The translations under genes and the position numbers were made by a program. Positions 1 through 64,000 of a DNA stretch of 64,000 bases are shown here, one piece after another. Position 1 is the first letter of the stretch, and each line of letters begins with the position of its first letter. The stretch comes from Gammaproteobacteria bacterium. GTDB lineage: Bacteria; Pseudomonadota; Gammaproteobacteria; Nevskiales; Nevskiaceae. Below the pieces are notes generated by a model. It did no database searches, was not told the origin of the DNA, and saw only the letters and a list, made by a program, of their open reading frames with translations. The stretch lies in contig JAPLSB010000016.1 in the NCBI GenBank assembly GCA_026398875.1, forward strand, positions 1-64,000, written 5' to 3'.

Positions 1-163
1 GAGTTTCCTGCTGTTCGCGCGCCGCGCCGAGGCCAAGTACGGCGTGCCAGCCAGAGAAATCCTGATCGAGCTGGGCCGGCTGAAGATGGTCGGCGGCCAA
101 GAAGACATGATCGAAGACACCGCCATCAACATGGCGCGCGAACGCGGGCTGCTGGCGGCCTGA
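1..163 (+). CDS. 4-hydroxy-2-oxovalerate aldolase, C-terminal fragment (start lies before the window)
   Basis: The reading frame is open from base 2 to the TGA at 161-163 and gives 53 residues. They match the C-terminal communication domain of DmpG/HsaF/MhpE-type aldolases: an alanine/arginine-rich helix followed by YGVPAREIL and the diagnostic VGGQEDMI. The family splits 4-hydroxy-2-oxoacids to pyruvate plus an aldehyde, which is channelled to an acylating aldehyde dehydrogenase, as the last step of meta-cleavage of aromatics or steroid rings. The catalytic TIM barrel is outside the window, so the exact subtype (aromatic or steroid) cannot be told. The following transporter genes and a 4-oxalocrotonate tautomerase fit the same catabolic theme. 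Confidence 0.75.
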
Positions 164-179
164 ACGAAGCACCCCACGA

Positions 180-227
180 CCGCGGCATACCGCGGCTGGA
201 ATTCAAGAGACCGCGGAATCACCGCGG
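180..227 (+). terminator. Tandem CCGCGG stem-loops after the aldolase gene
   Basis: CCGCGG occurs at 180-185, 190-195, 211-216 and 222-227. The first pair encloses a 4-nt loop and the second pair a 5-nt loop, giving two successive 6-bp hairpins between the aldolase stop and the next ribosome binding site. There is no T tract, so this could be an RNA-stability or Rho-associated element rather than an intrinsic terminator. Confidence 0.4.
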
Positions 228-257
228 CGCACATGCAGCACGTTGGAGGAGGATGTC

Positions 258-1235
258 ATGAGTGGAAGGATGGCCGCGCTCGCCGCGGCATGGTTGACAG
301 TGGCTGGTAGCGGTTGCGTGCAGCCGCCGGACATGGCGGCGATTCAGGCCTCGAAGGCCTTGGCCGTGCAGCGCAGTGACAATTTCCAGGCTGCGGCCAG
401 CAATGGCCGGCAGCTGGTATCGGCTGGTGGCGGCGGCGTGCTGGTGACATCCAGCGACGGCGGCAAGTCCTGGGTTCGCGAGACGCTGCCGACGCCGTCC
501 TCGGTGATCGCGATGAGCGCCTGTCCCGATGGCCGTTTCGCGGCGCTCGATTTCTATCGCAAGGTCTGGATCGGCGACGCGCAAGGCCACAACTGGCAAG
601 CGCAAAAGGTCGACGGCGACTTCAACCCGATCGATATCGCCTGCGATCCGCAGAACCGCCTGTGGGTGGTCGGCAGCTATTCGACGGTGCTGATGAGCGC
701 CGACTTCGGCAAGACCTGGAATGCACAGCCGCCGGGCGAGGACGCGATCCTCACTGCCGTGCAGTTCGTCGATGCCGATCACGGCTACATCGCCGGCGAG
801 TTCGGCACCCTGCTGGTGACGGCCGATGCCGGTGCCACCTGGACCAAGCAGGCCGGTCTTCCGGCGGACTTCTATCCGTATGCGATGAGCTTCGCCGATG
901 CCAGAACCGGCTGGCTCAGCGGCCTTGCCGGCAGCGTGCTGCACACGGTCGATGGCGGTAGCAGCTGGACCGCGCAAAGCAATGTCTCGGCCACACCGAT
1001 CTACGCGCTGCTGCCGGTCGCCAGCACGCTGTTCGGCGTTGGCGGTGGCGGCAAGGTGTTCAAGCTCGATGGCGACGTCTGGACAGCGCTCGAAGGCGCA
1101 CCGCGCTTTCCGGCCGATCTCGCCGCAGCGGCAGCACTGGAGCCGCAGGCCTTGCTGGTTGCCGGTGGCGCCGGCGCGCTGAAGGTTGTCGATCTCGCGC
1201 CGAAAGTCGCCGTTGTCGACGGAGGCCGACCATGA
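258..1235 (+). CDS. YCF48/BNR-repeat beta-propeller protein, exported
   Basis: 325 aa. An in-frame TTG at 243 is possible, but the ATG at 258 sits 5 nt after a perfect GGAGGAGG (245-252) and is preferred. Residues 1-25 form a signal peptide ending near a cysteine (GSGC), possibly a lipoprotein. The rest is a series of BNR/YCF48-type blades with repeated DGG.SW, DFGKTW and DAGATW motifs typical of a six- or seven-bladed propeller. Its last 4 bases overlap the RND transporter gene (ATGA). YCF48-like proteins regularly accompany MMPL-type transporters with DUF1302 and DUF1329 proteins in hydrophobic-substrate catabolic loci. A role as periplasmic partner of the transporter is inferred. Confidence 0.85.
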   Translation: MSGRMAALAAAWLTVAGSGCVQPPDMAAIQASKALAVQRSDNFQAAASNGRQLVSAGGGGVLVTSSDGGKSWVRETLPTPSSVIAMSACPDGRFAALDFYRKVWIGDAQGHNWQAQKVDGDFNPIDIACDPQNRLWVVGSYSTVLMSADFGKTWNAQPPGEDAILTAVQFVDADHGYIAGEFGTLLVTADAGATWTKQAGLPADFYPYAMSFADARTGWLSGLAGSVLHTVDGGSSWTAQSNVSATPIYALLPVASTLFGVGGGGKVFKLDGDVWTALEGAPRFPADLAAAAALEPQALLVAGGAGALKVVDLAPKVAVVDGGRP

Positions 1236-3625
1236 GCCTGCGCGCCCGCATCACCGCTGCCCTGCAGCGTGGCGAAGGCTGGATCTTTGCTCATCCCGCT
1301 GCCGTGCTGATCGGTATCTTCGCGATGACCTGTGTCTTCGCGACCCAGGTGCCGTCATTGAAGATCCTGACCGACTTCAACGATCTGCTGCCGCAGCAGC
1401 ATCCGTATATCCAGACCTACAACCGCATCAAGGAAAACTTCGGTGGTGCGAATCAGGTGGTGATGGCGATCGAAGCGCCGGAAGGTCAGGACATCTTCAA
1501 CGACACCACCCTGGCGCTGGTCCATGAAGCCACGCAGGGCATCGATACCCTGCCGAGCATCAACCACAACCTGATCGCCAGCCTCACGCATCGCACGGTG
1601 CGCAAGGTGTTCGTCCGCGAGGACGGCGGCTTCGGCTCGCAGCCGTACTACGACGCCCAGAACCCGAGCCATACGCCGGAGCAGCTGGCGCAGCTGCGCA
1701 AGGACGTGATGGCCAACCCGCAGGTCTACGGCTTGCTGGTGTCGCCAGACCTGAAGGCGGCGCTGATCAAGGGCCAGCTCAACGAAGGGGCGATCGACTA
1801 CGCGGCGACCTTCGCCGAACTGCAGAAGCTGCGCGCAGCGGTGACCCGCGATGGCCATCAGGTCTACATCACCGGCAACCCGGTGCTGACCGGTTACGTC
1901 TACACCTACCTGAACCAGATCGTCGGCATCCTGTTCTGGACGCTGGCACTGCTTGCCACCTTGCTGATCGTCTACTTCCGTCGCCTGTACGGCATTGCGC
2001 TGCCGCTGCTCGGCATTGCGCTGTCATCGGTCTGGGGCCTCGGCTTCATGGCCTGGCTCGGCTTCAATCTGGAGCCGCTGTCGATGCCGATCCCGTTCCT
2101 GATCGCGGCACGCGCGATGTCGCACGGCGTGCAGCTGGTGGCGCGCTACTACGAGGAACTGGCAGTCACCCACAACGGCAAGCAGGCAGCGCGCAATGCC
2201 CTCGATGCGCTGTTCCGGCCCGGCTCGCTGGCGATCATCGTCGACGCGGTCTGCATCGCGGTGATGATGCTCGGTGCCGCGCCGTTCAACTGGAAGCTCG
2301 GCGTTTCGGCCGGCTTCTGGGCGTTTTCGGTGATCTTCACCGTGCACTTCATGATCCCGCTGGCGCTGACCTTGCTGCCGCAGCCGAAGGACATGCAGAA
2401 CAAGAACCAGGGCGTGCGTTCGGCACTCGGCGGGTTCATGGCCGCCACCGGCGGCAAGCCGAGCGGGGCGATCGCGATCCTCGGCATCACTGCGCTGCTG
2501 GTCATCGCCGGCACTCCGCTGGCACTGCAAGTGAAGATCGGCGAATCCGAACCCGGCTCGCCGATCCTGCACCAGAGCCACGACTACAACCGGTCGACGC
2601 GCGCCGTGAATGGACTGTTCCCCGGTTCCGAAGAACTCCACATCATCGCCCGCACTCAGGAGCCGGGCGGCCTCAAGCGGCCCGAGGTCATGCAGGCGAT
2701 CGAGCGCTTCCAGCAGCTGATGCTGCAGGACCCTTCGCTTGGCGGCGTCAAGGCGATTCCGGCCGTGGTCCGTCAGGTCAACCGTCTGACCCACAACGAT
2801 GATCCGCGCTGGGCGCAGTTGCCGGATACCGCGGGCGAGATCGGTGGTCTGATGTTCGCGTATCTGGCGTCGAGCCCGACGCCGGGCGCGCTCAAGGAAT
2901 TCGTCAACGCCGACGAGACCGAAGCCGATCTGGTGTTCTTCTACAAGGATCATCAGGCCCAGACCATCACTCGCGCGCTGGCGCTGGCGCAGGAATCGGC
3001 ACTGATCGCCAGCGCGGGTGTCACCGATCTGGTGTTCGAGCCGGGCGGCGGTATCGTCGGAGTGTCGGCGGCAGCGAACGAAGCGCTGCACAGCGATCAC
3101 ATGATCATGGTGCCGCTGGTAATGGCGGCCGCCTTCGTGCTGGTGATGCTCTATTACCAGTCGCTGCATGCCGGCTGGCTGATGGTGCTGCCGATGCTGT
3201 TCGCAACGATCATGACCTACGCCTACATGGGCTGGCGGGGTATCGGCGTCAGCGTCAACACGGTGCCGGTGATCATGGTTGGCGTCGGTGTCGGCATCGA
3301 CTACGCGGTCTATTTCATGGACCGCATCCGCGAGGAAATGGCGCAGCTCGGCGATATCCGCAAGGCGGCGATCAATGCCGTGGCCACTACCGGCTACGCG
3401 GTGAGTTTCACTGCAGTGACGCTGATCGCCGGTGTCGTGTTGTGGATCTTCATGTCCGACCTGCGCTTCCAGAGCGATGCCGCCGTGCTGCTCAGCTTCA
3501 TGCTGATCGTCAACGCCATCGCCGCGATGCTGATCGTGCCGGCCTGGTGCGTCGCCTTCCGGCCGCGCTTCGTGATCGGCCACACCGAAACCCATGCGTC
3601 CAAGCCAATGCCGGTCGGCGTCTGA
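1232..3625 (+). CDS. MMPL/RND-family transporter
   Basis: 797 aa inner-membrane protein with the MMPL/SSD layout: a first membrane helix near residues 20-40, a large periplasmic loop, a five- to six-helix bundle at about 220-420, a second loop, and a second bundle at about 625-780. The second bundle contains the typical GVGVGIDYAVYF segment followed by DRIREE. GGAGG at 1221-1225 lies 6 nt before the ATG, which overlaps the stop of the YCF48 gene, so the two are translationally coupled. Transporters of this class with DUF1302/DUF1329 partners are thought to move lipids, sterols or hydrocarbons. The cargo cannot be read from the sequence; import of the catabolic substrate is inferred from context. 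Confidence 0.88.
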   Translation: MSLRARITAALQRGEGWIFAHPAAVLIGIFAMTCVFATQVPSLKILTDFNDLLPQQHPYIQTYNRIKENFGGANQVVMAIEAPEGQDIFNDTTLALVHEATQGIDTLPSINHNLIASLTHRTVRKVFVREDGGFGSQPYYDAQNPSHTPEQLAQLRKDVMANPQVYGLLVSPDLKAALIKGQLNEGAIDYAATFAELQKLRAAVTRDGHQVYITGNPVLTGYVYTYLNQIVGILFWTLALLATLLIVYFRRLYGIALPLLGIALSSVWGLGFMAWLGFNLEPLSMPIPFLIAARAMSHGVQLVARYYEELAVTHNGKQAARNALDALFRPGSLAIIVDAVCIAVMMLGAAPFNWKLGVSAGFWAFSVIFTVHFMIPLALTLLPQPKDMQNKNQGVRSALGGFMAATGGKPSGAIAILGITALLVIAGTPLALQVKIGESEPGSPILHQSHDYNRSTRAVNGLFPGSEELHIIARTQEPGGLKRPEVMQAIERFQQLMLQDPSLGGVKAIPAVVRQVNRLTHNDDPRWAQLPDTAGEIGGLMFAYLASSPTPGALKEFVNADETEADLVFFYKDHQAQTITRALALAQESALIASAGVTDLVFEPGGGIVGVSAAANEALHSDHMIMVPLVMAAAFVLVMLYYQSLHAGWLMVLPMLFATIMTYAYMGWRGIGVSVNTVPVIMVGVGVGIDYAVYFMDRIREEMAQLGDIRKAAINAVATTGYAVSFTAVTLIAGVVLWIFMSDLRFQSDAAVLLSFMLIVNAIAAMLIVPAWCVAFRPRFVIGHTETHASKPMPVGV

Positions 3626-3644
3626 CCGCTTCTTGAAGCAAGAG

Positions 3645-3664
3645 GCGGGCTTGTGCGAGCCCGC
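3645..3664 (+). terminator. Intercistronic hairpin
   Basis: GCGGGCT (3645-3651) pairs perfectly with AGCCCGC (3658-3664) around a 6-nt loop, just after the RND stop. No T run follows, so it is more likely a processing or attenuating stem than a full terminator. Confidence 0.4.
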
Positions 3665-3702
3665 TGGCAGTACCCACTAGAAATCAAAAAGAGGAGCGTC
3701 CA

Positions 3703-5694
3703 ATGAACAGACGAGACATCCGCTGCTGGGTGGCAGCAATCGCGAAGACCGCCGCGCTGGGCATGGCGCTGCTGGCGCCGACCAAGGCGGTGCTGGCACA
3801 GGACGGCTGGAAGGCCGATGTGTTCTACGAGAACGACACGCGCTACCGCTTCGAGGATGCGACCGGTGCCACGGTCGGCCTGTCCAAGTTCCGCAACACG
3901 CTGCAGGCGGAGATCAGCGGCGATGTCGCTGGCTGGAAGCTGAACACCACGCTGCGCGGCACCTGGGATGGCGTCTACACCTTCAACGAGGACCAGTTCG
4001 GACGCCGCGCCGGTGGTGCGATCGCGCTGAGTTCGGTCGGTGGTCCGCCGCCACTGCCACACGGCGGTGGTGCCGTTAACTACGACGTCGTTGCCAATGT
4101 CTTCGGCCTGACCGACAACGCCTTCGGCTTCAACTCCACCGACCCGAATGCGCCCGGCTACAACCCGAACAGTGGTCTGCGCGTGCTTGGCGATCGCTGG
4201 CATCCGATCGGTGAAGGCGTGGCCTTCGCGGTACCGGTGAGGCCGTGCTCGGAGGACAGCCGCGGCTGCGCGAACTTCGGCGGCTACGGCAACCTCGACA
4301 AGAGCGAACTGTTCTGGTCGGACTTCAACAGGCGCCTCGACTTCCTCCGCGAGTTCTATCTGTCCAGATCCCTGCCGCTCGCCGATGACGATTCGTTGTT
4401 CATCAAGGTGGGCCGCCAGCAGGTGGTCTGGGGCCGCACCGATCTGTTCCGCGTGCTCGATGTCATCAACCCGGTCGACTACTCGCGTAACAACATCTAC
4501 GACGAGCTTGAAGACATCCGCTATCCGCAGTGGATCGCGACGGCCGAATGGCGCATGGGCGCCACTGCGCTGCTGCAGGACTCCAATCTGCAGCTGGTCT
4601 GGAACTTCGACAAGTTCCGGCCCAACAACCTTGGCCAGTGCGGCACGGCCAACGTCATCCTCGACGCCGGCTGTCTGTTCCGCGGCCTGAAGAATCTGTG
4701 GGACAACGGCGGCACGGTGTCGAACTTCGCCAATGTCGGGCCGGGCGTGCTGCTGTCGACCGACTTCGGTCCCGGCCAGATCGGTCTGCGTGATGTCTAC
4801 CTGCCGGACTGGAAGCTCTCCAACACGCAGATCGGTGCCAAGTTCGAAGGCATCACCGCCGGCGGTCTGAGCTTCTCGCTGAACGCGCTGCACTACCGTT
4901 CGCAGCTGCCGTCGCTGAACGGCGGCAAGGCGGCCACCAACTCGTTCACCGGCGGCCCGTGCAATGTCGGCAACGACAGCTGTCCGTACCTGATCGCCTT
5001 CGATCTGGTCTACCCGCGCGTCAGCCTGATCGGCGGCTCGGCCGACTTCGAGCTGCAGGCGCTGAAGGCCGCCGTGCGCGTGGAAGCGGCATTCACCGAT
5101 GGCGAGCAGTTCGCCAACACCTTGCGCGAGGATCTGTACTCGGAAAACAACGTGTTCCGTTCGGTGGTCGGCATCGACCGCCCGACCTTCATCCCGTTCA
5201 TCAATCCGAGCCGCACCACGCTGATCTCCGCGCAGATCTTCTATCAGCACATCTTCGATCATCAGCGCGCGCGTTCCACGCTTGGCACGGCGGGCATTCC
5301 GGACTTCGAGGACAACGTCACCGGCACGCTGCTGATCAAGGCGTTCCTGATGAACGACCGGCTGAGTCCGCAGGTGATCACCGCCTATGACGTCGGTGCC
5401 CGTGCAGGCGTCACTGCGCCGTCGGTGGACTGGATCGTCAATGACCACATGAAGCTGACCGTCGGCGCCAACGTCAAGTGGACCACCGGCAGCATCGATC
5501 GCTACGAGTTCGACGACTGCCGCAGCTGCAACCCGTTCGCTCCGTTCACGGCTCCGTTCGGCGATACCGATCCGCTGACGCCGTTCTCGCGCGGCCTGTC
5601 CGGTCTGGAGCCGCTGGGCCGTTTCCGCGCCGGCCCGATCGGCGCCGCACGCAAGGAAGACGAGCTGTTCGCGACGCTGCGTTACGCGTTCTGA
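3703..5694 (+). CDS. DUF1302 family outer-membrane beta-barrel protein
   Basis: 663 aa. GAGGAG at 3691-3696 supports the ATG. Residues 1-33 are a signal peptide ending AVLAQ. The body has alternating amphipathic strands rich in aromatic residues, with the typical QQVVWGRTD.FRVLDVINPVDYS segment, and a C-terminal aromatic strand ending YAF as expected for insertion by the BAM complex. Length and motifs match the DUF1302 family, which is nearly always encoded next to a DUF1329 protein, as here. Its function is not settled; a pore for hydrophobic substrates working with the upstream RND protein is the likely role. Confidence 0.88.
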   Translation: MNRRDIRCWVAAIAKTAALGMALLAPTKAVLAQDGWKADVFYENDTRYRFEDATGATVGLSKFRNTLQAEISGDVAGWKLNTTLRGTWDGVYTFNEDQFGRRAGGAIALSSVGGPPPLPHGGGAVNYDVVANVFGLTDNAFGFNSTDPNAPGYNPNSGLRVLGDRWHPIGEGVAFAVPVRPCSEDSRGCANFGGYGNLDKSELFWSDFNRRLDFLREFYLSRSLPLADDDSLFIKVGRQQVVWGRTDLFRVLDVINPVDYSRNNIYDELEDIRYPQWIATAEWRMGATALLQDSNLQLVWNFDKFRPNNLGQCGTANVILDAGCLFRGLKNLWDNGGTVSNFANVGPGVLLSTDFGPGQIGLRDVYLPDWKLSNTQIGAKFEGITAGGLSFSLNALHYRSQLPSLNGGKAATNSFTGGPCNVGNDSCPYLIAFDLVYPRVSLIGGSADFELQALKAAVRVEAAFTDGEQFANTLREDLYSENNVFRSVVGIDRPTFIPFINPSRTTLISAQIFYQHIFDHQRARSTLGTAGIPDFEDNVTGTLLIKAFLMNDRLSPQVITAYDVGARAGVTAPSVDWIVNDHMKLTVGANVKWTTGSIDRYEFDDCRSCNPFAPFTAPFGDTDPLTPFSRGLSGLEPLGRFRAGPIGAARKEDELFATLRYAF

Positions 5695-5723
5695 CCCGAC
5701 ATTCGATTCGACAGGAGATTCCC

Positions 5724-7031
5724 GTGAACAAGATCCAGATGCTGGCGCGCACGTTTGCCCTTGGCTTGGTCTGCAGCGTTGCGGCGGCGCAGGCCGACAC
5801 CGACGTCGACAAGGCCTTCAACCCCTACAAGGACGGCGTGCCGTCATTCGCCGGCCTGACGCCGGGCACCGTGGTGTCGAAAGCCAATGTCGAGCAGTTC
5901 AAGAGCGTGCTCGACGAAGCGCTGTATGCGGCGATCAAGCAGGGCTGGACCGAGGTCAAGGTCGGCCCGACCACCTCGTTCGAGATGGACAAGCACTATG
6001 TCGATGCCACCCGCGCCAATCTCGGCAAGGCAGCACTCGGCGGCAAGAACGGCGAGATCAACGGCTACGTGGCCGGGCGTCCGTTTCCTGAAGAGCCATC
6101 GTCCAGCGATCCGCGTGCTGGCGAAAAGATGGCCTGGAACTTCAAGTACGGCGTCAACTGGGGCGATGGCGCCGCGATCTCGCCGTTCTACTGGAAGTAC
6201 CGCAACCTGAGCACCGGACAGGTCGAGCGCACCATCAAGTTCAATTTCCACTTCCTGAACTTCAAGCACCGCGTGCAGCACGAACCGCTGCCCGAAGTGG
6301 TGCCGAATCCATCGGAATTCTTCCGCGGCATCTACGTCAAGGTGCTGGCGCCGCAGGATCTGAAAGACACGCAGCTGCTGATCCAGCGCTTCGAGAACGA
6401 TCTGAAGTTCGACGATGCCTACCTGTATCTGGGTTTCCAGCGCCGCGTGCGCCGGCTTGCCACCGGTCAGACGACCGATGCCTTCCTCGGCGCCGACCTG
6501 ATGATCGAGGACTTTGAGGGCTACAACGGCCGCGTCTCGGACATGAACTGGAAGTATGCCGGCACCAAGAACATCCTGATGCCGTTCTACAACCACAACG
6601 AGCTGGCGCTGACCGACGAATTCAAGGAAGCGGACGGCTACAAGTTCGTCGACTTCGCAGGGCAGGGCGGCTGCTTCCCGGTGATCAGCTGGCAGCTGCG
6701 CAAGGTCTACGTGCTTGAAGCGACACCGGTCGACAAGAGCCACCCGGTCGGCAAGCGCGTGTTCCACATCGACGCGCAGGGCTACACGATCAACCGCACG
6801 CTGATCTATGACCGCAAGGGCGATCTGTGGCGCACCTTCACGATCGGCAAGTCCAACCCGGACTCGCATCTGCCGATCAACAAGGGCACCGGCATCGCCA
6901 TCGACGATTCGTTCTCGATGGTCGATGTCCAGGGCAAGCACTGCACGACCGGCCAGTTCAAGGGTCAGGTCGATCCCAAGCTGGTGCCACCGGCGCTGTT
7001 CCAGGTGCAGAACATGCGCAGCGGCAACTGA
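5724..7031 (+). CDS. DUF1329 family periplasmic protein
   Basis: 435 aa. The frame is open far upstream, but the GTG at 5724 follows GACAGGAG with proper spacing and begins a clean signal peptide (about 22 residues, ending AAAQA). The mature protein has the DUF1329 features: an N-terminal AFNPYKDG region, a central MDW/MNWKYAGTKNI segment and many aromatic residues. DUF1329 proteins have a LolB/LppX-like lipid-binding fold and pair with DUF1302 proteins. A periplasmic shuttle between the outer-membrane pore and the MMPL transporter is inferred. It lies 29 bp downstream of the DUF1302 gene in one operon. Confidence 0.88.
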   Translation: MNKIQMLARTFALGLVCSVAAAQADTDVDKAFNPYKDGVPSFAGLTPGTVVSKANVEQFKSVLDEALYAAIKQGWTEVKVGPTTSFEMDKHYVDATRANLGKAALGGKNGEINGYVAGRPFPEEPSSSDPRAGEKMAWNFKYGVNWGDGAAISPFYWKYRNLSTGQVERTIKFNFHFLNFKHRVQHEPLPEVVPNPSEFFRGIYVKVLAPQDLKDTQLLIQRFENDLKFDDAYLYLGFQRRVRRLATGQTTDAFLGADLMIEDFEGYNGRVSDMNWKYAGTKNILMPFYNHNELALTDEFKEADGYKFVDFAGQGGCFPVISWQLRKVYVLEATPVDKSHPVGKRVFHIDAQGYTINRTLIYDRKGDLWRTFTIGKSNPDSHLPINKGTGIAIDDSFSMVDVQGKHCTTGQFKGQVDPKLVPPALFQVQNMRSGN

Positions 7032-7047
7032 GCCCAATGGCGTCGGA

Positions 7048-7073
7048 CCGCCCCGGCGCCAGTGCCGGGGCGG
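7048..7073 (+). terminator. 10-bp GC-rich hairpin between the DUF1329 and tautomerase genes
   Basis: CCGCCCCGGC (7048-7057) pairs perfectly with GCCGGGGCGG (7064-7073) around a 6-nt loop. It lies between the DUF1329 stop and the next ribosome binding site and lacks a T tract, so it may attenuate or stabilise rather than fully terminate. Confidence 0.5.
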
Positions 7074-7095
7074 CATCTACCTTCAGGAGCCTGCC

Positions 7096-7287
7096 ATGCC
7101 GATTGCTCACATCCACCTCATCGAAGGCCGCAGCGATGCGCAGAAGGCAGCGGTGATCGACAAGGTCACCGAGGCGCTGGTCGAAGCCCTGGGCTCGCCG
7201 CGCGAAGCGGTTCGCGTGCTGATTCAGGATGTTCCCAAAGCCAACTGGGGCATCGGCGGCCAAACGGTGAAAGCGCTGGGTCGTTGA
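7096..7287 (+). CDS. 4-oxalocrotonate tautomerase family enzyme
   Basis: 63 aa; the ATG at 7096 follows TCAGGAG. After removal of Met the protein starts with the catalytic Pro1. Arg11 and Arg39, the two substrate-binding arginines of 4-OT, are at the expected positions, while position 50 is Trp instead of the usual Phe. 4-OT converts 2-hydroxymuconate to 2-oxo-3-hexenedioate in meta-cleavage pathways, which fits the aldolase fragment at the left edge. The Phe-to-Trp change means a shifted substrate is possible. Confidence 0.85.
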   Translation: MPIAHIHLIEGRSDAQKAAVIDKVTEALVEALGSPREAVRVLIQDVPKANWGIGGQTVKALGR

Positions 7288-7509
7288 CGATCCTTGTTTG
7301 TCGGGCGCGCACCCGGCGGGCTTTCGGCGTGCCGGTCACGACGCCTTGCATGCGACGCGTGACGGTGCCGATCACCAACGCTTGCTGACCGTTCGTCGTG
7401 TTACAGCCTGGTTGACGGCCGGTCCGGCCGCGTTGCGGTAGCGACGTGCGAAGTCTTGTCACTAAAGTGCAACGTCTCGCTGATAGGCGCCGCTCGCTGG
7501 AATCCCGTC

Positions 7510-9102
7510 TTGAAGATCATCTGGGCCGCACTGGCCGTGACATTTGCCGCTGCGGCCGTCGGGGCCGTGCCGTCGCCCGCGTGGTTGAACGCAAAGGCTG
7601 CGCTGCCGATGGCGACGCCATCGGCCGCCAGCACCCCAAAGCAGGCTTCGCCCGCGCACGAGCAACTGCGCCGGCAAGGCCCGTGGATGGTCGATCGCGA
7701 GGGTCGCGTGGTGATCCTGCACGGCGTCAATGCCGTGTGGAAGCAGGCGCCGTACTGGCCGCCGGATTCGGTCGACGGGTTCACCGCAGCCGATGCCGAC
7801 TGGCTGGCCGAGCACGGTTTCAACGCGGTGCGCCTCGGCGTGCTGTTTGCCGGCGTGATGCCGCAGCGCGGCGTCATCGACCACGGCTATCTCGATCGCA
7901 TGGATCGCGTCGTGAAGCTGCTGGCCTCACGGCAGATCTACGTGATGATCGACTTCCATCAGGATCTGTTCGGCGAAAGCTATGCCGGCGAAGGCTTTCC
8001 GGCCTGGGCGCATCCGGCGCGCACCGACGGCCTGCTGCGCGCCGGCTTTCCGCTGGGTTACGTGACGCCACGGGTCAGCCGCGCCTTCGACGGCTTCTGG
8101 AACGATCCGGAAGGGCTGCAGGCCGCCTATGCCGATGCCTGGGTGGCGGTGGCCGCGCGCTGGCGCAATGCCGACTATCTGATGGGCTACGACCTGATCA
8201 ACGAGCCGTGGAGCGGCGGCCACTGGCCGGCCTGCGCGCGGCCCGGCGGCTGCGCCGGCTTCGAGCAGGACAAGCTGCAGACGTTCTACGAACGGGTGCT
8301 GGCCGATATCCGCGCGGTTGATCGCGACAACATCGTCTGGATCGAGCCGCAGGTGCTGTTCGAGTTCGGCGCCGATTCGCATCTCGGCAAGCGGCCGATC
8401 GACGACACGCAGCTGGGCCTGTCGTGGCACAACTACTGTATTGCTGCGCCGCTGGTGAAAGCGGCCGGTGGCGGCGAGTCGAAGACCTGCACCGCGCTTT
8501 CCAGGCGCGTCTACCGCAACGCCGATGCCGTGGCCCGGCGTCTGGGGTCGGCGTCGGTGCTCAGCGAGTTCGGCGCCAGCGACGATGCGCCGGACATCGC
8601 TCGTGTCGCCGCGCGTGCCGACGAGCATCGCGTTGGCTGGATGTACTGGTCGTACAAGGACTGGGGCGATCCGACGACGCAGGGACAGGGCACCGGCGCG
8701 CAAAGCATGTTCTTGCGCGATGCCGATCTGGCGTCAGTGAAGCTTGCCAAGCTCAAGGCGCTGGAGCGGCCGTTCCCGCAGGCGATTGCGGGCGTGCCGC
8801 TGGCCTATGGCTTCGATGCCGACAGCCGCCGCTTCACGCTGCGCTACACGACCACGCTCGCGTCCGGGCAGAAGGCGCCGCGCAATGCAGTGACGCTGGT
8901 GCATGTGCCGGCGGTGCATTACCCGCAGGGCTACGCCGTGCGCGTGAGCGGCGGTCGGGTGATCTCGGCGGGCAATGCGCGGCAGCTGCAGATCGTGGCC
9001 GATGCCGCCGCGAGCGAGGTGACGGTCAACGTGCAGCCGGCGCCGCTGATGGACGCGCAGCTTGAGCGCCGCGCATCGCCGCCGGCATCACCAGCGGGCT
9101 GA
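7510..9102 (+). CDS. GH5 glycoside hydrolase, endoglycoceramidase-like, secreted
   Basis: 530 aa from the TTG at 7510. The frame is open from a TTG at 7456, but 7510 gives a compact signal peptide (MKIIW then an alanine-rich core); neither start has a strong ribosome binding site. The catalytic domain shows the GH5 signatures: an HGVN segment at the N-terminus, DFHQD, the acid/base Glu in DLINEPW (about residue 232) and the nucleophile Glu in LSEFGAS (about residue 353), followed by WMYWSYKDW. A C-terminal beta domain of about 120 residues follows. The layout is that of bacterial endoglycosylceramidases, which cut the glycan from glycosphingolipids, but substrate cannot be proven. The last 15 bp overlap the convergent PAP2 gene. 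Confidence 0.8.
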   Translation: MKIIWAALAVTFAAAAVGAVPSPAWLNAKAALPMATPSAASTPKQASPAHEQLRRQGPWMVDREGRVVILHGVNAVWKQAPYWPPDSVDGFTAADADWLAEHGFNAVRLGVLFAGVMPQRGVIDHGYLDRMDRVVKLLASRQIYVMIDFHQDLFGESYAGEGFPAWAHPARTDGLLRAGFPLGYVTPRVSRAFDGFWNDPEGLQAAYADAWVAVAARWRNADYLMGYDLINEPWSGGHWPACARPGGCAGFEQDKLQTFYERVLADIRAVDRDNIVWIEPQVLFEFGADSHLGKRPIDDTQLGLSWHNYCIAAPLVKAAGGGESKTCTALSRRVYRNADAVARRLGSASVLSEFGASDDAPDIARVAARADEHRVGWMYWSYKDWGDPTTQGQGTGAQSMFLRDADLASVKLAKLKALERPFPQAIAGVPLAYGFDADSRRFTLRYTTTLASGQKAPRNAVTLVHVPAVHYPQGYAVRVSGGRVISAGNARQLQIVADAAASEVTVNVQPAPLMDAQLERRASPPASPAG

Positions 9103-9651
9103 CAGGTTCAGGCCGATCTCGCCCGGGCCGATCACCGGCAGCAGCGAGACCTCGGCCGGCAGCCACGGCTTCACGACCAGCTTCGACAGGCCGTAGGCGA
9201 GCGCGCAGCCGGCCACGACGTCGCGGACGTAATGCTTGTCCTCGTTGACGCGGATGTAGGCCACCCAGGCGGACACCGCATAGGCCGGCGTTGCTGCCTG
9301 CCAGCCGTAGCGCTCGCCGAGATAGGCGGCACCGGCGCAGGCCGTCGACGTGTGGCCGGACGGGAACGATTTGCTGCCGCCATCCGGCCGCGTGCCCCAG
9401 TCGCCGTCCTTGAACGCGTACTTCAGCGCCTGCGTCGCAGCGACCGTGGCCGCGACTTCTCCGCCAAGCTGCCAGAGGCCGCGATAGTCGCCCTGATAGG
9501 TCGTGTAGGCGGCAGCGCCGGCGGCCGGCACGAACTTCAGCCAGTTCGACAGCCGCAGCTGATCGCGGTTGGCTTCCGCCAGGCTGGACAGTGGGAGGGC
9601 CAGGCAGATGCCGGACAGCAGCGCGCAAGGGATTCGGCGGGAATGGAACAT
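9088..9651 (-). CDS. PAP2 (type 2 phosphatidic acid phosphatase) family protein
   Basis: 187 aa starting at the ATG at 9651, with an N-terminal signal peptide or first membrane helix (about residues 8-24, ending SSLAEA). All three PAP2 motifs are present: K(X6)RP as KDGDWGTRP, PSGH, and R(X5)H(X3)D as RVNEDKHYVRD. The family dephosphorylates lipid phosphates such as phosphatidic acid or undecaprenyl diphosphate at the periplasmic face. It overlaps the GH5 gene tail to tail and is monocistronic. Confidence 0.85.
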   Translation of the reverse strand: MFHSRRIPCALLSGICLALPLSSLAEANRDQLRLSNWLKFVPAAGAAAYTTYQGDYRGLWQLGGEVAATVAATQALKYAFKDGDWGTRPDGGSKSFPSGHTSTACAGAAYLGERYGWQAATPAYAVSAWVAYIRVNEDKHYVRDVVAGCALAYGLSKLVVKPWLPAEVSLLPVIGPGEIGLNLSARW

Positions 9652-9780
9652 GGCGGATGGGTCTTGGAAAAAGGAGCCGCGGGATAGCGAACGGAATCGA
9701 CAGCGGTTGCATCGACATCCGGCAGCGACGAGCATGCCGCACCGGAACCATGTGCGTTCCGCCAACCGGAGCATGCCGCA

Positions 9781-10605
9781 GTGGCCGATGAACCCGCCAA
9801 GCCGCGTTCGGTGTCCGCCGCGATCGCGTCGCTGCTGTCGCTCGGCAAGGATCTGGTCGCGCTGCTGCGCGACGGTTCGCTGTTCCTGCTGGCCGTGCTG
9901 CTGCTGGCGTTCCCGACCCAGTTCAACGCGATGCTGGTTGCCGCCGGATTCAAGGAGGGCAGCGTCGCCGGCTTCAAGTGGCAGGCCTCGCTTGGCGAAA
10001 CCGATCGTGCGCTGGAGAAGGCGCAGGAAACGATTTCCCAACTGCAGCGCAAGAACGACGAACTGGCGAAGACGCTGGGCGAAGCGAGCCAGCGGATCGT
10101 GGGCGGCGATGGCCAGCTGAAGGCGCAGATCGTCGAGCTGCAGCAGGGCAACCGGACGCTGTCGGAATCGGTGCAGTCGGTACAGACGCGCGTCGATGAA
10201 CGACTGCTGTCGAACCAGCAGCTGGTGGCCAGCGCCGATCGCATGAAGGCGGCACCGGCCGATGACATCGCTGCCGCTCCGGCTGCGACGCCGGTTGAGC
10301 GCTACGTGGTCGGGCTGCAGACGGTCGGCTTCGACGATGCTGCCCGTGTGCGGGTCAATACCGCGCTGCAGACACGCGGCTACCAGCTCAGTCCGCTGTC
10401 GGCGTCCTACGACAGCCGCCCAGGCTGGTTCGCAACGCGTTCCACGGTCTTCTACTACGCCACGCCGGCGCTGCCGGCGGCCAAGGCGCTGGCCGAGTGG
10501 CTGCAGGCCGAAACCGGCACCCGCTTCGCCGTGCAGCGCGGCGCCGGGCTCGGCGTCGACGCGGGCCAGCGGGACGTGACGCTGTACGTGCACTACCTGC
10601 AATGA
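9781..10605 (+). CDS. Inner-membrane anchored coiled-coil protein, function unknown
   Basis: 274 aa from a GTG at 9781 with a weak upstream CGGAG. There is one hydrophobic segment at about residues 33-52, then a predicted coiled coil (about 75-145, with E/K/L/Q heptads). After an alanine/proline linker comes a C-terminal globular domain of about 100 residues beginning VERYVVGLQT. I do not recognise the family. The architecture (TM, coiled coil, small C-terminal domain) suggests an envelope-anchored protein with its globular domain in the periplasm. It is divergent from the PAP2 gene and convergent with the methyltransferase gene. Confidence 0.7.
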   Translation: MADEPAKPRSVSAAIASLLSLGKDLVALLRDGSLFLLAVLLLAFPTQFNAMLVAAGFKEGSVAGFKWQASLGETDRALEKAQETISQLQRKNDELAKTLGEASQRIVGGDGQLKAQIVELQQGNRTLSESVQSVQTRVDERLLSNQQLVASADRMKAAPADDIAAAPAATPVERYVVGLQTVGFDDAARVRVNTALQTRGYQLSPLSASYDSRPGWFATRSTVFYYATPALPAAKALAEWLQAETGTRFAVQRGAGLGVDAGQRDVTLYVHYLQ

Positions 10606-10612
10606 ACGCCGC

Positions 10613-11410
10613 TCAGCGGCGCGTGGCCCGCGTCATCAGATAGGACTGGCGCACGCGGTTGTCGGCGAAGTAGGTCTGCACGATCGCGACGACCTCGGCG
10701 CGGAACGCGGCCAGCCGCTCCGGTTCGCCGGCCAGCATCTGCACCAGCTTGATGAACGGTGCTGCCGTGTGTTCCATGTTCGCGCCGTAGTGCCGAGGGC
10801 TCAGCGCCGGAATCGTCATCTCGTCGCGATGGAACTCCAGACCCTGCACGGCGTCGCCGAGCCAGCGGCGGATATTCGCGGTTTCGCCCCAGCTGCTTGG
10901 CGCTGCGGCGCCGGGCGGGCCGGGCAGGTAGCGGCCAACCAGGTCGAACAGGCGGCCGATGCACAGTTCCGGCGGCCAGGTCGAAAACGCGATGCGGCCA
11001 CCGGGCTTCAGCACCCGCAGCATTTCGGCAATGGCCTGCTCCGGGCGCGGCGCGAACATGTGGCCGAACTGGCTCAGCACGACGTCGAAGCTGGCATCTG
11101 CATACGGCAGCGCTTCGACATCGCCGTCAACGAACTCGATCGCGGCCTCGATCAGCGCCGCATTGCGCCGGGCATCGGCCAGCAGCGCAGGTGCCAGGTC
11201 CAGACCCTTGACCGTCGCGCCACGCCGCGCTGCGGTGATCGCGACGACGCCGGTGCCGCAGGCGACATCGAGCACGGCCTCGCCCGGCTGCACGCCGGCG
11301 TAGTTCACCAGCGCAGCCGCAGCCGGTGTCGTGAACGCGGCAATCGGCGCGAACAGGCTCCAGCCTTCGCGCTGCGCGGCTTTCATCGCGGCATAGGGAT
11401 CGTCGGTCAT
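10613..11410 (-). CDS. Class I SAM-dependent methyltransferase (UbiE/Methyltransf_11-like)
   Basis: 265 aa. The frame is open further upstream, but the ATG at 11410 is preceded by CCGGAGC at 7-nt spacing and starts the conserved domain. Motif I is VLDVACGTG, an acidic residue ending strand 2 follows at VKGLDLA, then VDGDVEALPYADASFD (motif II region) and LKPGGRIAFSTW (post-motif). This is a Rossmann-fold methyltransferase; the acceptor substrate is unknown. No neighbour indicates a pathway. Confidence 0.82.
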   Translation of the reverse strand: MTDDPYAAMKAAQREGWSLFAPIAAFTTPAAAALVNYAGVQPGEAVLDVACGTGVVAITAARRGATVKGLDLAPALLADARRNAALIEAAIEFVDGDVEALPYADASFDVVLSQFGHMFAPRPEQAIAEMLRVLKPGGRIAFSTWPPELCIGRLFDLVGRYLPGPPGAAAPSSWGETANIRRWLGDAVQGLEFHRDEMTIPALSPRHYGANMEHTAAPFIKLVQMLAGEPERLAAFRAEVVAIVQTYFADNRVRQSYLMTRATRR

Positions 11411-11683
11411 CGGCAGCTCCGGCAAGTAGGGCAGGACGCCGCTGCACGGCAGCGGTTGGCGTGCGCGAGCATAGCGTCGGGGCGAATCCTGAAAGCGACT
11501 TCGCGCGCTACCACCCGCCGCTGTGCATCCGGTCACGGAGGCGCGCAGGTCCTGGTGTTTTCCCGGCGCGGCACGGCGTAGGCTTCGCGCCCCGAAACCG
11601 GTTTGCTTGCCGCCGGTATCGGGAAATGTTGCCACCCCCGTTGTTCCACGCTGTCGCTTTCCTGCCCTTGATGGAGGTTGTTC

Positions 11684-12316
11684 ATGGCGTTACCGCGTTC
11701 CCTGCGTCTGCCTGGTGTGCTGCTGAGCCTGGCCGTGCTGACCCAGCTTCCGGCCAGGGCAGATGCCCCGACCGAACCCGCAGCGCCGGAAACGGCAGCG
11801 CCCCAGCCGCCGGCTGGCAAGCGGCCGGAATTCAACTTCCTGGTCGGCGGCGGCCTCGAGTTCGGCGGCGGCGATGTCGCCACCGTTGCCTTCACCGATG
11901 GCAGCAGCCAGGACGTGCATGCCGGTCAGGGCATCAGCGGCTTCGTCGGCGGCCAGCTGCGGTTGCATCCGCTGAGTCCGTGGTCAGCGCGGGTCACGGC
12001 CGGCTACAAGTACGTCACCACCAAGGCCTCGAACGCCAACATCGGCCTGGGCCGCGTGCCGCTGGAGTTCATCGGCAGCTACCGGTTCGGCAATGGCGCG
12101 CGCGTCGGCAGCGGTCTCGTCTATCACACGGCGATCAAGCTGAACGGCGATGGCTTCTTCGAGGACGTGAAGTTCAAGGACGCCGTCGGCTTCCGCGTCG
12201 AGGCGGGCTGGCGGTGGATTCTGCTGAGCTATACCGGCCTTGACTACAAGGCCAGGAACGGCGGCGGCTCCACCGACGCCAGCAGTGTCGGCATCAATCT
12301 GATCGTCGGTTTCTGA
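11684..12316 (+). CDS. Small outer-membrane beta-barrel protein
   Basis: 210 aa; the ATG at 11684 lies 6 nt after GGAGG. Residues 1-27 are a signal peptide (ending ARADA), then a proline/alanine-rich linker, then about eight amphipathic strands rich in Gly and aromatics. The last strand ends IVGF, the usual aromatic C-terminus of outer-membrane proteins. It resembles eight-stranded OmpW/OmpA-like barrels in size but I cannot assign a family. It is monocistronic and followed by a strong hairpin. Confidence 0.72.
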   Translation: MALPRSLRLPGVLLSLAVLTQLPARADAPTEPAAPETAAPQPPAGKRPEFNFLVGGGLEFGGGDVATVAFTDGSSQDVHAGQGISGFVGGQLRLHPLSPWSARVTAGYKYVTTKASNANIGLGRVPLEFIGSYRFGNGARVGSGLVYHTAIKLNGDGFFEDVKFKDAVGFRVEAGWRWILLSYTGLDYKARNGGGSTDASSVGINLIVGF

Positions 12317-12324
12317 GCCTGCAC

Positions 12325-12354
12325 CGCCCGCAGCGCCTGCCACTGCTGCGGGCG
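12325..12354. terminator. Bidirectional hairpin between the barrel gene and acnA
   Basis: CGCCCGCAGC (12325-12334) pairs perfectly with GCTGCGGGCG (12345-12354) across a 10-nt loop. It lies between two convergent stops (12316 and 12362) and can serve both. Confidence 0.6.
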
Positions 12355-12361
12355 CTGCCGG

Positions 12362-15025
12362 TCAGGCCGCCATCTGCCGCAGCATGTACGGCAGCACGCC
12401 GCCATGGCGGTAGTAGGCCCACTCCACCGGCGTGTTGATGCGCACCCGCGCCGTGAACGGGTGGCGAGTGCCGTCGGCGCGAGTCGCAGTGACGGTCACC
12501 GTCTGCGCGCCATCGATGAGCCCCTCGATGTCGAACACTTCGCTGCCATCGAGGCCGAGCGAAACCGCACTTTCGCCATCGACGAAGTTCAGCGGCAGCA
12601 CACCCATGCCAACCAGATTGGCGCGATGGATGCGTTCGAAGCTTGCCGAGATCACCGCCTTGACGCCGAGCAGCAGCGTGCCCTTCGCGGCCCAGTCGCG
12701 TGACGAGCCGGTGCCGTATTCCTTGCCGGCCAGCACCACCAGCGGCGTGCCGGTGGCGGCGTACTTCATCGCCACGTCGTAGATCGGCTCGACCGGGCCG
12801 GCCGCGCTGCCGCTGTAGTGGCGCGATACCCCGCCTTCGACACCCGGCGTCATCGCGTTGCGGATCCGGGTATTCGCGAAAGTGCCGCGCATCATGATTT
12901 CGTGGCTGCCGCGTCGTGAGCCGAAGCTGTTGAAATCGGCGCGCTGCACGCCAAGTGACGCGAGGTAGCGGCCGGCCGGACCATCCTGCTTGATGTCGCC
13001 GGCCGGGCTGATGTGATCGGTGGTGATCGAATCGCCGAGCACCGCCAGCGCCCGTGCGCCGCGGATCATCGGAATGCCCGGCGGCGTCAGGCTCATGCCG
13101 GTGAAGTACGGCGGGTTCTGGATGTACGTGGAGCGTGCATCCCAGCGGTAGGTTTCCGACGCCGTGACCCGTATGCTTTGCCAGTGCGCGTCGCCCTTCA
13201 GCACGTCGCCATAGCTGCTGCGGAACAACTCGGCGGTGACCGCCGATGCGACCAGCGCCTGGATCTCGGCATTCGAGGGCCAGATGTCCTTCAGATAGAC
13301 ATCCTGACCATCGTGGCTGCGGCCGAGCGGCTCCGAGGCCAGATCGATGTCGGTGCTGCCGGCAATCGCATAGGCCACCACCAGCGGCGGGCTGGCCAGA
13401 TAGTTCATGCGCACGTCCTGGTGGACGCGGCCTTCGAAGTTGCGGTTGCCAGACAGCACGGCCGACACGCTCAAGCTGTGGTCCTGGATCGCCTGGCCGA
13501 TCGGCGCATTCAGCGGCCCGGAATTGCCGATGCAGGTCGTGCAGCCGTAGGCCACGACATGGAAGCCGAACGCTTCCAGATCGTCGATCAGCCCGGCCTT
13601 GGCCAGATATTCGGTGACCGCCTTGGAGCCTGGCGCAAGCGAGGTCTTGACCCAGGGCTGCGTCTGCAGGCCCAGCGCGCGGGCCTTGCGGGCCAGCAGG
13701 CCGGCGCCGATCAGCAAGCTGGGATTCGAGGTGTTGGTGCAGCTGGTGATCGCCGCGATCACCACGGCGCCATCCTTGAGTTCGTAGGTCCGGCCGTTGT
13801 CGCTGACGGTGGCCGGGCCTTTCGACGGCCGCGTCATCTGTTCGGCCGCGAATGCCTTGCGGAAGTTCGCCTGCATGTCGCGCAGCAGCACACGGTCCTG
13901 CGGCCGCTTCGGTCCGGCCAGCGACGGCTGGATGCTGGCCAGATCGAGCGTCAGCACATCGGTGTACTCGGCGTCCGGCGCATCGGCGGTCCACCACATG
14001 CCCTGCGCTTTCGCATAGGCCTCGACGACGGCGATCTGCTGCTCGCTGCGGCCGGTCAGGCGCAGGTAGTTCAGCGTTTCGGCGTCGATCGGGAAGATGC
14101 CGCAGGTGGCGCCGTACTCCGGTGCCATGTTGGCGATGGTGTTGCGATCACTGGCCGACAGATTCGCAAGGCCGGGGCCGAAGAACTCGACGAACTTCTC
14201 GACCACGCCGCGGGTTCTCAGCGTTTCGGTGACGGTCAGCACCAGATCGGTGGCGGTTGCGCCTTCTGCGAGCTGGCCGCTGAGCCGCACGCCGATCACT
14301 TCCGGCATCAGCATCGACGACGGCTGGCCGAGCATCGCCGCTTCCGCCTCGATGCCACCGACGCCCCAGCCCAGCACGCCGATGCCATTGACCATCGTCG
14401 TGTGGCTGTCGGTACCGAAGCAGCTGTCGGGATAAAGGAATCCGGCGTCGTTCTCGAACACCACGCGCGCGAGGTATTCGATGTTGACCTGGTGAACGAT
14501 GCCGGTGTCCGGGGGCACGGCCTTGAAGTTCTTCAGCGCTTCCTGGCCCCAGCGCAGGAAGGTGTAGCGCTCCTCGTTGCGCTGGAACTCGATCCTGGCA
14601 TTGAGATCGAGCGCTGCGCGCGAGCCGTAGTGATCGATCATCACCGAGTGATCGATCACCAGCTCGACCGGACACAGCGGGTTGATCTTCGTGGCATCGC
14701 CACCCAGCGCCTTCATCGCGTCGCGCATCGCGGCCAGATCGACGACGCAGGGCACGCCGGTGAAGTCCTGCAGGATCACGCGCGCCGGCGTGAAGTTGAT
14801 GTCCTTGACCGGCAGCGCGCGCAGATCGGCCGACGCCAGCGCGCGGATGTCATCGGCGGTGGTCGCCACGCCGTCTTCGTGGCGCAGCAGGTTCTCAAGC
14901 AGGATCTTGTACGCGTACGGCAGCCGCGAGACGCGGAACTGCGCTTCCAGCCGCGTCAGGTCGTGGTAGCCGTAGGCGTTGCCGCCAATCGAGAGCGTGG
15001 CGCGGGTGCTGAAGCTGTTGTTCAT
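12362..15025 (-). CDS. acnA: Aconitate hydratase A
   Basis: 887 aa from the ATG at 15025, the normal length for AcnA. It interconverts citrate and isocitrate in the cytoplasmic TCA cycle. The [4Fe-4S] ligands are visible in TSCTNTSNP and in GCTTCIGNSG, and the swivel domain near the C-terminus has GTGSSRDWAAKG. The N-terminus (STRATLSIGG then YGYHDLTRLE) matches AcnA rather than AcnB or the methylcitrate enzyme AcnD. It stands alone between a terminator hairpin and the DUF2505 operon. A second, unrelated-architecture aconitase (acnB) lies 4.7 kb away on the same strand. Confidence 0.95.
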   Translation of the reverse strand: MNNSFSTRATLSIGGNAYGYHDLTRLEAQFRVSRLPYAYKILLENLLRHEDGVATTADDIRALASADLRALPVKDINFTPARVILQDFTGVPCVVDLAAMRDAMKALGGDATKINPLCPVELVIDHSVMIDHYGSRAALDLNARIEFQRNEERYTFLRWGQEALKNFKAVPPDTGIVHQVNIEYLARVVFENDAGFLYPDSCFGTDSHTTMVNGIGVLGWGVGGIEAEAAMLGQPSSMLMPEVIGVRLSGQLAEGATATDLVLTVTETLRTRGVVEKFVEFFGPGLANLSASDRNTIANMAPEYGATCGIFPIDAETLNYLRLTGRSEQQIAVVEAYAKAQGMWWTADAPDAEYTDVLTLDLASIQPSLAGPKRPQDRVLLRDMQANFRKAFAAEQMTRPSKGPATVSDNGRTYELKDGAVVIAAITSCTNTSNPSLLIGAGLLARKARALGLQTQPWVKTSLAPGSKAVTEYLAKAGLIDDLEAFGFHVVAYGCTTCIGNSGPLNAPIGQAIQDHSLSVSAVLSGNRNFEGRVHQDVRMNYLASPPLVVAYAIAGSTDIDLASEPLGRSHDGQDVYLKDIWPSNAEIQALVASAVTAELFRSSYGDVLKGDAHWQSIRVTASETYRWDARSTYIQNPPYFTGMSLTPPGIPMIRGARALAVLGDSITTDHISPAGDIKQDGPAGRYLASLGVQRADFNSFGSRRGSHEIMMRGTFANTRIRNAMTPGVEGGVSRHYSGSAAGPVEPIYDVAMKYAATGTPLVVLAGKEYGTGSSRDWAAKGTLLLGVKAVISASFERIHRANLVGMGVLPLNFVDGESAVSLGLDGSEVFDIEGLIDGAQTVTVTATRADGTRHPFTARVRINTPVEWAYYRHGGVLPYMLRQMAA

Positions 15026-15107
15026 CGGCAGGTCTTCCGTGCGAAAGGCGGGGCGCGTCAGGAGGACTGCGCCCGCATGCGAAGACCATGGCCGCATGCA
15101 GCCGATC

Positions 15108-15138
15108 CGGCAAGCCCGCGCGTCGGGCGGGTTTGCCG
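15108..15138 (-). terminator. Hairpin at the end of the DUF2505 operon
   Basis: CGGCAAGCCCGC (15108-15119) pairs with GCGGGTTTGCCG (15127-15138), 12 bp with one G-U pair and a 7-nt loop. It lies just beyond the DUF2505 stop on the minus strand. No T tract is present. Confidence 0.45.
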
Positions 15139-15157
15139 TACGGCGGTCAGCCCGATA

Positions 15158-15661
15158 TCAGCTGCGTGCTGCCAGCAGCTGCTGGGCGACCAGACCGTCC
15201 TGCTCGGACTTGCGCTGGATGTCCTGGGCAATGAACTTGGCCAGTGTGCCGCCAATCAGCGGCACCGAGCAGTCGACGGTCCAGCGCATGCGGTTGACCG
15301 CGCCGGTCGGCGTGGCTTCGAGCTGCATCTGGCAGCGGATCGAGGTGATCGACTTCAGCGGCTCGATGATCACGTCGAGGCGGCCGCTGCGGCTGGCGAT
15401 GTCCCAGCGGTCGGTCTGTTGCGCTTGTACCCAGTCAGCACTGCCGATGAACTTGTGCGCCATCTTCGGCACCTCGATGCTCGACTTGCGCTTGAAGCGG
15501 CAGAGCACCTGGAAGTGCTTGTCATCGGCGGTCCGCGACACGATCTCGATATCGCGCAGGCCCAGTTCGCGGTACTTGCTCGGGATGTACTCGGGGTCGC
15601 GGTACATCGCCAGTACCTGGTCGACGGTGGCTTTGAAATGGTGTTCGCAGGTGAATTCCAT
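15158..15661 (-). CDS. DUF2505 (START/SRPBCC-like) protein
   Basis: 167 aa from the ATG at 15661. The sequence matches the DUF2505 family: MEFTCEHHF start, a YRDPEYI segment, and a PLIGGTLAKFI helix near the C-terminus, typical of the long closing helix of START-like hydrophobic-ligand pockets. No catalytic motif is visible. It is the last gene of the monooxygenase-SDR-hydrolase operon, 26 bp downstream of the hydrolase, so binding of a hydrophobic intermediate is a reasonable inference. Confidence 0.78.
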   Translation of the reverse strand: MEFTCEHHFKATVDQVLAMYRDPEYIPSKYRELGLRDIEIVSRTADDKHFQVLCRFKRKSSIEVPKMAHKFIGSADWVQAQQTDRWDIASRSGRLDVIIEPLKSITSIRCQMQLEATPTGAVNRMRWTVDCSVPLIGGTLAKFIAQDIQRKSEQDGLVAQQLLAARS

Positions 15662-15687
15662 GGATCAGGTCCTGTGGCGGTGGCGTT

Positions 15688-16632
15688 TCAGCCGTGATGG
15701 CCGATGAACTTGCGGATGTCGGCCGCGCTGCGGGCCGGGGCTTCGACCATCGGCATGTGGCCGAGATCGGGGTAGGTGACGAGCTGGGCGCCGGGGATGC
15801 CGCGCGCCCAGACATCGGCGGCACTGCGGTGCACGAGGCGATCACGATCGCCCCACATCACCAGCACCGGCACGGTGATTTCACCCAGCCGCGCGTCGAG
15901 CAGGTCGACGTGATGGAAGTCCTTGAAGATCCGGGCCAGCGATTCGCGGCGGGCGGCGTAGTCGGCGGCGATCCAGTCCAGCGTGATGCCCGGCACCCAC
16001 GGCGGCTGCGCCATGGTCATCGCGTAGAAATCATCGAAGGCCTTGCGGCTGCTCACTTCGAACGGGTTGCCTTCGCCACGGGCCAGCCGCTGATCCATGT
16101 CGCTGGGCTGCGGCGCGATCACGCCAGCGGCGTCCATCAGCGTGGCGCTCTGCACGCGGTCCGGATGGTGCAGCGCCAGCTGCGCGGCAATGAAGCCACC
16201 CATCGAGTTGCCGACCAGATGGGCACGGGCAATGCCGAGCGCGTCCAGCGCCCCAAGCACGCGCTGCGCCTGGCTCATCGTGTCGTAGCGCAGCGCCGGG
16301 TCGAATGGCGTTTCGCCGTGGCCCGGAAGATCGAGCACCAGCACGCGGTAGCGATCAGTGAAGTGCGGCGCAAAGCGCATCCACACGGTCTTGTCGGCGC
16401 TGTAGCCGTGAATCATCACGACCGCCTCGGTGGCATCGGCCGGCCCGCCCTGCCAGGTCATCATGCGGCTGTCGCCGACATCGACCGTCGCAGGCTTGAG
16501 CCCGCCGATCGCGGTCTCGATGCGGGCATCGGCATCCAGCGCCAGCTTGCCGACGGCCGGGTAGGTCAGTGCCGCCCAGCCGGCGAAGCCGACGGCCGCG
16601 ATGGCGGTCGCCAGAAGCAACGGGCGCTTCAT
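15688..16632 (-). CDS. Alpha/beta hydrolase, membrane-anchored or exported
   Basis: 314 aa. An N-terminal hydrophobic segment (residues 4-24) precedes the fold. The oxyanion region is VMIHGY, the nucleophile elbow GNSMGG, the acid lies in VMWGDRDRL and the base in DLGHMPM. A Ser-Asp-His triad is therefore complete. The start ATG overlaps the SDR stop by 4 bp (ATGA), showing one operon with the monooxygenase. It probably hydrolyses the ester or lactone made by the flavin monooxygenase; this is inferred from context. Confidence 0.85.
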   Translation of the reverse strand: MKRPLLLATAIAAVGFAGWAALTYPAVGKLALDADARIETAIGGLKPATVDVGDSRMMTWQGGPADATEAVVMIHGYSADKTVWMRFAPHFTDRYRVLVLDLPGHGETPFDPALRYDTMSQAQRVLGALDALGIARAHLVGNSMGGFIAAQLALHHPDRVQSATLMDAAGVIAPQPSDMDQRLARGEGNPFEVSSRKAFDDFYAMTMAQPPWVPGITLDWIAADYAARRESLARIFKDFHHVDLLDARLGEITVPVLVMWGDRDRLVHRSAADVWARGIPGAQLVTYPDLGHMPMVEAPARSAADIRKFIGHHG

Positions 16633-17483
16633 GGCGCCACCTTGCGGCGCTTGGCCGCGGTCTTCGCGGCTGGCGGCGGGTAGTCGCTGCGATCGATCAC
16701 GCCGCGCAAGTCGCGCCAGACGATCGGGTTCAGCAAGCGCAGCGGCAGCAGGTTGGCGCCGAGCCAGGTCTTCAGAGAATCCTTGCCGTAGACCAGCTTC
16801 GGCGTGCCGCGACGGATGCCGCGAATCACGTGGCGCACGATCGCTTCCGGCGGCGTCGACAGGTACTTGTTCGAGAACGCCTGATGCTGGGGCGCGTTGG
16901 CGATATTGGTGGCGATGCCGCCCGGATGGACCAGATGCACCGAGATCGGCGATTCCTGCAATTCCGTCATCAGCGCTTCAGTGAAGCCGCGCACCGCGAA
17001 CTTGGCGGCGCTGTAGTCGCAGTGATTCGGCGGGCCGATCAGCCCGAAGATGCTCGACACGTTGACCACCGCACCTTCGCCGTTGGCAACGAGCTGCGGC
17101 AGGAACACCTGCGTACCGTGGACCACGCCGTAGAAGTTGATCCGCATCACCCGCTCGATGGTCTCCACCGGAGTTGCCCAGACCGGCTTGCCAGCCCCGG
17201 CGATCCCAGCGTTGTTGATGATCACGTGGGCGTTGCCGAGCTTCGCCTGCACGTCGGCGGCGAAGCGCTCCATCGCGCGGCGATCGGAGACATCAAATGC
17301 TGCGCTGTGGATCGCGATGCCCGGCGTGCCGGCAATCAGGCCAACGGTCTCGGCGAGGCTCGCCGCGTCATAGTCGTTCAGCGCCAGCTTGGCGCCGAGC
17401 TTCGCGAACTCGACGGCGTACGCGCGGCCCATGCCCGAACCGGCGCCGGTGACGACGACGATCTTGTTGCGGAAATCCTTCAT
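16629..17483 (-). CDS. SDR family NAD(P)-dependent oxidoreductase
   Basis: 284 aa. It has the classical SDR signature: TGAGSGMG for NAD(P), NNAG, the catalytic Ser in NVSSIFG, and YSAAK. The C-terminal extension is basic and proline-rich. It lies 9 bp downstream of the flavin monooxygenase and overlaps the hydrolase start. In secondary-alcohol or cyclic-ketone pathways such an enzyme makes the ketone that the monooxygenase then converts to an ester; this role is inferred. Confidence 0.87.
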   Translation of the reverse strand: MKDFRNKIVVVTGAGSGMGRAYAVEFAKLGAKLALNDYDAASLAETVGLIAGTPGIAIHSAAFDVSDRRAMERFAADVQAKLGNAHVIINNAGIAGAGKPVWATPVETIERVMRINFYGVVHGTQVFLPQLVANGEGAVVNVSSIFGLIGPPNHCDYSAAKFAVRGFTEALMTELQESPISVHLVHPGGIATNIANAPQHQAFSNKYLSTPPEAIVRHVIRGIRRGTPKLVYGKDSLKTWLGANLLPLRLLNPIVWRDLRGVIDRSDYPPPAAKTAAKRRKVAP

Positions 17484-17492
17484 CGCTGCGGC

Positions 17493-18950
17493 TCAGGCGA
17501 ACACGTGGTGCTGCGGCTTGAAGCGGCTGGCGAGCCGCCGGTAGGTGAAGCTGAAGCCCGGGAACATCGCGATCACGTGGCCGGACTTCGACTGGTACCA
17601 GCTCTTGCAGCCGCCGGCCTTCCAGACCGTCTTCTCCATTTCCGAGTGGACCATTCGCGTGTAGTCGTCTTCGGCTTCGCGGCTGACTTCGATCGACTGC
17701 TTACCGCTGGACTGCAGCCGCTTGAGGCTGTCGATGATGTAGTTCATCTGCGATTCGATGACGAAGATCGCCGAGGTATGGCCGATGCCGGTGTTCGGGC
17801 CAGTGACCACGAACAGGTTCGGGAAGCCGGGAATCGCGGTGCCGAGATAGGCACGCGGGTATTCCTCCCAGACCTTGGCCAGGGTCACGCCGTTCTTGCC
17901 GATCACCGGATACGAGATCACGCCGTCGGTGGCGTCGTAGCCGGTGGAGTAGACGATCAGGTCCAGATCCAGTTGCGCGCCGCTGGCCGTGACGATGCCG
18001 CGCTCGTTGATCTCGGCGATGCCGTCGGTGCGGTCGTGCAGGCTGACATTCGGCCGCGACAGTGCCGGGTACAGCGTGCTCGACAGGATGATGCGCTTGC
18101 AGCCGATGGTGAAATCCGGCGTCAGCTTCTGGCGCAGCACCGGGTCCGGCACCTGCTTGGCGATGTGCTTCAGCGCGGCGCGCTGGGCGACCAGATTCAG
18201 CATCGTCTTCGAGTACTTGAAGCCAATGACGCGGGTTTCGAGGCCCCAGTAGATCGCCAGCCGCAGCAGCTTGTGCAGCCACTTCACGCTGAGCAGCTTG
18301 CGCTGGAACGGCGAGAACTTGCGGTCCGGACGCGGCAGCACCCAGTGCGGCGAGCGCTGGAACACATGCAGTGCGCCGACCTCGCTGGCAATCGCCGGAA
18401 TCACCTGTGCGGCACTGGCACCGCTGCCGATGATCGCCACGCGCTTGCCGCGGTAGTCGTAGGAATGGTCCCAGGCGTTGGTGTGGAAGCTCGTACCCTG
18501 GAACGTGTCGCGGCCCGGAAAGTTCGGGATCACCGGCGTGCTCAAGGGGCCGGAGGCGTTGATCAGGATCTGCGCTTCGAAATCACCGGCGCCATCGGTC
18601 TCGACGATCCAGCGCTTGCTGGCGTCATTCCAGCGCACCTGCCGGACATTGGCGGTGACCGTGGTCCGCTCGCGCAGGCCGTGCTTGTCGATCACTTCGT
18701 TGGTGTAGCGCTGCAGTTCTGCCTGCTCGGCAAACATCTGCGACCAGGCGTACGGCTCCGACGAGATCGAGTACAGCGGTGACTGCACGTCGACCGCAGC
18801 ACCCGGATAGCTGTTCTGGCACCAGGTGCCGCCCATGAACGAGCGACGCTCGAGGATGCGGAAGTCGCTGATGCCCTGTTCAAGCAGGCGCAGTGCGGCG
18901 CATTGCCCGCCAAAGCCGCTGCCGATGATCACGACCTTGTAGCTGTTCAT
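17493..18950 (-). CDS. Flavin-containing monooxygenase of Baeyer-Villiger type
   Basis: 485 aa. The ATG at 18950 is chosen because the FAD motif GSGFGG follows at residues 10-15; an upstream in-frame start at 19037 would run into the promoter. The NADPH Rossmann motif GSGASA is near residue 180. The Baeyer-Villiger fingerprint FxGxxxHxxxWD is read as FQGTSFHTNAWD. The family inserts oxygen next to a ketone carbonyl using NADPH and O2, or hydroxylates long-chain alkanes (AlmA-like relatives). It is the first gene of an operon with an SDR, a hydrolase and a DUF2505 protein, divergent from a TetR regulator. Confidence 0.88.
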   Translation of the reverse strand: MNSYKVVIIGSGFGGQCAALRLLEQGISDFRILERRSFMGGTWCQNSYPGAAVDVQSPLYSISSEPYAWSQMFAEQAELQRYTNEVIDKHGLRERTTVTANVRQVRWNDASKRWIVETDGAGDFEAQILINASGPLSTPVIPNFPGRDTFQGTSFHTNAWDHSYDYRGKRVAIIGSGASAAQVIPAIASEVGALHVFQRSPHWVLPRPDRKFSPFQRKLLSVKWLHKLLRLAIYWGLETRVIGFKYSKTMLNLVAQRAALKHIAKQVPDPVLRQKLTPDFTIGCKRIILSSTLYPALSRPNVSLHDRTDGIAEINERGIVTASGAQLDLDLIVYSTGYDATDGVISYPVIGKNGVTLAKVWEEYPRAYLGTAIPGFPNLFVVTGPNTGIGHTSAIFVIESQMNYIIDSLKRLQSSGKQSIEVSREAEDDYTRMVHSEMEKTVWKAGGCKSWYQSKSGHVIAMFPGFSFTYRRLASRFKPQHHVFA

Positions 18951-19008
18951 GCGCCTGTGCTGTCCCCGGGCCTTGCGGCCTTGCATTGATGTGATGACGA
19001 TGAACTTC

Positions 19009-19037
19009 ACTTTACATCTGAGGTTATGCGTCGTCAA
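19009..19037 (-). promoter_or_regulatory. Sigma-70-type promoter for the monooxygenase operon
   Basis: On the minus strand TTGACG (19037-19032) and TAAAGT (19014-19009) are separated by exactly 17 bp, and lie about 60 bp upstream of the ATG at 18950. The element falls within the 95-bp gap to the divergent TetR gene, so binding of that repressor would affect both promoters. Confidence 0.6.
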
Positions 19038-19045
19038 ATACAGAA

Positions 19046-19693
19046 ATGAGCAAGCGCAGCGCGGGGCAGCAGGGGCGGATGTATGGCGGCGAGAGCGCCG
19101 CCGACCGGCTGGCGCGCCAGCGTCAGCAGTTCATGGAGGCCGGACTGACACTGTTCGGCACGATCGGCTACCGCGCGACGACGGTGCGAATGCTGTGCCG
19201 ACAGGCGGGCCTGATCGATCGCTACTTCTACAAGAACTTCGTCGATACCGAAGATCTGCTGGCGGCGGTCTACAGCGATGCGATCGACGGCATTCAGGCA
19301 ACGGTGATCAAGGCGCTGATGCCGGAACTGCCGAGCGGCAATCCCGAGCGCATCGTCACGGCCGGTCTCGAGGCGTTCTTCACGGCGTTCGAGAATCCGC
19401 GCGTGGCGCGTATCTGCTGGCTGGAAGTGCTCGGCGTCAGCAGTCGCATCGATGCCTTGTACATCTCGCGAATCCAGCGCTTTGCCGATCTGCTGACCGA
19501 ACTGGCGCGCAGCCTGGTGCCGGACATGAAGCTGCATCCCGACGACATGCAGTTCACCGGCTTCGGGCTGGTCGGCGCCATCAGCCAGTCGGCGCTGCAA
19601 TGGCTGCTCAGCGATTACCGCGCCGAACGGCAGCACCTGGTTGCCGCCAACACCCGGCTGCTGCTCGGGGCAATGCAGATGCTGGGCAACTGA
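19046..19693 (+). CDS. TetR/AcrR family transcriptional regulator
   Basis: 215 aa. The N-terminal helix-turn-helix covers about residues 25-70: AGLTLFGTIGYRATTVRML then YFYKNF, the typical TetR recognition-helix end. The C-terminal ligand domain is alpha-helical. It is transcribed away from the flavin monooxygenase with 95 bp between starts, the usual arrangement for a local repressor responding to the pathway substrate. Its ATG overlaps no other gene and is 3 bp from an AGAA, a weak ribosome binding site. Confidence 0.87.
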   Translation: MSKRSAGQQGRMYGGESAADRLARQRQQFMEAGLTLFGTIGYRATTVRMLCRQAGLIDRYFYKNFVDTEDLLAAVYSDAIDGIQATVIKALMPELPSGNPERIVTAGLEAFFTAFENPRVARICWLEVLGVSSRIDALYISRIQRFADLLTELARSLVPDMKLHPDDMQFTGFGLVGAISQSALQWLLSDYRAERQHLVAANTRLLLGAMQMLGN

Positions 19694-19724
19694 TCGCAAC
19701 GCAGCGCCGGCCCCAGAAACGACA

Positions 19725-19752
19725 AAGCCCGCCGACTTGCGCCGGCGGGCTT
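19725..19752. terminator. Bidirectional terminator between tetR and acnB
   Basis: AAGCCCGCCG (19725-19734) pairs perfectly with CGGCGGGCTT (19743-19752) around an 8-nt loop. It separates two convergent genes and has A/T-containing stem ends on both sides. Confidence 0.65.
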
Positions 19753-19762
19753 CGTGACTTCG

Positions 19763-19780
19763 GCGCGATCTAGATCGCGC
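19763..19780. repeat. Perfect 18-bp palindrome
   Basis: GCGCGATCTAGATCGCGC is perfectly self-complementary and lies 10 bp after the terminator hairpin and 8 bp before the acnB stop. It can form a second hairpin or be a protein-binding site. Confidence 0.6.
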
Positions 19781-19787
19781 GTTCAGT

Positions 19788-22373
19788 TCAGGCGGTGGTG
19801 GCCGTCTCGATGTACTCGTCGATCGTGTTGAAGTTCAGGTACTGGTAGATCTGATCCGAGTTCTTCGTGACGATGCCCATCTCGGCCAGGTACTCGGCCG
19901 GGGTCGGCAGCTTGCCCATCTTCGATGCGATCGCCGCCAGTTCCGCCGAGCCCAGATACACGTTGGTGTTCTTGCCGAGGCGGTTCGGGAAGTTGCGCGT
20001 CGAGGTCGAGATCGCCGTCGAGCCTTCCTTGATCTGCGCCTGGTTACCCATGCACAGGCTGCAGCCCGGCATTTCGGTGCGCGCACCGGCCGTGCCGAAG
20101 GTGTTGTAGACGCCTTCCTGCGTCAGCTTGGCGGCATCCATCTTGGTCGGCGGGGCCACCCACAGACGCGTCGGGATGTCCTTCTTGCCTTCCAGCAGCT
20201 TGCCGGCGGCACGGAAGTGACCGATGTTGGTCATGCACGAGCCGATGAACACTTCATCGATCTTGGCACCGGCGACTTCGGACAGGAACTTCGCGTCATC
20301 CGGGTCGTTCGGGCAGCAGACGATCGGCTCCTTGATGTCGGCCAGGTCGATCTCGATGACCGCAGCGTACTCGGCGTCCTTGTCGGCTTCGAGCAGGCTC
20401 GGCTTGGCCAGCCACTCTTCCATCTTCTTGATGCGCCGCTCCAGCGTGCGGGCGTCCTGATAGCCGTTGGCGATCATGTTCTTCATCAGGAAGATGTTCG
20501 AGTTCATGTACTCGATCACCGGGGCCTGATTGAGCTTGATCGTGCAGCCGGCGGCCGAACGCTCGGCCGAGGCGTCGGACAGCTCGAACGCCTGTTCGAC
20601 CTTGAGATCCGGCAGACCTTCGATTTCCAGGATGCGGCCCGAGAAGATGTTCTTCTTGCCGGCCTTGGCGACGGTCAGCAGACCGGCCTTGATCGCGTAC
20701 AGCGGGATCGCGTGGACGAGGTCACGCAGGGTGACGCCCGGCTGCATGCTGCCCTTGAAGCGCACCAGCACCGATTCCGGCATGTCCAGCGGCATCACGC
20801 CGGTGGCGGCACCGAAGGCCACCAGGCCCGAACCAGCCGGGAACGAGATGCCGATCGGGAAGCGGGTGTGCGAGTCGCCGCCGGTGCCGACGGTGTCCGG
20901 CAGCAGCAGGCGGTTCAGCCACGAGTGGATGACGCCGTCGCCCGGGCGCAGTGCAACGCCGCCGCGGTTGGAGATGAAGGCCGGCAGGTCGCGATGGGTC
21001 TTGACGTCGACCGGCTTCGGGTAGGCGGCGGTGTGGCAGAACGACTGCATCACCAGATCGGCCGAGAAGCCGAGGCAGGCGAGGTCCTTCAGCTCGTCGC
21101 GGGTCATCGGGCCGGTGGTGTCCTGGCTGCCGACCGTGGTCATCTTCGGTTCGCAGTAGGTGCCCGGACGCACGCCCTGGCCTTCGGCCAGGCCAACCGC
21201 GCGGCCGACCATCTTCTGCGCCAGCGTGAAGCCGGCCTTGGTTGCGGTCGGGGCGGCCGGCAGGCGGAACAGCGTGGAGGCCGGCAGGCCGAGGAATTCG
21301 CGAGCCTTGGCGGTCAGGCTGCGGCCGATGATCAGATTGATGCGGCCACCGGCGCGCACTTCATCGAGCAGCACCTGGCTCTTCAGTTCGAAGTTCGCGG
21401 CAACCGTGCCGTTCTTTTCGATCTTGCCGTCGTACGGGTAGATGTCGATGACATCGCCCATCTCGAACTTCGAGACATCGACTTCGATCGGCAGACTGCC
21501 TGAGTCTTCCTGCGTGTTGAAGAAGATCGGCGCGATCTTGCCGCCGAGCGTCACGCCGCCGAAACGCTTGTTCGGCACGAACGGGATGTCCTCGCCGGTG
21601 GCCCAGATCACCGAGTTGGTGGCCGACTTGCGGGACGAACCGGTGCCGACGACATCGCCGACGTAGGCGACCAGATGGCCCTTCTGCTTCAGGTCGTCGA
21701 TGAACTTCATCGGACCGCGCTTGCCGTCTTCCTCGGGCACGAAGGCCGCGTCGGAGCGCGTGTTCTTCAGCATCGCGAGGTAGTGCAGCGGGATGTCCGG
21801 GCGGCTCCAGGCGTCCGGTGCCGGCGACAGGTCGTCGGTGTTGGTTTCGCCGGGCACCTTGAACACGGTGACGGTGATCTTCTTCGCCACTTCCGGGCGG
21901 CTGGTGAACCACTCGGCTTCGGCCCAGGACTGCATGACCGACTTGGCGTTGGCGTTGCCGCCCTTGGCCAGTTCGGCGACGTCATGGAAGAAATCGAACA
22001 TCAGCAGCGTCTTCTTCAGCGCTGCGGCAGCCGTGGCGCCGACTTCGGCATCGCCGAGCAGGTCGATCAGCGGCTTGACGTTGTAGCCGCCGACCATCGT
22101 GCCGAGCAGTTCGGTGGCCTTGGTGCGCGAGATCAGCTTGCAGGCCAGTTCGCCGTCGGCAACCACGGTCAGGAACGAGGCCTTGACCTTGGCGGCATCA
22201 TCGACGCCGGGCGGCACGCGATGGGTCAGCAGATCCACGAGGAAAGCTTCTTCGCCAGCCGGCGGGTTCTTGATCAGTTCGATCAGCTCGGCGGTCTGCT
22301 GGGCGGACAGCGGCAGCGGCGGGATACCGAGAGCAGCGCGCTCGGCAGTGTGTTGGCGATAGGCTTGCAACAT
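19788..22373 (-). CDS. acnB: Bifunctional aconitate hydratase 2 / 2-methylisocitrate dehydratase
   Basis: 861 aa from the ATG at 22373 (an upstream extension to 22502 is unlikely, as the family starts MLxxYRxHxxER). It has the AcnB-specific N-terminal HEAT-like domain, the swivel domain ([18 protein letters not shown]) before the catalytic domain, and [4Fe-4S] ligands in [12 protein letters not shown] and [10 protein letters not shown]. AcnB is the main TCA-cycle aconitase in gammaproteobacteria and can also act in the methylcitrate cycle. It is monocistronic. Confidence 0.96.
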
Positions 22374-22622
22374 GGCGGCGAAGGTCCGTGTGGGAAGTCG
22401 GTGGACGAGGGCGGCGCAGCGCGCGGGCTCTCCCAACTTCGGTTCGCGGGGACGGCACGGACGATGCATCACGCGGCGCGGATTGTAGCATCCGGGTCGC
22501 ACGGTCGGCCCTCACGGGCACCGCTGCCGCTGCCAGGCGCTCGACTCCACGCCATCGCAATCTGTTGCTTCCATTCTGGTCGGCCCGCCGCTACGGGCGC
22601 TGCCGCCACTCGATCCCTCACC

Positions 22623-23948
22623 ATGCTCCGACCGTTGATCCGCTGCCGTTTTGGCCTGCTGCTGCCAGTGTTCCTGTTGCTGCTCGCCGCCTGCGGGACC
22701 GGCGCGTCGAGCAATGCCGGTGCCCCGGTGATCACCGCGTTCGCGGCCAGCCCGGACCGTGTCGAAGCCGGCCGCGAGGTGACGCTGAGCTGGCGCGTCA
22801 GCGGCGCCGATCGCCTGCTGCTGCTGCCGGGCAACATCGACGTCACCGGCGCGCGCGAGATCACGATGCCGGTCACCGACAACGGCAGCTTCGCGCTGGT
22901 CGCGTCGAACTCGCGCGGCAGCCGCACCGCGGTGACCACCGTCCAGCTGCATGACTGGCGCGCGCTCGACGACACGCTGGACAGCGCCCGCGCAGTCGGC
23001 ACGATCAGCGGTGCCAGTTTCTTGCTGGTCGATCGCATCGGCACGCTGCATGAGCATTCGGTCGGCAACATCGCGCTGGCGCAGAAGGTGCCGCTGGCCT
23101 CGGCCAGCAAGCTGCCGACGGTGATGGCGATCCTGACGCTGGTCGACAGCGGCGAGCTCGACCTTGATCGTCCGGTGGCCGATTACCTCGCGCGCGACCG
23201 TGACTTCGTCTGGCCGCCGGACAAGGCCGCGATCACCACGCGGATGCTGCTGGCACACACGGCGGGGCTGGTCGGCTTGGGCGACACGCAGCCGGACTGC
23301 CTGCTGCTGGAACGGCTGGTGACGCTGCGCGACTGCGCGCAGGCGATTGCCCGCACGACGCTGGTTGCCGCGCCCGGCACTGCCTTCAACTACGGCGGCG
23401 CCGACATGCAGGTGGCGGCCTACATCGCAAGCCTGCTGTCCGGCCGCAACTGGCATGCATTCTTCGCCAGCCGCATCAGCGGGCCGTTGGGCATCCGCAT
23501 GCAGTTCGACTACGGTGACGCCGGCCAGATCAGCAATCCGAGAGTCGCCGGCGGCGCCTCGGCCAGTGCTCCGGCCTATGCGCGCCTGTTGCAGGTGCTG
23601 CTCGACGATGGGCTGTTCGACGGCCAGCGGGTGCTGTCGTCGGCAATGGTCAACGAGATTCTCAGCGACCAGACACGCGGCCTGCCGGTGCTGTTCGAGC
23701 CGTTCCCCGATGGCCGCGAGGCCGATTACCCGGCCTACGGGCTCGGCGTGTTCCTGTCTGCAGCGCGGCTGCATCGCGGCAGCCCCGGCCCGGAGTACAG
23801 CGACCCGGGCCTGTTCGGCGCCACGCCGTGGATCGATCGCGGGCTCGGCTACGGCGGCGTGCTGCTGATCGAGAACACGACCAATGTCGGCCTTGATCTT
23901 TGGGACGCGCTGCGCCCGTCGATCATCCGCCAGCTGACGGGTCGCTGA
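22623..23948 (+). CDS. Serine hydrolase (beta-lactamase/class C-like) lipoprotein
   Basis: 441 aa from the ATG at 22623, which begins a lipoprotein signal with lipobox LLAAC (Cys about residue 24). Residues about 30-115 form an Ig-like domain (ITAFAASPDRVEAGREVTLSWRV). The catalytic domain has the SxxK motif as SASK; the usual YxN position reads FNYGG, so the Asn is replaced. Such proteins are esterases or peptidases in the envelope rather than true beta-lactamases. It is divergent from acnB and meets the SDR gene tail to tail. Confidence 0.82.
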   Translation: MLRPLIRCRFGLLLPVFLLLLAACGTGASSNAGAPVITAFAASPDRVEAGREVTLSWRVSGADRLLLLPGNIDVTGAREITMPVTDNGSFALVASNSRGSRTAVTTVQLHDWRALDDTLDSARAVGTISGASFLLVDRIGTLHEHSVGNIALAQKVPLASASKLPTVMAILTLVDSGELDLDRPVADYLARDRDFVWPPDKAAITTRMLLAHTAGLVGLGDTQPDCLLLERLVTLRDCAQAIARTTLVAAPGTAFNYGGADMQVAAYIASLLSGRNWHAFFASRISGPLGIRMQFDYGDAGQISNPRVAGGASASAPAYARLLQVLLDDGLFDGQRVLSSAMVNEILSDQTRGLPVLFEPFPDGREADYPAYGLGVFLSAARLHRGSPGPEYSDPGLFGATPWIDRGLGYGGVLLIENTTNVGLDLWDALRPSIIRQLTGR

Positions 23949-23955
23949 CTGGCCG

Positions 23956-24693
23956 CTAGAGCTTCAGCCGGCGGAAGATCGCTTCCGGGATGTTGCGGAT
24001 GATCTGCATGATCGGCCACCAGAACCACGGCGTGTACAGCACCGGCGTGCCGCGCTGGATCGCGCCGACGATCGCCTTGGCGACCGTGGCCGGCGTCGCC
24101 CACAGCGGGCCCTTGCGAAACGCGGCGGTCATCGGCGTGTCGACAAAGCCGGGCTTGATCGTCAGCACGTGGACGCCTTTCGAGTGCAGGCGCTGGCGCA
24201 GGCCGCTGGTGAACGCGCTGACGGCCGCCTTGGCGGCGCCGTAGACGTAGTTCGACTGGCGGCCGCGATCGCCGGCCACCGACGAGATCACCGCGATGCA
24301 GCCGTGGCCCTGTGCCTCGAAGCGGTTGCCGAGTTCGGTGCACAGCGCCATGTGGCTCAGCGCGTTGACCTGCAGTTCGTCGAGCAGCACCTCGATGCTG
24401 GCCTGCGCGGCCGGCTGATCGCTGAGCGTGCCGTGCGCGATCAGCGCCGTGTCGAGGCCGCCGAGGCACTGCGTGGCGGCATCGACCAACTGCGGGTAGC
24501 GCGTCAGCTCGCGGGCATCCATCAGGTGGGTATCGACCTGTACCGCACCGCGCAGCCGCAGGTCATCGGCGATCGCCGCCAGCCGGTCGGCATTGCGGCC
24601 GACCAGGAACAGCGCAGCACCGCGTGCCGCGAACTCGCGGGCGGTGGCTTCGGCAATCGCCGAGGTCGCGCCCATGATCAGGATTCGTCTCAT
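23956..24693 (-). CDS. SDR oxidoreductase, DprE2-like decaprenylphosphoryl-ribose epimerase subunit
   Basis: 245 aa from the ATG at 24693. NAD-binding motif is GATSAIA, with catalytic Ser in VISSVAGDRGR and YGAAK; the C-terminus has the WP.M.IIR helix found in DprE2 homologues. With the FAD protein encoded just upstream (4-bp overlap), DprE2 reduces 2-keto-arabinofuranosyl phosphoryl polyprenol to the arabinose form. Assignment rests on sequence features and on the adjacent DprE1- and UbiA-like genes. Confidence 0.82.
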   Translation of the reverse strand: MRRILIMGATSAIAEATAREFAARGAALFLVGRNADRLAAIADDLRLRGAVQVDTHLMDARELTRYPQLVDAATQCLGGLDTALIAHGTLSDQPAAQASIEVLLDELQVNALSHMALCTELGNRFEAQGHGCIAVISSVAGDRGRQSNYVYGAAKAAVSAFTSGLRQRLHSKGVHVLTIKPGFVDTPMTAAFRKGPLWATPATVAKAIVGAIQRGTPVLYTPWFWWPIMQIIRNIPEAIFRRLKL

Positions 24694-26006
24694 TGCGTCG
24701 TGCTGCCGGTGACACGCCGCCAGAACGACGACGTGAATTTCGGATCGACATGGCGGGCAAACGCCTGCCACTGCGGGAAGTACTGCTGGAACGCGGCGGC
24801 CGACATCCGCGCGTCCTTGGCGGGATAGACCGCGCCGCCGGCGGACCGCGTCAGCGCATCGAGCGCGTCGAGCAGCGCGAGCGTGCGCGCGCCGCGGTTC
24901 GGGAAATCCACTGCCAGGGTCACGCCCGGTCTCGGGAACGACAGCAGGCCACGGGCAGCGTGGTCGCCGAAGGTTTTCAGCACCACCAGGAACGAGCCGA
25001 GGCCGGATGCGGCGATCCGCTGCAGCATCTCGGTCAGTACCCGCTCTGCATCGGCCTGCGGCACCACGCACTGGTACTGGTAGAAGCCTTGCGGGCCGTA
25101 CATCCGGTTCCAGTCACCGATCGCGTCGAGCGGGTAGAAGTACGGCCGGTAGTGCCACAAGGCATCGCGGGCCGCTGCTGCCGGCCGGTGGAAGTACAGC
25201 GTGTTGAACAGCCGCAGGCTCAGGCCATTGACTGCCGACAGCGGTGGCGTGAACGGCAGGCGCAGGCTGCCGCGGGGCGCTGGCGGCGCGGCACCCGCTG
25301 CCGGCGCTGGCGCGTGATTGGCGCGCATGAAGATGCCGCGCCCGAGCCGGCGACCGGCTGCCGAGCAATCGAGCCAGGCCACCGTGTACTCCCAGTCGCG
25401 CTCGGATGCGGCGGCGATCGCGATGTACTCGGCAAGGCTGCCGAAGCGCTGGCTGTCGCCTCGGAGCCACGGCCCGGCGACGCGCTTCAGCTGCAGCCGG
25501 GCGCGGCGGATCAAGCCGGTCAGGCCAAGGCCGCCAATGGTGGCGGCGAACCATTCCGGATTCTCGGTCGGCGAGCACGGCAGCACCGTGCCATCCGAGC
25601 GCAACAGCTCGAACCCGAGCACGTGGTGGCCGAAGCTGCCGGCGCGATGATGGTTCTTGCCGTGCACGTCATTGGCGATCGCGCCGCCCACGGTCACCGC
25701 GCGGGTGCCCGGCGTCACGCTCAGGAACCAGCCGTTCGGCAGCGCCAGATCGATGATCGCGCTGAGCAGCACGCCGGCTTCGACATCGATCACGCCGGTG
25801 GCCGGGTCGAAGGCGATGTAGCGATCAAGCGCGCGCGCATCCAGCAGCACGCCGCCGTCGTTGCGGCAGGAATCGCCGTAGCTGCGGCCATTGCCCCACG
25901 GCAGCATCGATGGCAGGTCGGGCAGCGCGTCATGGCGGCTGCGCACCGGCAGCAGCTGCTGCGCAGCACCCGGCAGTCGGCCCCAGGACACGCCGTGGCC
26001 GCGCAT
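24690..26006 (-). CDS. FAD-linked oxidoreductase, DprE1-like
   Basis: 438 aa from the ATG at 26006, which overlaps the UbiA stop (TGATG). The VAO-type FAD domain shows GNGRSYGDS, the GVLLSAIID segment and TVGGAIANDVHGKN, all characteristic of DprE1 and D-arabinono-lactone oxidase relatives. The C-terminal substrate domain includes YQYQCVVP and FLVVLKTFGD, also DprE1-like. The enzyme oxidises polyprenylphosphoryl-ribose at C2; DprE2 then reduces it to arabinose. A role in glycan arabinosylation is inferred, as the arabinosyltransferase is not in this window. Confidence 0.86.
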   Translation of the reverse strand: MRGHGVSWGRLPGAAQQLLPVRSRHDALPDLPSMLPWGNGRSYGDSCRNDGGVLLDARALDRYIAFDPATGVIDVEAGVLLSAIIDLALPNGWFLSVTPGTRAVTVGGAIANDVHGKNHHRAGSFGHHVLGFELLRSDGTVLPCSPTENPEWFAATIGGLGLTGLIRRARLQLKRVAGPWLRGDSQRFGSLAEYIAIAAASERDWEYTVAWLDCSAAGRRLGRGIFMRANHAPAPAAGAAPPAPRGSLRLPFTPPLSAVNGLSLRLFNTLYFHRPAAAARDALWHYRPYFYPLDAIGDWNRMYGPQGFYQYQCVVPQADAERVLTEMLQRIAASGLGSFLVVLKTFGDHAARGLLSFPRPGVTLAVDFPNRGARTLALLDALDALTRSAGGAVYPAKDARMSAAAFQQYFPQWQAFARHVDPKFTSSFWRRVTGSTTQ

Positions 26007-27445
26007 CAGATCGCGACCATCACGATGGTGGCGATCACGCCGATGATCGCCAGGCTCAACCGGTCGCGCAGTGCGAACACGATCGGGTCGTCGTGCATCC
26101 GTCCGCGCGAAGTCAGCAGCCAGACGCGGCAGATCCAGTACAGCAACAGCGGGCAGATCAGCCATAGCGGGCGGGCATCGCGGTACAGCTGCTCCGATTG
26201 CGGGCTGTTGATGTACAGCGCCAGCACCACGACGGACGCAAAGCCGGACGCCGTGCCGAGGCTGAGCAGCAACGGCAGGTCGTCGGCGCCGTAGCCGCGG
26301 CCGGCCGGCTGCGTCAGGCCGGCGCGAGCGGCATCGCGCAGCTCCGCGTAGCGCTTGACCACCGCCAGACTCAGGAACAGGAACATCGAGAACGCCAGCA
26401 GCCAGAAGGTGACGCCGACGCCGGTCGCGACACCCCCGGCCACCAGACGGATCGTGTACAGCCCGGCCAGCATCATCACGTCGACGATCGGCGCGCGCTT
26501 CAGGCGCAGCGAGTACGCCCAGGTGCAGGCGTAGTACGCGGCCAGCACCGCGCAGAACAGCGGGCCGACCTGCACGGCGATCAGCGCTGCAGCCAGCGCC
26601 AGCACGCCTGCCATCGCCACGCCCTGGCGCGCCGGCAATGCCCCGAGCGCAAACGGTCGCCGGCGCTTGCGCGGATGGCGGCGGTCGGCGTCGAGGTCGA
26701 GCAGGTCATTGACCAGATAGACGCTGGACGCACACAGCCCGAACGCGATGAACGCCAGCGCCGCCGCGCCGAGCACCGACGGTTCGGCGATCCGGTGCGA
26801 CAGCAGTGCCGGCACGATGATCAGCAGATTCTTGACCCACTGATAAAGCCGCGTCGCCTTGACCCACAGCCAAGGCGAAGGCGGCTTCGCCACGAAAACC
26901 GGGCCGGCTTCAGCGTGGTGTGCCGCCCGCGCCGCCAGCCGGCGGCTGCCGACGACAATCGCCTGCCGCGCCGACGGCCAGACCTTCAGATCAACGGCGT
27001 CATTGCCGACGTAGTCGAAGCCCTTCTCGCCAAATCGGGCGACCAGCGCGGCGCGCTTGGCGCGGCCGGACAGGTTGTCGGTACCGTTGCTGGCGATGAC
27101 TTCTTCGAACAGGCCGAGGTGCGCGGCCACGGCATCGGCGATCCGGCGATCGGCGGCGGTCGCCAGCACCAGCCGTCGGCCCCGGTCGCGCTCGCTGCGC
27201 AGCCAGTCGAGCAGGTCGCGGCGGTACGGCAGGTGACGGACATCGATCTGTGCGCGCGCAGCCAGCTCGTGCTTCAGGGCGGCTTTGCCGTGGCTGATCC
27301 AGCGTGGCAGCGACAGCAGCGCCGCCGGTGCTTCCCGGGCCAGCGCCAGCGCGGTTTCATGCAGCGTGTCGATTGGCGTCAGCGTGCCGTCGAGGTCGAC
27401 GCACAGCGGAATCGGGTCGGGCCGCGACTGGGGCAGGGCGCTCAT
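26006..27445 (-). CDS. HAD phosphatase-UbiA prenyltransferase fusion (polyprenyl-phosphate phosphoribose synthase-like)
   Basis: 479 aa. The start ATG at 27445 overlaps the flippase stop (ATGA). Residues 1-190 are a HAD domain: nucleophile motif VDLDGTLTP, a central ATAADRR, and GNDAVDLKVW. Residues 200-479 are a UbiA-type domain with about eight membrane helices, the NDLLDLDADRRHPRKRRRP aspartate motif and a second acidic loop (APIVDVMMLAGLYTIR). UbiA-type enzymes of this branch join phosphoribose from PRPP to polyprenyl phosphate, and the HAD domain would remove the 5-phosphate. It feeds the following DprE1/DprE2 pair. Confidence 0.86.
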   Translation of the reverse strand: MSALPQSRPDPIPLCVDLDGTLTPIDTLHETALALAREAPAALLSLPRWISHGKAALKHELAARAQIDVRHLPYRRDLLDWLRSERDRGRRLVLATAADRRIADAVAAHLGLFEEVIASNGTDNLSGRAKRAALVARFGEKGFDYVGNDAVDLKVWPSARQAIVVGSRRLAARAAHHAEAGPVFVAKPPSPWLWVKATRLYQWVKNLLIIVPALLSHRIAEPSVLGAAALAFIAFGLCASSVYLVNDLLDLDADRRHPRKRRRPFALGALPARQGVAMAGVLALAAALIAVQVGPLFCAVLAAYYACTWAYSLRLKRAPIVDVMMLAGLYTIRLVAGGVATGVGVTFWLLAFSMFLFLSLAVVKRYAELRDAARAGLTQPAGRGYGADDLPLLLSLGTASGFASVVVLALYINSPQSEQLYRDARPLWLICPLLLYWICRVWLLTSRGRMHDDPIVFALRDRLSLAIIGVIATIVMVAI

Positions 27446-28434
27446 GGCGTGCTCGTGGTCGCGGCGAAACGCGGGTTTGCTTCCAGCAGCGCAGCAGCCA
27501 GCAGGCCGAGCAGTACGGCGAACCACAGCGTGGTCAGCCGACACAGCAGCATCGCCAGCACTGCAGTCGGCAGCGGCACGCCCTGCGCCAGCAGCAGCGC
27601 CGGCATCATCATTTCCATGGCGCCGAGGCCGCCAGGCATGAAGAACGCCGCTGCGCCGGCCAGCACGGCGATGGCGTAGATGCCGATGGCCGTACTCGGT
27701 GCGATCGCCAGATCGAGACCGCTGCAGATCCAGTACAGGCCGATGCCCTCTGCGCCCCAGGCAATCACGCCGAGCAGCAGGCCGCGGGCCAATAGCCCCG
27801 GCGACAGCAGGCGGCGCGAGGCGCGCAGCAGGTCGGCAATGCTGCTGGCGATGCCGGCGCCGATCCGGCCGCTGCGGGCGGCGGCGAGCCGGTCGAGCAG
27901 GCGGCTGGCCGCAGGCCGACCGATCACCATGATCAGCACGGCGGTCAGCAGCAGCGCGCCGGCCAGCACCGGCCAGTACGCAGGCGCCTGCAGCACGAAC
28001 AGGCAGGCGAGCAGGGCGACGGCAAGCAGGTCGAGCAGGCGTTCGACCGACAGCGCCGCCATCGAATCGGCGTACGGCACACCGTGCTCGCGCAGGTACA
28101 GCGCTCGCACCGCTTCGCCGATCTTGGCCGGACTGACGGTGAACGCGAAGCCGCTGAGGTAGTACAGCAGGTGCCGGCCCAGTGGCGGCCGATGGCCGAG
28201 CTGCGTGATGTACAGCGACCAGCGCCGGAAGCGCAGCCCGTAGTTCAGCAGTGACGCGCCCAGCACCAGCAGGCTGCCGGTCAGGCCTAGCGCCGCCAGT
28301 GCCGCCTTGAGGCTGTCGGCATCGGTGGTCAATGCGGCAATCAGGTAGGCCACCACGCCAAGGCCGGCGACCGCGATCATCGTGCGCCGGCGGCCGCCGG
28401 ACAGCTGCATCGCCGGGTCGCGGGTCACGGTCAT
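27442..28434 (-). CDS. LPG-synthase-TM/UPF0104 family membrane protein, probable polyprenyl-glycan flippase
   Basis: 330 aa integral membrane protein with about eight hydrophobic helices; ATG at 28434 overlaps the dxs stop (ATGA). The family-typical segments are LNYGLRFRRWSLY, SPAKIGEAVRALYLR, and the re-entrant FMPGGLGAMEMMM. The family is related to the membrane half of MprF and to AglD/YbhN-type proteins. Placed between dxs and the ribosyl-polyprenol synthase gene, translocation of polyprenylphosphoryl-arabinose across the inner membrane is the likely role (inferred). Confidence 0.8.
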   Translation of the reverse strand: MTVTRDPAMQLSGGRRRTMIAVAGLGVVAYLIAALTTDADSLKAALAALGLTGSLLVLGASLLNYGLRFRRWSLYITQLGHRPPLGRHLLYYLSGFAFTVSPAKIGEAVRALYLREHGVPYADSMAALSVERLLDLLAVALLACLFVLQAPAYWPVLAGALLLTAVLIMVIGRPAASRLLDRLAAARSGRIGAGIASSIADLLRASRRLLSPGLLARGLLLGVIAWGAEGIGLYWICSGLDLAIAPSTAIGIYAIAVLAGAAAFFMPGGLGAMEMMMPALLLAQGVPLPTAVLAMLLCRLTTLWFAVLLGLLAAALLEANPRFAATTSTP

Positions 28435-30257
28435 GTCGTGCCGTGGCTCGCTGCGGCACTGCTGCCGTTTGCGCGCAGCCGCGCCTGCACAGCGCGCAGC
28501 ACGCCGGCTGCGTCGAGCCCGCAATCGGCCAGCAGCTGCTCGCGGCTGCCGTGGGCGATGAAGCGGTCCGGCAGCCCGAGGTTCAGCACCGCGCAGCCGG
28601 CGCGATGGGCCGCCAGCCACTCGTTGATCGCGCTGCCGGCGCCGCCGGCAACGGCGTTGTCCTCCAGCGTCACCAGCAGTGCGTGATCGCGGGCCAGTTC
28701 GGCCAGCATGGCGTGGTCGAGCGGCTTGATGAAGCGCAGGTCGACGACCGTGGCGTCGAGCAGCGGCGCGACTTCCAGCGCCGTCGCGACCATCGCGCCG
28801 ACTGCGATCAGCGCGACGCTGACCGGACGCCGATTGCCACTGCGGCGCAGCACCCGGGCGCGGCCGATTGGCAGCGGTTCGGCCGCTTCGATGGCGGTAC
28901 CCGGACCATGACCGCGCGGGTAGCGGACCGCGCTCGGGCCGTCGTGGGCAAGGCCTGTGGCGAGCATCCGCCGGCAGTCCTGCTCATCGCTCGGCGCCAT
29001 CAGCAGCAGGTTCGGGATGGCCCGCAGCAGGCTCAGATCGTAGGCGCCGTGATGGGTGGCCCCGTCGGCGCCGACCAGCCCGCTGCGATCGACTGCAAAC
29101 AGCACCGGCAGGTTCTGGATCGCCACGTCGTGGATCAGCTGGTCCAGCGCGCGCTGCAGGAATGTCGAGTAGATCGCCACCACCGGCTTCAGCCCGGCGC
29201 AGGCCATGCCGGCGGCGAGCGTCACGGCGTGCTGCTCGGCAATGCCGGCATCGAAGTAGCGATCCGGATGGCGGCTGGCGAAGCGCACCAGCCCCGAGCC
29301 TTCGCGCATCGCCGGCGTGATCGCGACGACGCGAGGATCGGCTTCGGCGGCGGCGCACAGCCAGTCGCCGAAGACATCGGAATAGCTGGTCTGGCCGGCT
29401 GCGGCCGGCAGCGCGCCGGTCACCGGATCGAAGCGGGTCACGCCGTGGAAGGCGATCGGATCGGCTTCCGCCGGCGCGTAGCCCTTGCCCTTGGTGGTGA
29501 CCACATGCAAGAACTGCGGGCCGGGCGCGGCCTTCAGCCGCTGCAGCGCCGGCAGCAGCGCGGCCAGATCATGGCCGTCGACCGGACCCGAGTAGCTGAA
29601 GCCGAGGGCAGCGACCAGCGCCGCCAGCGATCCGTCACCGGAGGCCGGCTGTGCGCGGCCGAGCTGCCGCGCCACGGTGTCGCGCAGCGCGCCGACGTTT
29701 TCGGAAATCGACAGGTCGTTGTCGTTGAACACCACCAGCAGGTCGAGCCCGAGATGACCGGCATGGTTCATCGCCTCGAAGGCCATGCCGGCGGTGAAGC
29801 CGCCATCGCCGATCACCGCGATGCTGCGTCGGCCCTGCGGCCGCAGCCGCTCGGCCGCAGCGAAGCCGGCTGCAGCAGAGATCGCGGTGCCGGCATGGCC
29901 GCCGCCGAAGGCATCGTGGCGACTTTCATTGCGATCGAGGAACGGCGCCAGCCCGCCGTGCCGGCGGATGGTCTCCAGCCGCGCGCGGCGGCCGGTAACG
30001 ATCTTGTGCGCATAGGCCTGATGGCCGATGTCCCAGACCAGCGCATCGTGCGGCGTGTCGAAGACTCGATGCAGCGCCAGCGTCAGCTCGACGACGCCGA
30101 GGCTGGCGGCGAAATGGCCACCGACGCGCGCCAGCGTTTCGATCAGGCAGCGGCGGACTTCGTGGGCCAGCTGCGGCAGCTGATCGACGGGCAGCGCGCG
30201 AATCGCGGCCGGATCGTCGATCGTGCCGAGCAGCGCATAGCCCGGGGTCTCGTTCAT
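28431..30257 (-). CDS. dxs: 1-deoxy-D-xylulose-5-phosphate synthase
   Basis: 608 aa, close to the usual 620. It condenses pyruvate and glyceraldehyde 3-phosphate to DXP, the first step of the MEP isoprenoid pathway. The thiamine diphosphate motif GDGG...N (VIGDGGFTAGM to VVFNDND) is present, as are DIGHQAYAHKI and the C-terminal transketolase domain with FAVDRSGLVGADG and YPRGHG. It lies 12 bp after xseB; the ispA gene usually found between them is absent. Downstream genes overlap it in one operon, tying precursor supply to a polyprenyl-linked sugar pathway. Confidence 0.95.
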   Translation of the reverse strand: MNETPGYALLGTIDDPAAIRALPVDQLPQLAHEVRRCLIETLARVGGHFAASLGVVELTLALHRVFDTPHDALVWDIGHQAYAHKIVTGRRARLETIRRHGGLAPFLDRNESRHDAFGGGHAGTAISAAAGFAAAERLRPQGRRSIAVIGDGGFTAGMAFEAMNHAGHLGLDLLVVFNDNDLSISENVGALRDTVARQLGRAQPASGDGSLAALVAALGFSYSGPVDGHDLAALLPALQRLKAAPGPQFLHVVTTKGKGYAPAEADPIAFHGVTRFDPVTGALPAAAGQTSYSDVFGDWLCAAAEADPRVVAITPAMREGSGLVRFASRHPDRYFDAGIAEQHAVTLAAGMACAGLKPVVAIYSTFLQRALDQLIHDVAIQNLPVLFAVDRSGLVGADGATHHGAYDLSLLRAIPNLLLMAPSDEQDCRRMLATGLAHDGPSAVRYPRGHGPGTAIEAAEPLPIGRARVLRRSGNRRPVSVALIAVGAMVATALEVAPLLDATVVDLRFIKPLDHAMLAELARDHALLVTLEDNAVAGGAGSAINEWLAAHRAGCAVLNLGLPDRFIAHGSREQLLADCGLDAAGVLRAVQARLRANGSSAAASHGTT

Positions 30258-30269
30258 CGGCAGTCGGGA

Positions 30270-30566
30270 TCAGCGCGCGGCGGGCGCTTCGCCGGCATCG
30301 TGTCCGGTATTGGGCCCGGCATCGGAACCTGCATCGAGGAGATTGCGGACCCGCAGTTCGGCGCTTTCCAGCGAGGTCCGGCAGACCTTGGTCAGGCCCA
30401 TGCCGCGCTCGAACAGCTGCAGGCTTTCTTCCAGCGGCAGGTCGCCGCGTTCCATCTTCGCGACGATCGCTTCGAGTTCGGACAATGAACCCTCGAAGCG
30501 GGCCACCGGGTCGTCGGCGGCGTTGTCGCTTTCGTGGGCGGCGGCAGTGGCGGTTTTCCTGGTCAT
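30270..30566 (-). CDS. xseB: Exodeoxyribonuclease VII small subunit
   Basis: 98 aa from the ATG at 30566, preceded by AAGGA. The core (residues about 24-75) has the XseB pattern FE.SL.ELE.IV..ME.G.LPLEESL..FE.G. The protein is longer than usual (about 80 aa) because of an alanine-rich head and an Asp/Gly/Ala tail. XseB pairs with XseA to degrade single-stranded DNA. It is the first gene of the dxs/Dpr operon, a common xseB-dxs linkage in proteobacteria. Confidence 0.9.
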   Translation of the reverse strand: MTRKTATAAAHESDNAADDPVARFEGSLSELEAIVAKMERGDLPLEESLQLFERGMGLTKVCRTSLESAELRVRNLLDAGSDAGPNTGHDAGEAPAAR

Positions 30567-30686
30567 CGAAGCTGTCCTTGGCTGGCGTCTATTGTAGGCG
30601 CAGCACCCGTGGCATCCGCTGCATCCGAATGGCGCCACGGCTGCATCAGACCGGGCAACAACACGACCATGACCCAGGAGCTCCCC

Positions 30687-31118
30687 ATGTTTCTCATTTC
30701 CGCCGCCGAGTTCGGCATCGACCTCGGCAAGCACGCCGGCAGCGGCGACTCCGGCTTCACGCTGGTCGAGGCGCTGGTGCCGCTGGTGGCGGTGATCATG
30801 ATCTTCGGCATGCCGATCGTCATCGTGCTGGCGGTGCTGCGCTACCGCGCCAACCGCCAGAAGTTGATCAACGAAATGGTGCTGAAGCTCGCCGACAAGG
30901 GCCAGCCGATTCCGCCCGAGCTGTTTCTGGAGCCGGGCAAGAAGCGCAAGTCCGATGTCAGTTCCGGCTTCAGCCTGATCGGCGCCGGCATCGGCCTGAT
31001 GGGCTTCTTCTGGTTCGCCGGCGCCGAGGAGGCAATCGGCATCGGCTTCATCCCGCTGATGATCGGTGTGGGCCAGTTGATCGCCTGGAAGATCGAACAG
31101 AACAAGAAGGACGCCTGA
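30687..31118 (+). CDS. DUF6249-like small membrane protein
   Basis: 143 aa from the ATG at 30687, chosen because AGGAG lies at 30675-30679; an upstream ATG at 30669 lacks a site. A hydrophobic helix at about residues 25-45 is followed by a basic/amphipathic stretch (LRYRANRQKLINEMV...LADKGQPIPPELF) and two more short hydrophobic helices near the C-terminus. The LADKGQPIPPEL motif is typical of DUF6249 proteins found upstream of ECF sigma genes. Function is unknown. It precedes the sigma factor by 31 bp. Confidence 0.75.
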   Translation: MFLISAAEFGIDLGKHAGSGDSGFTLVEALVPLVAVIMIFGMPIVIVLAVLRYRANRQKLINEMVLKLADKGQPIPPELFLEPGKKRKSDVSSGFSLIGAGIGLMGFFWFAGAEEAIGIGFIPLMIGVGQLIAWKIEQNKKDA

Positions 31119-31149
31119 ACCGGCACCGGAACGACAGCGAACTGACGAC

Positions 31150-31767
31150 GTGGCCAGCGAACCGGTCAGGGTGCAGGCAGTGGAGCCGATGCCGGCGGAC
31201 GGTCCGCCGGACACGGCGCTGGTCGCGCGGGTGCTGGCCGGTGACGACCGCCACGCGTTCGCAGCGCTGGTGCGCCGTCACCAGGGCTCGGTCCGCGCGC
31301 TGCTGCGCCGCCTGTGCAAGGGCGACGACGCGTTTGCCGACGACCTGGCACAGGAAACCTTCCTGCAGGCGCATCGCAAGCTCGACCAGTTTCGCGGCGA
31401 TGCCAAGTTCAGCACCTGGATCTACCGGATCGCCTACAACAGTTTCCTGATGGCGATCCGGTCGCGGCGTCAGGAGGAATCGCTCGACGAGAACAGTGCC
31501 GACGGTGAATCCGAACACCATGACGGCGCGCCGGACCTGCATCCCGAGGAAACCGCTGCCGACCTGCAGATGGACCTGCAAAGAGCGATGGCGATTCTGT
31601 CGCCGGCTGAAAGAGCCGTGATTGCCCAGTGCTACTATCTGGACCGCAGTCACGAGGAAGCGGCGTATGCACTCGACTGCCCGCTGGGCACGGTGAAATC
31701 GCACATTTCCCGAGCCAAGCAGAAGCTGAAGGCGCACTTGCAGGTCTGGGAGCCGAGAACGTCATGA
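31150..31767 (+). CDS. ECF-type RNA polymerase sigma factor
   Basis: 205 aa from a GTG at 31150; an ATG at 31189, preceded by TGGAG, is an equally possible start. Region 2 covers about residues 30-95 (FAALVRRHQGSVRALL, DLAQETFLQAHRKLDQFRGDAKFSTWIYRIAYN) and region 4 about 140-195 (SPAERAVIAQCYYLDRSHEEAAYALDCPLGTVKSHISRAKQKL). This is a typical two-domain ECF sigma. Its last 4 bases overlap the next gene, a likely anti-sigma factor. The regulon is unknown. Confidence 0.9.
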   Translation: MASEPVRVQAVEPMPADGPPDTALVARVLAGDDRHAFAALVRRHQGSVRALLRRLCKGDDAFADDLAQETFLQAHRKLDQFRGDAKFSTWIYRIAYNSFLMAIRSRRQEESLDENSADGESEHHDGAPDLHPEETAADLQMDLQRAMAILSPAERAVIAQCYYLDRSHEEAAYALDCPLGTVKSHISRAKQKLKAHLQVWEPRTS

Positions 31768-32183
31768 ACCACGAGCGCAAGCAGCCGCCGCCCCGGCGCG
31801 GCCAGCCCGAGGACGACACGATGGACGGATCGATGTTCCCGAGCGGCCGCGACGGCCCGCTGTCCCCCGGCGACGACGCCTGGATCGAATCGCTGCTGCG
31901 CGAGGATGCCGCCCGCCAGCCGCATATCGCCGACGACGGCTTCGTGGTGCGCGTGCTGATGAACATGCCGGCGCCGCGCAAGCCGGCACCGCGCTGGATC
32001 GTGCCGGCGGCCACCGCTGCCGGCTGCGCGATCGCCGCCCTGCTGACGCCGGCCGGTGCCTGGTTCGCCGGCACGCTGGTGCAGCTGCTGGATATCCGCA
32101 ACTTTTCCGCCAACCACCTGAGCGTGCTGGTGCCGCTGGCGGTGTTCTACGGCTGCTCGTTCTCGGCGCTGCGCGATCGCTGA
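31764..32183 (+). CDS. Probable anti-sigma factor, membrane protein
   Basis: 139 aa, start ATG overlapping the sigma stop (ATGA). Residues 1-75 are hydrophilic and contain an acidic helix (DDAWIESLLREDAARQP) of the kind seen in cytoplasmic anti-sigma domains; two hydrophobic helices follow at about 77-100 and 112-132. No CxxC or HxxxCxxC zinc motif of classical ZAS anti-sigma factors is present. The assignment rests on the coupled gene order and topology, not on a recognised family. Confidence 0.65.
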   Translation: MNHERKQPPPRRGQPEDDTMDGSMFPSGRDGPLSPGDDAWIESLLREDAARQPHIADDGFVVRVLMNMPAPRKPAPRWIVPAATAAGCAIAALLTPAGAWFAGTLVQLLDIRNFSANHLSVLVPLAVFYGCSFSALRDR

Positions 32184-32300
32184 GCGTTTGGCGGCCAGCC
32201 GGCCGCCTGCTGGTTCTCCGTGGTTCGCTTCAGCTTGCGGCATGGCGGGTCATTGAGTACCGTCCCGCGACTTTTGCAGCCCCCGACGAATCCCGCAGCG

Positions 32301-34241
32301 ATGGCCACCCCGAATAACAACGCCTACGGCGCCGAGCAGATCGAAGTCCTTTCCGGCCTCGATCCGGTCCGCAAGCGCCCCGGCATGTACACCGACACCG
32401 CGCGCCCGAACCATCTGGCGCAGGAAGTCATCGACAACTCGGTTGACGAAGCGCTGGCCGGCCATGCCAAGCGCATCGACATCACGCTGCTCGCCGATGG
32501 CTCGCTGAAGGTCAGCGACGACGGCCGCGGCATGCCGGTCGACATCCACCCGGAGCACGGCGTTTCCGGCGTCGAGCTGATCCTGACCAAGCTGCACTCC
32601 GGCGCCAAGTTCTCGAACAAGGCCTACGGCTTTTCCGGCGGTCTGCATGGTGTCGGCGTGTCGGTGGTCAACGCGCTGTCGAAGAAGCTGGAAGTGCGCG
32701 TGGTGCGTGGCGGTGGCGAGTACCTGATCGGCTTCGCCGATGGTCACAAGGCCAGCGAACTGGCCCGGGTCGGCGATGCGCCAGCCAAGAAGAGCGGCAC
32801 CACGGTGCATTTCTGGCCGGACGAGCAGTACTTCGATTCGCCGAAGTTCTCGATTCCGAAGCTCAAGCAGGTGCTGCGCGCCAAGGCCGTGCTGTGCCCG
32901 AATCTGAAGGTCACGTTGGATGACCAGATCAATGGCGAGCAGACCGTCTGGCAGTACGAGAACGGCCTGCTCGATTATCTGAAGGACGCGCTGAACGGTG
33001 CCGAAGTGCTGCCGGCCAACCCCTTCGTCGGCAAGTTCACTGCCAAGCGCGAGGAAGCGGAGTGGGCGCTGTGCTGGGTTGCCAGCGGCCCGGAAGCGGT
33101 CGCCGAGTCGTACGTGAACCTGATTCCGACCGCGCAGGGCGGCACCCACGTCAATGGCCTGCGCACCGGCCTGACCGAAGCGATCCGCGAATTCTGCGAA
33201 TTCCGCAACCTGCTGCCCCGCGGGCTGAAGCTGTCGCCGGAAGATGTCTGGGCCGGCTGCAGCTATGTGCTCAGCATCAAGATGCTCGACCCGCAGTTCG
33301 CCGGCCAGACCAAGGAACGGCTGTCGTCGCGGGAAACCGCCGCCTTCGTGCAGGGCGTGGTCCACGACAGTTTCAGCGTCTGGCTGAACCAGCACCCGAC
33401 TGAAGGCGAACAGGTCGCCGCGCTGGTGATCGCCAACGCCAACGCGCGGATGAAGCTGGCCAAGCAGGTGGTGCGCAAGAAGATCACCAGCGGACCGGCC
33501 CTGCCGGGCAAGCTGGCCGACTGCGTGCTGACCGATCTCAACCAGACCGAGCTGTTCCTGGTCGAAGGCGACTCCGCCGGCGGCTCGGCCAAGCAGGCCC
33601 GCGACCGCGACACCCAGGCGATCATGCCGTTGCGCGGCAAGATCCTGAACTCCTGGGAAGTCGACGCCAACGAAGCGCTGGCCTCCAACGAAATCCACGA
33701 CATCAGTGTGGCCATCGGCGTCGATCCTGGCTCGAAGGACCTGACCGGTCTGCGCTACGGCAAGATCTGCGTGCTTGCCGATGCCGACTCCGACGGCCTG
33801 CACATCGCCACCTTGCTGTGCGCGCTGTTCCTGAAGCACTACCGGCCGCTGGTCGCCGCCGGCCACGTCTACATCGCGATGCCGCCGCTGTTCCGCATCG
33901 ACGCCGGCAAGCAGGTGTTCTACGCGCTGGATGAATCCGAGAAGCAGGGCATCCTCGATCGCCTGCAGTCCGAAGGGAACAAGTCCAAGCTCAATGTCAC
34001 GCGCTTCAAGGGCCTGGGCGAGATGAACCCGCTGCAGCTGCGCGAAACCACGATGAGCCGCGACACCCGCCGTCTGGTGCAGCTGACGCTCGATGGCGCG
34101 ATCGACACCGGGATTGCCGACGTCGAAGGTGCCGACGTGCCGGTCACCGTCGACGCGATCATGGACATGATGCTGGCCAAGAAGCGCGCCGGCGACCGCA
34201 AGGCCTGGCTCGAAGAGAAGGGCGACAAGGCCGAGGTCTGA
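32301..34241 (+). CDS. parE: DNA topoisomerase IV subunit B
   Basis: 646 aa from the ATG at 32301; an open extension to 32220 is unlikely, since the family starts a few residues before Y.A..IEVL.GL.PVR. The GHKL ATPase domain has EVIDNSVDEAL, DDGRGMPVD and GGLHGVG; the TOPRIM domain has EGDSAGGSAKQ, MPLRGKILN and DADSDGLHI. ParE with ParC decatenates replicated chromosomes. It is ParE rather than GyrB because it lacks the long GyrB insert and carries the ParE-type KERLSSRE segment. It is transcribed alone here. Confidence 0.94.
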   Translation: MATPNNNAYGAEQIEVLSGLDPVRKRPGMYTDTARPNHLAQEVIDNSVDEALAGHAKRIDITLLADGSLKVSDDGRGMPVDIHPEHGVSGVELILTKLHSGAKFSNKAYGFSGGLHGVGVSVVNALSKKLEVRVVRGGGEYLIGFADGHKASELARVGDAPAKKSGTTVHFWPDEQYFDSPKFSIPKLKQVLRAKAVLCPNLKVTLDDQINGEQTVWQYENGLLDYLKDALNGAEVLPANPFVGKFTAKREEAEWALCWVASGPEAVAESYVNLIPTAQGGTHVNGLRTGLTEAIREFCEFRNLLPRGLKLSPEDVWAGCSYVLSIKMLDPQFAGQTKERLSSRETAAFVQGVVHDSFSVWLNQHPTEGEQVAALVIANANARMKLAKQVVRKKITSGPALPGKLADCVLTDLNQTELFLVEGDSAGGSAKQARDRDTQAIMPLRGKILNSWEVDANEALASNEIHDISVAIGVDPGSKDLTGLRYGKICVLADADSDGLHIATLLCALFLKHYRPLVAAGHVYIAMPPLFRIDAGKQVFYALDESEKQGILDRLQSEGNKSKLNVTRFKGLGEMNPLQLRETTMSRDTRRLVQLTLDGAIDTGIADVEGADVPVTVDAIMDMMLAKKRAGDRKAWLEEKGDKAEV

Positions 34242-34264
34242 TCCGGCCGCTGTCGCCGGCGGGC

Positions 34265-34800
34265 TCAGTACGGTGCCTCGCCGATGATGTTGCCGGGCGG
34301 ATCGTATTCGGCGGTGATCACCATCGCGCCACTGGCGCAGTGCGCAACCCCCATGCCGAGCCGCGTCGTGGTGCGCCAGACCATCTGCGTGTAATGGCCG
34401 GCGGCATACCAGTTGTTGTCATCGAGCACGGCGTACTGGTAGTCGTTGATCTCGCTGTACCAGGCTTCGGACGCGTCCTTCGCCGTCCACGCCGCGCCGC
34501 TGCCGCCGAACAGGTTTTCGCCATAGCGGTTGTCCGGCTTGTGCATCAGGCCGCAGCGGCGGTCGCGAGCAAGCTGATCGGCCCACTGCTGGGCAACCGC
34601 CGCCAGTTCGGCCGACCACGTCAGCGGCGGCACACCGACGTCCCGGCGCTTCGCGTTGTGGTGGTCAAGCGCGTCCTGCGCCTGCTGGCGCGGCAGCGCC
34701 GAACCGGTCAGCGCGGGACCCGAGGATCATCGGCCGCAACGGACAGCGGCACGACCAGCGACAGGGCTGCAATCAGCAACGCTCGGCAAGACAGGCGCAT
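34265..34800 (-). pseudogene. CAP/SCP-domain secreted protein, frameshifted
   Basis: The minus strand encodes a clean signal peptide from the ATG at 34800 (MRLSCRALL... ending SVAADDP), but this frame stops at 34710-34708. The CAP domain continues in another frame: ALTGSALPRQQAQDALDHHNAKRR, GENLFGG, GHYTQMVW (CAP1) and YDPPGN (CAP2), ending at 34265. A single missing base in the GGG/CCC runs around 34715-34721 would explain the break. CAP proteins are secreted PR-1-like domains of varied function. Either a real frameshift mutation or a sequencing error; the CAP domain itself is intact. Confidence 0.7.
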
Positions 34801-34810
34801 CGGCGGGTTC

Positions 34811-35833
34811 TCATTCGGGCGGGGGACGACGGATCTTCTTCAACCGCGCCATCGCACCACGCCCGGCCTGCAGGCTTTCGCTGTAGCGGATCACCATCCG
34901 TTCGGTCTTCCAGCGGCCCTGACGCATGATTTCCGCACCGCTGAAGTTGGCGGCAATCAGGTCCTGCGCGGCACCCACGCGGGTGCTGTGGCCGGACACC
35001 AGCGTCGGGTCGATGCCGGCCTGCAGGGCGCGCTCCTTGAAGAGGCGCGCGACGTCGCGATCGGACAGCGGGTTGGCGTAGCGATCGGCCTTGTTCGACT
35101 TCGGCACTGACCGGAAGATCGGGCCTTCGACCAGACCGGCAATCGCCAGCCAGTCCTTGATCAGCTGCAGCGTTTCCGGCGACAGGTACTGCAGGAAGCC
35201 GCTGCCTTCCTGGTCGGTCTTGCTACTGGGCAGGAAGATCCGCCCGGAGCCGTCGGCTTCCTCGGACAGATCCTCGATGCGCAGCGCGATCAGTTCCGAG
35301 CGCCGGAACATCGTTTCGAACGCGGTCGACACCAGTGCCGCATCGCGGACATCGCGCGGATTGCCCAGATCGAGCACGGCGATGATCCGGTCGATGTCGT
35401 CCATTGTCAGCCCGCGTGCCTGGCGCTGGCGGGCGCTCAGATGCTCGCGGCGCAGGCCGCGCCACATCAGCCGCGCTTCCATCGAATCCATCGGCGACGG
35501 CAGTTCGGCCAGTCGATGCACCACGGTCAGGGTGGCGAGGTAGTGGTCGATGGTCGCGCGCTTGCGACCGGCAGCGATCCGTTCCATCACGAAGGCGCGC
35601 AGCGCCGGCACGCTGGCCGGCAACGGCGCATGACCTTCGCGGGCGCAGAACTCGGTCCAGACCCGCCAGTCGGCACGCCAGCTTTTCAGCGTGTTCGGCG
35701 CGTAAGCGATCTTCAGGTCATCAGCCATCGCCTGCAGGCGGTCGACGGCGCCGCTCGGCGTCTGCGCCAGCAGTTCGGCCACCGCGCCGTGGCGGCTGAA
35801 TGCGGGGTCCGGTCGGGTTTCGCGCGTGTTCAT
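34811..35833 (-). CDS. Tyrosine-type site-specific recombinase/integrase
   Basis: 340 aa from the ATG at 35833; a GTG at 35851 is also in frame and neither has a strong ribosome binding site. Residues about 25-130 form a SAM-like core-binding domain (LKSWRADWRVWTEFCAREG). The catalytic domain is complete: Arg in FRRSELIALR, Lys in SSKTDQ, HSTR in the SGHSTRVGAAQDL helix, Trp in GRWKTERM and the nucleophile Tyr in IRYSES. It cuts and rejoins DNA through a phosphotyrosine link. No excisionase, tRNA or obvious att repeat is adjacent. It abuts a frameshifted gene on one side and the Mbn-type operon on the other. Confidence 0.85.
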   Translation of the reverse strand: MNTRETRPDPAFSRHGAVAELLAQTPSGAVDRLQAMADDLKIAYAPNTLKSWRADWRVWTEFCAREGHAPLPASVPALRAFVMERIAAGRKRATIDHYLATLTVVHRLAELPSPMDSMEARLMWRGLRREHLSARQRQARGLTMDDIDRIIAVLDLGNPRDVRDAALVSTAFETMFRRSELIALRIEDLSEEADGSGRIFLPSSKTDQEGSGFLQYLSPETLQLIKDWLAIAGLVEGPIFRSVPKSNKADRYANPLSDRDVARLFKERALQAGIDPTLVSGHSTRVGAAQDLIAANFSGAEIMRQGRWKTERMVIRYSESLQAGRGAMARLKKIRRPPPE

Positions 35834-36043
35834 GCGGCGCGGGATCGGCACCGGGTGGCGGTGGCTTGCCCGGGGTCTTCCGGCAAGCCGCAGGGATCAT
35901 CGGAAGCGATCGGCACGGTCGATCTGCGGCGGTGCGCTGCTGGGTCGGGATTCAGCATTCGATTATTTGCGATGACTGAAACGGTCTAAAGATCCGAATT
36001 TTTATTCAATACGATTGCGGCCGGTTCACCTGACATAACGCTC
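35834..36043. other. Intergenic region between the recombinase and mbnP-like genes
   Basis: 210 bp. The right half (about 35945-36025) is clearly AT-richer than the surroundings and should hold the promoter of the mbnP-like operon. I see no convincing -35/-10 pair, terminator or coding potential. Confidence 0.5.
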
Positions 36044-36829
36044 GTGTTCGTCCGTCTTCCACCGTCCAAGCTTGCCTTGCTGCTCGTCGCCCTGCTTGGG
36101 CTGTCGGCGTGTCGGGACGCCCGTTTGCCGGCCACCGAGCTCGATATCGAGATCAGCCATGTTGCCGGCGCTGCACCGTTGGTTCCGGGCAGCGAGATCA
36201 CGACGCCGGCCGGCGAGTCCCTGAAGGTCACCCGGCTTCAGTACTACCTGTCGAACCTGCGCCTGCTGCGCCCGGACGGCAGCGGGTGGACGCCGACGCA
36301 TGATCCGAAGACGGCCGATGGCTACTGGCTGGTCGATCTGGCCAAGCCGGACAGCCAGCATTTCGTGATCAACGGCGCGCCTGCCGGTGAGTACAGCGGC
36401 ATCGAACTGCTGATCGGCGTCGACTCGGCCCGCAACGGCGCCGGCGCCCAGACCGGCGCACTGGACCCGGCGCTCGGCATGTTCTGGACCTGGGCGACCG
36501 GCTACATCCATTTCAAGCTCGAAGGCCATTCGCCAGCCTCGACCGAGCGCGATCAGGCCGTCGCCCTGCATCTTGGCGGCGAAGGCGTGCAGCGCAGCGT
36601 GTTCCTGTCGTTTGCGCCGAAGCCGCTGCGCCTGGCGCCGGACCTGCGCTCGACGGTGCACCTGCATGCCGATCTCGATGGCCTGCTCGGGGGCGAGACG
36701 CCGCTATCGTTCGCCAAGACCGCGCTGGTGATGCAGGCAGCGGAAGGAAAGGCGGTGGCTGCGCGGCTGCCGGCGTTCCTCAAGCTCGATCATCTGCACC
36801 ACGAGCCACGGGCCACCAGCGGGCACTGA
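36044..36829 (+). CDS. mbnP: MbnP-family copper-binding periplasmic protein
   Basis: 261 aa from a GTG at 36044. Lipobox-like LLGLSAC ends the signal peptide, so the protein is probably a lipoprotein. The family hallmark is the motif MFWTWATGYIHFKLEG (residues 146-161), together with the early YYLSNLRLL strand. In characterised MbnP a tryptophan is oxidised to kynurenine by its partner MbnH, which is needed for copper binding; Trp148 and Trp150 are in the conserved segment here. The stop overlaps the mbnH start (TGATG), as expected for the pair. No methanobactin biosynthesis genes are visible. Confidence 0.88.
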   Translation: MFVRLPPSKLALLLVALLGLSACRDARLPATELDIEISHVAGAAPLVPGSEITTPAGESLKVTRLQYYLSNLRLLRPDGSGWTPTHDPKTADGYWLVDLAKPDSQHFVINGAPAGEYSGIELLIGVDSARNGAGAQTGALDPALGMFWTWATGYIHFKLEGHSPASTERDQAVALHLGGEGVQRSVFLSFAPKPLRLAPDLRSTVHLHADLDGLLGGETPLSFAKTALVMQAAEGKAVAARLPAFLKLDHLHHEPRATSGH

Positions 36830-37920
36830 TGTTCGACCGTCCGCCGGGCCGTCTTGCCAGCACCGGGCAGGTGTCGCTGCTGGCGGCCGTGATCCTGTTG
36901 CTGATCAGTGCGCTGGCGCTTGATGCGCGCGGCGGCATCGGCCTGATCGCTGACCAGCTGGCGCTGCTGCGGACGCCCGTGTTCAGGGTTCCGGCCGGCT
37001 GGCCGCAGCCGGTGTACGACTTTCGCGACAACCCGATCACCGCTGCCGGTTTCGCACTCGGCCGCGAACTGTTCTACGACCCGAAGCTGTCGCGCGACGG
37101 CAGCGTGTCCTGTGCCAGCTGTCACCAGCAGTTCGCGGCGTTCGCGCACTACGATCACGCGGTCAGCCACGGCATCGACAACCGCAACGGCACGCGCAAC
37201 GCGCCCGGCCTGTTCAACCTCGCCTGGCTGCCGCAGCTGATGTGGGACGGGTCGGCGCACAACCTCGAAGTGCAGCCGCTCGGGCCGGTCGCCAATCCGG
37301 TCGAGATGGACGCGAAGCTGCCGGCGCTGCTTGATCGCCTGCGCGCCGATCCGGCGTATCCGAAGCGCTTCGAGGCGGCATTCGGCTCGCCCGACATCGA
37401 CAGCCAGCGGATGCTCAAGGCGCTGGCCCAGTTCACCGGCACGATGATCTCCGCCGACAGCCGCTACGACCGCTACGTCGGCGGCGATGCATCCGCCCTG
37501 AATGCGACCGAGCAGGCCGGACTGGCCGCGTTCCGGGCCCGCTGCGCCAGCTGCCATGTCGAACCGCTGTTCAGCGATTTCAGCTATCGCGACAACGGTC
37601 TTGATGCCGCGCCGCGCGATGGCGGCCGGGCCACGGTCACCGCTCGCGCGGTCGATCGCGGCAGTTTCCGGGTGCCGAGCCTGCGCAACATCGGCCTGAC
37701 GCCGCCGTACATGCACGACGGCCGCTTCGACACGCTTGGCCAGGTGCTCGATCACTACCGCAGCGGTGTTGCCGGCAGTGACCACGTCGACCCGCTGCTG
37801 CGCGGTGGTCTGCCGATCAGCGCCGAGGAACGCGCTGCGCTGCTGGCCTTCCTGCCGACGCTCGACGATCCCGGCTTCACGCACGACCTGCGCTTCGCCG
37901 ATCCGGCGCGTCGCCGCTGA
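36829..37920 (+). CDS. mbnH: MbnH-family di-heme cytochrome c peroxidase/MauG-like protein
   Basis: 363 aa. A membrane/signal segment lies at about residues 15-35. Two CASCH heme-binding motifs occur at residues 95-99 and 239-243, spaced as in BCCP/MauG proteins. The C-terminal FRVPSLRNIGLTPPYMHDGRF motif is typical of this superfamily. MbnH forms a high-valent di-heme state that modifies MbnP. The gene overlaps both neighbours by one base (TGATG at each end), so mbnP, mbnH and the RND pump are a single translational unit. Confidence 0.9.
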   Translation: MFDRPPGRLASTGQVSLLAAVILLLISALALDARGGIGLIADQLALLRTPVFRVPAGWPQPVYDFRDNPITAAGFALGRELFYDPKLSRDGSVSCASCHQQFAAFAHYDHAVSHGIDNRNGTRNAPGLFNLAWLPQLMWDGSAHNLEVQPLGPVANPVEMDAKLPALLDRLRADPAYPKRFEAAFGSPDIDSQRMLKALAQFTGTMISADSRYDRYVGGDASALNATEQAGLAAFRARCASCHVEPLFSDFSYRDNGLDAAPRDGGRATVTARAVDRGSFRVPSLRNIGLTPPYMHDGRFDTLGQVLDHYRSGVAGSDHVDPLLRGGLPISAEERAALLAFLPTLDDPGFTHDLRFADPARRR

Positions 37921-40900
37921 TGTTCCGCGCGCTGCTCGAAGCAAGCCTGCGCCACCGGGTACTGGTGCTGGCACTTGCCGTGGCCCTGCTGGGCATCGGC
38001 CTGTTCGAGGCCGTACGGCTGCCGGTCGATGTGCTGCCGGATCTGACTCGGCCGACCGTCGCCGTGCAGATCGAAGCGCCCGTTTTCGCGGTTGTCGATG
38101 TCGAGACACAGGTTGCCTATCCGCTGGAAACCGCGCTCAGCGGGCTGCCGGGCATCAGCCGGCTGCGCTCGCTGTCGACGGCGGGCCTTGCGATCGTCTA
38201 TGCCGAGTTCGACTGGGATTCCGACCTGTACCGCAATCGGCAGCTGGTTGCCGAACGGCTGGAAGCTGCACGCGGCCAATGGCCGGAAGGGCTGGTGCCG
38301 CGGATCGGCCCGCCGACCTCGCTGATGGGCGAGATCCTGCTGGTGGCCTTGCAGGCCGACGGCAGCGACGCCGATCCGCAAACGCTGCGCAGTCATGCCG
38401 ACTGGACCCTGCGCCCGGCGCTGCTGGCCGTACCCGGCGTTGCCCAGGTGCTGGCGATCGGCGGCGAGATTCGCCAGTACGAAGTGCAGCCCGACCCGTC
38501 GCGGATGCGGCTGTTCGGCGTCACGCTCGACGAGCTGCATGCCGCGCTGCGCGGCTACGGCCAGAACCTTGGCGGCGGGCTGATCGAGTCGGGCGGACAG
38601 GAAGTCGCGGTGCGCGCCACCGGCAAGCCGTTCGCGTTCGACGAGCTGGCGCAGGTCGCGGTCACCAGGAAGGGGGCCGCCGTGGTTCGCGTCGGGCAGG
38701 TGGCGGATCTCGCCGTCGGCCATCGCTTTCCGCGCGGCAGCGCCGGCGCCAACGGGCACGCGGCGGTGATCCTCGCGATCCAGAAGCAGCCGGGCGTCGA
38801 CACGCTGGCACTGACCGAGGCGCTGGAAGCGAAGCTCGCTGCGCTCGATGGCGGCCTGCCGAAAGGCAGCAAGCGCCTGACCGTGTTCCGCCAGGCCGAC
38901 TTCATTCGCCATTCGGTGGGCAACGTGCTCGATGCGCTGCGCGATGGCGCGCTGATCGTCGCGATCATTCTGCTGGTGTTCCTGCTCAGCGGCCGCGCCA
39001 CCGTGATCGCGCTGACTGCGATTCCGTTGTCGGTGCTGGCCGCGCTGCTGACGCTGACCGCACTCGGCCTGTCGATCAACACGATGACCTTGGGCGGGCT
39101 GGCGATCGCGGTCGGCGAACTGGTCGACGACGCGGTGGTAGGCGTCGAGAACGTGGTGCGTCGGCTGCGCCAGCAGGCCGAAAAGCCGCTGACCGGCGCG
39201 GCGCTGATCGAGACGGTTGGCCGAGCAACGCTGGAAGTGCGCTCCGGCATCCTCTACGCGACCCTGTTGATCGTGCTGGTGTTCGTGCCGCTGTTCGCGC
39301 TCGGCGGTGTCGAGGGCCGGCTGTTCGCGCCGCTCGGCATTGCCTACATCGCAGCGATTGTCGGCAGCCTGGTGGTGGCGATCACGGTGACGCCGGTGCT
39401 GTGCTCGGGGCTGTTCGGGCAGGCTGCGCATCTGCCGGTCGAACCGCGCTGGCTGCTGGCCGTGAAGGCCGTCTATCTGCGGCTGCTGGCAAGGGTGCTG
39501 GACCGTCCGCGCCCGGTATTGATCGGCACTGCGCTGCTGCTGACGGCCAGTCTGGCGCTGGCCGCGTGGCTGCCGCGCAGCTTTCTGCCGCCGTTCAATG
39601 AGGGCACGCTGACGATCAACCTGATTGCCGAGCCCGGCATCGCGCTAGGCGAATCGGACCGGCTGGGCCGCATCGCGGAAAACCTGATTCTTGAAGTGCC
39701 GGAAGTGGCTGCCGTCGGCCGCCGTACTGGCCGGGCCGAAGCCGATGAGCACGCCGAAGGTGTGCACTATTCGGAGCTCGATGTCAGCTTGCGCGACGAC
39801 GGCAGCGGTCGGCCGCGCCGCATCGTCGCTGCCGATATCCGCGCCCGGCTGGCAGTGCTGCCGGCGGCGGTGTCGATCGGCCAGCCGATCTCGCATCGGC
39901 TCGACCACCTGCTGTCCGGCGTTCGCGCGCCGCTGGTGGTCAAGATCTTTGGACCGGATCTCGTCACCCTGCGCCGCCTGGCCGCCGAAGTACAGGCCAC
40001 ATTGGCTGCGCTCGATGGGCTGACCGATGTGCTGGTCGAGCCGCAGGTCGACACGCCGCAGTTCGAGATCAGCCTCGATGCCCGTGCTGCCGCCGATGCC
40101 GGCATTTCGCCGGCGCGGGCACAGTCGGCGATCAATGCGCTGACCGTGGGCAGCCGGCTGGCGCAGATCGTCGAAGGCGAGGCGCGGACCGAACTGCTGC
40201 TGCGCTTGCCGGAAGCGGCACGCAACGAGGCCGCGCTGGAAAACCTGCAGATCGACGGCCCGGCCGGACCGGCGCCGTTGAGCTGGATCGCCGAATTCCA
40301 CCAAGGTGCGGCGCCGAACCAGATCCTTCGCGAACACTTGCAGCGGCGTATTGCCGTCACTGCCTTTCCGGCCCAACACGGCTTTGACGCTGCCGCAGAT
40401 GCAGCAAAGGCGAAGCTTGCCGCGCTGAGCCTGCCACCGGGCTACCGGCTTGCCATCGAAGGGCAGGCGGCGTCGCGGGCGGCGGCAACGCAGCGCATCG
40501 CAGCGCTGGGCCTGCTGTCGCTGCTGCTGATGGCCGCCGTGCTCTATGGCCGGTATGGCTCGCTACGGCTGACCGCGATCATTCTCGGCAATGTGCCGCT
40601 GGCGCTGATCGGCGGCATGGCGGCGCTGGCGGTGACCGGTACACCGCTATCGGTTGCCAGCCTGATCGGTTTCGTGACACTTGCCGGAATCGCGGCCCGC
40701 AACGGCATTCTGAAGATCAGCCATTACCTGACGCTGATCCGCGATGGCGGCCAGCCGTTCGGCAGGGCGCTGATCCTGCGCGGCTCTGCCGAGCGACTGA
40801 CGCCGGTGCTGATGACCGCCCTGATCGCGGCACTGTCGCTGACGCCACTGCTGCTCGATGGCACAGCGCCGGGTCAGGAGATCCTTCATCCGGTGGCACT

Positions 40901-41021
40901 GGTGATTTTCGGCGGCCTGCTGACGTCGACGCTGCTCGACAGTTTCGTGACGCCGCTGCTGTTCCTGCTGCTGGGTTCGACATCCGCCGAACCGGCACGG
41001 CGAGACGACCTCCAGCCCTGA
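37920..41021 (+). CDS. Heavy-metal-efflux-type RND transporter (CusA/CzcA-like)
   Basis: 1033 aa with the 12-helix RND plan: TM1 near residues 12-30, first porter loop (about 40-335), TM2-6, second porter loop, TM8-12 ending at about 1020. The HME family segments are LPVDVLPDLTRPTV in the N-terminal region and the TM4 AVGELVDDAVVGVENV acidic motif for proton relay. HME pumps export Cu(I)/Ag or divalent cations across both membranes with an adaptor and an outer-membrane channel. Two adaptors are encoded 5 kb downstream; no channel gene is in the window. Metal specificity is not readable; copper is inferred from the MbnPH partners. Confidence 0.9.
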   Translation: MFRALLEASLRHRVLVLALAVALLGIGLFEAVRLPVDVLPDLTRPTVAVQIEAPVFAVVDVETQVAYPLETALSGLPGISRLRSLSTAGLAIVYAEFDWDSDLYRNRQLVAERLEAARGQWPEGLVPRIGPPTSLMGEILLVALQADGSDADPQTLRSHADWTLRPALLAVPGVAQVLAIGGEIRQYEVQPDPSRMRLFGVTLDELHAALRGYGQNLGGGLIESGGQEVAVRATGKPFAFDELAQVAVTRKGAAVVRVGQVADLAVGHRFPRGSAGANGHAAVILAIQKQPGVDTLALTEALEAKLAALDGGLPKGSKRLTVFRQADFIRHSVGNVLDALRDGALIVAIILLVFLLSGRATVIALTAIPLSVLAALLTLTALGLSINTMTLGGLAIAVGELVDDAVVGVENVVRRLRQQAEKPLTGAALIETVGRATLEVRSGILYATLLIVLVFVPLFALGGVEGRLFAPLGIAYIAAIVGSLVVAITVTPVLCSGLFGQAAHLPVEPRWLLAVKAVYLRLLARVLDRPRPVLIGTALLLTASLALAAWLPRSFLPPFNEGTLTINLIAEPGIALGESDRLGRIAENLILEVPEVAAVGRRTGRAEADEHAEGVHYSELDVSLRDDGSGRPRRIVAADIRARLAVLPAAVSIGQPISHRLDHLLSGVRAPLVVKIFGPDLVTLRRLAAEVQATLAALDGLTDVLVEPQVDTPQFEISLDARAAADAGISPARAQSAINALTVGSRLAQIVEGEARTELLLRLPEAARNEAALENLQIDGPAGPAPLSWIAEFHQGAAPNQILREHLQRRIAVTAFPAQHGFDAAADAAKAKLAALSLPPGYRLAIEGQAASRAAATQRIAALGLLSLLLMAAVLYGRYGSLRLTAIILGNVPLALIGGMAALAVTGTPLSVASLIGFVTLAGIAARNGILKISHYLTLIRDGGQPFGRALILRGSAERLTPVLMTALIAALSLTPLLLDGTAPGQEILHPVALVIFGGLLTSTLLDSFVTPLLFLLLGSTSAEPARRDDLQP

Positions 41022-41340
41022 TCGCTTATTACATTTTCTGCCAAGTTCGGATCGGAAACTGCTGAAGAAGCGGCCAAATAACCTGCAGTTAATTGGTTAT
41101 TTCAAATAAATTCAAAAAATACGAGGAAGAAGTCAAGCTTTACAACGAGAACGCCCGTTTAATTCGTGAAATGATCTATTCCGAATCTGCCGTCATGACG
41201 CTTCCAGAAACTAATATGCCTGCGCAAATGTGGTTACTTGCGATGGCTGGTTGAAGTCGATGGCTTTTTTTGGATTTCGGTTTCGGTAAGCCATAAAAAA
41301 ATATGTTTTCGGAGCTACACACGTCATGGGAGATGTTCAG
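41022..41340. other. AT-rich 319-bp intergenic region upstream of the large exported protein
   Basis: This stretch is strikingly AT-rich for the window, with runs such as TTCAAATAAATTC, a T7 run near 41265 and an A7 run near 41295. It contains no plausible gene; a 27-codon ORF starting at 41172 has no ribosome binding site. Most likely it carries the promoter and operator of the following highly translated gene. I cannot name a regulator site with confidence. Confidence 0.55.
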
Positions 41341-44139
41341 ATGAAGCAAGACAATCGACAGCGCAAGCTGAGCGGTGTCGCTTCGGCAATCGCGATGGCG
41401 GCAGCCGTCGTGGCAGCCGGTGCCCCCGTTCAGGCCGAAGCGCAGGCGACGCAAAAGCTGTTCGGTGGCGAGACCAGCAGCGCTGCGCCGGCTGCCGGCA
41501 ACGGCGTGCAGCAGCTGCTGCTGCCCCGCGATCAGACGCCGGCAGCGGGTGCCCCGGCGGCGATCAACAAGTACACCAACAAGGTCATTCCGAACGGCTC
41601 GGTCCTGCTGGTGTGGACGGCCGACGGCTGCTCGACCCCGGTCTGCAACCCGCAGACCGCGCAGGACTTCCTCGCCGTGGTCGATGTCGAGCCGAACTCG
41701 ACGACCTACGGCAACGTGATCTGGACTGCCGAGCTGCCGAAGGTGCTGGTGTCGAACGTGCTGCCGGTGGCGACGTCCGGTGCCGCGACGGATTCGCACA
41801 ACGATCCGCACCACATGCTCAGCTACACGTCCTACATCTCGGGCGGCGGCGATGGCCTGCGCGCGGGACGCAAGTACCAGTTCGCCGGCGGCGTGATCTC
41901 CAAGAACGTGTTCCGCTTCGACATCACCTCGGTGCGCAGCATCGGCAAGGCCGAGCTCGCCGTCTGCGGCACGCAGGTTCGCCGCTCGTCGCTGACCGAT
42001 GACTTCGTGGTGATGCCGTCGAAGACTGGCAATCACAAGATTCTCTACACGTACATGTCGAACTACGTGTACGGGCCGGGCGGCTCGGTGACGGAAATCG
42101 AGCCGGACCGTACCGCACCGACGCTGCTGAACATCTGTCTCGCTACCGCACCGGCCGTGCTGCCGCTGCTGGAGTCGGTGCAGGTCGGCGGTCTGATCGG
42201 CAACATTCCGGGGCTGATCACCGACGACGCCAACGTGCTCGGCCACGCCGGCATCACCGAGTACGGTGCCGCCGTGCGTGCCAACCAGCCGCGCAACCCG
42301 ACCAACTACACCAGCTACCCCGACCTGCGTCCGTCGCGCCGCTTCAATCAGGGTGCGTTCTATCTCGGCAACGATGACGCCGGCATTGAAGCGCTGCCGC
42401 ACGGCATGGGCCTGACCTATGACGGCAAGTACCTGGTGTCGTCGGATTACGCCGTGGCGGCGTCGATCGGCGCTGCAGCCATCAACGGCGCGCTGCGCGG
42501 CATCTGCAACCAGGGCGCTTTCAATGGCGGCACTGGCAACGGCAGCCCGCTCGGCGTCTGCGGTTCGACCTTCGGTTCGTCGGTGCGCGTGTTCGAGACC
42601 AGCTACGAGTACAACCGTGGCAAGACCCGTGACTCGCTGAAGGAATCGCGAATCTACGACTCGAACCCGTACATCCGTTCGGTGTCGGCAGTTCCGGATG
42701 GTCCGCGCGAGGAACTGGTGCTGTTCCATGAGGAAAATGAAGGCCTGATGCCGTTCGGCCTGCCGCACCAGTCTCACCACTGCAAGAACCAGAAGGGCTG
42801 GGTGGATCTGGGCGATCCGACCTACGACTCGGCGATCACGCCGGCCGGTCTCGCTGCCAACGCCGCGTCGGCCGTCAATGTCGACAGCTGCAAGCCGGGC
42901 GATCCGGACTACGTCCCGCATGACGGCGCTTTCACCGGTGCGATGTGCGGCGGCGTTCTGTACTACAGCCCGAACATCCGGCTGTCCGGCAACCAGACCA
43001 ACGTGTTTGGCGGCAAGGGTCCGTACTGGCGTGCGGTCTATGACGTCGGCCCGTGCCCGGGCGTGTCGTACTTCAGCATCTCCGACGATGACCGCTTCCT
43101 GATCCAGCCGATCTCCGGCATCGAAAGCCCGGCGTCGATCGACCCGGTTGGTGCGGTCGAGTTCGACCGCGACTACCCGCGTGAGCACAGCCGTCGCGTG
43201 CTGACCATCGACATCCGTCCGCTGCTGGCCAAGGGCCGTGCGGCCACGGCGTCGACGGCGATTGCCTGCGACTTCCCGCCGCCGGATCGCAACCGGGCGT
43301 CGAAGAGCTCGCTCGGTGCGCTGGCGCAGCGTGCGGACCTGTCGGGTGGCATCTCCGGGGCCTTCAACGTGCTGAAGCACAACAACGAAGCGGCCGATTG
43401 CCCGCGTGTTCGTGGTGCGGTGGGTCAGTTCGAAACCGGCCCGACCGGCGTCGGCCTGCAGACCACGCTGTCGTCGAACGTGTCGCAGCTCGGCACCGGC
43501 TACCTGCGTGCTGCGCAGGTCATCGAGGAAGTGTCCGTGCTGAACCCGGGCGGCATCCTGCTCGACAAGACCAAGACCGGTGGCGAGCCTTCGGGCAACA
43601 CCGGCGGCGGTCCGGGCAGCGGCAACCTGAACAGCCTGCAGAACCTGTACACGCACGGCGGTCCGCACTTCACGGTCATCGATCGCATCGGTTACCAGAA
43701 GACGCCGCGCAACGAAGGTGGCTACCTCGACCTGCGTCCGATCGACAACGGTTCGGGCATCGGCGTGCCGCGTGATGCGGTGGTGGGTGCTGCGCCGGCG
43801 ACCGGCGTGCAGCGCTACGCGTTCATCCAGTACTTCGTCGAGCTGAACCACGTCCCGGGTCCGGGCACCGGTTCGGACGGCGATCGCACGATCTGCCTTG
43901 CCAAGTACGACCGCCGCACCGGCGCCACCGTGCTCGACACGACCTTCACCGACGAGTTGCTCGGCACGCCGTGCATCGACTTCGACTCGGCGGCGCGTGA
44001 TGCCTGGCTGTGGCCGGGTGCGCGTGGCCGGAAGGGTTCGGCGAAGCCGCACGCTGCCGCCTTCGAGCGTGATGGCGCTGCGCTGTTCGGCCCGGGGTAC
44101 TACCCGGCCAAGCCGCTGGATGTCGACGGCACGCGCTAA
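41341..44139 (+). CDS. Large exported His-rich protein of unrecognised family
   Basis: 932 aa. The ATG at 41341 follows GGAG with 8-nt spacing; an ATG at 41326 is also in frame. The signal peptide is about residues 1-33 (ending VQAEA). The rest has no membrane helices and is rich in Gly, Asp and aromatic residues with many loop-strand transitions, as in a beta-propeller. Histidine clusters that look like metal sites occur at 151-159 (DSHNDPHHM), 463-482 (HEENEG to HQSHHCK) and 771-777 (THGGPHF). Cysteines are scattered. Codon use is clean. I do not recognise the family; a vague likeness to SBP56/methanethiol-oxidase propellers (His-rich, copper-linked) is not strong enough to name. Neighbours are MbnPH, an HME pump and a periplasmic foldase. 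Confidence 0.85.
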   Translation: MKQDNRQRKLSGVASAIAMAAAVVAAGAPVQAEAQATQKLFGGETSSAAPAAGNGVQQLLLPRDQTPAAGAPAAINKYTNKVIPNGSVLLVWTADGCSTPVCNPQTAQDFLAVVDVEPNSTTYGNVIWTAELPKVLVSNVLPVATSGAATDSHNDPHHMLSYTSYISGGGDGLRAGRKYQFAGGVISKNVFRFDITSVRSIGKAELAVCGTQVRRSSLTDDFVVMPSKTGNHKILYTYMSNYVYGPGGSVTEIEPDRTAPTLLNICLATAPAVLPLLESVQVGGLIGNIPGLITDDANVLGHAGITEYGAAVRANQPRNPTNYTSYPDLRPSRRFNQGAFYLGNDDAGIEALPHGMGLTYDGKYLVSSDYAVAASIGAAAINGALRGICNQGAFNGGTGNGSPLGVCGSTFGSSVRVFETSYEYNRGKTRDSLKESRIYDSNPYIRSVSAVPDGPREELVLFHEENEGLMPFGLPHQSHHCKNQKGWVDLGDPTYDSAITPAGLAANAASAVNVDSCKPGDPDYVPHDGAFTGAMCGGVLYYSPNIRLSGNQTNVFGGKGPYWRAVYDVGPCPGVSYFSISDDDRFLIQPISGIESPASIDPVGAVEFDRDYPREHSRRVLTIDIRPLLAKGRAATASTAIACDFPPPDRNRASKSSLGALAQRADLSGGISGAFNVLKHNNEAADCPRVRGAVGQFETGPTGVGLQTTLSSNVSQLGTGYLRAAQVIEEVSVLNPGGILLDKTKTGGEPSGNTGGGPGSGNLNSLQNLYTHGGPHFTVIDRIGYQKTPRNEGGYLDLRPIDNGSGIGVPRDAVVGAAPATGVQRYAFIQYFVELNHVPGPGTGSDGDRTICLAKYDRRTGATVLDTTFTDELLGTPCIDFDSAARDAWLWPGARGRKGSAKPHAAAFERDGAALFGPGYYPAKPLDVDGTR

Positions 44140-44155
44140 GCGTTGTTGATGGATG

Positions 44156-44181
44156 CCTTCCCCGGCGCATGCCGGGGAAGG
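44156..44181 (+). terminator. First hairpin after the large exported protein gene
   Basis: CCTTCCCCGGC (44156-44166) pairs perfectly with GCCGGGGAAGG (44171-44181), 11 bp with a 4-nt loop, 17 nt after the stop. No T tract follows, so a 3'-end stabilising stem is as likely as termination. Confidence 0.6.
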
Positions 44182-44185
44182 CCAC

Positions 44186-44215
44186 CGGCAGTCGCGGCCT
44201 CCGTCGCGACTGCCG
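44186..44215 (+). terminator. Second hairpin in the same gap
   Basis: CGGCAGTCGCG (44186-44196) pairs perfectly with CGCGACTGCCG (44205-44215), 11 bp with an 8-nt loop, followed by TTTGCTT. It lies only 4 nt after the first hairpin. Confidence 0.55.
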
Positions 44216-44273
44216 TTTGCTTGGGTGCAGTGTTCGGCGGTCGTCGCACGCCCCCGTTGCTGTCGCCCGACGC

Positions 44274-44301
44274 CTCCCCCGTGCGCGGGGGAGATTTTTT
44301 T
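44274..44301 (+). terminator. Intrinsic terminator just upstream of the foldase gene
   Basis: CTCCCCC (44274-44280) pairs with GGGGGAG (44287-44293), followed by A and seven T residues (44295-44301). This is the canonical Rho-independent form. It ends only 27 nt before the next ATG, so downstream genes are expressed by read-through or from another promoter. Confidence 0.75.
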
Positions 44302-44328
44302 ATTGATCGTCACCGGAGCACCACCTCG

Positions 44329-45243
44329 ATGCTGCAGTTCCCGTTTTCCCGCTTCAAGCAGGCTCTGGCCATGGTCGGCTTCCTCGCCGTCACCAGCACC
44401 GTCCATGCGCAGGCCGCTTCGGCAACGCCGGCAGAGGCCGGGCTGGCCGTCGACGTATCCGTCAATGGCAAGCCGATCACGCGCAACCACATCACCCTGA
44501 TGGGTGCCAATTTCACGCAGGACCGTCAGGCGCCGGGCCCGGAAGCGCAGGCCGCTGCCCGCGCCGAGCTGATCACCCAGGAAGTGCTGGCCCAGGCCGC
44601 GCTGAAGGAAGGCCTCGACAAGAAGCCGGTGGTCGCTGACCAGATCGCGTTCCAGCAGCGGGCGATCCTGTCGCGCGCCTATCTGGAGGATTACTTCATC
44701 AGGAATCCGGTCACCGACGACACGCTGAAGACCGCGTACGACTTTTCCGTCGCCGGCGGCAAGCTCACCGAATACAAGGTTCGCCACATCCTGGTGAACG
44801 ATCTGCCGAAGGCCGAGGAACTGGCCGGCCGGCTGGCCAAGGGCGAGGACTTCATCGCGCTGGCCAAGGTCGAAACGCTCGATCCGGGCGGTCAGAACAA
44901 CGGCGGCGATCTCGGCTGGTTCCGCCCGGACATCTTCGTTGACGCCAACTTCGCGCGCGCCGTGCAGGCGCTGAAGAAAGGCGAGGTCAGCAAGCAGCCG
45001 GTGCGCAGCCGTTTCGGCTGGCACCTGATCAAGCTCGAGGACGGCCCGCGTCCGGTGACCAATGCCGCGAAGTGGGACCAGCTCGACGAGCCGGTCAAGC
45101 AGGCGCTGCGCCAGCGTTCCGCACAGGCGCGCCTGGAAGCGCTGACCGAAGGCCTGACCGCCAAGGCCAAGCTGGCCGGGCCAGGTCTTGCCGCCAACAG
45201 CACGTCTGCCGCCGCTGGCAGCAAGAGCAAGCGCGCGCCGTGA
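44329..45243 (+). CDS. Periplasmic parvulin-type peptidyl-prolyl isomerase (SurA/PpiC-like)
   Basis: 304 aa from the ATG at 44329 (GGAG at 44314-44317). The signal peptide ends at about AQAAS. An N-terminal helical chaperone segment (about residues 35-140) is followed by one rotamase domain: YKVRHILV, GEDFIALAK, GGDLGWF and RFGWHLIKLED, all typical of parvulins. The C-terminal tail is Lys/Ala/Ser rich. It probably assists folding of exported proteins; placed after the 932-aa protein gene, a dedicated foldase role is inferred. Its stop overlaps an ATG of the next frame. Confidence 0.88.
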   Translation: MLQFPFSRFKQALAMVGFLAVTSTVHAQAASATPAEAGLAVDVSVNGKPITRNHITLMGANFTQDRQAPGPEAQAAARAELITQEVLAQAALKEGLDKKPVVADQIAFQQRAILSRAYLEDYFIRNPVTDDTLKTAYDFSVAGGKLTEYKVRHILVNDLPKAEELAGRLAKGEDFIALAKVETLDPGGQNNGGDLGWFRPDIFVDANFARAVQALKKGEVSKQPVRSRFGWHLIKLEDGPRPVTNAAKWDQLDEPVKQALRQRSAQARLEALTEGLTAKAKLAGPGLAANSTSAAAGSKSKRAP

Positions 45244-45278
45244 TGCGCCGCGATCCATCCTCGCTGGAGATTTCGCAG

Positions 45279-46016
45279 ATGACTCGTCATTCCACGCACA
45301 CCACGGCGCTGGCGCTGTCGGCCGCGCTGCTGCTGTCGGCTTGCGCGCAGCCGGCGGCGAAGCCCGAGGCCGCCGCCGCGACGCCGGTGGCCGACGCCGG
45401 CAGCAACGATCCTTCGAAGCAGGTGCCGCCGACCTTGTCGACGCTTGATCCGTCGAAGCTGTCGGACGAGGACCGCATCGGTTTGACCACGCACTTCGCA
45501 CGCATCGGCGATCTGGCTGCGCTGAAGCGGATGCTCGATGCCGGGGTCGACGTCAATGCGCACGACACGCTGGACCAGACGCCGCTGATCGCGGCGGTCA
45601 GCCAGAATTCGGTCGAAGCCGTCAGCGAAGTACTGCGGCGCGGCGCAAAGCTCGACATCGTCGACAAGGCCGGCTGGTCGCCGCTGCATTTCGCGACCTA
45701 CTTCAGCGACCAGACCGCCGTGATGAAGCTGCTGCTCGACGCCGGTGCCAACGTCAATGCCCAGAACGATCGCGGCATCACGTCGCTGTACTTCGCCGCC
45801 GCCACCGGCCACGAAGCGCAGGTGAAGCTGCTGCTGGCGCGGGGAGCCGATTTCAAGATCGCGTCGAAGACCGGCTGGACGCCGCTGCGGATCGCCAAGG
45901 TCAAGGGCATCGAGCCGATTGCCAAGCTGCTTGACCCGGAAGGCAAGGGCGATGGCAGCCCGGAGCCGGCGCCGCTGTCGTCCAGCGCGGCCCAGCCGGC
46001 TGCCGGCGGTTCCTGA
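45279..46016 (+). CDS. Ankyrin-repeat lipoprotein
   Basis: 245 aa from the ATG at 45279, with GGAG at 45266-45269; an ATG at 45243 overlaps the previous stop but is followed by no signal peptide. Lipobox LLLSAC marks a lipoprotein (Cys about residue 22). After an alanine-rich linker, about four to five ankyrin repeats run from residues 65 to 215, with motifs such as GWSPLHFA, GANVNAQNDRG and GWTPLRIAK. Periplasmic ankyrin proteins are known partners of catalases and other redox proteins; here the partner is unknown, perhaps the large exported protein. Confidence 0.85.
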   Translation: MTRHSTHTTALALSAALLLSACAQPAAKPEAAAATPVADAGSNDPSKQVPPTLSTLDPSKLSDEDRIGLTTHFARIGDLAALKRMLDAGVDVNAHDTLDQTPLIAAVSQNSVEAVSEVLRRGAKLDIVDKAGWSPLHFATYFSDQTAVMKLLLDAGANVNAQNDRGITSLYFAAATGHEAQVKLLLARGADFKIASKTGWTPLRIAKVKGIEPIAKLLDPEGKGDGSPEPAPLSSSAAQPAAGGS

Positions 46017-46029
46017 GCGATCCCGGCGC

Positions 46030-46902
46030 ATGCAACGTCGCGGCTGCCTGCTCGCGGTGCTGCTGCTGGCTTCGGCCAGCAGCAGTGGCCATGAGGGCCA
46101 TGCGCATCGCGACGCGGCACCGCTGTCGGCGCCAGCGTCGGCAACCGTTCCGCTGGCGGCGAGCGCGCCGGTGGCTGCAGCCGCTGTCGGCGAGGCACTG
46201 AACCGCCGCCCGGCGCGGGTCATTGCCGATGTCCGCAAATCGGTGCTTGTCGCCGCGCCGGAGGCCGGTGTGCTTGAAGCGCCGCCGGGCGGCTTCAAAC
46301 GCGCAGGGCAGAAGGTCGTGGCCGGGGAACTGCTGGGTCGGCTGCGACCGGCGACGCCGCAGCTGCAGCGTCGCGACATCGAAGCCAAGCTTGTCGAGGC
46401 GCGTCGCGATGCCGATATCGGAGCCCTGCAGATCGACCGCTACGGCATCACCGAAGCGCAGCGCTTCGACGTCAGCCTGCCGACCCAGACCTTGCAGATC
46501 CTGACTGACTACACGGCTGCCAAGACACGCCGCGAGCAGCTGCAAACCAGCCTTGATGGCACGGTCGAGATTCGTGCGCCGCGCAGCGGTCGCGTGCTGC
46601 GCGCCGATGCCGATGCCAGCCGGCAGTTCGAGCCCGGCGAAGCGGTGTTCGCGATTCAGTCGGACGGCGACGCGCTGGTCATCGAGCTGAAGGACACCGA
46701 CGAAGGCTTCGTCGCGCCGCTGTCCGCGCACGCCGTGCTGAGCGATGGCCGCGAGCTGCCGCTGACGCGCATCGGCAGCGGCTTCGATGCCAGCCAGCGC
46801 GCCCATGTCGCGCTGTACGCACCGGTCGGTCCCGCTGATGGCCTGATCATCAATCAGCGGCTGCGCCTGCAGTGGCCGCAGACAGAGGCCGTCAGCCGAT
46901 GA
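46030..46902 (+). CDS. Periplasmic adaptor subunit (HlyD/CusB-like) of a metal RND pump, first copy
   Basis: 290 aa. After a signal peptide (about residues 1-19) the mature chain begins GHEGHAHRD, a His-rich start like that of CzcB-type adaptors. The lipoyl/barrel-sandwich halves are seen at APEAGVLEAPPGGFKRAGQKVVAGELLGRL and VEIRAPRSGRVLRADADASRQFEPGEAVFAIQ, with a short helical hairpin between. It lacks a long C-terminal membrane-proximal domain. The stop overlaps the second adaptor start (ATGA). It should connect the HME pump encoded at 37920 to an outer-membrane channel. Confidence 0.82.
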   Translation: MQRRGCLLAVLLLASASSSGHEGHAHRDAAPLSAPASATVPLAASAPVAAAAVGEALNRRPARVIADVRKSVLVAAPEAGVLEAPPGGFKRAGQKVVAGELLGRLRPATPQLQRRDIEAKLVEARRDADIGALQIDRYGITEAQRFDVSLPTQTLQILTDYTAAKTRREQLQTSLDGTVEIRAPRSGRVLRADADASRQFEPGEAVFAIQSDGDALVIELKDTDEGFVAPLSAHAVLSDGRELPLTRIGSGFDASQRAHVALYAPVGPADGLIINQRLRLQWPQTEAVSR

Positions 46903-48026
46903 CGCCGATCCGTGGGCGGGTCATCACCGCCTTGCTGGCGGCCAGCCTCGGCGCGGCTGCGCACGAAGGCGAAATCCATCGTGATCCGGCTGCCGATAGC
47001 CCTGCAGCGGCTGGCGATTTCAGCCTGACGCGGCCGGTCCGGCTGGCTGACGGCAGCCTGCACGTCAGCACGGCGATGCAACAGCAGCTGAAGATTCGCA
47101 GCGACGCCTGGTCGGCGCGCACCCAGCCGCTGGAGGTCGCGCGGCTGGCGGCCGACGTGCAGGCGCAGCCGGATGCCGCGCTGGCCGTGGTCGCGATCGA
47201 ACGCGGCCGCCTCGAAGCGCCGGACCGTGGCTGGCTGCTGCCCGGCCAGCAGGTCGCGGCTGGACAGCTGCTGGCCTGGCTGCGGCCGCAGCTGAGCCAG
47301 CAGGAACGCGCCGACCGCCGCGCCCGTCTGGCCAAGCTGGAAGCGGAACTGGCGATCGTCGACGTCAATGTCGAGCGCCAGCAGTTGCAGAGCGCCGTCA
47401 ACAGCGAGGCCGGCGGTGTCGCCAGCGGCAATATCTGGGTCGAGAAATATCTGGCCGAACGCACGGCCATGCGCCGCAACCGCGATCTGCTGGCGCAGAG
47501 CCTCGACGATCGCATCGCGCTGCGCGCGCCGCATGGCGGCCGCGTGCTGAACATCGCGGCCGCACCGGGTGCCGTGGTCGAAGCCGGCAGCGCCGTGCTG
47601 CGGCTGTCCGATAGCCGCGCGCTGCAGCTGGTAGCCGTGCATCAGCAGGCCGGACTCGGTGCGCGGATCGCCGCTGCACGCCTGCTCGATGGCAGCCTGC
47701 TGGTGCCGCGCGGTGAAGAGCCGCTGGCCGACGGCAGCGGTTGGCGTCTGCGCGTCGACGTGCCCGCCGGGCATTCGCCGCTGGTCGCCGGGCAAGTGGT
47801 GCGCTTCGAGATCTCGTTGCGTGCGCCGGCCGGCACCGTCGCGATTCCGGCCAGCGCCTGCGTGAGCCGTGCCGGTGCCGCCGAAGTCTGGTTGCAGCGC
47901 GGCGAGGAGCGCTTCGAAGTGCGGCAGATCGCTTCCTGCCGGGGCAATCGTGCCGCGACGCCGTTGCTCGCCGATGGCGACCGGATCGTCACGCAGGGCG
48001 CTGCACTGCTGAGTCGCTATCGCTGA
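46899..48026 (+). CDS. Periplasmic adaptor subunit (HlyD/CusB-like) of a metal RND pump, second copy
   Basis: 375 aa from the ATG at 46899. The signal peptide ends LGAAA, leaving mature HEGEIHRDPA. Barrel-sandwich halves are at APDRGWLLPGQQVAAGQLLAWLRP and IALRAPHGGRVLNIAAAPGAVVEAGSAVLRL, joined by a helical hairpin (about residues 137-205). A beta-barrel and membrane-proximal domain follow, with IPASACVSRAG and TQGAALL typical of this family. Two adaptors in tandem suggest a hetero-oligomeric ring, as in a few RND systems. The 3' end overlaps the convergent gene at 48017. Confidence 0.87.
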   Translation: MTPIRGRVITALLAASLGAAAHEGEIHRDPAADSPAAAGDFSLTRPVRLADGSLHVSTAMQQQLKIRSDAWSARTQPLEVARLAADVQAQPDAALAVVAIERGRLEAPDRGWLLPGQQVAAGQLLAWLRPQLSQQERADRRARLAKLEAELAIVDVNVERQQLQSAVNSEAGGVASGNIWVEKYLAERTAMRRNRDLLAQSLDDRIALRAPHGGRVLNIAAAPGAVVEAGSAVLRLSDSRALQLVAVHQQAGLGARIAAARLLDGSLLVPRGEEPLADGSGWRLRVDVPAGHSPLVAGQVVRFEISLRAPAGTVAIPASACVSRAGAAEVWLQRGEERFEVRQIASCRGNRAATPLLADGDRIVTQGAALLSRYR

Positions 48027-48460
48027 GCAGCCGGTTTCCACCGATGCCGTTCTCGGCTGACCGAGCCATCGTGCAGTGACGGTACTGCGTTGCCGAGGCC
48101 GGGTTCGGACTTCGCGGCCGGCTTCGACTTCAGCTTTTTCTTCGCTTTCGATTTCGGCTGCGGATCCGGCTGCGCAGGACCGCCATCAGCCGGCCGGCAG
48201 CGCCGTCCGGAGTAGATCGCCAGTGCGGCAAGCTGCCCGGCTTCCCGATGCACGCCGACCAGCTTGGCATCGCAGCCCTGGATGCAGATCGACGCAGGTG
48301 CGGTGGTGCGATTGAGCACGACGGATGCCGCCGGCTGATGAATCCTGACCTCGCAGCGCGTCGGCTTGAGCGCGGGCTTGTGCGCGCGCTTGCTGGCGGC
48401 AAGTGCAGTGGTTGCGGTCATCGTCAGGATGATCGCCAGGATCGGCACGCGAGTCGGCAT
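48017..48460 (-). CDS. Small exported basic protein, unknown
   Basis: 147 aa if started at the ATG at 48460, which gives a signal peptide (MPTRVPILAIILTMTATTALA); an ATG at 48520 would add 20 residues. The mature protein is short, with four cysteines near the middle (about residues 33-85) and a C-terminal tail rich in Lys/Ala/Pro. I do not recognise a family. It overlaps the second adaptor gene by 10 bp tail to tail and is preceded by the TonB-receptor hairpin. Confidence 0.5.
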   Translation of the reverse strand: MPTRVPILAIILTMTATTALAASKRAHKPALKPTRCEVRIHQPAASVVLNRTTAPASICIQGCDAKLVGVHREAGQLAALAIYSGRRCRPADGGPAQPDPQPKSKAKKKLKSKPAAKSEPGLGNAVPSLHDGSVSRERHRWKPAAQR

Positions 48461-48562
48461 CGGGACTTGGGTTGGCAGGCTTCGGGGCGCGAAGTGCGAC
48501 CGGTGCGCATTGGAACCCATCGTCCAGAGGCCTGCAGACGCGGCGGCGTGAACGGCAGCGGC

Positions 48563-48589
48563 GATCCGCCCGGCGCCGCCGGACGGATC
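48563..48589 (-). terminator. Hairpin after the TonB-dependent receptor gene
   Basis: GATCCG (48563-48568) pairs with CGGATC (48584-48589), and an inner CCGGC (48570-48574) pairs with GCCGG (48578-48582), giving an 11-bp stem with one mismatch and a 3-nt loop. It lies 17 nt beyond the receptor stop on the minus strand and has no T tract. Confidence 0.5.
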
Positions 48590-48605
48590 TACCTTGCTTG
48601 CGATC

Positions 48606-51062
48606 TCAGCGGATGTCGTAGCTCATCGTCACGCCGACGATGCGCGGCGGGCCGGCGTAGGCGAACGCGGTATCGCCGAGATTGACCACCGATGCGCGGT
48701 AGAACTCGTTGGTCAGGTTGCGGGCGAACGCGGTCACCTGCCAGTGCTGTCCCGGTGCCGAGAAGCCGAGCCGCAGATCGACGATCTGGTGCTCGTTGAG
48801 CGCAAAGAACGGGTCGCCTTCCAGCGTGGAGTTGGTCTCGCCGGTGTGGCTCCAGGTGACGCCCGGCGACACGTTCAGGGAATCGGCGATCGTGAACGTG
48901 TAGTTGGCCAGCACGCTGGCCTGCAGCCGGGGCGCGTAGTTGAACGGCCGGCCAGCGAAGTCGAAGTCGTCGCCGGTCGCGGTCAGGCCGACGAACTCGA
49001 TGACCTTGGTGCGCACATACGAGCCGAGCGCGGTGATGTTCAGGTTGCGGATCGGCAGCCAGGTCGCGGTGATCTCGCCGCCCTGCACGCGGGATTTCGG
49101 CACGTTCTGCAGATACTGCAGGTTGCCGAAGATCGGGTCCGAGAAGTAGGTCAGCAGCTGCTTGTCCTTGTACTCGTACTGGAACGCAGCGCTGTTGATC
49201 TGCACGCGATTGCCGAACAGGCCGACCTTGGCGCCGACTTCGTAGGCATCGAGCCGCTCCTGCACCACCGGCGCCAGACTGGCCTGGTCGACCGAAAACA
49301 CGGTCGGGAAGCCGCCGGACTTGTAGCCGCGCGTGTACGAGCCGTAGAACAGCAGGTCGTCGGTCGGCGTCCAGCTGAGCACGCTGCGATAGGCGAGGTT
49401 GTCCTGCTTCAGCTGGCCGGCGACCAGCCCGGTGTTGCCGTCGGCATCGACGCTGCCGCACTCGCCGGGCCGGACCACCGAATTGCCGCCGCGGGCGATG
49501 CTGGCAAAGGTAAACAGGGCCGACAGCGGCAGGATCGAATCGTTGTCGACGTTCTCGTAGGTGCAGCCCTGGTAGCTTTGGGTTTCGCGCGAATAGCGCA
49601 CGCCGGCGGTCAGCTTCAGCGTGTCGACGAATTCCCAGCTGGCATCGGCGAACACGCCGTTGGAACGCGTCTGGCCGTCACCGCGCGCCGAGCCACGGTT
49701 CAGCACCAGCGGCGTGAACAGCGGCGGCGTCGATCCGAAGGTCGGGAAGTTCAGGCTGTTGTCGGAGGCGCGTCCTTCGCTGACGATGCCGTATTCGTCG
49801 TAATTGGCATTGACGCCGACGATGAAGTCGGCGTGCTCGCCGAGATTGCCTTCCAGACGAATCTCGCCCGAGGTCGAGCGGATGTTGCCGGTCAGGAACT
49901 GATCGATGTTCTCCAGATCGGTGCCGCCCTGCGGCAGCGCCGAGCCGTCGCTGCGCACCTGCGAAAACGCGAACAGGCCGACCAGCCGGTAGTCGTCGCT
50001 GATCTGCCACTGCGGCTTCAGCGTGGCGTTCCAGAAGTTGTCGTTCAAGCCGAAGCCGCCATCCGGATTCCAGTCGGCCACCTTGCTGTTGTTGTTGTTG
50101 GCGATGAACGGATAGTCGCGCAGCCGTGGCGAAATCGCGGCATTGCCCGGCAGCAGCGGGTTCTGCGGCCGGATGTCGACGGCAAACGGCGCCTGCGGCT
50201 CGCTCTTGTCGAGCCAGCCGGATACCGCCAGCCGCACGCTGACATCCTCGATCACGTCCCAGTCGACGATGCCGCGCGCGGCCCGCTTGGAAACCTTGCC
50301 GAGGCGGTCGTCCGGGCGGGTGTTGCTGCGCTGCCAGCCGATGTTGGATTCGCTCAAGGAACCGGCCAGCCGCACGCGCACCGAATCCCCCAGCGGGCCG
50401 CTGATGAAGCCTTCGGTGTCGAAGCGGCCATAGCTGCCGCCGGTCGCTTCGAGGCCGGCAGCGAACTGGCGCGTCGGCTTGTTGGCGATGTAGTTGATGG
50501 TGCCGCCGGTCGAGTTGCGGCCATACAGCGTGCCCTGCGGACCCTTCAGCACTTCGACGCGGCGCAGGTCGAGGTTCGGGCCCTTGGTCATCACCGGGTA
50601 GGGCAGTGCGACTTCATCGAGATAGACGCCGACCGTCGACTGATTGGCGAAGCTGGAATCGGCGAAGCCGACGCCGCGCAGCGTATAGATCGGCGTGTTG
50701 AAGCCGGAATCGGCATAGGTGAAGCCGGCGACCAGCTTCGACAGTTCGCGGGTATCGCGCACGCCGATGGCTTTCAGGTCGTCACCGCCATAGGCGCTGA
50801 TCGAGGTCGGAATGTCGTCGATGTAGCCGTCGCGCCGGGTGGCGGTGACGACGATTTCCTCGATGCGAGTCACGGCCGGCCCGGCGGCCGGCGCCGCGGC
50901 GGCTGTGGCGTCGGCGCTGGCCGGCTTTGCTTCGGGGGCAGCAGCAGCGGCTGTGCCTTCATCGATCGCGGCGGCGGCGTCCTGGGCGAGCACGGATGCG
51001 CTCCAGGGCGAGACGAGGCCACCAATCGTGGCGGCGGAAACAAGGGTACGGAGCGTCTTCAT
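48606..51062 (-). CDS. TonB-dependent outer-membrane receptor
   Basis: 818 aa. The signal peptide ends SVLAQ. After an alanine-rich linker the TonB-box/plug begins at EEIVVTATRR and continues with the plug motifs DDIPTSISAYGGDDLKAIGV and VLKGPQGTLYGRNSTGGTINYI. The barrel follows with alternating aromatic strands, ending VTMSYDIR (an unusual basic end; most end in Phe). It belongs to the iron-complex/sugar-type receptor group, but substrate is unknown. It lies 15 bp downstream of cysB in what looks like a mop-amidotransferase-cysB-receptor operon. Confidence 0.9.
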   Translation of the reverse strand: MKTLRTLVSAATIGGLVSPWSASVLAQDAAAAIDEGTAAAAAPEAKPASADATAAAAPAAGPAVTRIEEIVVTATRRDGYIDDIPTSISAYGGDDLKAIGVRDTRELSKLVAGFTYADSGFNTPIYTLRGVGFADSSFANQSTVGVYLDEVALPYPVMTKGPNLDLRRVEVLKGPQGTLYGRNSTGGTINYIANKPTRQFAAGLEATGGSYGRFDTEGFISGPLGDSVRVRLAGSLSESNIGWQRSNTRPDDRLGKVSKRAARGIVDWDVIEDVSVRLAVSGWLDKSEPQAPFAVDIRPQNPLLPGNAAISPRLRDYPFIANNNNSKVADWNPDGGFGLNDNFWNATLKPQWQISDDYRLVGLFAFSQVRSDGSALPQGGTDLENIDQFLTGNIRSTSGEIRLEGNLGEHADFIVGVNANYDEYGIVSEGRASDNSLNFPTFGSTPPLFTPLVLNRGSARGDGQTRSNGVFADASWEFVDTLKLTAGVRYSRETQSYQGCTYENVDNDSILPLSALFTFASIARGGNSVVRPGECGSVDADGNTGLVAGQLKQDNLAYRSVLSWTPTDDLLFYGSYTRGYKSGGFPTVFSVDQASLAPVVQERLDAYEVGAKVGLFGNRVQINSAAFQYEYKDKQLLTYFSDPIFGNLQYLQNVPKSRVQGGEITATWLPIRNLNITALGSYVRTKVIEFVGLTATGDDFDFAGRPFNYAPRLQASVLANYTFTIADSLNVSPGVTWSHTGETNSTLEGDPFFALNEHQIVDLRLGFSAPGQHWQVTAFARNLTNEFYRASVVNLGDTAFAYAGPPRIVGVTMSYDIR

Positions 51063-51077
51063 CGGATCAGCGGCGGG

Positions 51078-52073
51078 TCAGCGTTTCTGGAGGGTCGGGA
51101 AGCGTTCGGCAACCAGACGACGGCGTTGCTCGGGATCGGGAATCGCGGCGACGGCTTCCACCACATCGCGCGTCAGATGCGGCGCGAAGCGCTGGATGAA
51201 ATCGAACATGAAGCCGCGCAGGAACATGCCGTGGCGAAAGCCGATGTGCGTCGTGCTGGGTTCGAACAGGTGATCGACCGGCAGGCTGACCAGGTCGTGG
51301 TCCAGCGTCTCGTCATGCGACATCGAGGCAACGATGCCGATGCCCAGCCCCAGCCGCACATAGGTCTTGATGACGTCGGCATCGACAGCGGTCAGCACCA
51401 CGTCCGGCCGCAGCCCCTGCGCGGCGAACGCCTGGTCGAGCTTCGAGCGGCCGGTAAAGCCGAACGTGTAGGTGATCACCGGATGTTCGGCGATCGCCTG
51501 CAGGCTCAGGTCCTGCGGATGGCTGCGGTAGGCCAGTGCCAGCGGATGATCCGGCGGCACCAGAATGCTGCGATTCCAGTGGTAGCACGGCAGCATCACC
51601 AGATCGTCGAAATGTTCGAGCGCCTCGGTGGCGATCGCGAAATCGGCTGTGCCTTCGACCGCCTGCTTGGCGATCTGCGGCGGACTGCCCTGGTGCAGGT
51701 GCAGCGCCACCGACGGCCAGGCATTGCGGAAGCCGCTGATCACCGGCGGCAGCGCATAGCGCGCCTGCGTGTGCGTGGTGGCGACACTCAGATCGCCGCG
51801 ATCGGCGGTGCGGAACTCCGAGGCGATGTTGCGGATGTTGTCGGCCTCCAGCAGCAGCTTTCGCGTGTATTCCAGAATCCGCTTGCCGGCGGGCGTGATC
51901 TCGGCAATGTGCTTGCCGTTGCGCACGAAGATCTCGACACCCAGCTCCTCTTCAAGCAGACGCACCTGCTTGGAGACACCCGGTTGCGAGGTGAACAGTG
52001 CCTCGGCGGCGGCGGTGACGCTCAGGCCGCGCTTGGCGATTTCCTGCACGTAATGCAGCTGACGCAGTTTCAT
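51078..52073 (-). CDS. cysB: LysR-type regulator CysB
   Basis: 331 aa from the ATG at 52073. The N-terminal winged helix (residues 1-60) is MKLRQLHYVQEIAKRGLSVTAAAEAL then TSQPGVSKQVRLLEEELG, exactly the CysB/Cbl form. The effector domain has the sulfate/acetylserine-binding THTQARY segment and FTGRSKLDQAF. CysB controls sulfur assimilation genes in response to N-acetylserine. The gene is 15 bp upstream of the receptor gene, so local control of a sulfur-compound receptor is plausible (inferred). Confidence 0.92.
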   Translation of the reverse strand: MKLRQLHYVQEIAKRGLSVTAAAEALFTSQPGVSKQVRLLEEELGVEIFVRNGKHIAEITPAGKRILEYTRKLLLEADNIRNIASEFRTADRGDLSVATTHTQARYALPPVISGFRNAWPSVALHLHQGSPPQIAKQAVEGTADFAIATEALEHFDDLVMLPCYHWNRSILVPPDHPLALAYRSHPQDLSLQAIAEHPVITYTFGFTGRSKLDQAFAAQGLRPDVVLTAVDADVIKTYVRLGLGIGIVASMSHDETLDHDLVSLPVDHLFEPSTTHIGFRHGMFLRGFMFDFIQRFAPHLTRDVVEAVAAIPDPEQRRRLVAERFPTLQKR

Positions 52074-52131
52074 GACTGCTTTCCTTCTGGATGATGGTTG
52101 GCGGCGACCGGTGCAGCCGGATGCGCGCGGT

Positions 52132-52743
52132 TCAGCAGAACGAGGCTTCGGTTGCGCGGTAGACGCCGTCGTGGCCTTCCAGCGACAGCAGCCGGCGATC
52201 GACCCAGCGGGCATTGCTGAGCCACAGGCCGTTCCAGTCGACGCCATCGGCGCGATGCAGCAGTTCGATGCGGCCTTCGGCTTCGTCGAGGAACACGATC
52301 CGGTTCTGCGGCCCCAGCCAGGCATCGAGGATGTGGCGGAAGTCGCGGTCGTAGATCAGTCGCCGCCGGTTGGCGAGGAACGGGCCGAGGTAGTCGTGGA
52401 CCAGATGCCAGGTATCCGAACGGCCGGCCTGACGGATCTCGACCTTCGCCGTGCCGTTGTGCATCAGGTACAGCCCGTGGCTGAGCTTGAACGGATGCAG
52501 GTTTTCAGCGTGCGAGGAGCCGCGCGTGCGCCGCCGGAAGTGGAACGCGCAATTGCGCCCGGCGAACTGCTCGGCAAGCCGGGTGGCCAGTTCGACATCG
52601 GCAAAGCCGCTGCGCTCGATGCGCGGCTTGCCATGCGCATCGAAGCCCATGAAGCCGAAGCCGTCCGGGTTGTACTCGGCCGCGGATTGCAGCAGCGCAA
52701 CCGGCGTGGTCGCCCCTTCGGGCTGATGAATGATCAGGCACAT
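52132..52743 (-). CDS. Class II glutamine amidotransferase-like Ntn-hydrolase domain protein
   Basis: 203 aa. It starts Met-Cys, so Cys2 would be the N-terminal nucleophile after Met removal. The class II amidotransferase pattern is visible: YNPDGFGFMGFD, HFRRRTRGSSHAENLHPF (compare the HxRxxTxG...N.HPF of the family) and LMHNGT with the oxyanion Asn. There is no synthetase domain; proteins like this cleave or transfer an unknown amide. It lies 44 bp after the mop-like gene and 58 bp before cysB. Confidence 0.78.
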   Translation of the reverse strand: MCLIIHQPEGATTPVALLQSAAEYNPDGFGFMGFDAHGKPRIERSGFADVELATRLAEQFAGRNCAFHFRRRTRGSSHAENLHPFKLSHGLYLMHNGTAKVEIRQAGRSDTWHLVHDYLGPFLANRRRLIYDRDFRHILDAWLGPQNRIVFLDEAEGRIELLHRADGVDWNGLWLSNARWVDRRLLSLEGHDGVYRATEASFC

Positions 52744-52787
52744 GACGGAGGTCTCGAAGTCGTGACAGGCAGCGCGGGACGCCGACT

Positions 52788-53003
52788 TCAGATCTTCGCG
52801 AGCATCACTTCGGTGGCCTTGAACACCGCCAGCACTTCCGAGCCGACCTGCAGGTTCAGGCTCTTGATCGAGCGCGTGGTGACGATCGACGTGACGATGC
52901 CGGATTCGGTTTCGACATCGACTTCGGACACGACCGGGCCGAGGACGATCTCGACGATGCGGCCGGGAATCTGGTTTCTGCTGTTGATCGCGTGGATCAC
53001 CAT
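52788..53003 (-). CDS. TOBE-domain molybdenum-pterin/molybdate-binding protein (Mop-like)
   Basis: 71 aa from the ATG at 53003, which follows TTGGAG at 6-nt spacing; a TTG at 53015 is in frame. The single Mop/TOBE domain has SRNQIPGRIVEI and VTSIVTTRSIKSLNLQVGSEVLAVFKATEVML, the diagnostic molbindin pattern. Mop proteins bind molybdate (or related oxyanions) and buffer or sense it. It is the first gene after the AT-rich promoter region. Confidence 0.9.
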   Translation of the reverse strand: MVIHAINSRNQIPGRIVEIVLGPVVSEVDVETESGIVTSIVTTRSIKSLNLQVGSEVLAVFKATEVMLAKI

Positions 53004-53072
53004 GACGCGCTCCAATGACTTCGGGGGTTAACGGAGCGCGAGGTTACGAGGGGCTATTTAGTATTTAAAGAA

Positions 53073-53092
53073 ATATAAAATGCTTTTTATAT
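53073..53092. promoter_or_regulatory. Perfect inverted repeat in an AT-rich promoter region
   Basis: ATATAAAA-TGCT-TTTTATAT is an 8-4-8 perfect palindrome about 70-90 bp upstream of the mop-like ATG (53003). The surrounding 53055-53105 is almost pure A/T. The TATA-type arms recall ModE operators, whose arms are TATA-rich, but the ModE flanking CG/GC bases are absent. Promoter or operator; direction toward mop is inferred. Confidence 0.55.
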
Positions 53093-53150
53093 GTAATTAA
53101 AAAAACGCATCGAGCGGCATCGGGATACCAGCGATGCCCCCGAGGTGCGC

Positions 53151-54605
53151 TCAGGCGGGCGTCAGCCCCAGACCGGATGCGACGCTGCGTGCATCGCCGG
53201 CCTCGTTCCGCAGGCTGTCGGGCATCACCAGCAGTTCGCGCGCCAGTGCTTGCGCCTGCTGGCGGATTTCCGGAACCGCCGTGGTTTCCCACAGTTCGCC
53301 CTTGCGCGGCGGACCGACCGTGAACAGGGTCGGCGACGGGGCGCCATCCCTCTGCAGCAGTCGGCCACTGGCGTCAGTCAGCAGGCCGAGGCCGATGTCG
53401 TCGACGCTGGCCAGCCCCTGCTCGCGCAGCGTGTTCAGCAATGGATGGTTCAGGCGCCGGTAATTGCTGTCCGGACCGGTGCAGTTGACCACGCGCTGCA
53501 CGCTGCGGATGACGATGTCGGCGCGGCCGCGCGGCCGCAGATGCACGTCGACGGCGTCACCGCGCTCGACGAATGCGACCGGGCGAGCGGCCAGCAGCTG
53601 CAACTGCCCCTGGTCGATCAGCCTTTGCACGGTTTCGAGGTTGCGAGGTGCGGCACGGTGGCGGTGGATATCCCACCAGGTCCGCGCGTGGCGCAGGAAG
53701 CGCAGCTGTTCCGGGCGCGGCAGGCGCTGCCACAGCGTCTGGCCGTGCGGACGCAGCGCATCCATCACCGAACGCCAGTCACCGCCACCGGCGATCACGT
53801 CGGCCACTTCGGCACGGATCAGGCGCATCAGCGCGCGAACGTTCGGCGCTGCCTGCGCGGGATCGAAGCCAAGCACATGGCGCGCCGCCGGCTGGTGCAC
53901 GCGCGGCAGCAAGCCACGCCGCGACACCACGTGGATGGCGCCGCGATGGCCGCGTTCGGCGAGCGACGCGATCCAGTCAAGCGTGGTCAGGCCGGAGCCG
54001 ACCAGCAGCACGGCGTCGTCGCGACGCAGTGAAATCAGTCCCTGCATCGACCAGGCATGGCTCTGGTACTTCGGCGATGAAAAGAACTGCCGGTCGTCGA
54101 CGGGCGGATCGGCGGGGCCTGGATTGCCAATCGCCAGCACCACGCGATCTGCTTCGATCGTGGAGCCCGACGCCAGCCGCAGCGTCGTCCGCGCCTGGCC
54201 TGCGGTACATCCCGTGACTTCGCCGTGAACGATTTCCAGGCGGACGTCACGCTGCGCCTGATCGGCAGCGGTGGCGAGCACGTCGCGCAGGTACTGCCCG
54301 TAGAGACGGCGCGGCACGAAAGCCGACGGGTTGACCAAGGCGTCGTCGCCGCGATAGTCGGCGAGCCAGCGCAGGAAATGGCCCGGCTGATCCGGGAAGG
54401 CGCTCATGCCCTCGGCGCGGACATTCAGCAGATGCCGGTCCGACTGCTCGCGATAGGCAATGCCGACACCGGCCGTTTCCGCGCGCTCGATCAGCACCAC
54501 GCGCAACGGCGACCGGGCTTCTCTCAACAGGTGGGTTGCCACCATCGTGCCGCTGAAACCCGCTCCAACGATGGCGATGACGGGGCACGGTGCGCGTCTG
54601 GTCAC
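53151..54605 (-). CDS. FAD/NAD(P)-binding protein (NAD_binding_9 / hydroxyacylglutathione-hydrolase-like family)
   Basis: 484 aa from a GTG at 54605, preceded by CAGGAAA; an ATG at 54653 has no site. The FAD Rossmann motif is VGAGFSGTM near the N-terminus, followed by GVGIAYRE and HLLNVRAEGMSAFPDQPGHF, the hallmark of the FAD-NAD(P)-binding (PF13454) family. A second nucleotide motif VGSGLTTLD lies at about residue 200. The enzyme class is a flavin-dependent oxidoreductase of unknown substrate. It has its own start upstream of the mop operon with a 147-bp AT-rich gap between. Confidence 0.83.
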   Translation of the reverse strand: MTRRAPCPVIAIVGAGFSGTMVATHLLREARSPLRVVLIERAETAGVGIAYREQSDRHLLNVRAEGMSAFPDQPGHFLRWLADYRGDDALVNPSAFVPRRLYGQYLRDVLATAADQAQRDVRLEIVHGEVTGCTAGQARTTLRLASGSTIEADRVVLAIGNPGPADPPVDDRQFFSSPKYQSHAWSMQGLISLRRDDAVLLVGSGLTTLDWIASLAERGHRGAIHVVSRRGLLPRVHQPAARHVLGFDPAQAAPNVRALMRLIRAEVADVIAGGGDWRSVMDALRPHGQTLWQRLPRPEQLRFLRHARTWWDIHRHRAAPRNLETVQRLIDQGQLQLLAARPVAFVERGDAVDVHLRPRGRADIVIRSVQRVVNCTGPDSNYRRLNHPLLNTLREQGLASVDDIGLGLLTDASGRLLQRDGAPSPTLFTVGPPRKGELWETTAVPEIRQQAQALARELLVMPDSLRNEAGDARSVASGLGLTPA

Positions 54606-55067
54606 GGCTTTTCCTGGCGAGAGTGTGATCAGGAGTATGGAAGCCGACAGCATTGGAACGTATGAACAAATAAGGCTGCGATCTAAAGCTCGATAGCTGA
54701 TTCCAATCTAAGCGCAGATCGAAACCGATGGCATTGCGCATGAGCGACTGCCGACAACGGTTGCGCGAAGCCGCGCGCGCCGGTCGCGATCGAGGCGCGT
54801 CGCGATGGCGAGGCCGCCGGCAACGGCCGCCGCCGTCACCACGGCTGTGCTGCCGTGCCAGTCGGGATCGCGGCGAACGACCGCTCCTCTGCCGGTCATC
54901 GCCGCTCATCCCGGTACATCGCTCTGGCATCAAGTTTTCCGAGGCGCAACCGCTAAGCCCCTCAACGGCAAGCACGCCGGAACGAAGCACGAAACGGGCA
55001 GCACAGCAGCAACCCCTCGACACGGTCATGAAGCCTGCCGAGAGCCAACCACTTAGGAGAATTGACC
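54606..55067. other. Intergenic region between the FAD protein and flagellin genes
   Basis: 462 bp without a credible gene. The left 100 bp is AT-richer and probably serves the divergent FAD-protein gene. The right part holds a sigma-28-type promoter (54930-54956) and a leader of about 110 nt, ending in AGGAGA (55055-55060), for flagellin. Confidence 0.6.
54930..54956 (+). promoter_or_regulatory. Sigma-28 (FliA) promoter for flagellin
   Basis: TCAAGTTT, 11 bp, then ACCGCTAA match the TAAAGTTT-N11-GCCGATAA consensus at 7/8 and 6/8 positions with exact spacing. It is followed 112 nt later by the flagellin ATG. Confidence 0.65.
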
Positions 55068-56222
55068 ATGGCCGCAATCATCAACACCAACGTGGCGTCT
55101 CTGAACGCGCAGCGCAATCTGTCGTCGTCGCAGAGCAGCATGAACACCTCCCTGCAGCGTCTGTCGTCGGGTCTGCGCATCAACAGCGCCAAGGACGACG
55201 CCGCAGGTCTCGCGATCTCGGAGCGCTTTACCGCGCAGATCCGCGGTCTCGATGTCGCCTCGCGCAATGCCAACGACGGCATCTCGCTGGCCCAGACGGC
55301 CGAAGGCGCCCTCGGCGAAGTCACCAACAACCTGCAGCGCATTCGTGAACTGGCCGTGCAGTCGGCCAACGCCTCGAACAGCTCGACCGACCGCGCCGCG
55401 CTGCAGACCGAAGCCGCGCAGCTGCTGTCCGAAGTCGATCGTGTTTCCAACCAGACCAAGTTCAACGGCGTGGCCCTGATCGACGGCAGCTTCACGTCGG
55501 CCGTGTTCCAGGTCGGTGCCAACTCCGGCGAAACGATCACCGTGTCGTCGCTGGTCGATGCCAATACCGCCGCGCTGGGTTCGGTCACCGCCGCCACCGG
55601 CCAGTCGAGTGCGGTCACCTCGATCGCCACGCTGACCGCCGTCGGTGCCGGTGCATTGCTGATCAATGGCACTGACGTTGGTGCCGGCATCGGCGCCGCG
55701 GGTTCGGCCCAGCAGCGCGTCGGCCAGGTCGTCGATGCGATCAACAACTATTCGACGACTACCGGCGTCAACGCTGCGTTCGATACCGCGACCAACCGCA
55801 TCGTGCTGACCTCGGAAGCTGACATCGCCGCGACCGGCACCGACGACGGCTCGCTGACCGGCTTTGACGTGACCGCGACCGATGGCGACGCAACCGCCAC
55901 GACCACCACCGGTCTGACCTCGCTCGACCTGTCGAGCTACGCCGGTGCCTCGCTGGCGATCAAGCAGATCGACTCGGCCCTTGGCCAGGTCAACTCGGCT
56001 CGCGCCACGCTCGGTGCGATCCAGAACCGCTTCAGCTCGGTCGTGTCGAACATCGCTTCGACCTCCGAGAACATGTCGGCCTCGCGCAGCCGCATCCAGG
56101 ATGCCGACTTCGCGAAGGAAACGGCCGCGATGACCCGCGGCCAGATCCTGCAGCAGGCCGGTACCGCGATCCTGTCGCAGGCCAACTCGGCGCCGCAGAA
56201 CGTGCTGAGCCTGCTGCGCTAA
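55068..56222 (+). CDS. fliC: Flagellin
   Basis: 384 aa; ATG at 55068 with AGGAGA at 55055-55060. The N-terminal D0/D1 domain ([33 protein letters not shown], residues 1-150) and the C-terminal D1/D0 domain (ending NVLSLLR) are canonical. The central variable region is short and Thr/Ala/Gly rich (about residues 165-290). Flagellin polymerises into the filament after export by the flagellar type III system. Only one flagellin gene is present in the window. Confidence 0.97.
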
Positions 56223-56242
56223 TCAGCAAAGAGTAGGGCGGG

Positions 56243-56299
56243 GCCAGGTGGTCGCATTGCAGGCCTGATCGGGGACTGCAACGCGGGCACCTGGCTTTT
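56243..56299 (+). terminator. Terminator after flagellin
   Basis: GCCAGGTG (56243-56250) pairs with CACCTGGC (56288-56295), with an inner TTGCAG (56257-56262)/CTGCAA (56276-56281) stem and a TTTT tail at 56296-56299. It directly precedes the flaG ribosome binding site (AAGGAGG, 56302-56308). Confidence 0.65.
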
Positions 56300-56316
56300 A
56301 CAAGGAGGACCTGTCC

Positions 56317-56697
56317 ATGTCCGTGCCATCCAGTTCCGCCGTCAACGCGATCCAGGCCACCGCGGCCGTGGATCGTTTTGGCGTTTCCGCCGTCGTGCCC
56401 AGTGGCACGTCGAGCGTGTCGATCGCGCCGGTCGAACGGCCGGCCGACACCGCCGCCACCGAGCGCGCACCGGAGCCGGTGCAGCTTGCGCAAGCCGTGG
56501 ACGATCTGAACCAGCGCTTCAAGGACAGCCGTACCGATCTGCGCTTCAGCATCGACGAGGACAGCGGCCGCACGGTTGTTTCGATCGTCGATGCCGAGGA
56601 CGGCCGGCTGCTTCGGCAGATGCCGACCGAGGAGGCGCTGCGGGTGGCCAAGGCGCTTGATCAGGCCATCGGCACGCTGATCGAGCGCGTCGCCTGA
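56317..56697 (+). CDS. flaG: FlaG family flagellar protein
   Basis: 126 aa; AAGGAGG 8 nt before the ATG. The variable N-terminus is Ala/Val/Ser rich; the C-terminal half is the FlaG domain: LRFSIDEDSGRTVVSIVDAEDGRLLRQMPTEEAL. FlaG affects filament length in several bacteria. It sits between fliC and fliD as in many polar-flagellum loci. Confidence 0.92.
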   Translation: MSVPSSSAVNAIQATAAVDRFGVSAVVPSGTSSVSIAPVERPADTAATERAPEPVQLAQAVDDLNQRFKDSRTDLRFSIDEDSGRTVVSIVDAEDGRLLRQMPTEEALRVAKALDQAIGTLIERVA

Positions 56698-56728
56698 CGC
56701 GCCGCGATTTCTTCAGGAGTCCGTTTCC

Positions 56729-58066
56729 ATGGCATCGATCTCATCCGCCGGCATCGGCTCCGGTCTCGACGTCGCCAGCATCGTGTCGCAGCTGGTGGCG
56801 GCCGAGCGCAGCGGTCCCGACCAGCGCATCTCGGTCGCGACCACGCGCGCCAAGACGACGATTTCCGCAATCGGCAACTTCCGCTCGCTGGTGGCGAGCC
56901 TGCAGACCGCTGCCAAGGGCCTGCTGCCCGGCACCGCCGGCACGCCGAGCGCGCTGGCCAAGCTCAGCGCAACGTCCAGCAACCTCGAAGGTTTCACGGC
57001 GACCGCCGGCAACAAGGCGGTACCGGGCGATTACGCGATCGAGGTGCTGTCGCTGGCCACGGCCGGCAAGCGATCCAGTGGCATCTACGCCAATAGCGCG
57101 GCCGTGCTCGGCAACGGCGACGTCACGCTGAGCGCCGGCGGCAGCAGTTTCACCGTGACGCTGGCCGATGGCGCCAACACGCTGGCCGACCTGCGCGACA
57201 AGATCAATCAGGCCAGCAACAACACCGGCGTCGGCGCCACCATCGTCAACGACGAGGCAGGCGGTGGCGTGCGCCTGGTGCTGAGCGCTCGCAAGACCGG
57301 CACCACCAACACCGTGTCGCTGAGCAGCACGCTGCTGACCACCACCGAAACCCAGGCAGCGACCGATGCGGTGATCAAGGTCGATGGTTACACGACGACC
57401 AGCGCCACCAATGCGGTGACCACGGCCGTCGACGGGCTGACGCTGAACCTGCTGAAGGCCGAGCCCGGCAAGACCAGCACGCTGAGTGTCGGCGTCGACA
57501 CCAAGGCGTCCGAGCAGGCGGTGGCGACGTTCGTCAACGCGTACAACAACGTCATCAAGTTCATCAACACGCAGACCAAGTACGACGCTGCGACCGACAC
57601 CGCCGGCCTGCTGCTCGGCGATGCGGCAGTCCGCACTGCGACCCAGGCGATTCGCGGCGTCCTCGGCGCTGCCAACACCGAAGCCGGGACCTACCAGACA
57701 TTGTCGGCACTCGGCATCACCACCAGCGCAGACGGCACGCTTCAGTCGGACCCCGCGAAGTTCCAGAAGGCGCTGAGCACCGACTTCGCATCGGTGCAGC
57801 GGCTGTTCGCCGGCGACAACGGTCTGGCCACGAAGCTCGACGCGGTCAGCAAGCAGCTGCTCGGCGACGATGGTGCGATCAAGGCCCGCACTGATGGTCT
57901 CAACGCCCGGGTCAAGGACCTGGGCAAGCAGCAGCAGGCCGTCGATACGCGGATCGCGGCGTACGAGGCACGCACCCGCGCCCAGTTCACGGCGCTCGAC
58001 ACGCTGATGTCGAAGCTCGGCACGACCAGCACCTATCTGTCGCAGCAGCTGGCGAATCTGGGCTGA
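56729..58066 (+). CDS. fliD: Flagellar filament cap protein FliD
   Basis: 445 aa; AGGAG at 56715-56719 supports the ATG. The N-terminus (SSAGIGSGLDVASIVSQLV) and the C-terminal coiled coil (about 385-440, with ARTRAQFTALDTLMSKL) are FliD hallmarks. FliD caps the filament tip and helps flagellin insert. It follows flaG by 31 bp. Confidence 0.95.
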   Translation: MASISSAGIGSGLDVASIVSQLVAAERSGPDQRISVATTRAKTTISAIGNFRSLVASLQTAAKGLLPGTAGTPSALAKLSATSSNLEGFTATAGNKAVPGDYAIEVLSLATAGKRSSGIYANSAAVLGNGDVTLSAGGSSFTVTLADGANTLADLRDKINQASNNTGVGATIVNDEAGGGVRLVLSARKTGTTNTVSLSSTLLTTTETQAATDAVIKVDGYTTTSATNAVTTAVDGLTLNLLKAEPGKTSTLSVGVDTKASEQAVATFVNAYNNVIKFINTQTKYDAATDTAGLLLGDAAVRTATQAIRGVLGAANTEAGTYQTLSALGITTSADGTLQSDPAKFQKALSTDFASVQRLFAGDNGLATKLDAVSKQLLGDDGAIKARTDGLNARVKDLGKQQQAVDTRIAAYEARTRAQFTALDTLMSKLGTTSTYLSQQLANLG

Positions 58067-58086
58067 TCGCGACTGCGGCGGTCGAT

Positions 58087-58106
58087 CCCGCGCGGCCCGG
58101 CGCGGG
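58087..58106 (+). terminator. Terminator after fliD
   Basis: CCCGCGC (58087-58093) pairs with GCGCGGG (58100-58106) around a 6-nt loop, followed by CCTTTCCTTTT. Confidence 0.6.
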
Positions 58107-58216
58107 CCTTTCCTTTTGCCCGAGCCCTCGCGCCGGCCTGCCGACAGGCGGTCGGCCAATGCCGTCAGCCGTTTTGCCGCTCTGCTGAAAAGCCTGTCTT
58201 TTCCGTGGCTTGGCAC

Positions 58217-58243
58217 TCAAGAAACAGCTGCTTTCGCCGTTAA
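58217..58243 (+). promoter_or_regulatory. Sigma-28 (FliA) promoter for fliS
   Basis: TCAAGAAA, 11 bp, then GCCGTTAA. The -10 matches the GCCGATAA consensus at 7 of 8 positions and the spacing is identical to the flagellin promoter; the -35 is weaker. It lies 28 nt before the fliS ATG, giving a very short leader. Confidence 0.6.
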
Positions 58244-58270
58244 GGCAAGCACTGAAACACGGAGCGCGAC

Positions 58271-58672
58271 ATGGGCCACTACATGAACTCGGCAATGAAC
58301 CAGTACCGTCAGACCGGCATCGCCGCGGCGACGGTCGAGACCGATCCGGTCAAGCTGATCGAGATGCTGCTCGGTGGCGCGATCGACCGGCTGGCCTACG
58401 CGCGCGGCGCGATGCTGCGCAAGGAACGGGAAGCCAAGCACCATTACCTGAGCTCGGCGATGTCGATCATCGAGCACCTGCGTCTGGTGCTCGACCGCAA
58501 GGCCGGTGGCGAGATCGCCAGCAATCTGGGCCGGCTCTACGACTACATGCTCGGCCGCCTGCCGGCTGCCAACCTGGCCGACGACACGGCGGCAGTCGAC
58601 GAGGTGATCGGCCTGCTGCGCGAAATCAAGAGCGGCTGGGACGCCATGCCGAAGACCCCTCGGCCGCACTGA
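58271..58672 (+). CDS. fliS: Flagellar export chaperone FliS
   Basis: 133 aa; GGAG precedes the ATG by 6 nt. The family core is visible: NQYRQTGI, ETDPVKLIEMLLGGAIDRL, and LNxGLYDYM-like IASNLGRLYDYMLGRL. FliS keeps flagellin unfolded in the cytoplasm until export. It has its own sigma-28-type promoter after the fliD terminator. Confidence 0.95.
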   Translation: MGHYMNSAMNQYRQTGIAAATVETDPVKLIEMLLGGAIDRLAYARGAMLRKEREAKHHYLSSAMSIIEHLRLVLDRKAGGEIASNLGRLYDYMLGRLPAANLADDTAAVDEVIGLLREIKSGWDAMPKTPRPH

Positions 58673-58745
58673 GCCGACGGTGCCGGGCGCATGACGCGAC
58701 GACGGGCCCGCCGCTTGCAGCGCAGCCTCGTCCCACCGTCACCGG

Positions 58746-59315
58746 ATGGTTGCCGCGATGTCCGTCACTGATCCTGCCGCTGCGCCGCTGATCGGCGCGC
58801 CCAGCTACGAGGCCGCACTGCCGCTGGTCTGGACGCCGCTGGCCGAAACGCTCGGCGGCCTGCGCCGCGAGCAGTACAACGATGACAACCTGCGCGTGCT
58901 GGCAGCCGTTGCCGTGCTTGACGAAACGCGCGCCCCCGGCAGCAACGACGAATCGAGCCCGATCGACGCCGAGATCGGTCGGCTGAACCAGAAGCTCAAC
59001 CTGGTCATCGACCTGCTCGGCTTCCTGGTGGCGCAGCAGAGCGCTGCACAGCCCCCGGCGCGCGTGCGACTGTCATGGCAGGGGGCGGTGTTTGTCGGAC
59101 CGCAGACGCTCGGCGAGGTCGGCCTGCTCGGCTTGAGCCTGCATCGCAGCGTGCCGCAGCCGTTCGTCTGGCCGGTGCGGATCGCGCATGTCGATGGCGA
59201 GGAGCGGCATGCCCGCTTTGCGCCGTTCGGCGATGCGCTGCAGACCGCACTGGAGCGCCATGTCTTCCTGCGTCACCGCCGGGCCATTGCCGGCAATCGC
59301 CGCAGCGGTGTCTGA
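58746..59315 (+). CDS. Atypical PilZ-like protein, flagellar context
   Basis: 189 aa from the ATG at 58746 (an ATG at 58758 is also in frame; neither has a clear ribosome binding site). An N-terminal helical half with a coiled-coil stretch (IGRLNQKLNLVIDLLGFLV, about residues 77-95) precedes a beta-rich C-terminal half, LSWQGAVFVGPQTLGEVGLLGLSLH, that resembles PilZ-type barrels in size and place. The RxxxR and DxSxxG c-di-GMP motifs are not seen. Genes of this size sit between fliS and rpoN in related genomes. Function is inferred only from context. Confidence 0.65.
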   Translation: MVAAMSVTDPAAAPLIGAPSYEAALPLVWTPLAETLGGLRREQYNDDNLRVLAAVAVLDETRAPGSNDESSPIDAEIGRLNQKLNLVIDLLGFLVAQQSAAQPPARVRLSWQGAVFVGPQTLGEVGLLGLSLHRSVPQPFVWPVRIAHVDGEERHARFAPFGDALQTALERHVFLRHRRAIAGNRRSGV

Positions 59316-59397
59316 GCGGCGTTGCCGGCGACTGCCCGGTTGTCGCGAATGACCCTAGACTTGCGCGGCCGCTGTCCTGACCGATCCGCTTCGCTCC

Positions 59398-60033
59398 ATG
59401 CGCCTTGTTCTCGCTGATCCCCAGCCGCTGGTCCGCGCCGGCATTCGCCGCTTGTGCGAAGCCTTGGCCGGCATCGACGTCGTCGGCGAAACCGCGGATG
59501 GCCAGCAGCTGCTGGAACTGGTCGCACGGCAGTCGCCGGATCTGGTGCTGCTGGAACTGCAGTTGCCGACGCTGAACGGCATCGACGCGATCCAGCAGAT
59601 CCGTCGCCATTACCCGGCGACGGCGGCGATGGTGCTGTCGGCGCGTGGCGAAAGCTCGCAGGTGCGGGCAGCGCTGAAATCCGGTGCCGTGGGCTATCTG
59701 TCGAAGCAGGGCGAGGCCGTGGAGCTGGAACTGGCACTGAAGGCAGCGGCGCGCCGGCAGATCTACCTGAGTCCGGGCATTGCCCACAGCGTCGTCGGCC
59801 AGCGCAAGTCGGCGCGCGCCGAGGACAGCGTGACCTTGCCGCGGCGCCAGCAGCAGGTGCTGAGCCTGATCGCCCGCGGCAAGTCGACCAAGGAAATCGC
59901 CAACCTGATGGGCATCAGTGCCAAGACCGTCGAGACCCATCGCGCGCGGATGATGGATGCGCTCGGTCTGTACGGCACCAATGCGCTGATGCGCTATGCG
60001 ATCCGCACCGGTCTGGAAGGTGCCGAAGGCTGA
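59398..60033 (+). CDS. LuxR/NarL-type response regulator with Glu at the phosphorylation site
   Basis: 211 aa. The receiver domain (residues 1-118) keeps Asp7, the Ser of LSARG and the Lys of YLSKQG, but the phospho-acceptor Asp is replaced by Glu53 (LLELQLP, codon GAA at 59554-59556). The C-terminal HTH (about 145-205) is LuxR type: LPRRQQQVLSLIARGKSTKEIANLMGISAKTVETHRARMM. Glu at this position can mimic phosphorylation, so constitutive activity is possible. It lies between fliS/PilZ-like and rpoN. Confidence 0.88.
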   Translation: MRLVLADPQPLVRAGIRRLCEALAGIDVVGETADGQQLLELVARQSPDLVLLELQLPTLNGIDAIQQIRRHYPATAAMVLSARGESSQVRAALKSGAVGYLSKQGEAVELELALKAAARRQIYLSPGIAHSVVGQRKSARAEDSVTLPRRQQQVLSLIARGKSTKEIANLMGISAKTVETHRARMMDALGLYGTNALMRYAIRTGLEGAEG

Positions 60034-60199
60034 ATCGCGGCGTTGCGCCTGCGTGCTGGCGGGCTCCTGATGTCCTCGGCGCAGCCTGCGGACCTTGTGA
60101 TTTTTTTCGCGCCAACTTCGAGTTTTCCGCGAGTCCGGAACTTGCATTTCGACCAGCGCGGGCAATTCCCGGACCAGCGGCGAATCGCTCGATCAGCTT

Positions 60200-60235
60200 T
60201 TGACGCTTGTCAGGATTTTGCTGACATGCAGTCAG
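60200..60235 (+). promoter_or_regulatory. Candidate promoter/operator upstream of rpoN
   Basis: A TTGACG (60200-60205) resembling a -35 box is followed 15 bp later by the inverted repeat CTGAC-ATGCA-GTCAG (60221-60235). No good -10 box is seen at the right distance. The site lies about 85 bp upstream of the rpoN ATG. Confidence 0.3.
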
Positions 60236-60319
60236 GAAAAAACTGATTGGGGGAACCGGTCCGCTCATCAAAGATGCTCCCATCGAACAACGCGCCAGCC
60301 AGCGCACCGGGGAGCAGAC

Positions 60320-61798
60320 ATGAAAGCAACGACGCGAATGGGGATGTCGCAGAACGTCGCATTGACGCCGCAACTCCTTCAATCCATTCGACTTCTTCAG
60401 CTTTCGGCGATCGACCTCGAACAGGAAGTGGAAGCCGCGCTGGAAGGCAATGTACTGCTTGAGCGCGATGACAGCGTCACCCCGACATCGGCGGGTGCGG
60501 AAGCCCCGACACCGGTACTGGCCGACACCGCCAAGCTGGCCGCCGATTCCACCGAAGCGCCGGTTTCCGGCTGCGACGAAGCGGCGATCGAGCGCGTCGA
60601 TGCCGACTACGACTGGTCGAGCGCGGAGTCCTGGTCCGGCGGTGAGCCGGGCGAGGAGGGCGAGCCGCTGGAAGCCCGCCGTGCAGCCGCGCCGATCGAG
60701 GATGCCCGCGTCGCCGCGCTCGAGCAGCTGGAGCTGGTGATCAGCGACCGCCGCCAATGGCAGCTGGCCGTCGCGATCATCGAAGCGGTCGACGACAACG
60801 GCTATCTGGAAGCCTCGCTGGACAGCATCCTCGCCACGCTGCCGGCCGAATGGCAGGTGTCGATGGCCGAACTCGAAGCGGCGCTTGGCATCGTGCAGGG
60901 CGTCGAGCCGACCGGCTTCGCTGCCCGCAACCTGCGCGAGTGCCTGCTGCTGCAGCTCGATGCCGCGAAGGCCGGCACGCCGGGCAAGAACCTTGCGGAA
61001 ACGCTGGTCGCCGAGCATCTCGACCGCGTTGCCGCCCGCGACTTCGTCAACCTGCGCAGCGAGCTCGGCGCCACCGAAGCGCGAATGATCGCGGCGATGG
61101 AACTGATCCGCACGCTGGATCCGAAGCCGGGTGCCTCGCGCGTCGAACCGGCGCAGGCGGTGGTGCCGGATCTGATCGTCAGCGGCGTGGCCGGTGCCTG
61201 GCGCGTCGAACTGAATCCTGCCAACCTGCCGAAGCTGCGCATCAACGGCCAGTACGAACGGATGATGGGTGCCAATGCAGCCAGCCACAAAGGCCTGAAG
61301 GACCAGTTGCAGCAGGCCCGCTGGCTGGTGCGCGGCCTGGAAATGCGCCACGAAACGCTGCTCAAGACTGCGCGCGTGGTGTTCGAGCGGCAGCGTGATT
61401 TCCTGCGCCGCGGCGAGGAAGGGATGATGCCGCTGACCCTGCGCGAAGTCGCCGATGCGATCGCCATGCACGAGTCGACGGTATGCCGCGTCACCTCGAA
61501 CAAGTTCGTCGCGACGCCCTGGGGCGTCTACCCGATGAAAGCCTTCTTCCCGAGCCAGATCCAGGGCGCGGAAAGCGATACCTCGGGCATCGCGGTGCGC
61601 GCGATGATCCGGCGCATCGTCGATGGCGAGAAGGCCAGCGCGCCGCTGTGCGATGGCGCGATCGCCGCGATCCTCGCGCGCAACGGCGTGCTGATCGCCC
61701 GCCGCACGATTGCCAAGTACCGTGAGTCCATGAAAATTGCACCGGCCAAGGAACGCAAGCTGAACGCGACGCGGGTTGCGGTCAGAATGGCGGGCTGA
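60320..61798 (+). CDS. rpoN: RNA polymerase factor sigma-54
   Basis: 492 aa from the ATG at 60320 with GGGGAG upstream; the open frame starts earlier but the family begins M....MSQ. Region I is Gln/Leu rich (LTPQLLQSIRLLQLSAIDLEQEV); an acidic linker follows (about 60-120); the core-binding and HTH regions include DPKPGAS and SNKFVATPWGVYPMKAFF; the RpoN box is ARRTIAKYRE near the C-terminus. Sigma-54 needs an AAA+ activator; FleQ is encoded next door. Confidence 0.96.
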   Translation: MKATTRMGMSQNVALTPQLLQSIRLLQLSAIDLEQEVEAALEGNVLLERDDSVTPTSAGAEAPTPVLADTAKLAADSTEAPVSGCDEAAIERVDADYDWSSAESWSGGEPGEEGEPLEARRAAAPIEDARVAALEQLELVISDRRQWQLAVAIIEAVDDNGYLEASLDSILATLPAEWQVSMAELEAALGIVQGVEPTGFAARNLRECLLLQLDAAKAGTPGKNLAETLVAEHLDRVAARDFVNLRSELGATEARMIAAMELIRTLDPKPGASRVEPAQAVVPDLIVSGVAGAWRVELNPANLPKLRINGQYERMMGANAASHKGLKDQLQQARWLVRGLEMRHETLLKTARVVFERQRDFLRRGEEGMMPLTLREVADAIAMHESTVCRVTSNKFVATPWGVYPMKAFFPSQIQGAESDTSGIAVRAMIRRIVDGEKASAPLCDGAIAAILARNGVLIARRTIAKYRESMKIAPAKERKLNATRVAVRMAG

Positions 61799-61859
61799 AA
61801 CTAAAGACCGCTGCAAGGCGACAGCTGACCGCGGAAGCGGTTCGGGGACACGACGGAAA

Positions 61860-62264
61860 ATGAATACGGTTCGAACGCTCTTGGTCGATGACAACGAGGC
61901 TTTCCTGGTGCTTGCCCGTCACCTGCTGGCATCAGTCCCGGAGATCAGCGTCGTCGGCCTTGGCCACGACGGCTATGACGCCGTCCGGCTTGCCGAGGAA
62001 CTGCGTCCCGACCTGATCCTGATGGACCTGTCGATGCCCGGCATGGGCGGCCTGCAGGCGACCCGGCTGATCAAGGCGCAGGACACGCCACCGCGCATCC
62101 TGATCGCCAGCCACTACGACGACGCCGAGCACCGCGAGCACACCGCGCAGGCCGGTGCCGACGGCTTCATTTCCAAGCACGACTACGAACTCCGGATCGC
62201 CGATTACGTGCGCGCCAACATGGCCGAAGGCGATTCCGGCGCGGAGGGTTCCGCTCATGGCTGA
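61860..62264 (+). CDS. Single-domain response regulator (CheY-like)
   Basis: 134 aa from the ATG at 61860. The receiver is complete: acidic pair DDN, phospho-acceptor Asp in [10 protein letters not shown], Ser in IASHYDD and Lys in FISKHD. No output domain is present. Its 3' end overlaps the fleQ start by 8 bp, so it is co-translated with FleQ and probably modulates flagellar or chemotaxis control. Confidence 0.85.
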
Positions 62265-63834
62265 GTCCCGCGTGCTGGTCATCGACGGCGACGAACAGAG
62301 CGCCGCCTCGCTGGCCTCGATCCTCCAGTTCATCGACTTCATTCCGGTCTGCGTGGCGTCTGCCGCCGCATTGAAGCTCGGCGAGCGCAAGCCGCAGGAA
62401 TGGCTGGCCGTGGTCATCGGCCAGGAAGCCGATGCCGCCGCGCTGACCCGCTTCGTCGACTGGCTCAAGCGTGACCGTCACCATCCGCCGCTGCTGGTCT
62501 CGCCCAGCCGTCAGGAAGCGCTGTGCGAGCAGTTCGGGCTCGATCGCAGCGCCTGCTTCGCGCTCGAGCAGCCGGTGCGCTACGCCCAGCTGAACGATCT
62601 GCTGCGCCGTGCCGGCCTGGTGCGCATGGATCAGGAAGCCGCCGCCTCCCGGCTGATCGGCCCGACCGGCAACTCCGCACCGATCCGCAAGGTCCGGCGG
62701 ATGATCGAGCAGGTTGCCGGTCACGACACCACGGTGCTGGTCACCGGCGAATCCGGCACCGGCAAGGAAGTGGTCGCCCGTGCCGTGCACGAGCAATCGA
62801 ACCGGCGCGACAAGCCGTTCGTCGCGGTGAACTGCGGCGCGATTCCCAGCGAGCTGCTGGAGTCCGAACTGTTCGGCCATGAGAAAGGTGCGTTCACCGG
62901 CGCGATCACCTCGCGCAAGGGCCGCTTCGAGATGGCCGATGGCGGCACGCTGTTTCTCGACGAGATCGGCGACATGACCTTGCCGATGCAGGTCAAGATC
63001 CTGCGCGTGCTGCAGGAGCGCACCTACGAGCGCGTCGGCTCGAACCGCTCGATGCGCTGCGAGGTGCGGATCATTGCCGCCACCCATCGCAACCTCGAGG
63101 AGAACATCGTCAAGGGCACGTTCCGCGAAGACCTGTTCTATCGCCTGAACGTGTTCCCGATCGAGATGCCGGCGCTGCGCGAGCGGCTGGAAGACCTGCC
63201 GCTGCTGATCGATGACCTGATCGACGCAATGCGCCGCAACGGCCACGGTTCGGTGCGGCTGTCGCCGGATGCCGTGCACGCGCTGCGCGCCTACCACTGG
63301 CCCGGCAATGTCCGCGAACTGTCGAACCTGATCGAACGGCTGGCCGTGCTGCATCCGCATGCCGTGGTCGGTGTGGCCGAACTGCCGGCGCGCTACCGCC
63401 AGAACATTCCGCTGCCGGCGCTGGTGCCGCAGCCGATGTCGGTGCCAGCCGTCGCCGAGGAAGATCTGGAGCCGATCGCCGTCAATGGCCGCGTCAGCAG
63501 CGCCAGCCTGGGCTCGCTGTCGGCGTCATCGTCGGCCGCGCTGGGCGCCACCGGCGGGTTCACCGCGCTGTCCGGCCTGCCGCCGCTGGCGTCGGCGTCG
63601 ACCGCCTACTTCCCGGCCAGCGCAGCACAGTTGCCGCCCGATGGCGTCAACCTGAAGGACCACATCGAAACCATCGAACTGGCGCTGATCAAGCAGGCAC
63701 TGGCGCAGTCGTCCGGGGTTGTTGCGCATGCAGCCAAGCTGCTGAACACGCGGCGTACCACCTTGGTCGAGAAGCTGCGCAAGTACGGCCTGCAGCGCGA
63801 CGATGGCAGCGACCAGGAGTCGGCCGCGCTGTAG
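62257..63834 (+). CDS. fleQ: Sigma-54-dependent flagellar master regulator FleQ
   Basis: 525 aa from the ATG at 62257 with GGAGG upstream. A FleQ-type N-terminal receiver-like domain (residues 1-120, without the phosphorylation Asp) is followed by the AAA+ domain: Walker A GESGTGKE, the sigma-54 contact loop EKGAFTGA, Walker [13 protein letters not shown] and the arginine finger region [14 protein letters not shown] Fis-type HTH ends the protein ([25 protein letters not shown]). FleQ activates flagellar operons with RpoN and senses c-di-GMP in Pseudomonas. Confidence 0.94.
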
Positions 63835-64000
63835 TTGCCGCCCACGACAGTGCCGGCAGCGTATGCGCCGGTACTGCTCGCGATGGGGGATCGGTATTCG
63901 GGCTGTGCCCGGATCTTCATTTTCGCTTTCAGCGAACAATCGATTCTGCGTGCCGGCCAGGCGCGGAGCGCGCCGCCGTTGAGGCGCACGGGCTTGATTG

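Follow-up and report, generated by a model that had tools for sequence, protein, structure and literature searches.

The 932-aa exported protein at the centre of an eight-gene locus in the window, i.e. the whole 64,000-nucleotide stretch of DNA analysed here, belongs to a family that, judged by profile alignments, forms the sister clade to SBP56, which includes the copper-dependent methanethiol oxidase (MtoX/SELENBP1). We refer to this protein as P937; an alternative start yields 937 aa. P937 itself would be a distant, enlarged relative of that oxidase, and probably represents a periplasmic copper enzyme of a new kind. Our best explanation, which we hold to be fairly probable, is that P937 is a periplasmic copper beta-propeller metalloenzyme supplied by MbnP and MbnH, with an HME-type RND pump and two adaptors setting the metal levels. 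The observed part of this explanation comprises gene order, superfamily homology, residue conservation and, through a predicted model that matches a solved MbnP, the fold of MbnP.

As the first-pass annotation had described, the genes of MbnP, MbnH, the pump, P937, a parvulin, an ankyrin lipoprotein and adaptors 1 and 2 lie in one row on the plus strand (Table 1). Their order and strand are identical in 11 of 18 related loci, which come from several genera of Nevskia-type bacteria; these 11 are all the complete ones, and the other seven, cut by contig ends, show no contradiction to this order. Of the proposed single system, one conserved locus is borne out. Identity across loci is 67%–93% for P937, 55%–89% for the pump, 37%–78% for MbnP and 29%–70% for adaptor 1, making P937 the most conserved part of the locus by this measure, in line with the earlier view of the exported protein as its centre. 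MbnP was found in all 20 P937-bearing genomes among the 61 searched (own genome included), on the same contig as P937 in 15 of the 20. The MbnP/MbnH and MbnH/RND gene overlaps are both TGATG, so translational coupling of these three genes, as proposed earlier, is plausible. TonB-receptor matches occur in seven related loci, five of them at 55%–94% identity. A P937 search of plasmids gave no match, Rfam at gathering thresholds gave zero matches in the window, and no paper title describing this eight-gene locus was found in the openly licensed literature.

Table 1. Features of the locus and its surroundings in window coordinates
Feature	Position	Strand	Evidence or remark
MbnP, kynurenine-type copper-binding protein, 261 aa, lipobox Cys23	36044..36829	+	PF20243 E 1e-42
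MbnH/MauG-family di-heme enzyme, 363 aa, two CxxCH	36829..37920	+	CCP_MauG 2.5e-54
HME-type RND pump, 1033 aa	37920..41021	+	ACR_tran 1e-223, TIGR00914
AT-rich probable promoter region of P937	41022..41340	+	GC 0.41
P937, 932-aa exported SBP56-superfamily protein (putative)	41341..44139	+	alternative start 41326 (937 aa)
Two hairpins with T-rich tails	44186–44215, 44274–44293	+	possible terminator between P937 and parvulin gene
Exported parvulin-type peptidyl-prolyl isomerase, 304 aa	44329..45243	+	Rotamase 6.3e-17; likely start
Ankyrin-repeat lipoprotein, 245 aa	45279..46016	+	Ank_2 3e-25; likely start
Adaptor 1, 290 aa, N-terminal HEGHAH	46030..46902	+	RND_mfp 1e-5 (below cut-off); conserved position; likely start
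Adaptor 2, 375 aa	46899..48026	+	RND_mfp 9.4e-18 (below cut-off); HlyD_3 1.1e-5; likely start
TonB-dependent receptor	48606..51062	-	recurrent but optional downstream neighbour

The AT-rich gap upstream of P937 proved real: the GC content of the window around it is mostly 0.64–0.70, and a low-GC region (GC 0.39–0.56) lies 5' of P937 in the window and in all 11 complete loci. The motif AAATGATCTA at 41169–41178 inside the gap is common to related loci: a AAANNNTCTA-like motif, a pattern picked post hoc from the alignment, stands 162–183 nt 5' of the P937 start in 10 of 12 loci (the window and the 11). Beyond the AAANNNTCTA motif, a leader alignment of 10 sequences revealed nothing shared, and the sole site in a sigma-70-type scan of 35850–48600 falls outside the gap. 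The evidence for terminators is weak, because the region holds seven terminator-like sites where shuffles lead one to expect 6.5. Transcription of P937 may be separate from that of its neighbours. Such a promoter-like region and possible terminators, together with wider-family members for which no MbnP was matched (see below), would agree with P937 being merely co-located with a generic metal cluster, to which it has no functional tie. Given the order kept in 11/11 complete loci of several genera, and an MbnP co-occurrence of 20/20 while parE, integrase and cysB in the flanks turned up in loci L021 and L025 alone, we find this scarcely credible. For the same restriction to L021 and L025, CysB (51081–52052) was rejected as a sulfur link.

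The P937 family, taken as unknown in the first-pass annotation, matches SBP56 distantly. All 15 rows of the family profile A1 (window included) match SBP56 (PF05694) below threshold, with window P937 at 16.4 bits versus a gathering threshold of 34. In hhalign comparisons against SBP56, A1 reached 80.3% and profile A4 96.9%, and with 19 SBP56 rows the probability rose to 99.1% (E 9.4e-19) over about 280–320 columns, controls giving at most 1.3%. Reversely, a P937-family profile recovers SBP56 proteins from whole genomes; narrower profiles found the P-family only and zero SBP56 (A1 in 3 of 369 genomes, A2 in 1 of 398). A bridge protein, L096, matches Pfam SBP56 above cut-off (5.3e-10) and aligns to both sides at 98.7%–98.8%. 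In the tree, the P-family forms a single clade beside SBP56 with support of 98/95, where long branches meet, as the tree warning states. In searches of PDB sequences, P937 by itself produced a single chance match (E 0.16), whereas A1 reached 2ece at 0.12 and A4 at 0.0033; the AlphaFold2 model of P937 from the 15 A1 rows has a mean pLDDT of 26.6. Slices taken alone gave no significant score, at 0.7% (C-terminal) and 3.0% (PHG/PHT), and the alignment past blade 1 is less sure. A phylum search gave eight weak matches, two of which were checked. The residue map excludes L095, a C-terminal-only match in a 102-aa frame.

The proposed copper ligands of MtoX, in R. pomeroyi numbering, are H88, H89, H141 and H424, and its proposed TTQ tryptophans W223/W386. 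The site residues of P937 are H157/H158, H354, E458 and H904. The HH pair (H88, H89) and the Glu are kept and, less surely, the C-terminal His (H424), as the pairing of H904 with the MtoX His emerges only under relaxed settings or by way of L096. The PHT His of MtoX was expected in P937, and the alignment gives Asp instead: the H141 position is Asp in 13 of 13 P937-family rows, leaving the copper-His set incomplete, and the Tyr204 position is His in P937. The TTQ Trp pair is absent from the family, with Ala/Pro at the W223 position (P937 373) and Thr/Ser/Phe at the W386 position (P937 843), the latter pairing being of lower alignment confidence, in 13/13 rows each. These substitutions bear on another reading, that P937 is an MtoX-like methanethiol oxidase in which MbnH, acting as its MauG, builds TTQ within P937 itself. 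P937 is homologous to SBP56 and beside a MauG-family gene, the available text of PMC5739008 describes mtoX operons carrying SCO1 and mauG, and the R. pomeroyi annotation places both genes with mtoX. With both TTQ Trp missing (the second less confidently), H141 replaced by Asp, and MbnP at hand as a substrate of MbnH, this reading is nevertheless very unlikely.

MbnP scored 146.7 bits against PF20243, above the gathering threshold of 27, and fell below the NCBIfam equivalog TIGR04052 (42 bits versus a cut-off of 140). Its sequence matched no PDB sequence, and the relation surfaced only via the fold: the predicted model (pLDDT 85.4) has MbnP itself, 7l6g, as best PDB match (E 1.9e-10), superimposing with a Z of 16.2 and an rmsd of 3.4 over 212 aligned residues. 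As modelled, the MbnP fold is present; other folds in the structure-match list (VIA; Z 4–6) were taken as unrelated. W148, W150, H176, H206, H250 and H252 do not vary across the 12 rows compared, the window among them, and this WxW with four His is a putative kynurenine-copper site. MbnH belongs to the MbnH/MauG family by its di-heme CCP_MauG domain and two CxxCH motifs; its best NCBIfam model is TIGR04039 (222.8 bits, under the cut-off of 362.85), and its PDB matches are 1iqc, 6e1c and MauG.

The pump scored 690.6 bits against TIGR00914, just under the cut-off of 701.45, and its top PDB match is CusA. Aligned to CusA, it carries Asn, Tyr and His in place of the methionine triad, which we take to be M573, M623 and M672. 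The two adaptors match HlyD/RND_mfp weakly and have HEG(H/E)-type N-termini. The lipobox of the ankyrin protein was identified by eye, and its Cys22 is shared by all 12 rows, that of the window among them. The idea of a periplasmic copper machine around a new copper enzyme stands in part: SBP56/MtoX homology links P937 to copper, the available text of PMC5739008 and PMC10362175 describing the copper dependence of SBP56, whereas the pump lacks the triad of CusA.

Relatives outside the Nevskia-type loci have partly different neighbours. In family f85, a CusB-like adaptor with HMBD and a CusA-like permease directly follow the P937 homologue in all five loci with flank, while MbnP was matched in 0 of 7 genomes, in a run whose controls were also unmatched by a model that matched MbnP in other runs. 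Two Streptomyces loci adjoin sulfur-assimilation genes, and neither pump nor MbnPH is among their annotated nearby genes. MbnPH and RND as constant neighbours of the family, as first proposed, thus hold in f85 for the pump only, and homologues lacking these neighbours, named earlier as counter-evidence, do partly exist. Because no MbnP was matched in the f85 genomes and Streptomyces homologues sit beside sulfur-assimilation genes, MbnPH seems to be a module for copper supply that is particular to one lineage. The CusBA-like pumps beside these relatives, the HME pump and adaptor N-termini of the window, and the many invariant His and Cys of P937 would also fit periplasmic metal detoxification, in which P937 serves as a metal sink or sensor without catalysis, while removal of copper or another metal falls to MbnP and the pump. 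P937 was called His-rich, yet has only 17 His (1.8%), though all 17 stay the same throughout the 15 aligned sequences, of which the window's is one. Against detoxification, the function-tested SBP56 proteins among those met are enzymes according to the available text of the sources, the MtoX residues kept in P937 are the ones tied to MtoX activity in that of PMC5739008 and PMC10362175, and the Streptomyces loci adjoin sulfur-assimilation rather than resistance genes. We judge detoxification unlikely, albeit a serious contender.

For P937 as a copper enzyme, we propose a putative scheme. P937 would be exported by the Sec route and rich in disulfides, a metalloenzyme belonging to the SBP56/methanethiol-oxidase superfamily with, most probably, a seven-bladed beta-propeller fold, holding copper in its central channel through H157, H158, E458 and H904, with H354 (and D220) presumably taking the place of the third MtoX His and the residues near it. 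Initially, Trp of the MbnP lipoprotein would be oxidised by MbnH to yield a high-affinity copper site. Afterwards, copper would be held by MbnP or handed to P937, with periplasmic metal levels set by the HME pump and the two adaptors. The parvulin may aid folding of the large P937, and the ankyrin lipoprotein may tether the assembly. P937 would act as an oxidase, with a thiol or other organosulfur compound as first candidate substrate. More tentatively, and at somewhat less than even chances, P937 would be the first of a new clade of beta-propeller oxidases that use copper. Such enzymes would have a rearranged ligand pair (His to Asp, Tyr to His) and no TTQ, and would receive their copper from a kynurenine-bearing MbnP made by MbnH, P937 being a dedicated client enzyme of the orphan MbnPH pairs that occur outside methanobactin loci. 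SBP56 would gain a sister clade that is large and differs in its metal site.

To our knowledge, the role of MbnP/MbnH outside methanobactin loci is still open, and a fixed partner in a copper-enzyme superfamily offers a direct hypothesis for it and connects two families that each use MauG-type di-heme enzymes beside copper proteins. Such pairs were called 'mysterious partners', of open role in 2013, in the available text of PMC3621798. The window pair resembles MbnP/MbnH of M. trichosporium (PF20243, TIGR04039) in having both genes, overlapping, with the MbnP fold and WxW motif, but falls below the NCBIfam equivalog cut-offs and is accompanied by a pump and an SBP56-like protein. CusCFBA/HME-RND pumps likewise combine an HME-type RND permease with adaptors, whereas the window pump lacks the Met triad and has two weakly matching adaptors, and none of the eight genes encodes an outer-membrane channel. 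In methanotroph MopE/CorA and SACCP/CorB systems, as in MbnP/MbnH, a di-heme peroxidase-family gene is paired with a protein having kynurenine at its copper site (available text of PMC3912023); that of PMC3621798 finds no marked sequence similarity between MbnP and these proteins, and the available accounts of MopE/CorA systems, unlike the P937 locus, mention no SBP56-like partner. P937 (932 aa) exceeds MtoX (about 436), and its locus has MbnP where that of MtoX has SCO1, with extra pump, parvulin and ankyrin genes. In its signal peptide, the MauG-family gene in its locus and its kept HH and Glu, P937 is reminiscent of MtoX (PF05694) of Hyphomicrobium sp. VS and Ruegeria pomeroyi.

The eight-gene locus is real and strongly conserved. 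All eight genes that the first-pass annotation had claimed in a row were found in place on a single strand, namely MbnP (146.7 bits against the PF20243 cut-off of 27), a MauG/MbnH-family di-heme protein, an HME-type RND permease, the large exported protein P937, a parvulin, an ankyrin protein with a lipobox, and two adaptors with weak HlyD-type matches in Pfam and NCBIfam. TGATG overlaps occur at both the MbnP/MbnH and MbnH/RND junctions. A genome scan with P937 yielded 18 related loci, the majority assigned to Nevskia, Solimonas, Hydrocarboniphaga, Stenotrophobium or Nevskiaceae from the names on contig records. All eight genes share the same order and strand in 11 of them; contig ends truncate the other seven (L023, L030, L032, L033, L034, L036 and L038), whose surviving genes follow the same order. 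Among the window genome and 60 relatives, P937 was found in 20 and MbnP in 26; MbnP is present in every one of the 20 P937 genomes, sharing a contig with P937 in 15 and lying on a separate contig of a fragmented assembly in five (Fisher p = 3.7e-11, uncorrected for kinship). Two P937 loci with 66–71% identity to the window, L033 and L038, lie on contigs labelled Verrucomicrobia and Rhodospirillales (MOSS_genome_mining), which are perhaps mis-binned. Downstream of the locus is a TonB-dependent receptor gene, with matches downstream of seven related loci (55–94% in L021, L024, L025, L032 and L035; 26–29% in L027 and L031), possibly an optional outer-membrane partner.

Positions of features in the window and in related loci, and residues of P937 aligned with R. 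pomeroyi MtoX (MtoX numbering; 13 P-family rows, window included)
Feature	Position	Strand	Remark
Candidate promoter motif	41169-41178		window
P937 start	41341 or 41326	+	932 or 937 aa
Parvulin start	44329	+	internal to listed ORF
Ankyrin gene start	45279	+	internal to listed ORF
Adaptor 1 start	46030	+	internal to listed ORF
Adaptor 2 start	46899	+	internal to listed ORF
TonB-dependent receptor	48606-51062	-	window
Small His-rich proteins	L024:4138-4764, L027:5870-6490, L029:6001-6570, L035:5655-6350		N-terminal His-rich stretch, C-terminal hydrophobic segment
Split P937 gene	L028:9773-12556		Solimonas aquatica
Intermediate protein L096	L096:1417-2649		G090
PEP-CTERM-match genes	L076:8255-9067, L077:11770-12402		two f85 genomes
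Streptomyces SBP56-like proteins	L078:9500-12426, L079:7296-10309		566-583 aa
MtoX H88, H89	P937 H157, H158		13/13
MtoX H141	P937 D220		Asp in 13/13
MtoX Tyr204 (directly before D205)	P937 H354		His in 13/13
MtoX D205	P937 G355
MtoX E269	P937 E458		13/13
MtoX H424	P937 H904		13/13

The predicted model of MbnP (pLDDT 85.4, pTM 0.83) best matches the solved structure of M. trichosporium MbnP (E 1.9e-10, Z 16.2, rmsd 3.4, 212 aligned), and the second-ranked entry has Z 6.3. All 12 rows share W148, W150 and four His of MbnP. MbnH keeps two CxxCH motifs, and its Y310, present in 12 of 12 rows, lies opposite a Tyr in the alignment with 6e1c, an MbnH structure; the axial ligand of MauG is Tyr294. A single MbnP, with no second copy, was found in the window genome (95% complete). 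Four related loci encode an extra small protein (189–231 aa) with an AHEGH- or AHGGH-type stretch between MbnH and the pump, for which nothing scored above the Pfam cut-off; L026 and L037 carry a C-terminal extension on MbnH that appears similar by eye.

P937 is the most conserved member of the locus, with 67–93% identity to the window compared with 55–89% for the pump, 37–78% for MbnP and 29–70% for adaptor 1; the parvulin shows 49–83% in best segments. In a set of 12 sequences, including the broken L028 copy, 335 columns are invariant, and in A1, the alignment of P937 with 14 homologues, 440 are, among them every one of the 17 His and 12 of the 14 Cys. As His content is only 1.8%, the earlier label "His-rich" was wrong, and the conservation of His despite this low content is striking. 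The L028 gene is split into two frames of 711 and 213 aa by a break or an assembly error. Upstream of P937, an AT-rich gap harbors a AAANNNTCTA-like motif, located 162–183 nt before the start in 10 of 12 loci, a near-constant distance; the motif may be a promoter element followed by a long leader. Given this gap, the spaced motif and hairpins 3' of the gene, P937 may have its own transcript; terminator-like sites are not commoner than in shuffles.

SBP56 (PF05694), the family of copper-dependent methanethiol oxidase MtoX and human SELENBP1, matched all 15 A1 rows with E values no higher than 1, the lowest being 3.3e-4. It is the sole Pfam match of window P937, at 16.4 bits (gathering score, 34) across DFLAVVDVEPNSTTYGNVI..., and also of the two Streptomyces homologues scanned, L075 (E 0.026) and L076; no family was reported for L044, L045 and L077. 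One other A1 row matches fn3 better (2.8e-6), probably in a C-terminal extension. In profile-profile comparison with eight SBP56 proteins, A1 scored 80.3% and the wider P-family alignment A4 scored 96.9% (E 1.9e-10), against at most 0.5% for six other families of the locus, 0.1% for reversed SBP56 and at most 1.3% for 20 column shuffles; with 19 SBP56 rows the comparison reached 99.1% (E 9.4e-19, 277–318 columns). Among 369 genomes of the class, A4 found matches in 16, of which G000, G139 and G263 encode P-family proteins, 12 have proteins read as SBP56-type, and G071 gave a C-terminal-only match in a 102-aa frame. All ten of these 12 that were Pfam-scanned, including L096, exceed the SBP56 cut-off, while L104 and L106 were classed by eye. 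In a phylum sample, A4 matched nine of 398 genomes, the window genome plus eight weak matches, two at known SBP56 genes. The narrower profiles A1 (3/369, class) and A2 (1/398, phylum) recovered P-family members and no SBP56 protein, and at E 0.001 the SBP56 model finds nothing in the window genome. L096 (411 aa) aligns with SBP56 at 98.8% and, across its own length, with the P-family at 98.7%; this intermediate protein has a lipobox-like start and comes from a 0.9-Mb genome. In a 33-row tree the P-family forms one clade (98/95) and SBP56 another (100/100), with L096 on a long branch of unsure placement. On these profile matches, the bridging L096 and the tree, we file P937, from sequence, as a sister clade in the SBP56 superfamily.

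P-family matches occur in seven of 20 genomes of another family, f85. The order P gene, CusB-like adaptor with HMBD, RND permease holds in all five loci with enough flank (L044, L045, L074, L076 and L077); the L073 and L075 contigs end at the P gene and fall outside this count. These permeases carry the CusA-like segments LTMMET or LTMIET (5/5) and GAMVDAAIVMIEN (4/5), which are absent from the window permease. In L076 and L077, PEP-CTERM-match genes directly adjoin the P937 homologue, one just over and the other just under the Pfam cut-off. MbnP was found in none of the seven P-carrying f85 genomes by the model that matched 26 of the 61 genomes. The MbnPH pair is the solution of one lineage and not a universal neighbor. 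Streptomyces homologues occur in six plasmid records; both loci whose neighbors were read, L078 and L079, adjoin sulfur-assimilation genes, cysD in each (the plasmid gene table being incomplete), and L078 also adenylyl-sulfate kinase, PAPS reductase, a sulfonate transporter and nitrite/sulfite reductase. Each Streptomyces protein is paired with a second hypothetical protein. Two settings thus recur around P-family genes, one of copper export and the other of sulfur. Either would suit a copper enzyme acting on sulfur compounds, and neither is proof of it.

We propose the following model for the locus. P937 is most likely secreted and would fold with the aid of the parvulin and disulfides. MbnH most likely matures the MbnP site, from which copper would be loaded onto P937, whereas the pump and adaptors most likely hold periplasmic metal in range. 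Both the transfer and catalysis by P937 are inferred. That a new copper enzyme stands at the center of the locus, as the first-pass annotation proposed, is plausible, and this protein can now be placed in a family, within the SBP56 superfamily.

Copper ligands and a Trp pair of MtoX have been proposed, according to excerpts of PMC5739008 and PMC10936201, and six residues of human SELENBP1 (HH, HxxH, Asp and Glu) are required for activity in an excerpt of PMC10362175; judging from motif order, this Asp and Glu would correspond to MtoX D205 and E269. The H424/H904 pairing appears only with relaxed alignment settings and via L096 H398. The match of E269 with E458 rests on direct alignment, because the L096 route pairs the Glu differently, E234 with S447, and E458 lies opposite L096 E242. 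The two Trp proposed for TTQ in MtoX are absent from the aligned P-family rows. P937 lacks two features that define MtoX and is therefore not classed among the methanethiol oxidases, but its mode of action is very likely that of an SBP56 protein with a copper site.
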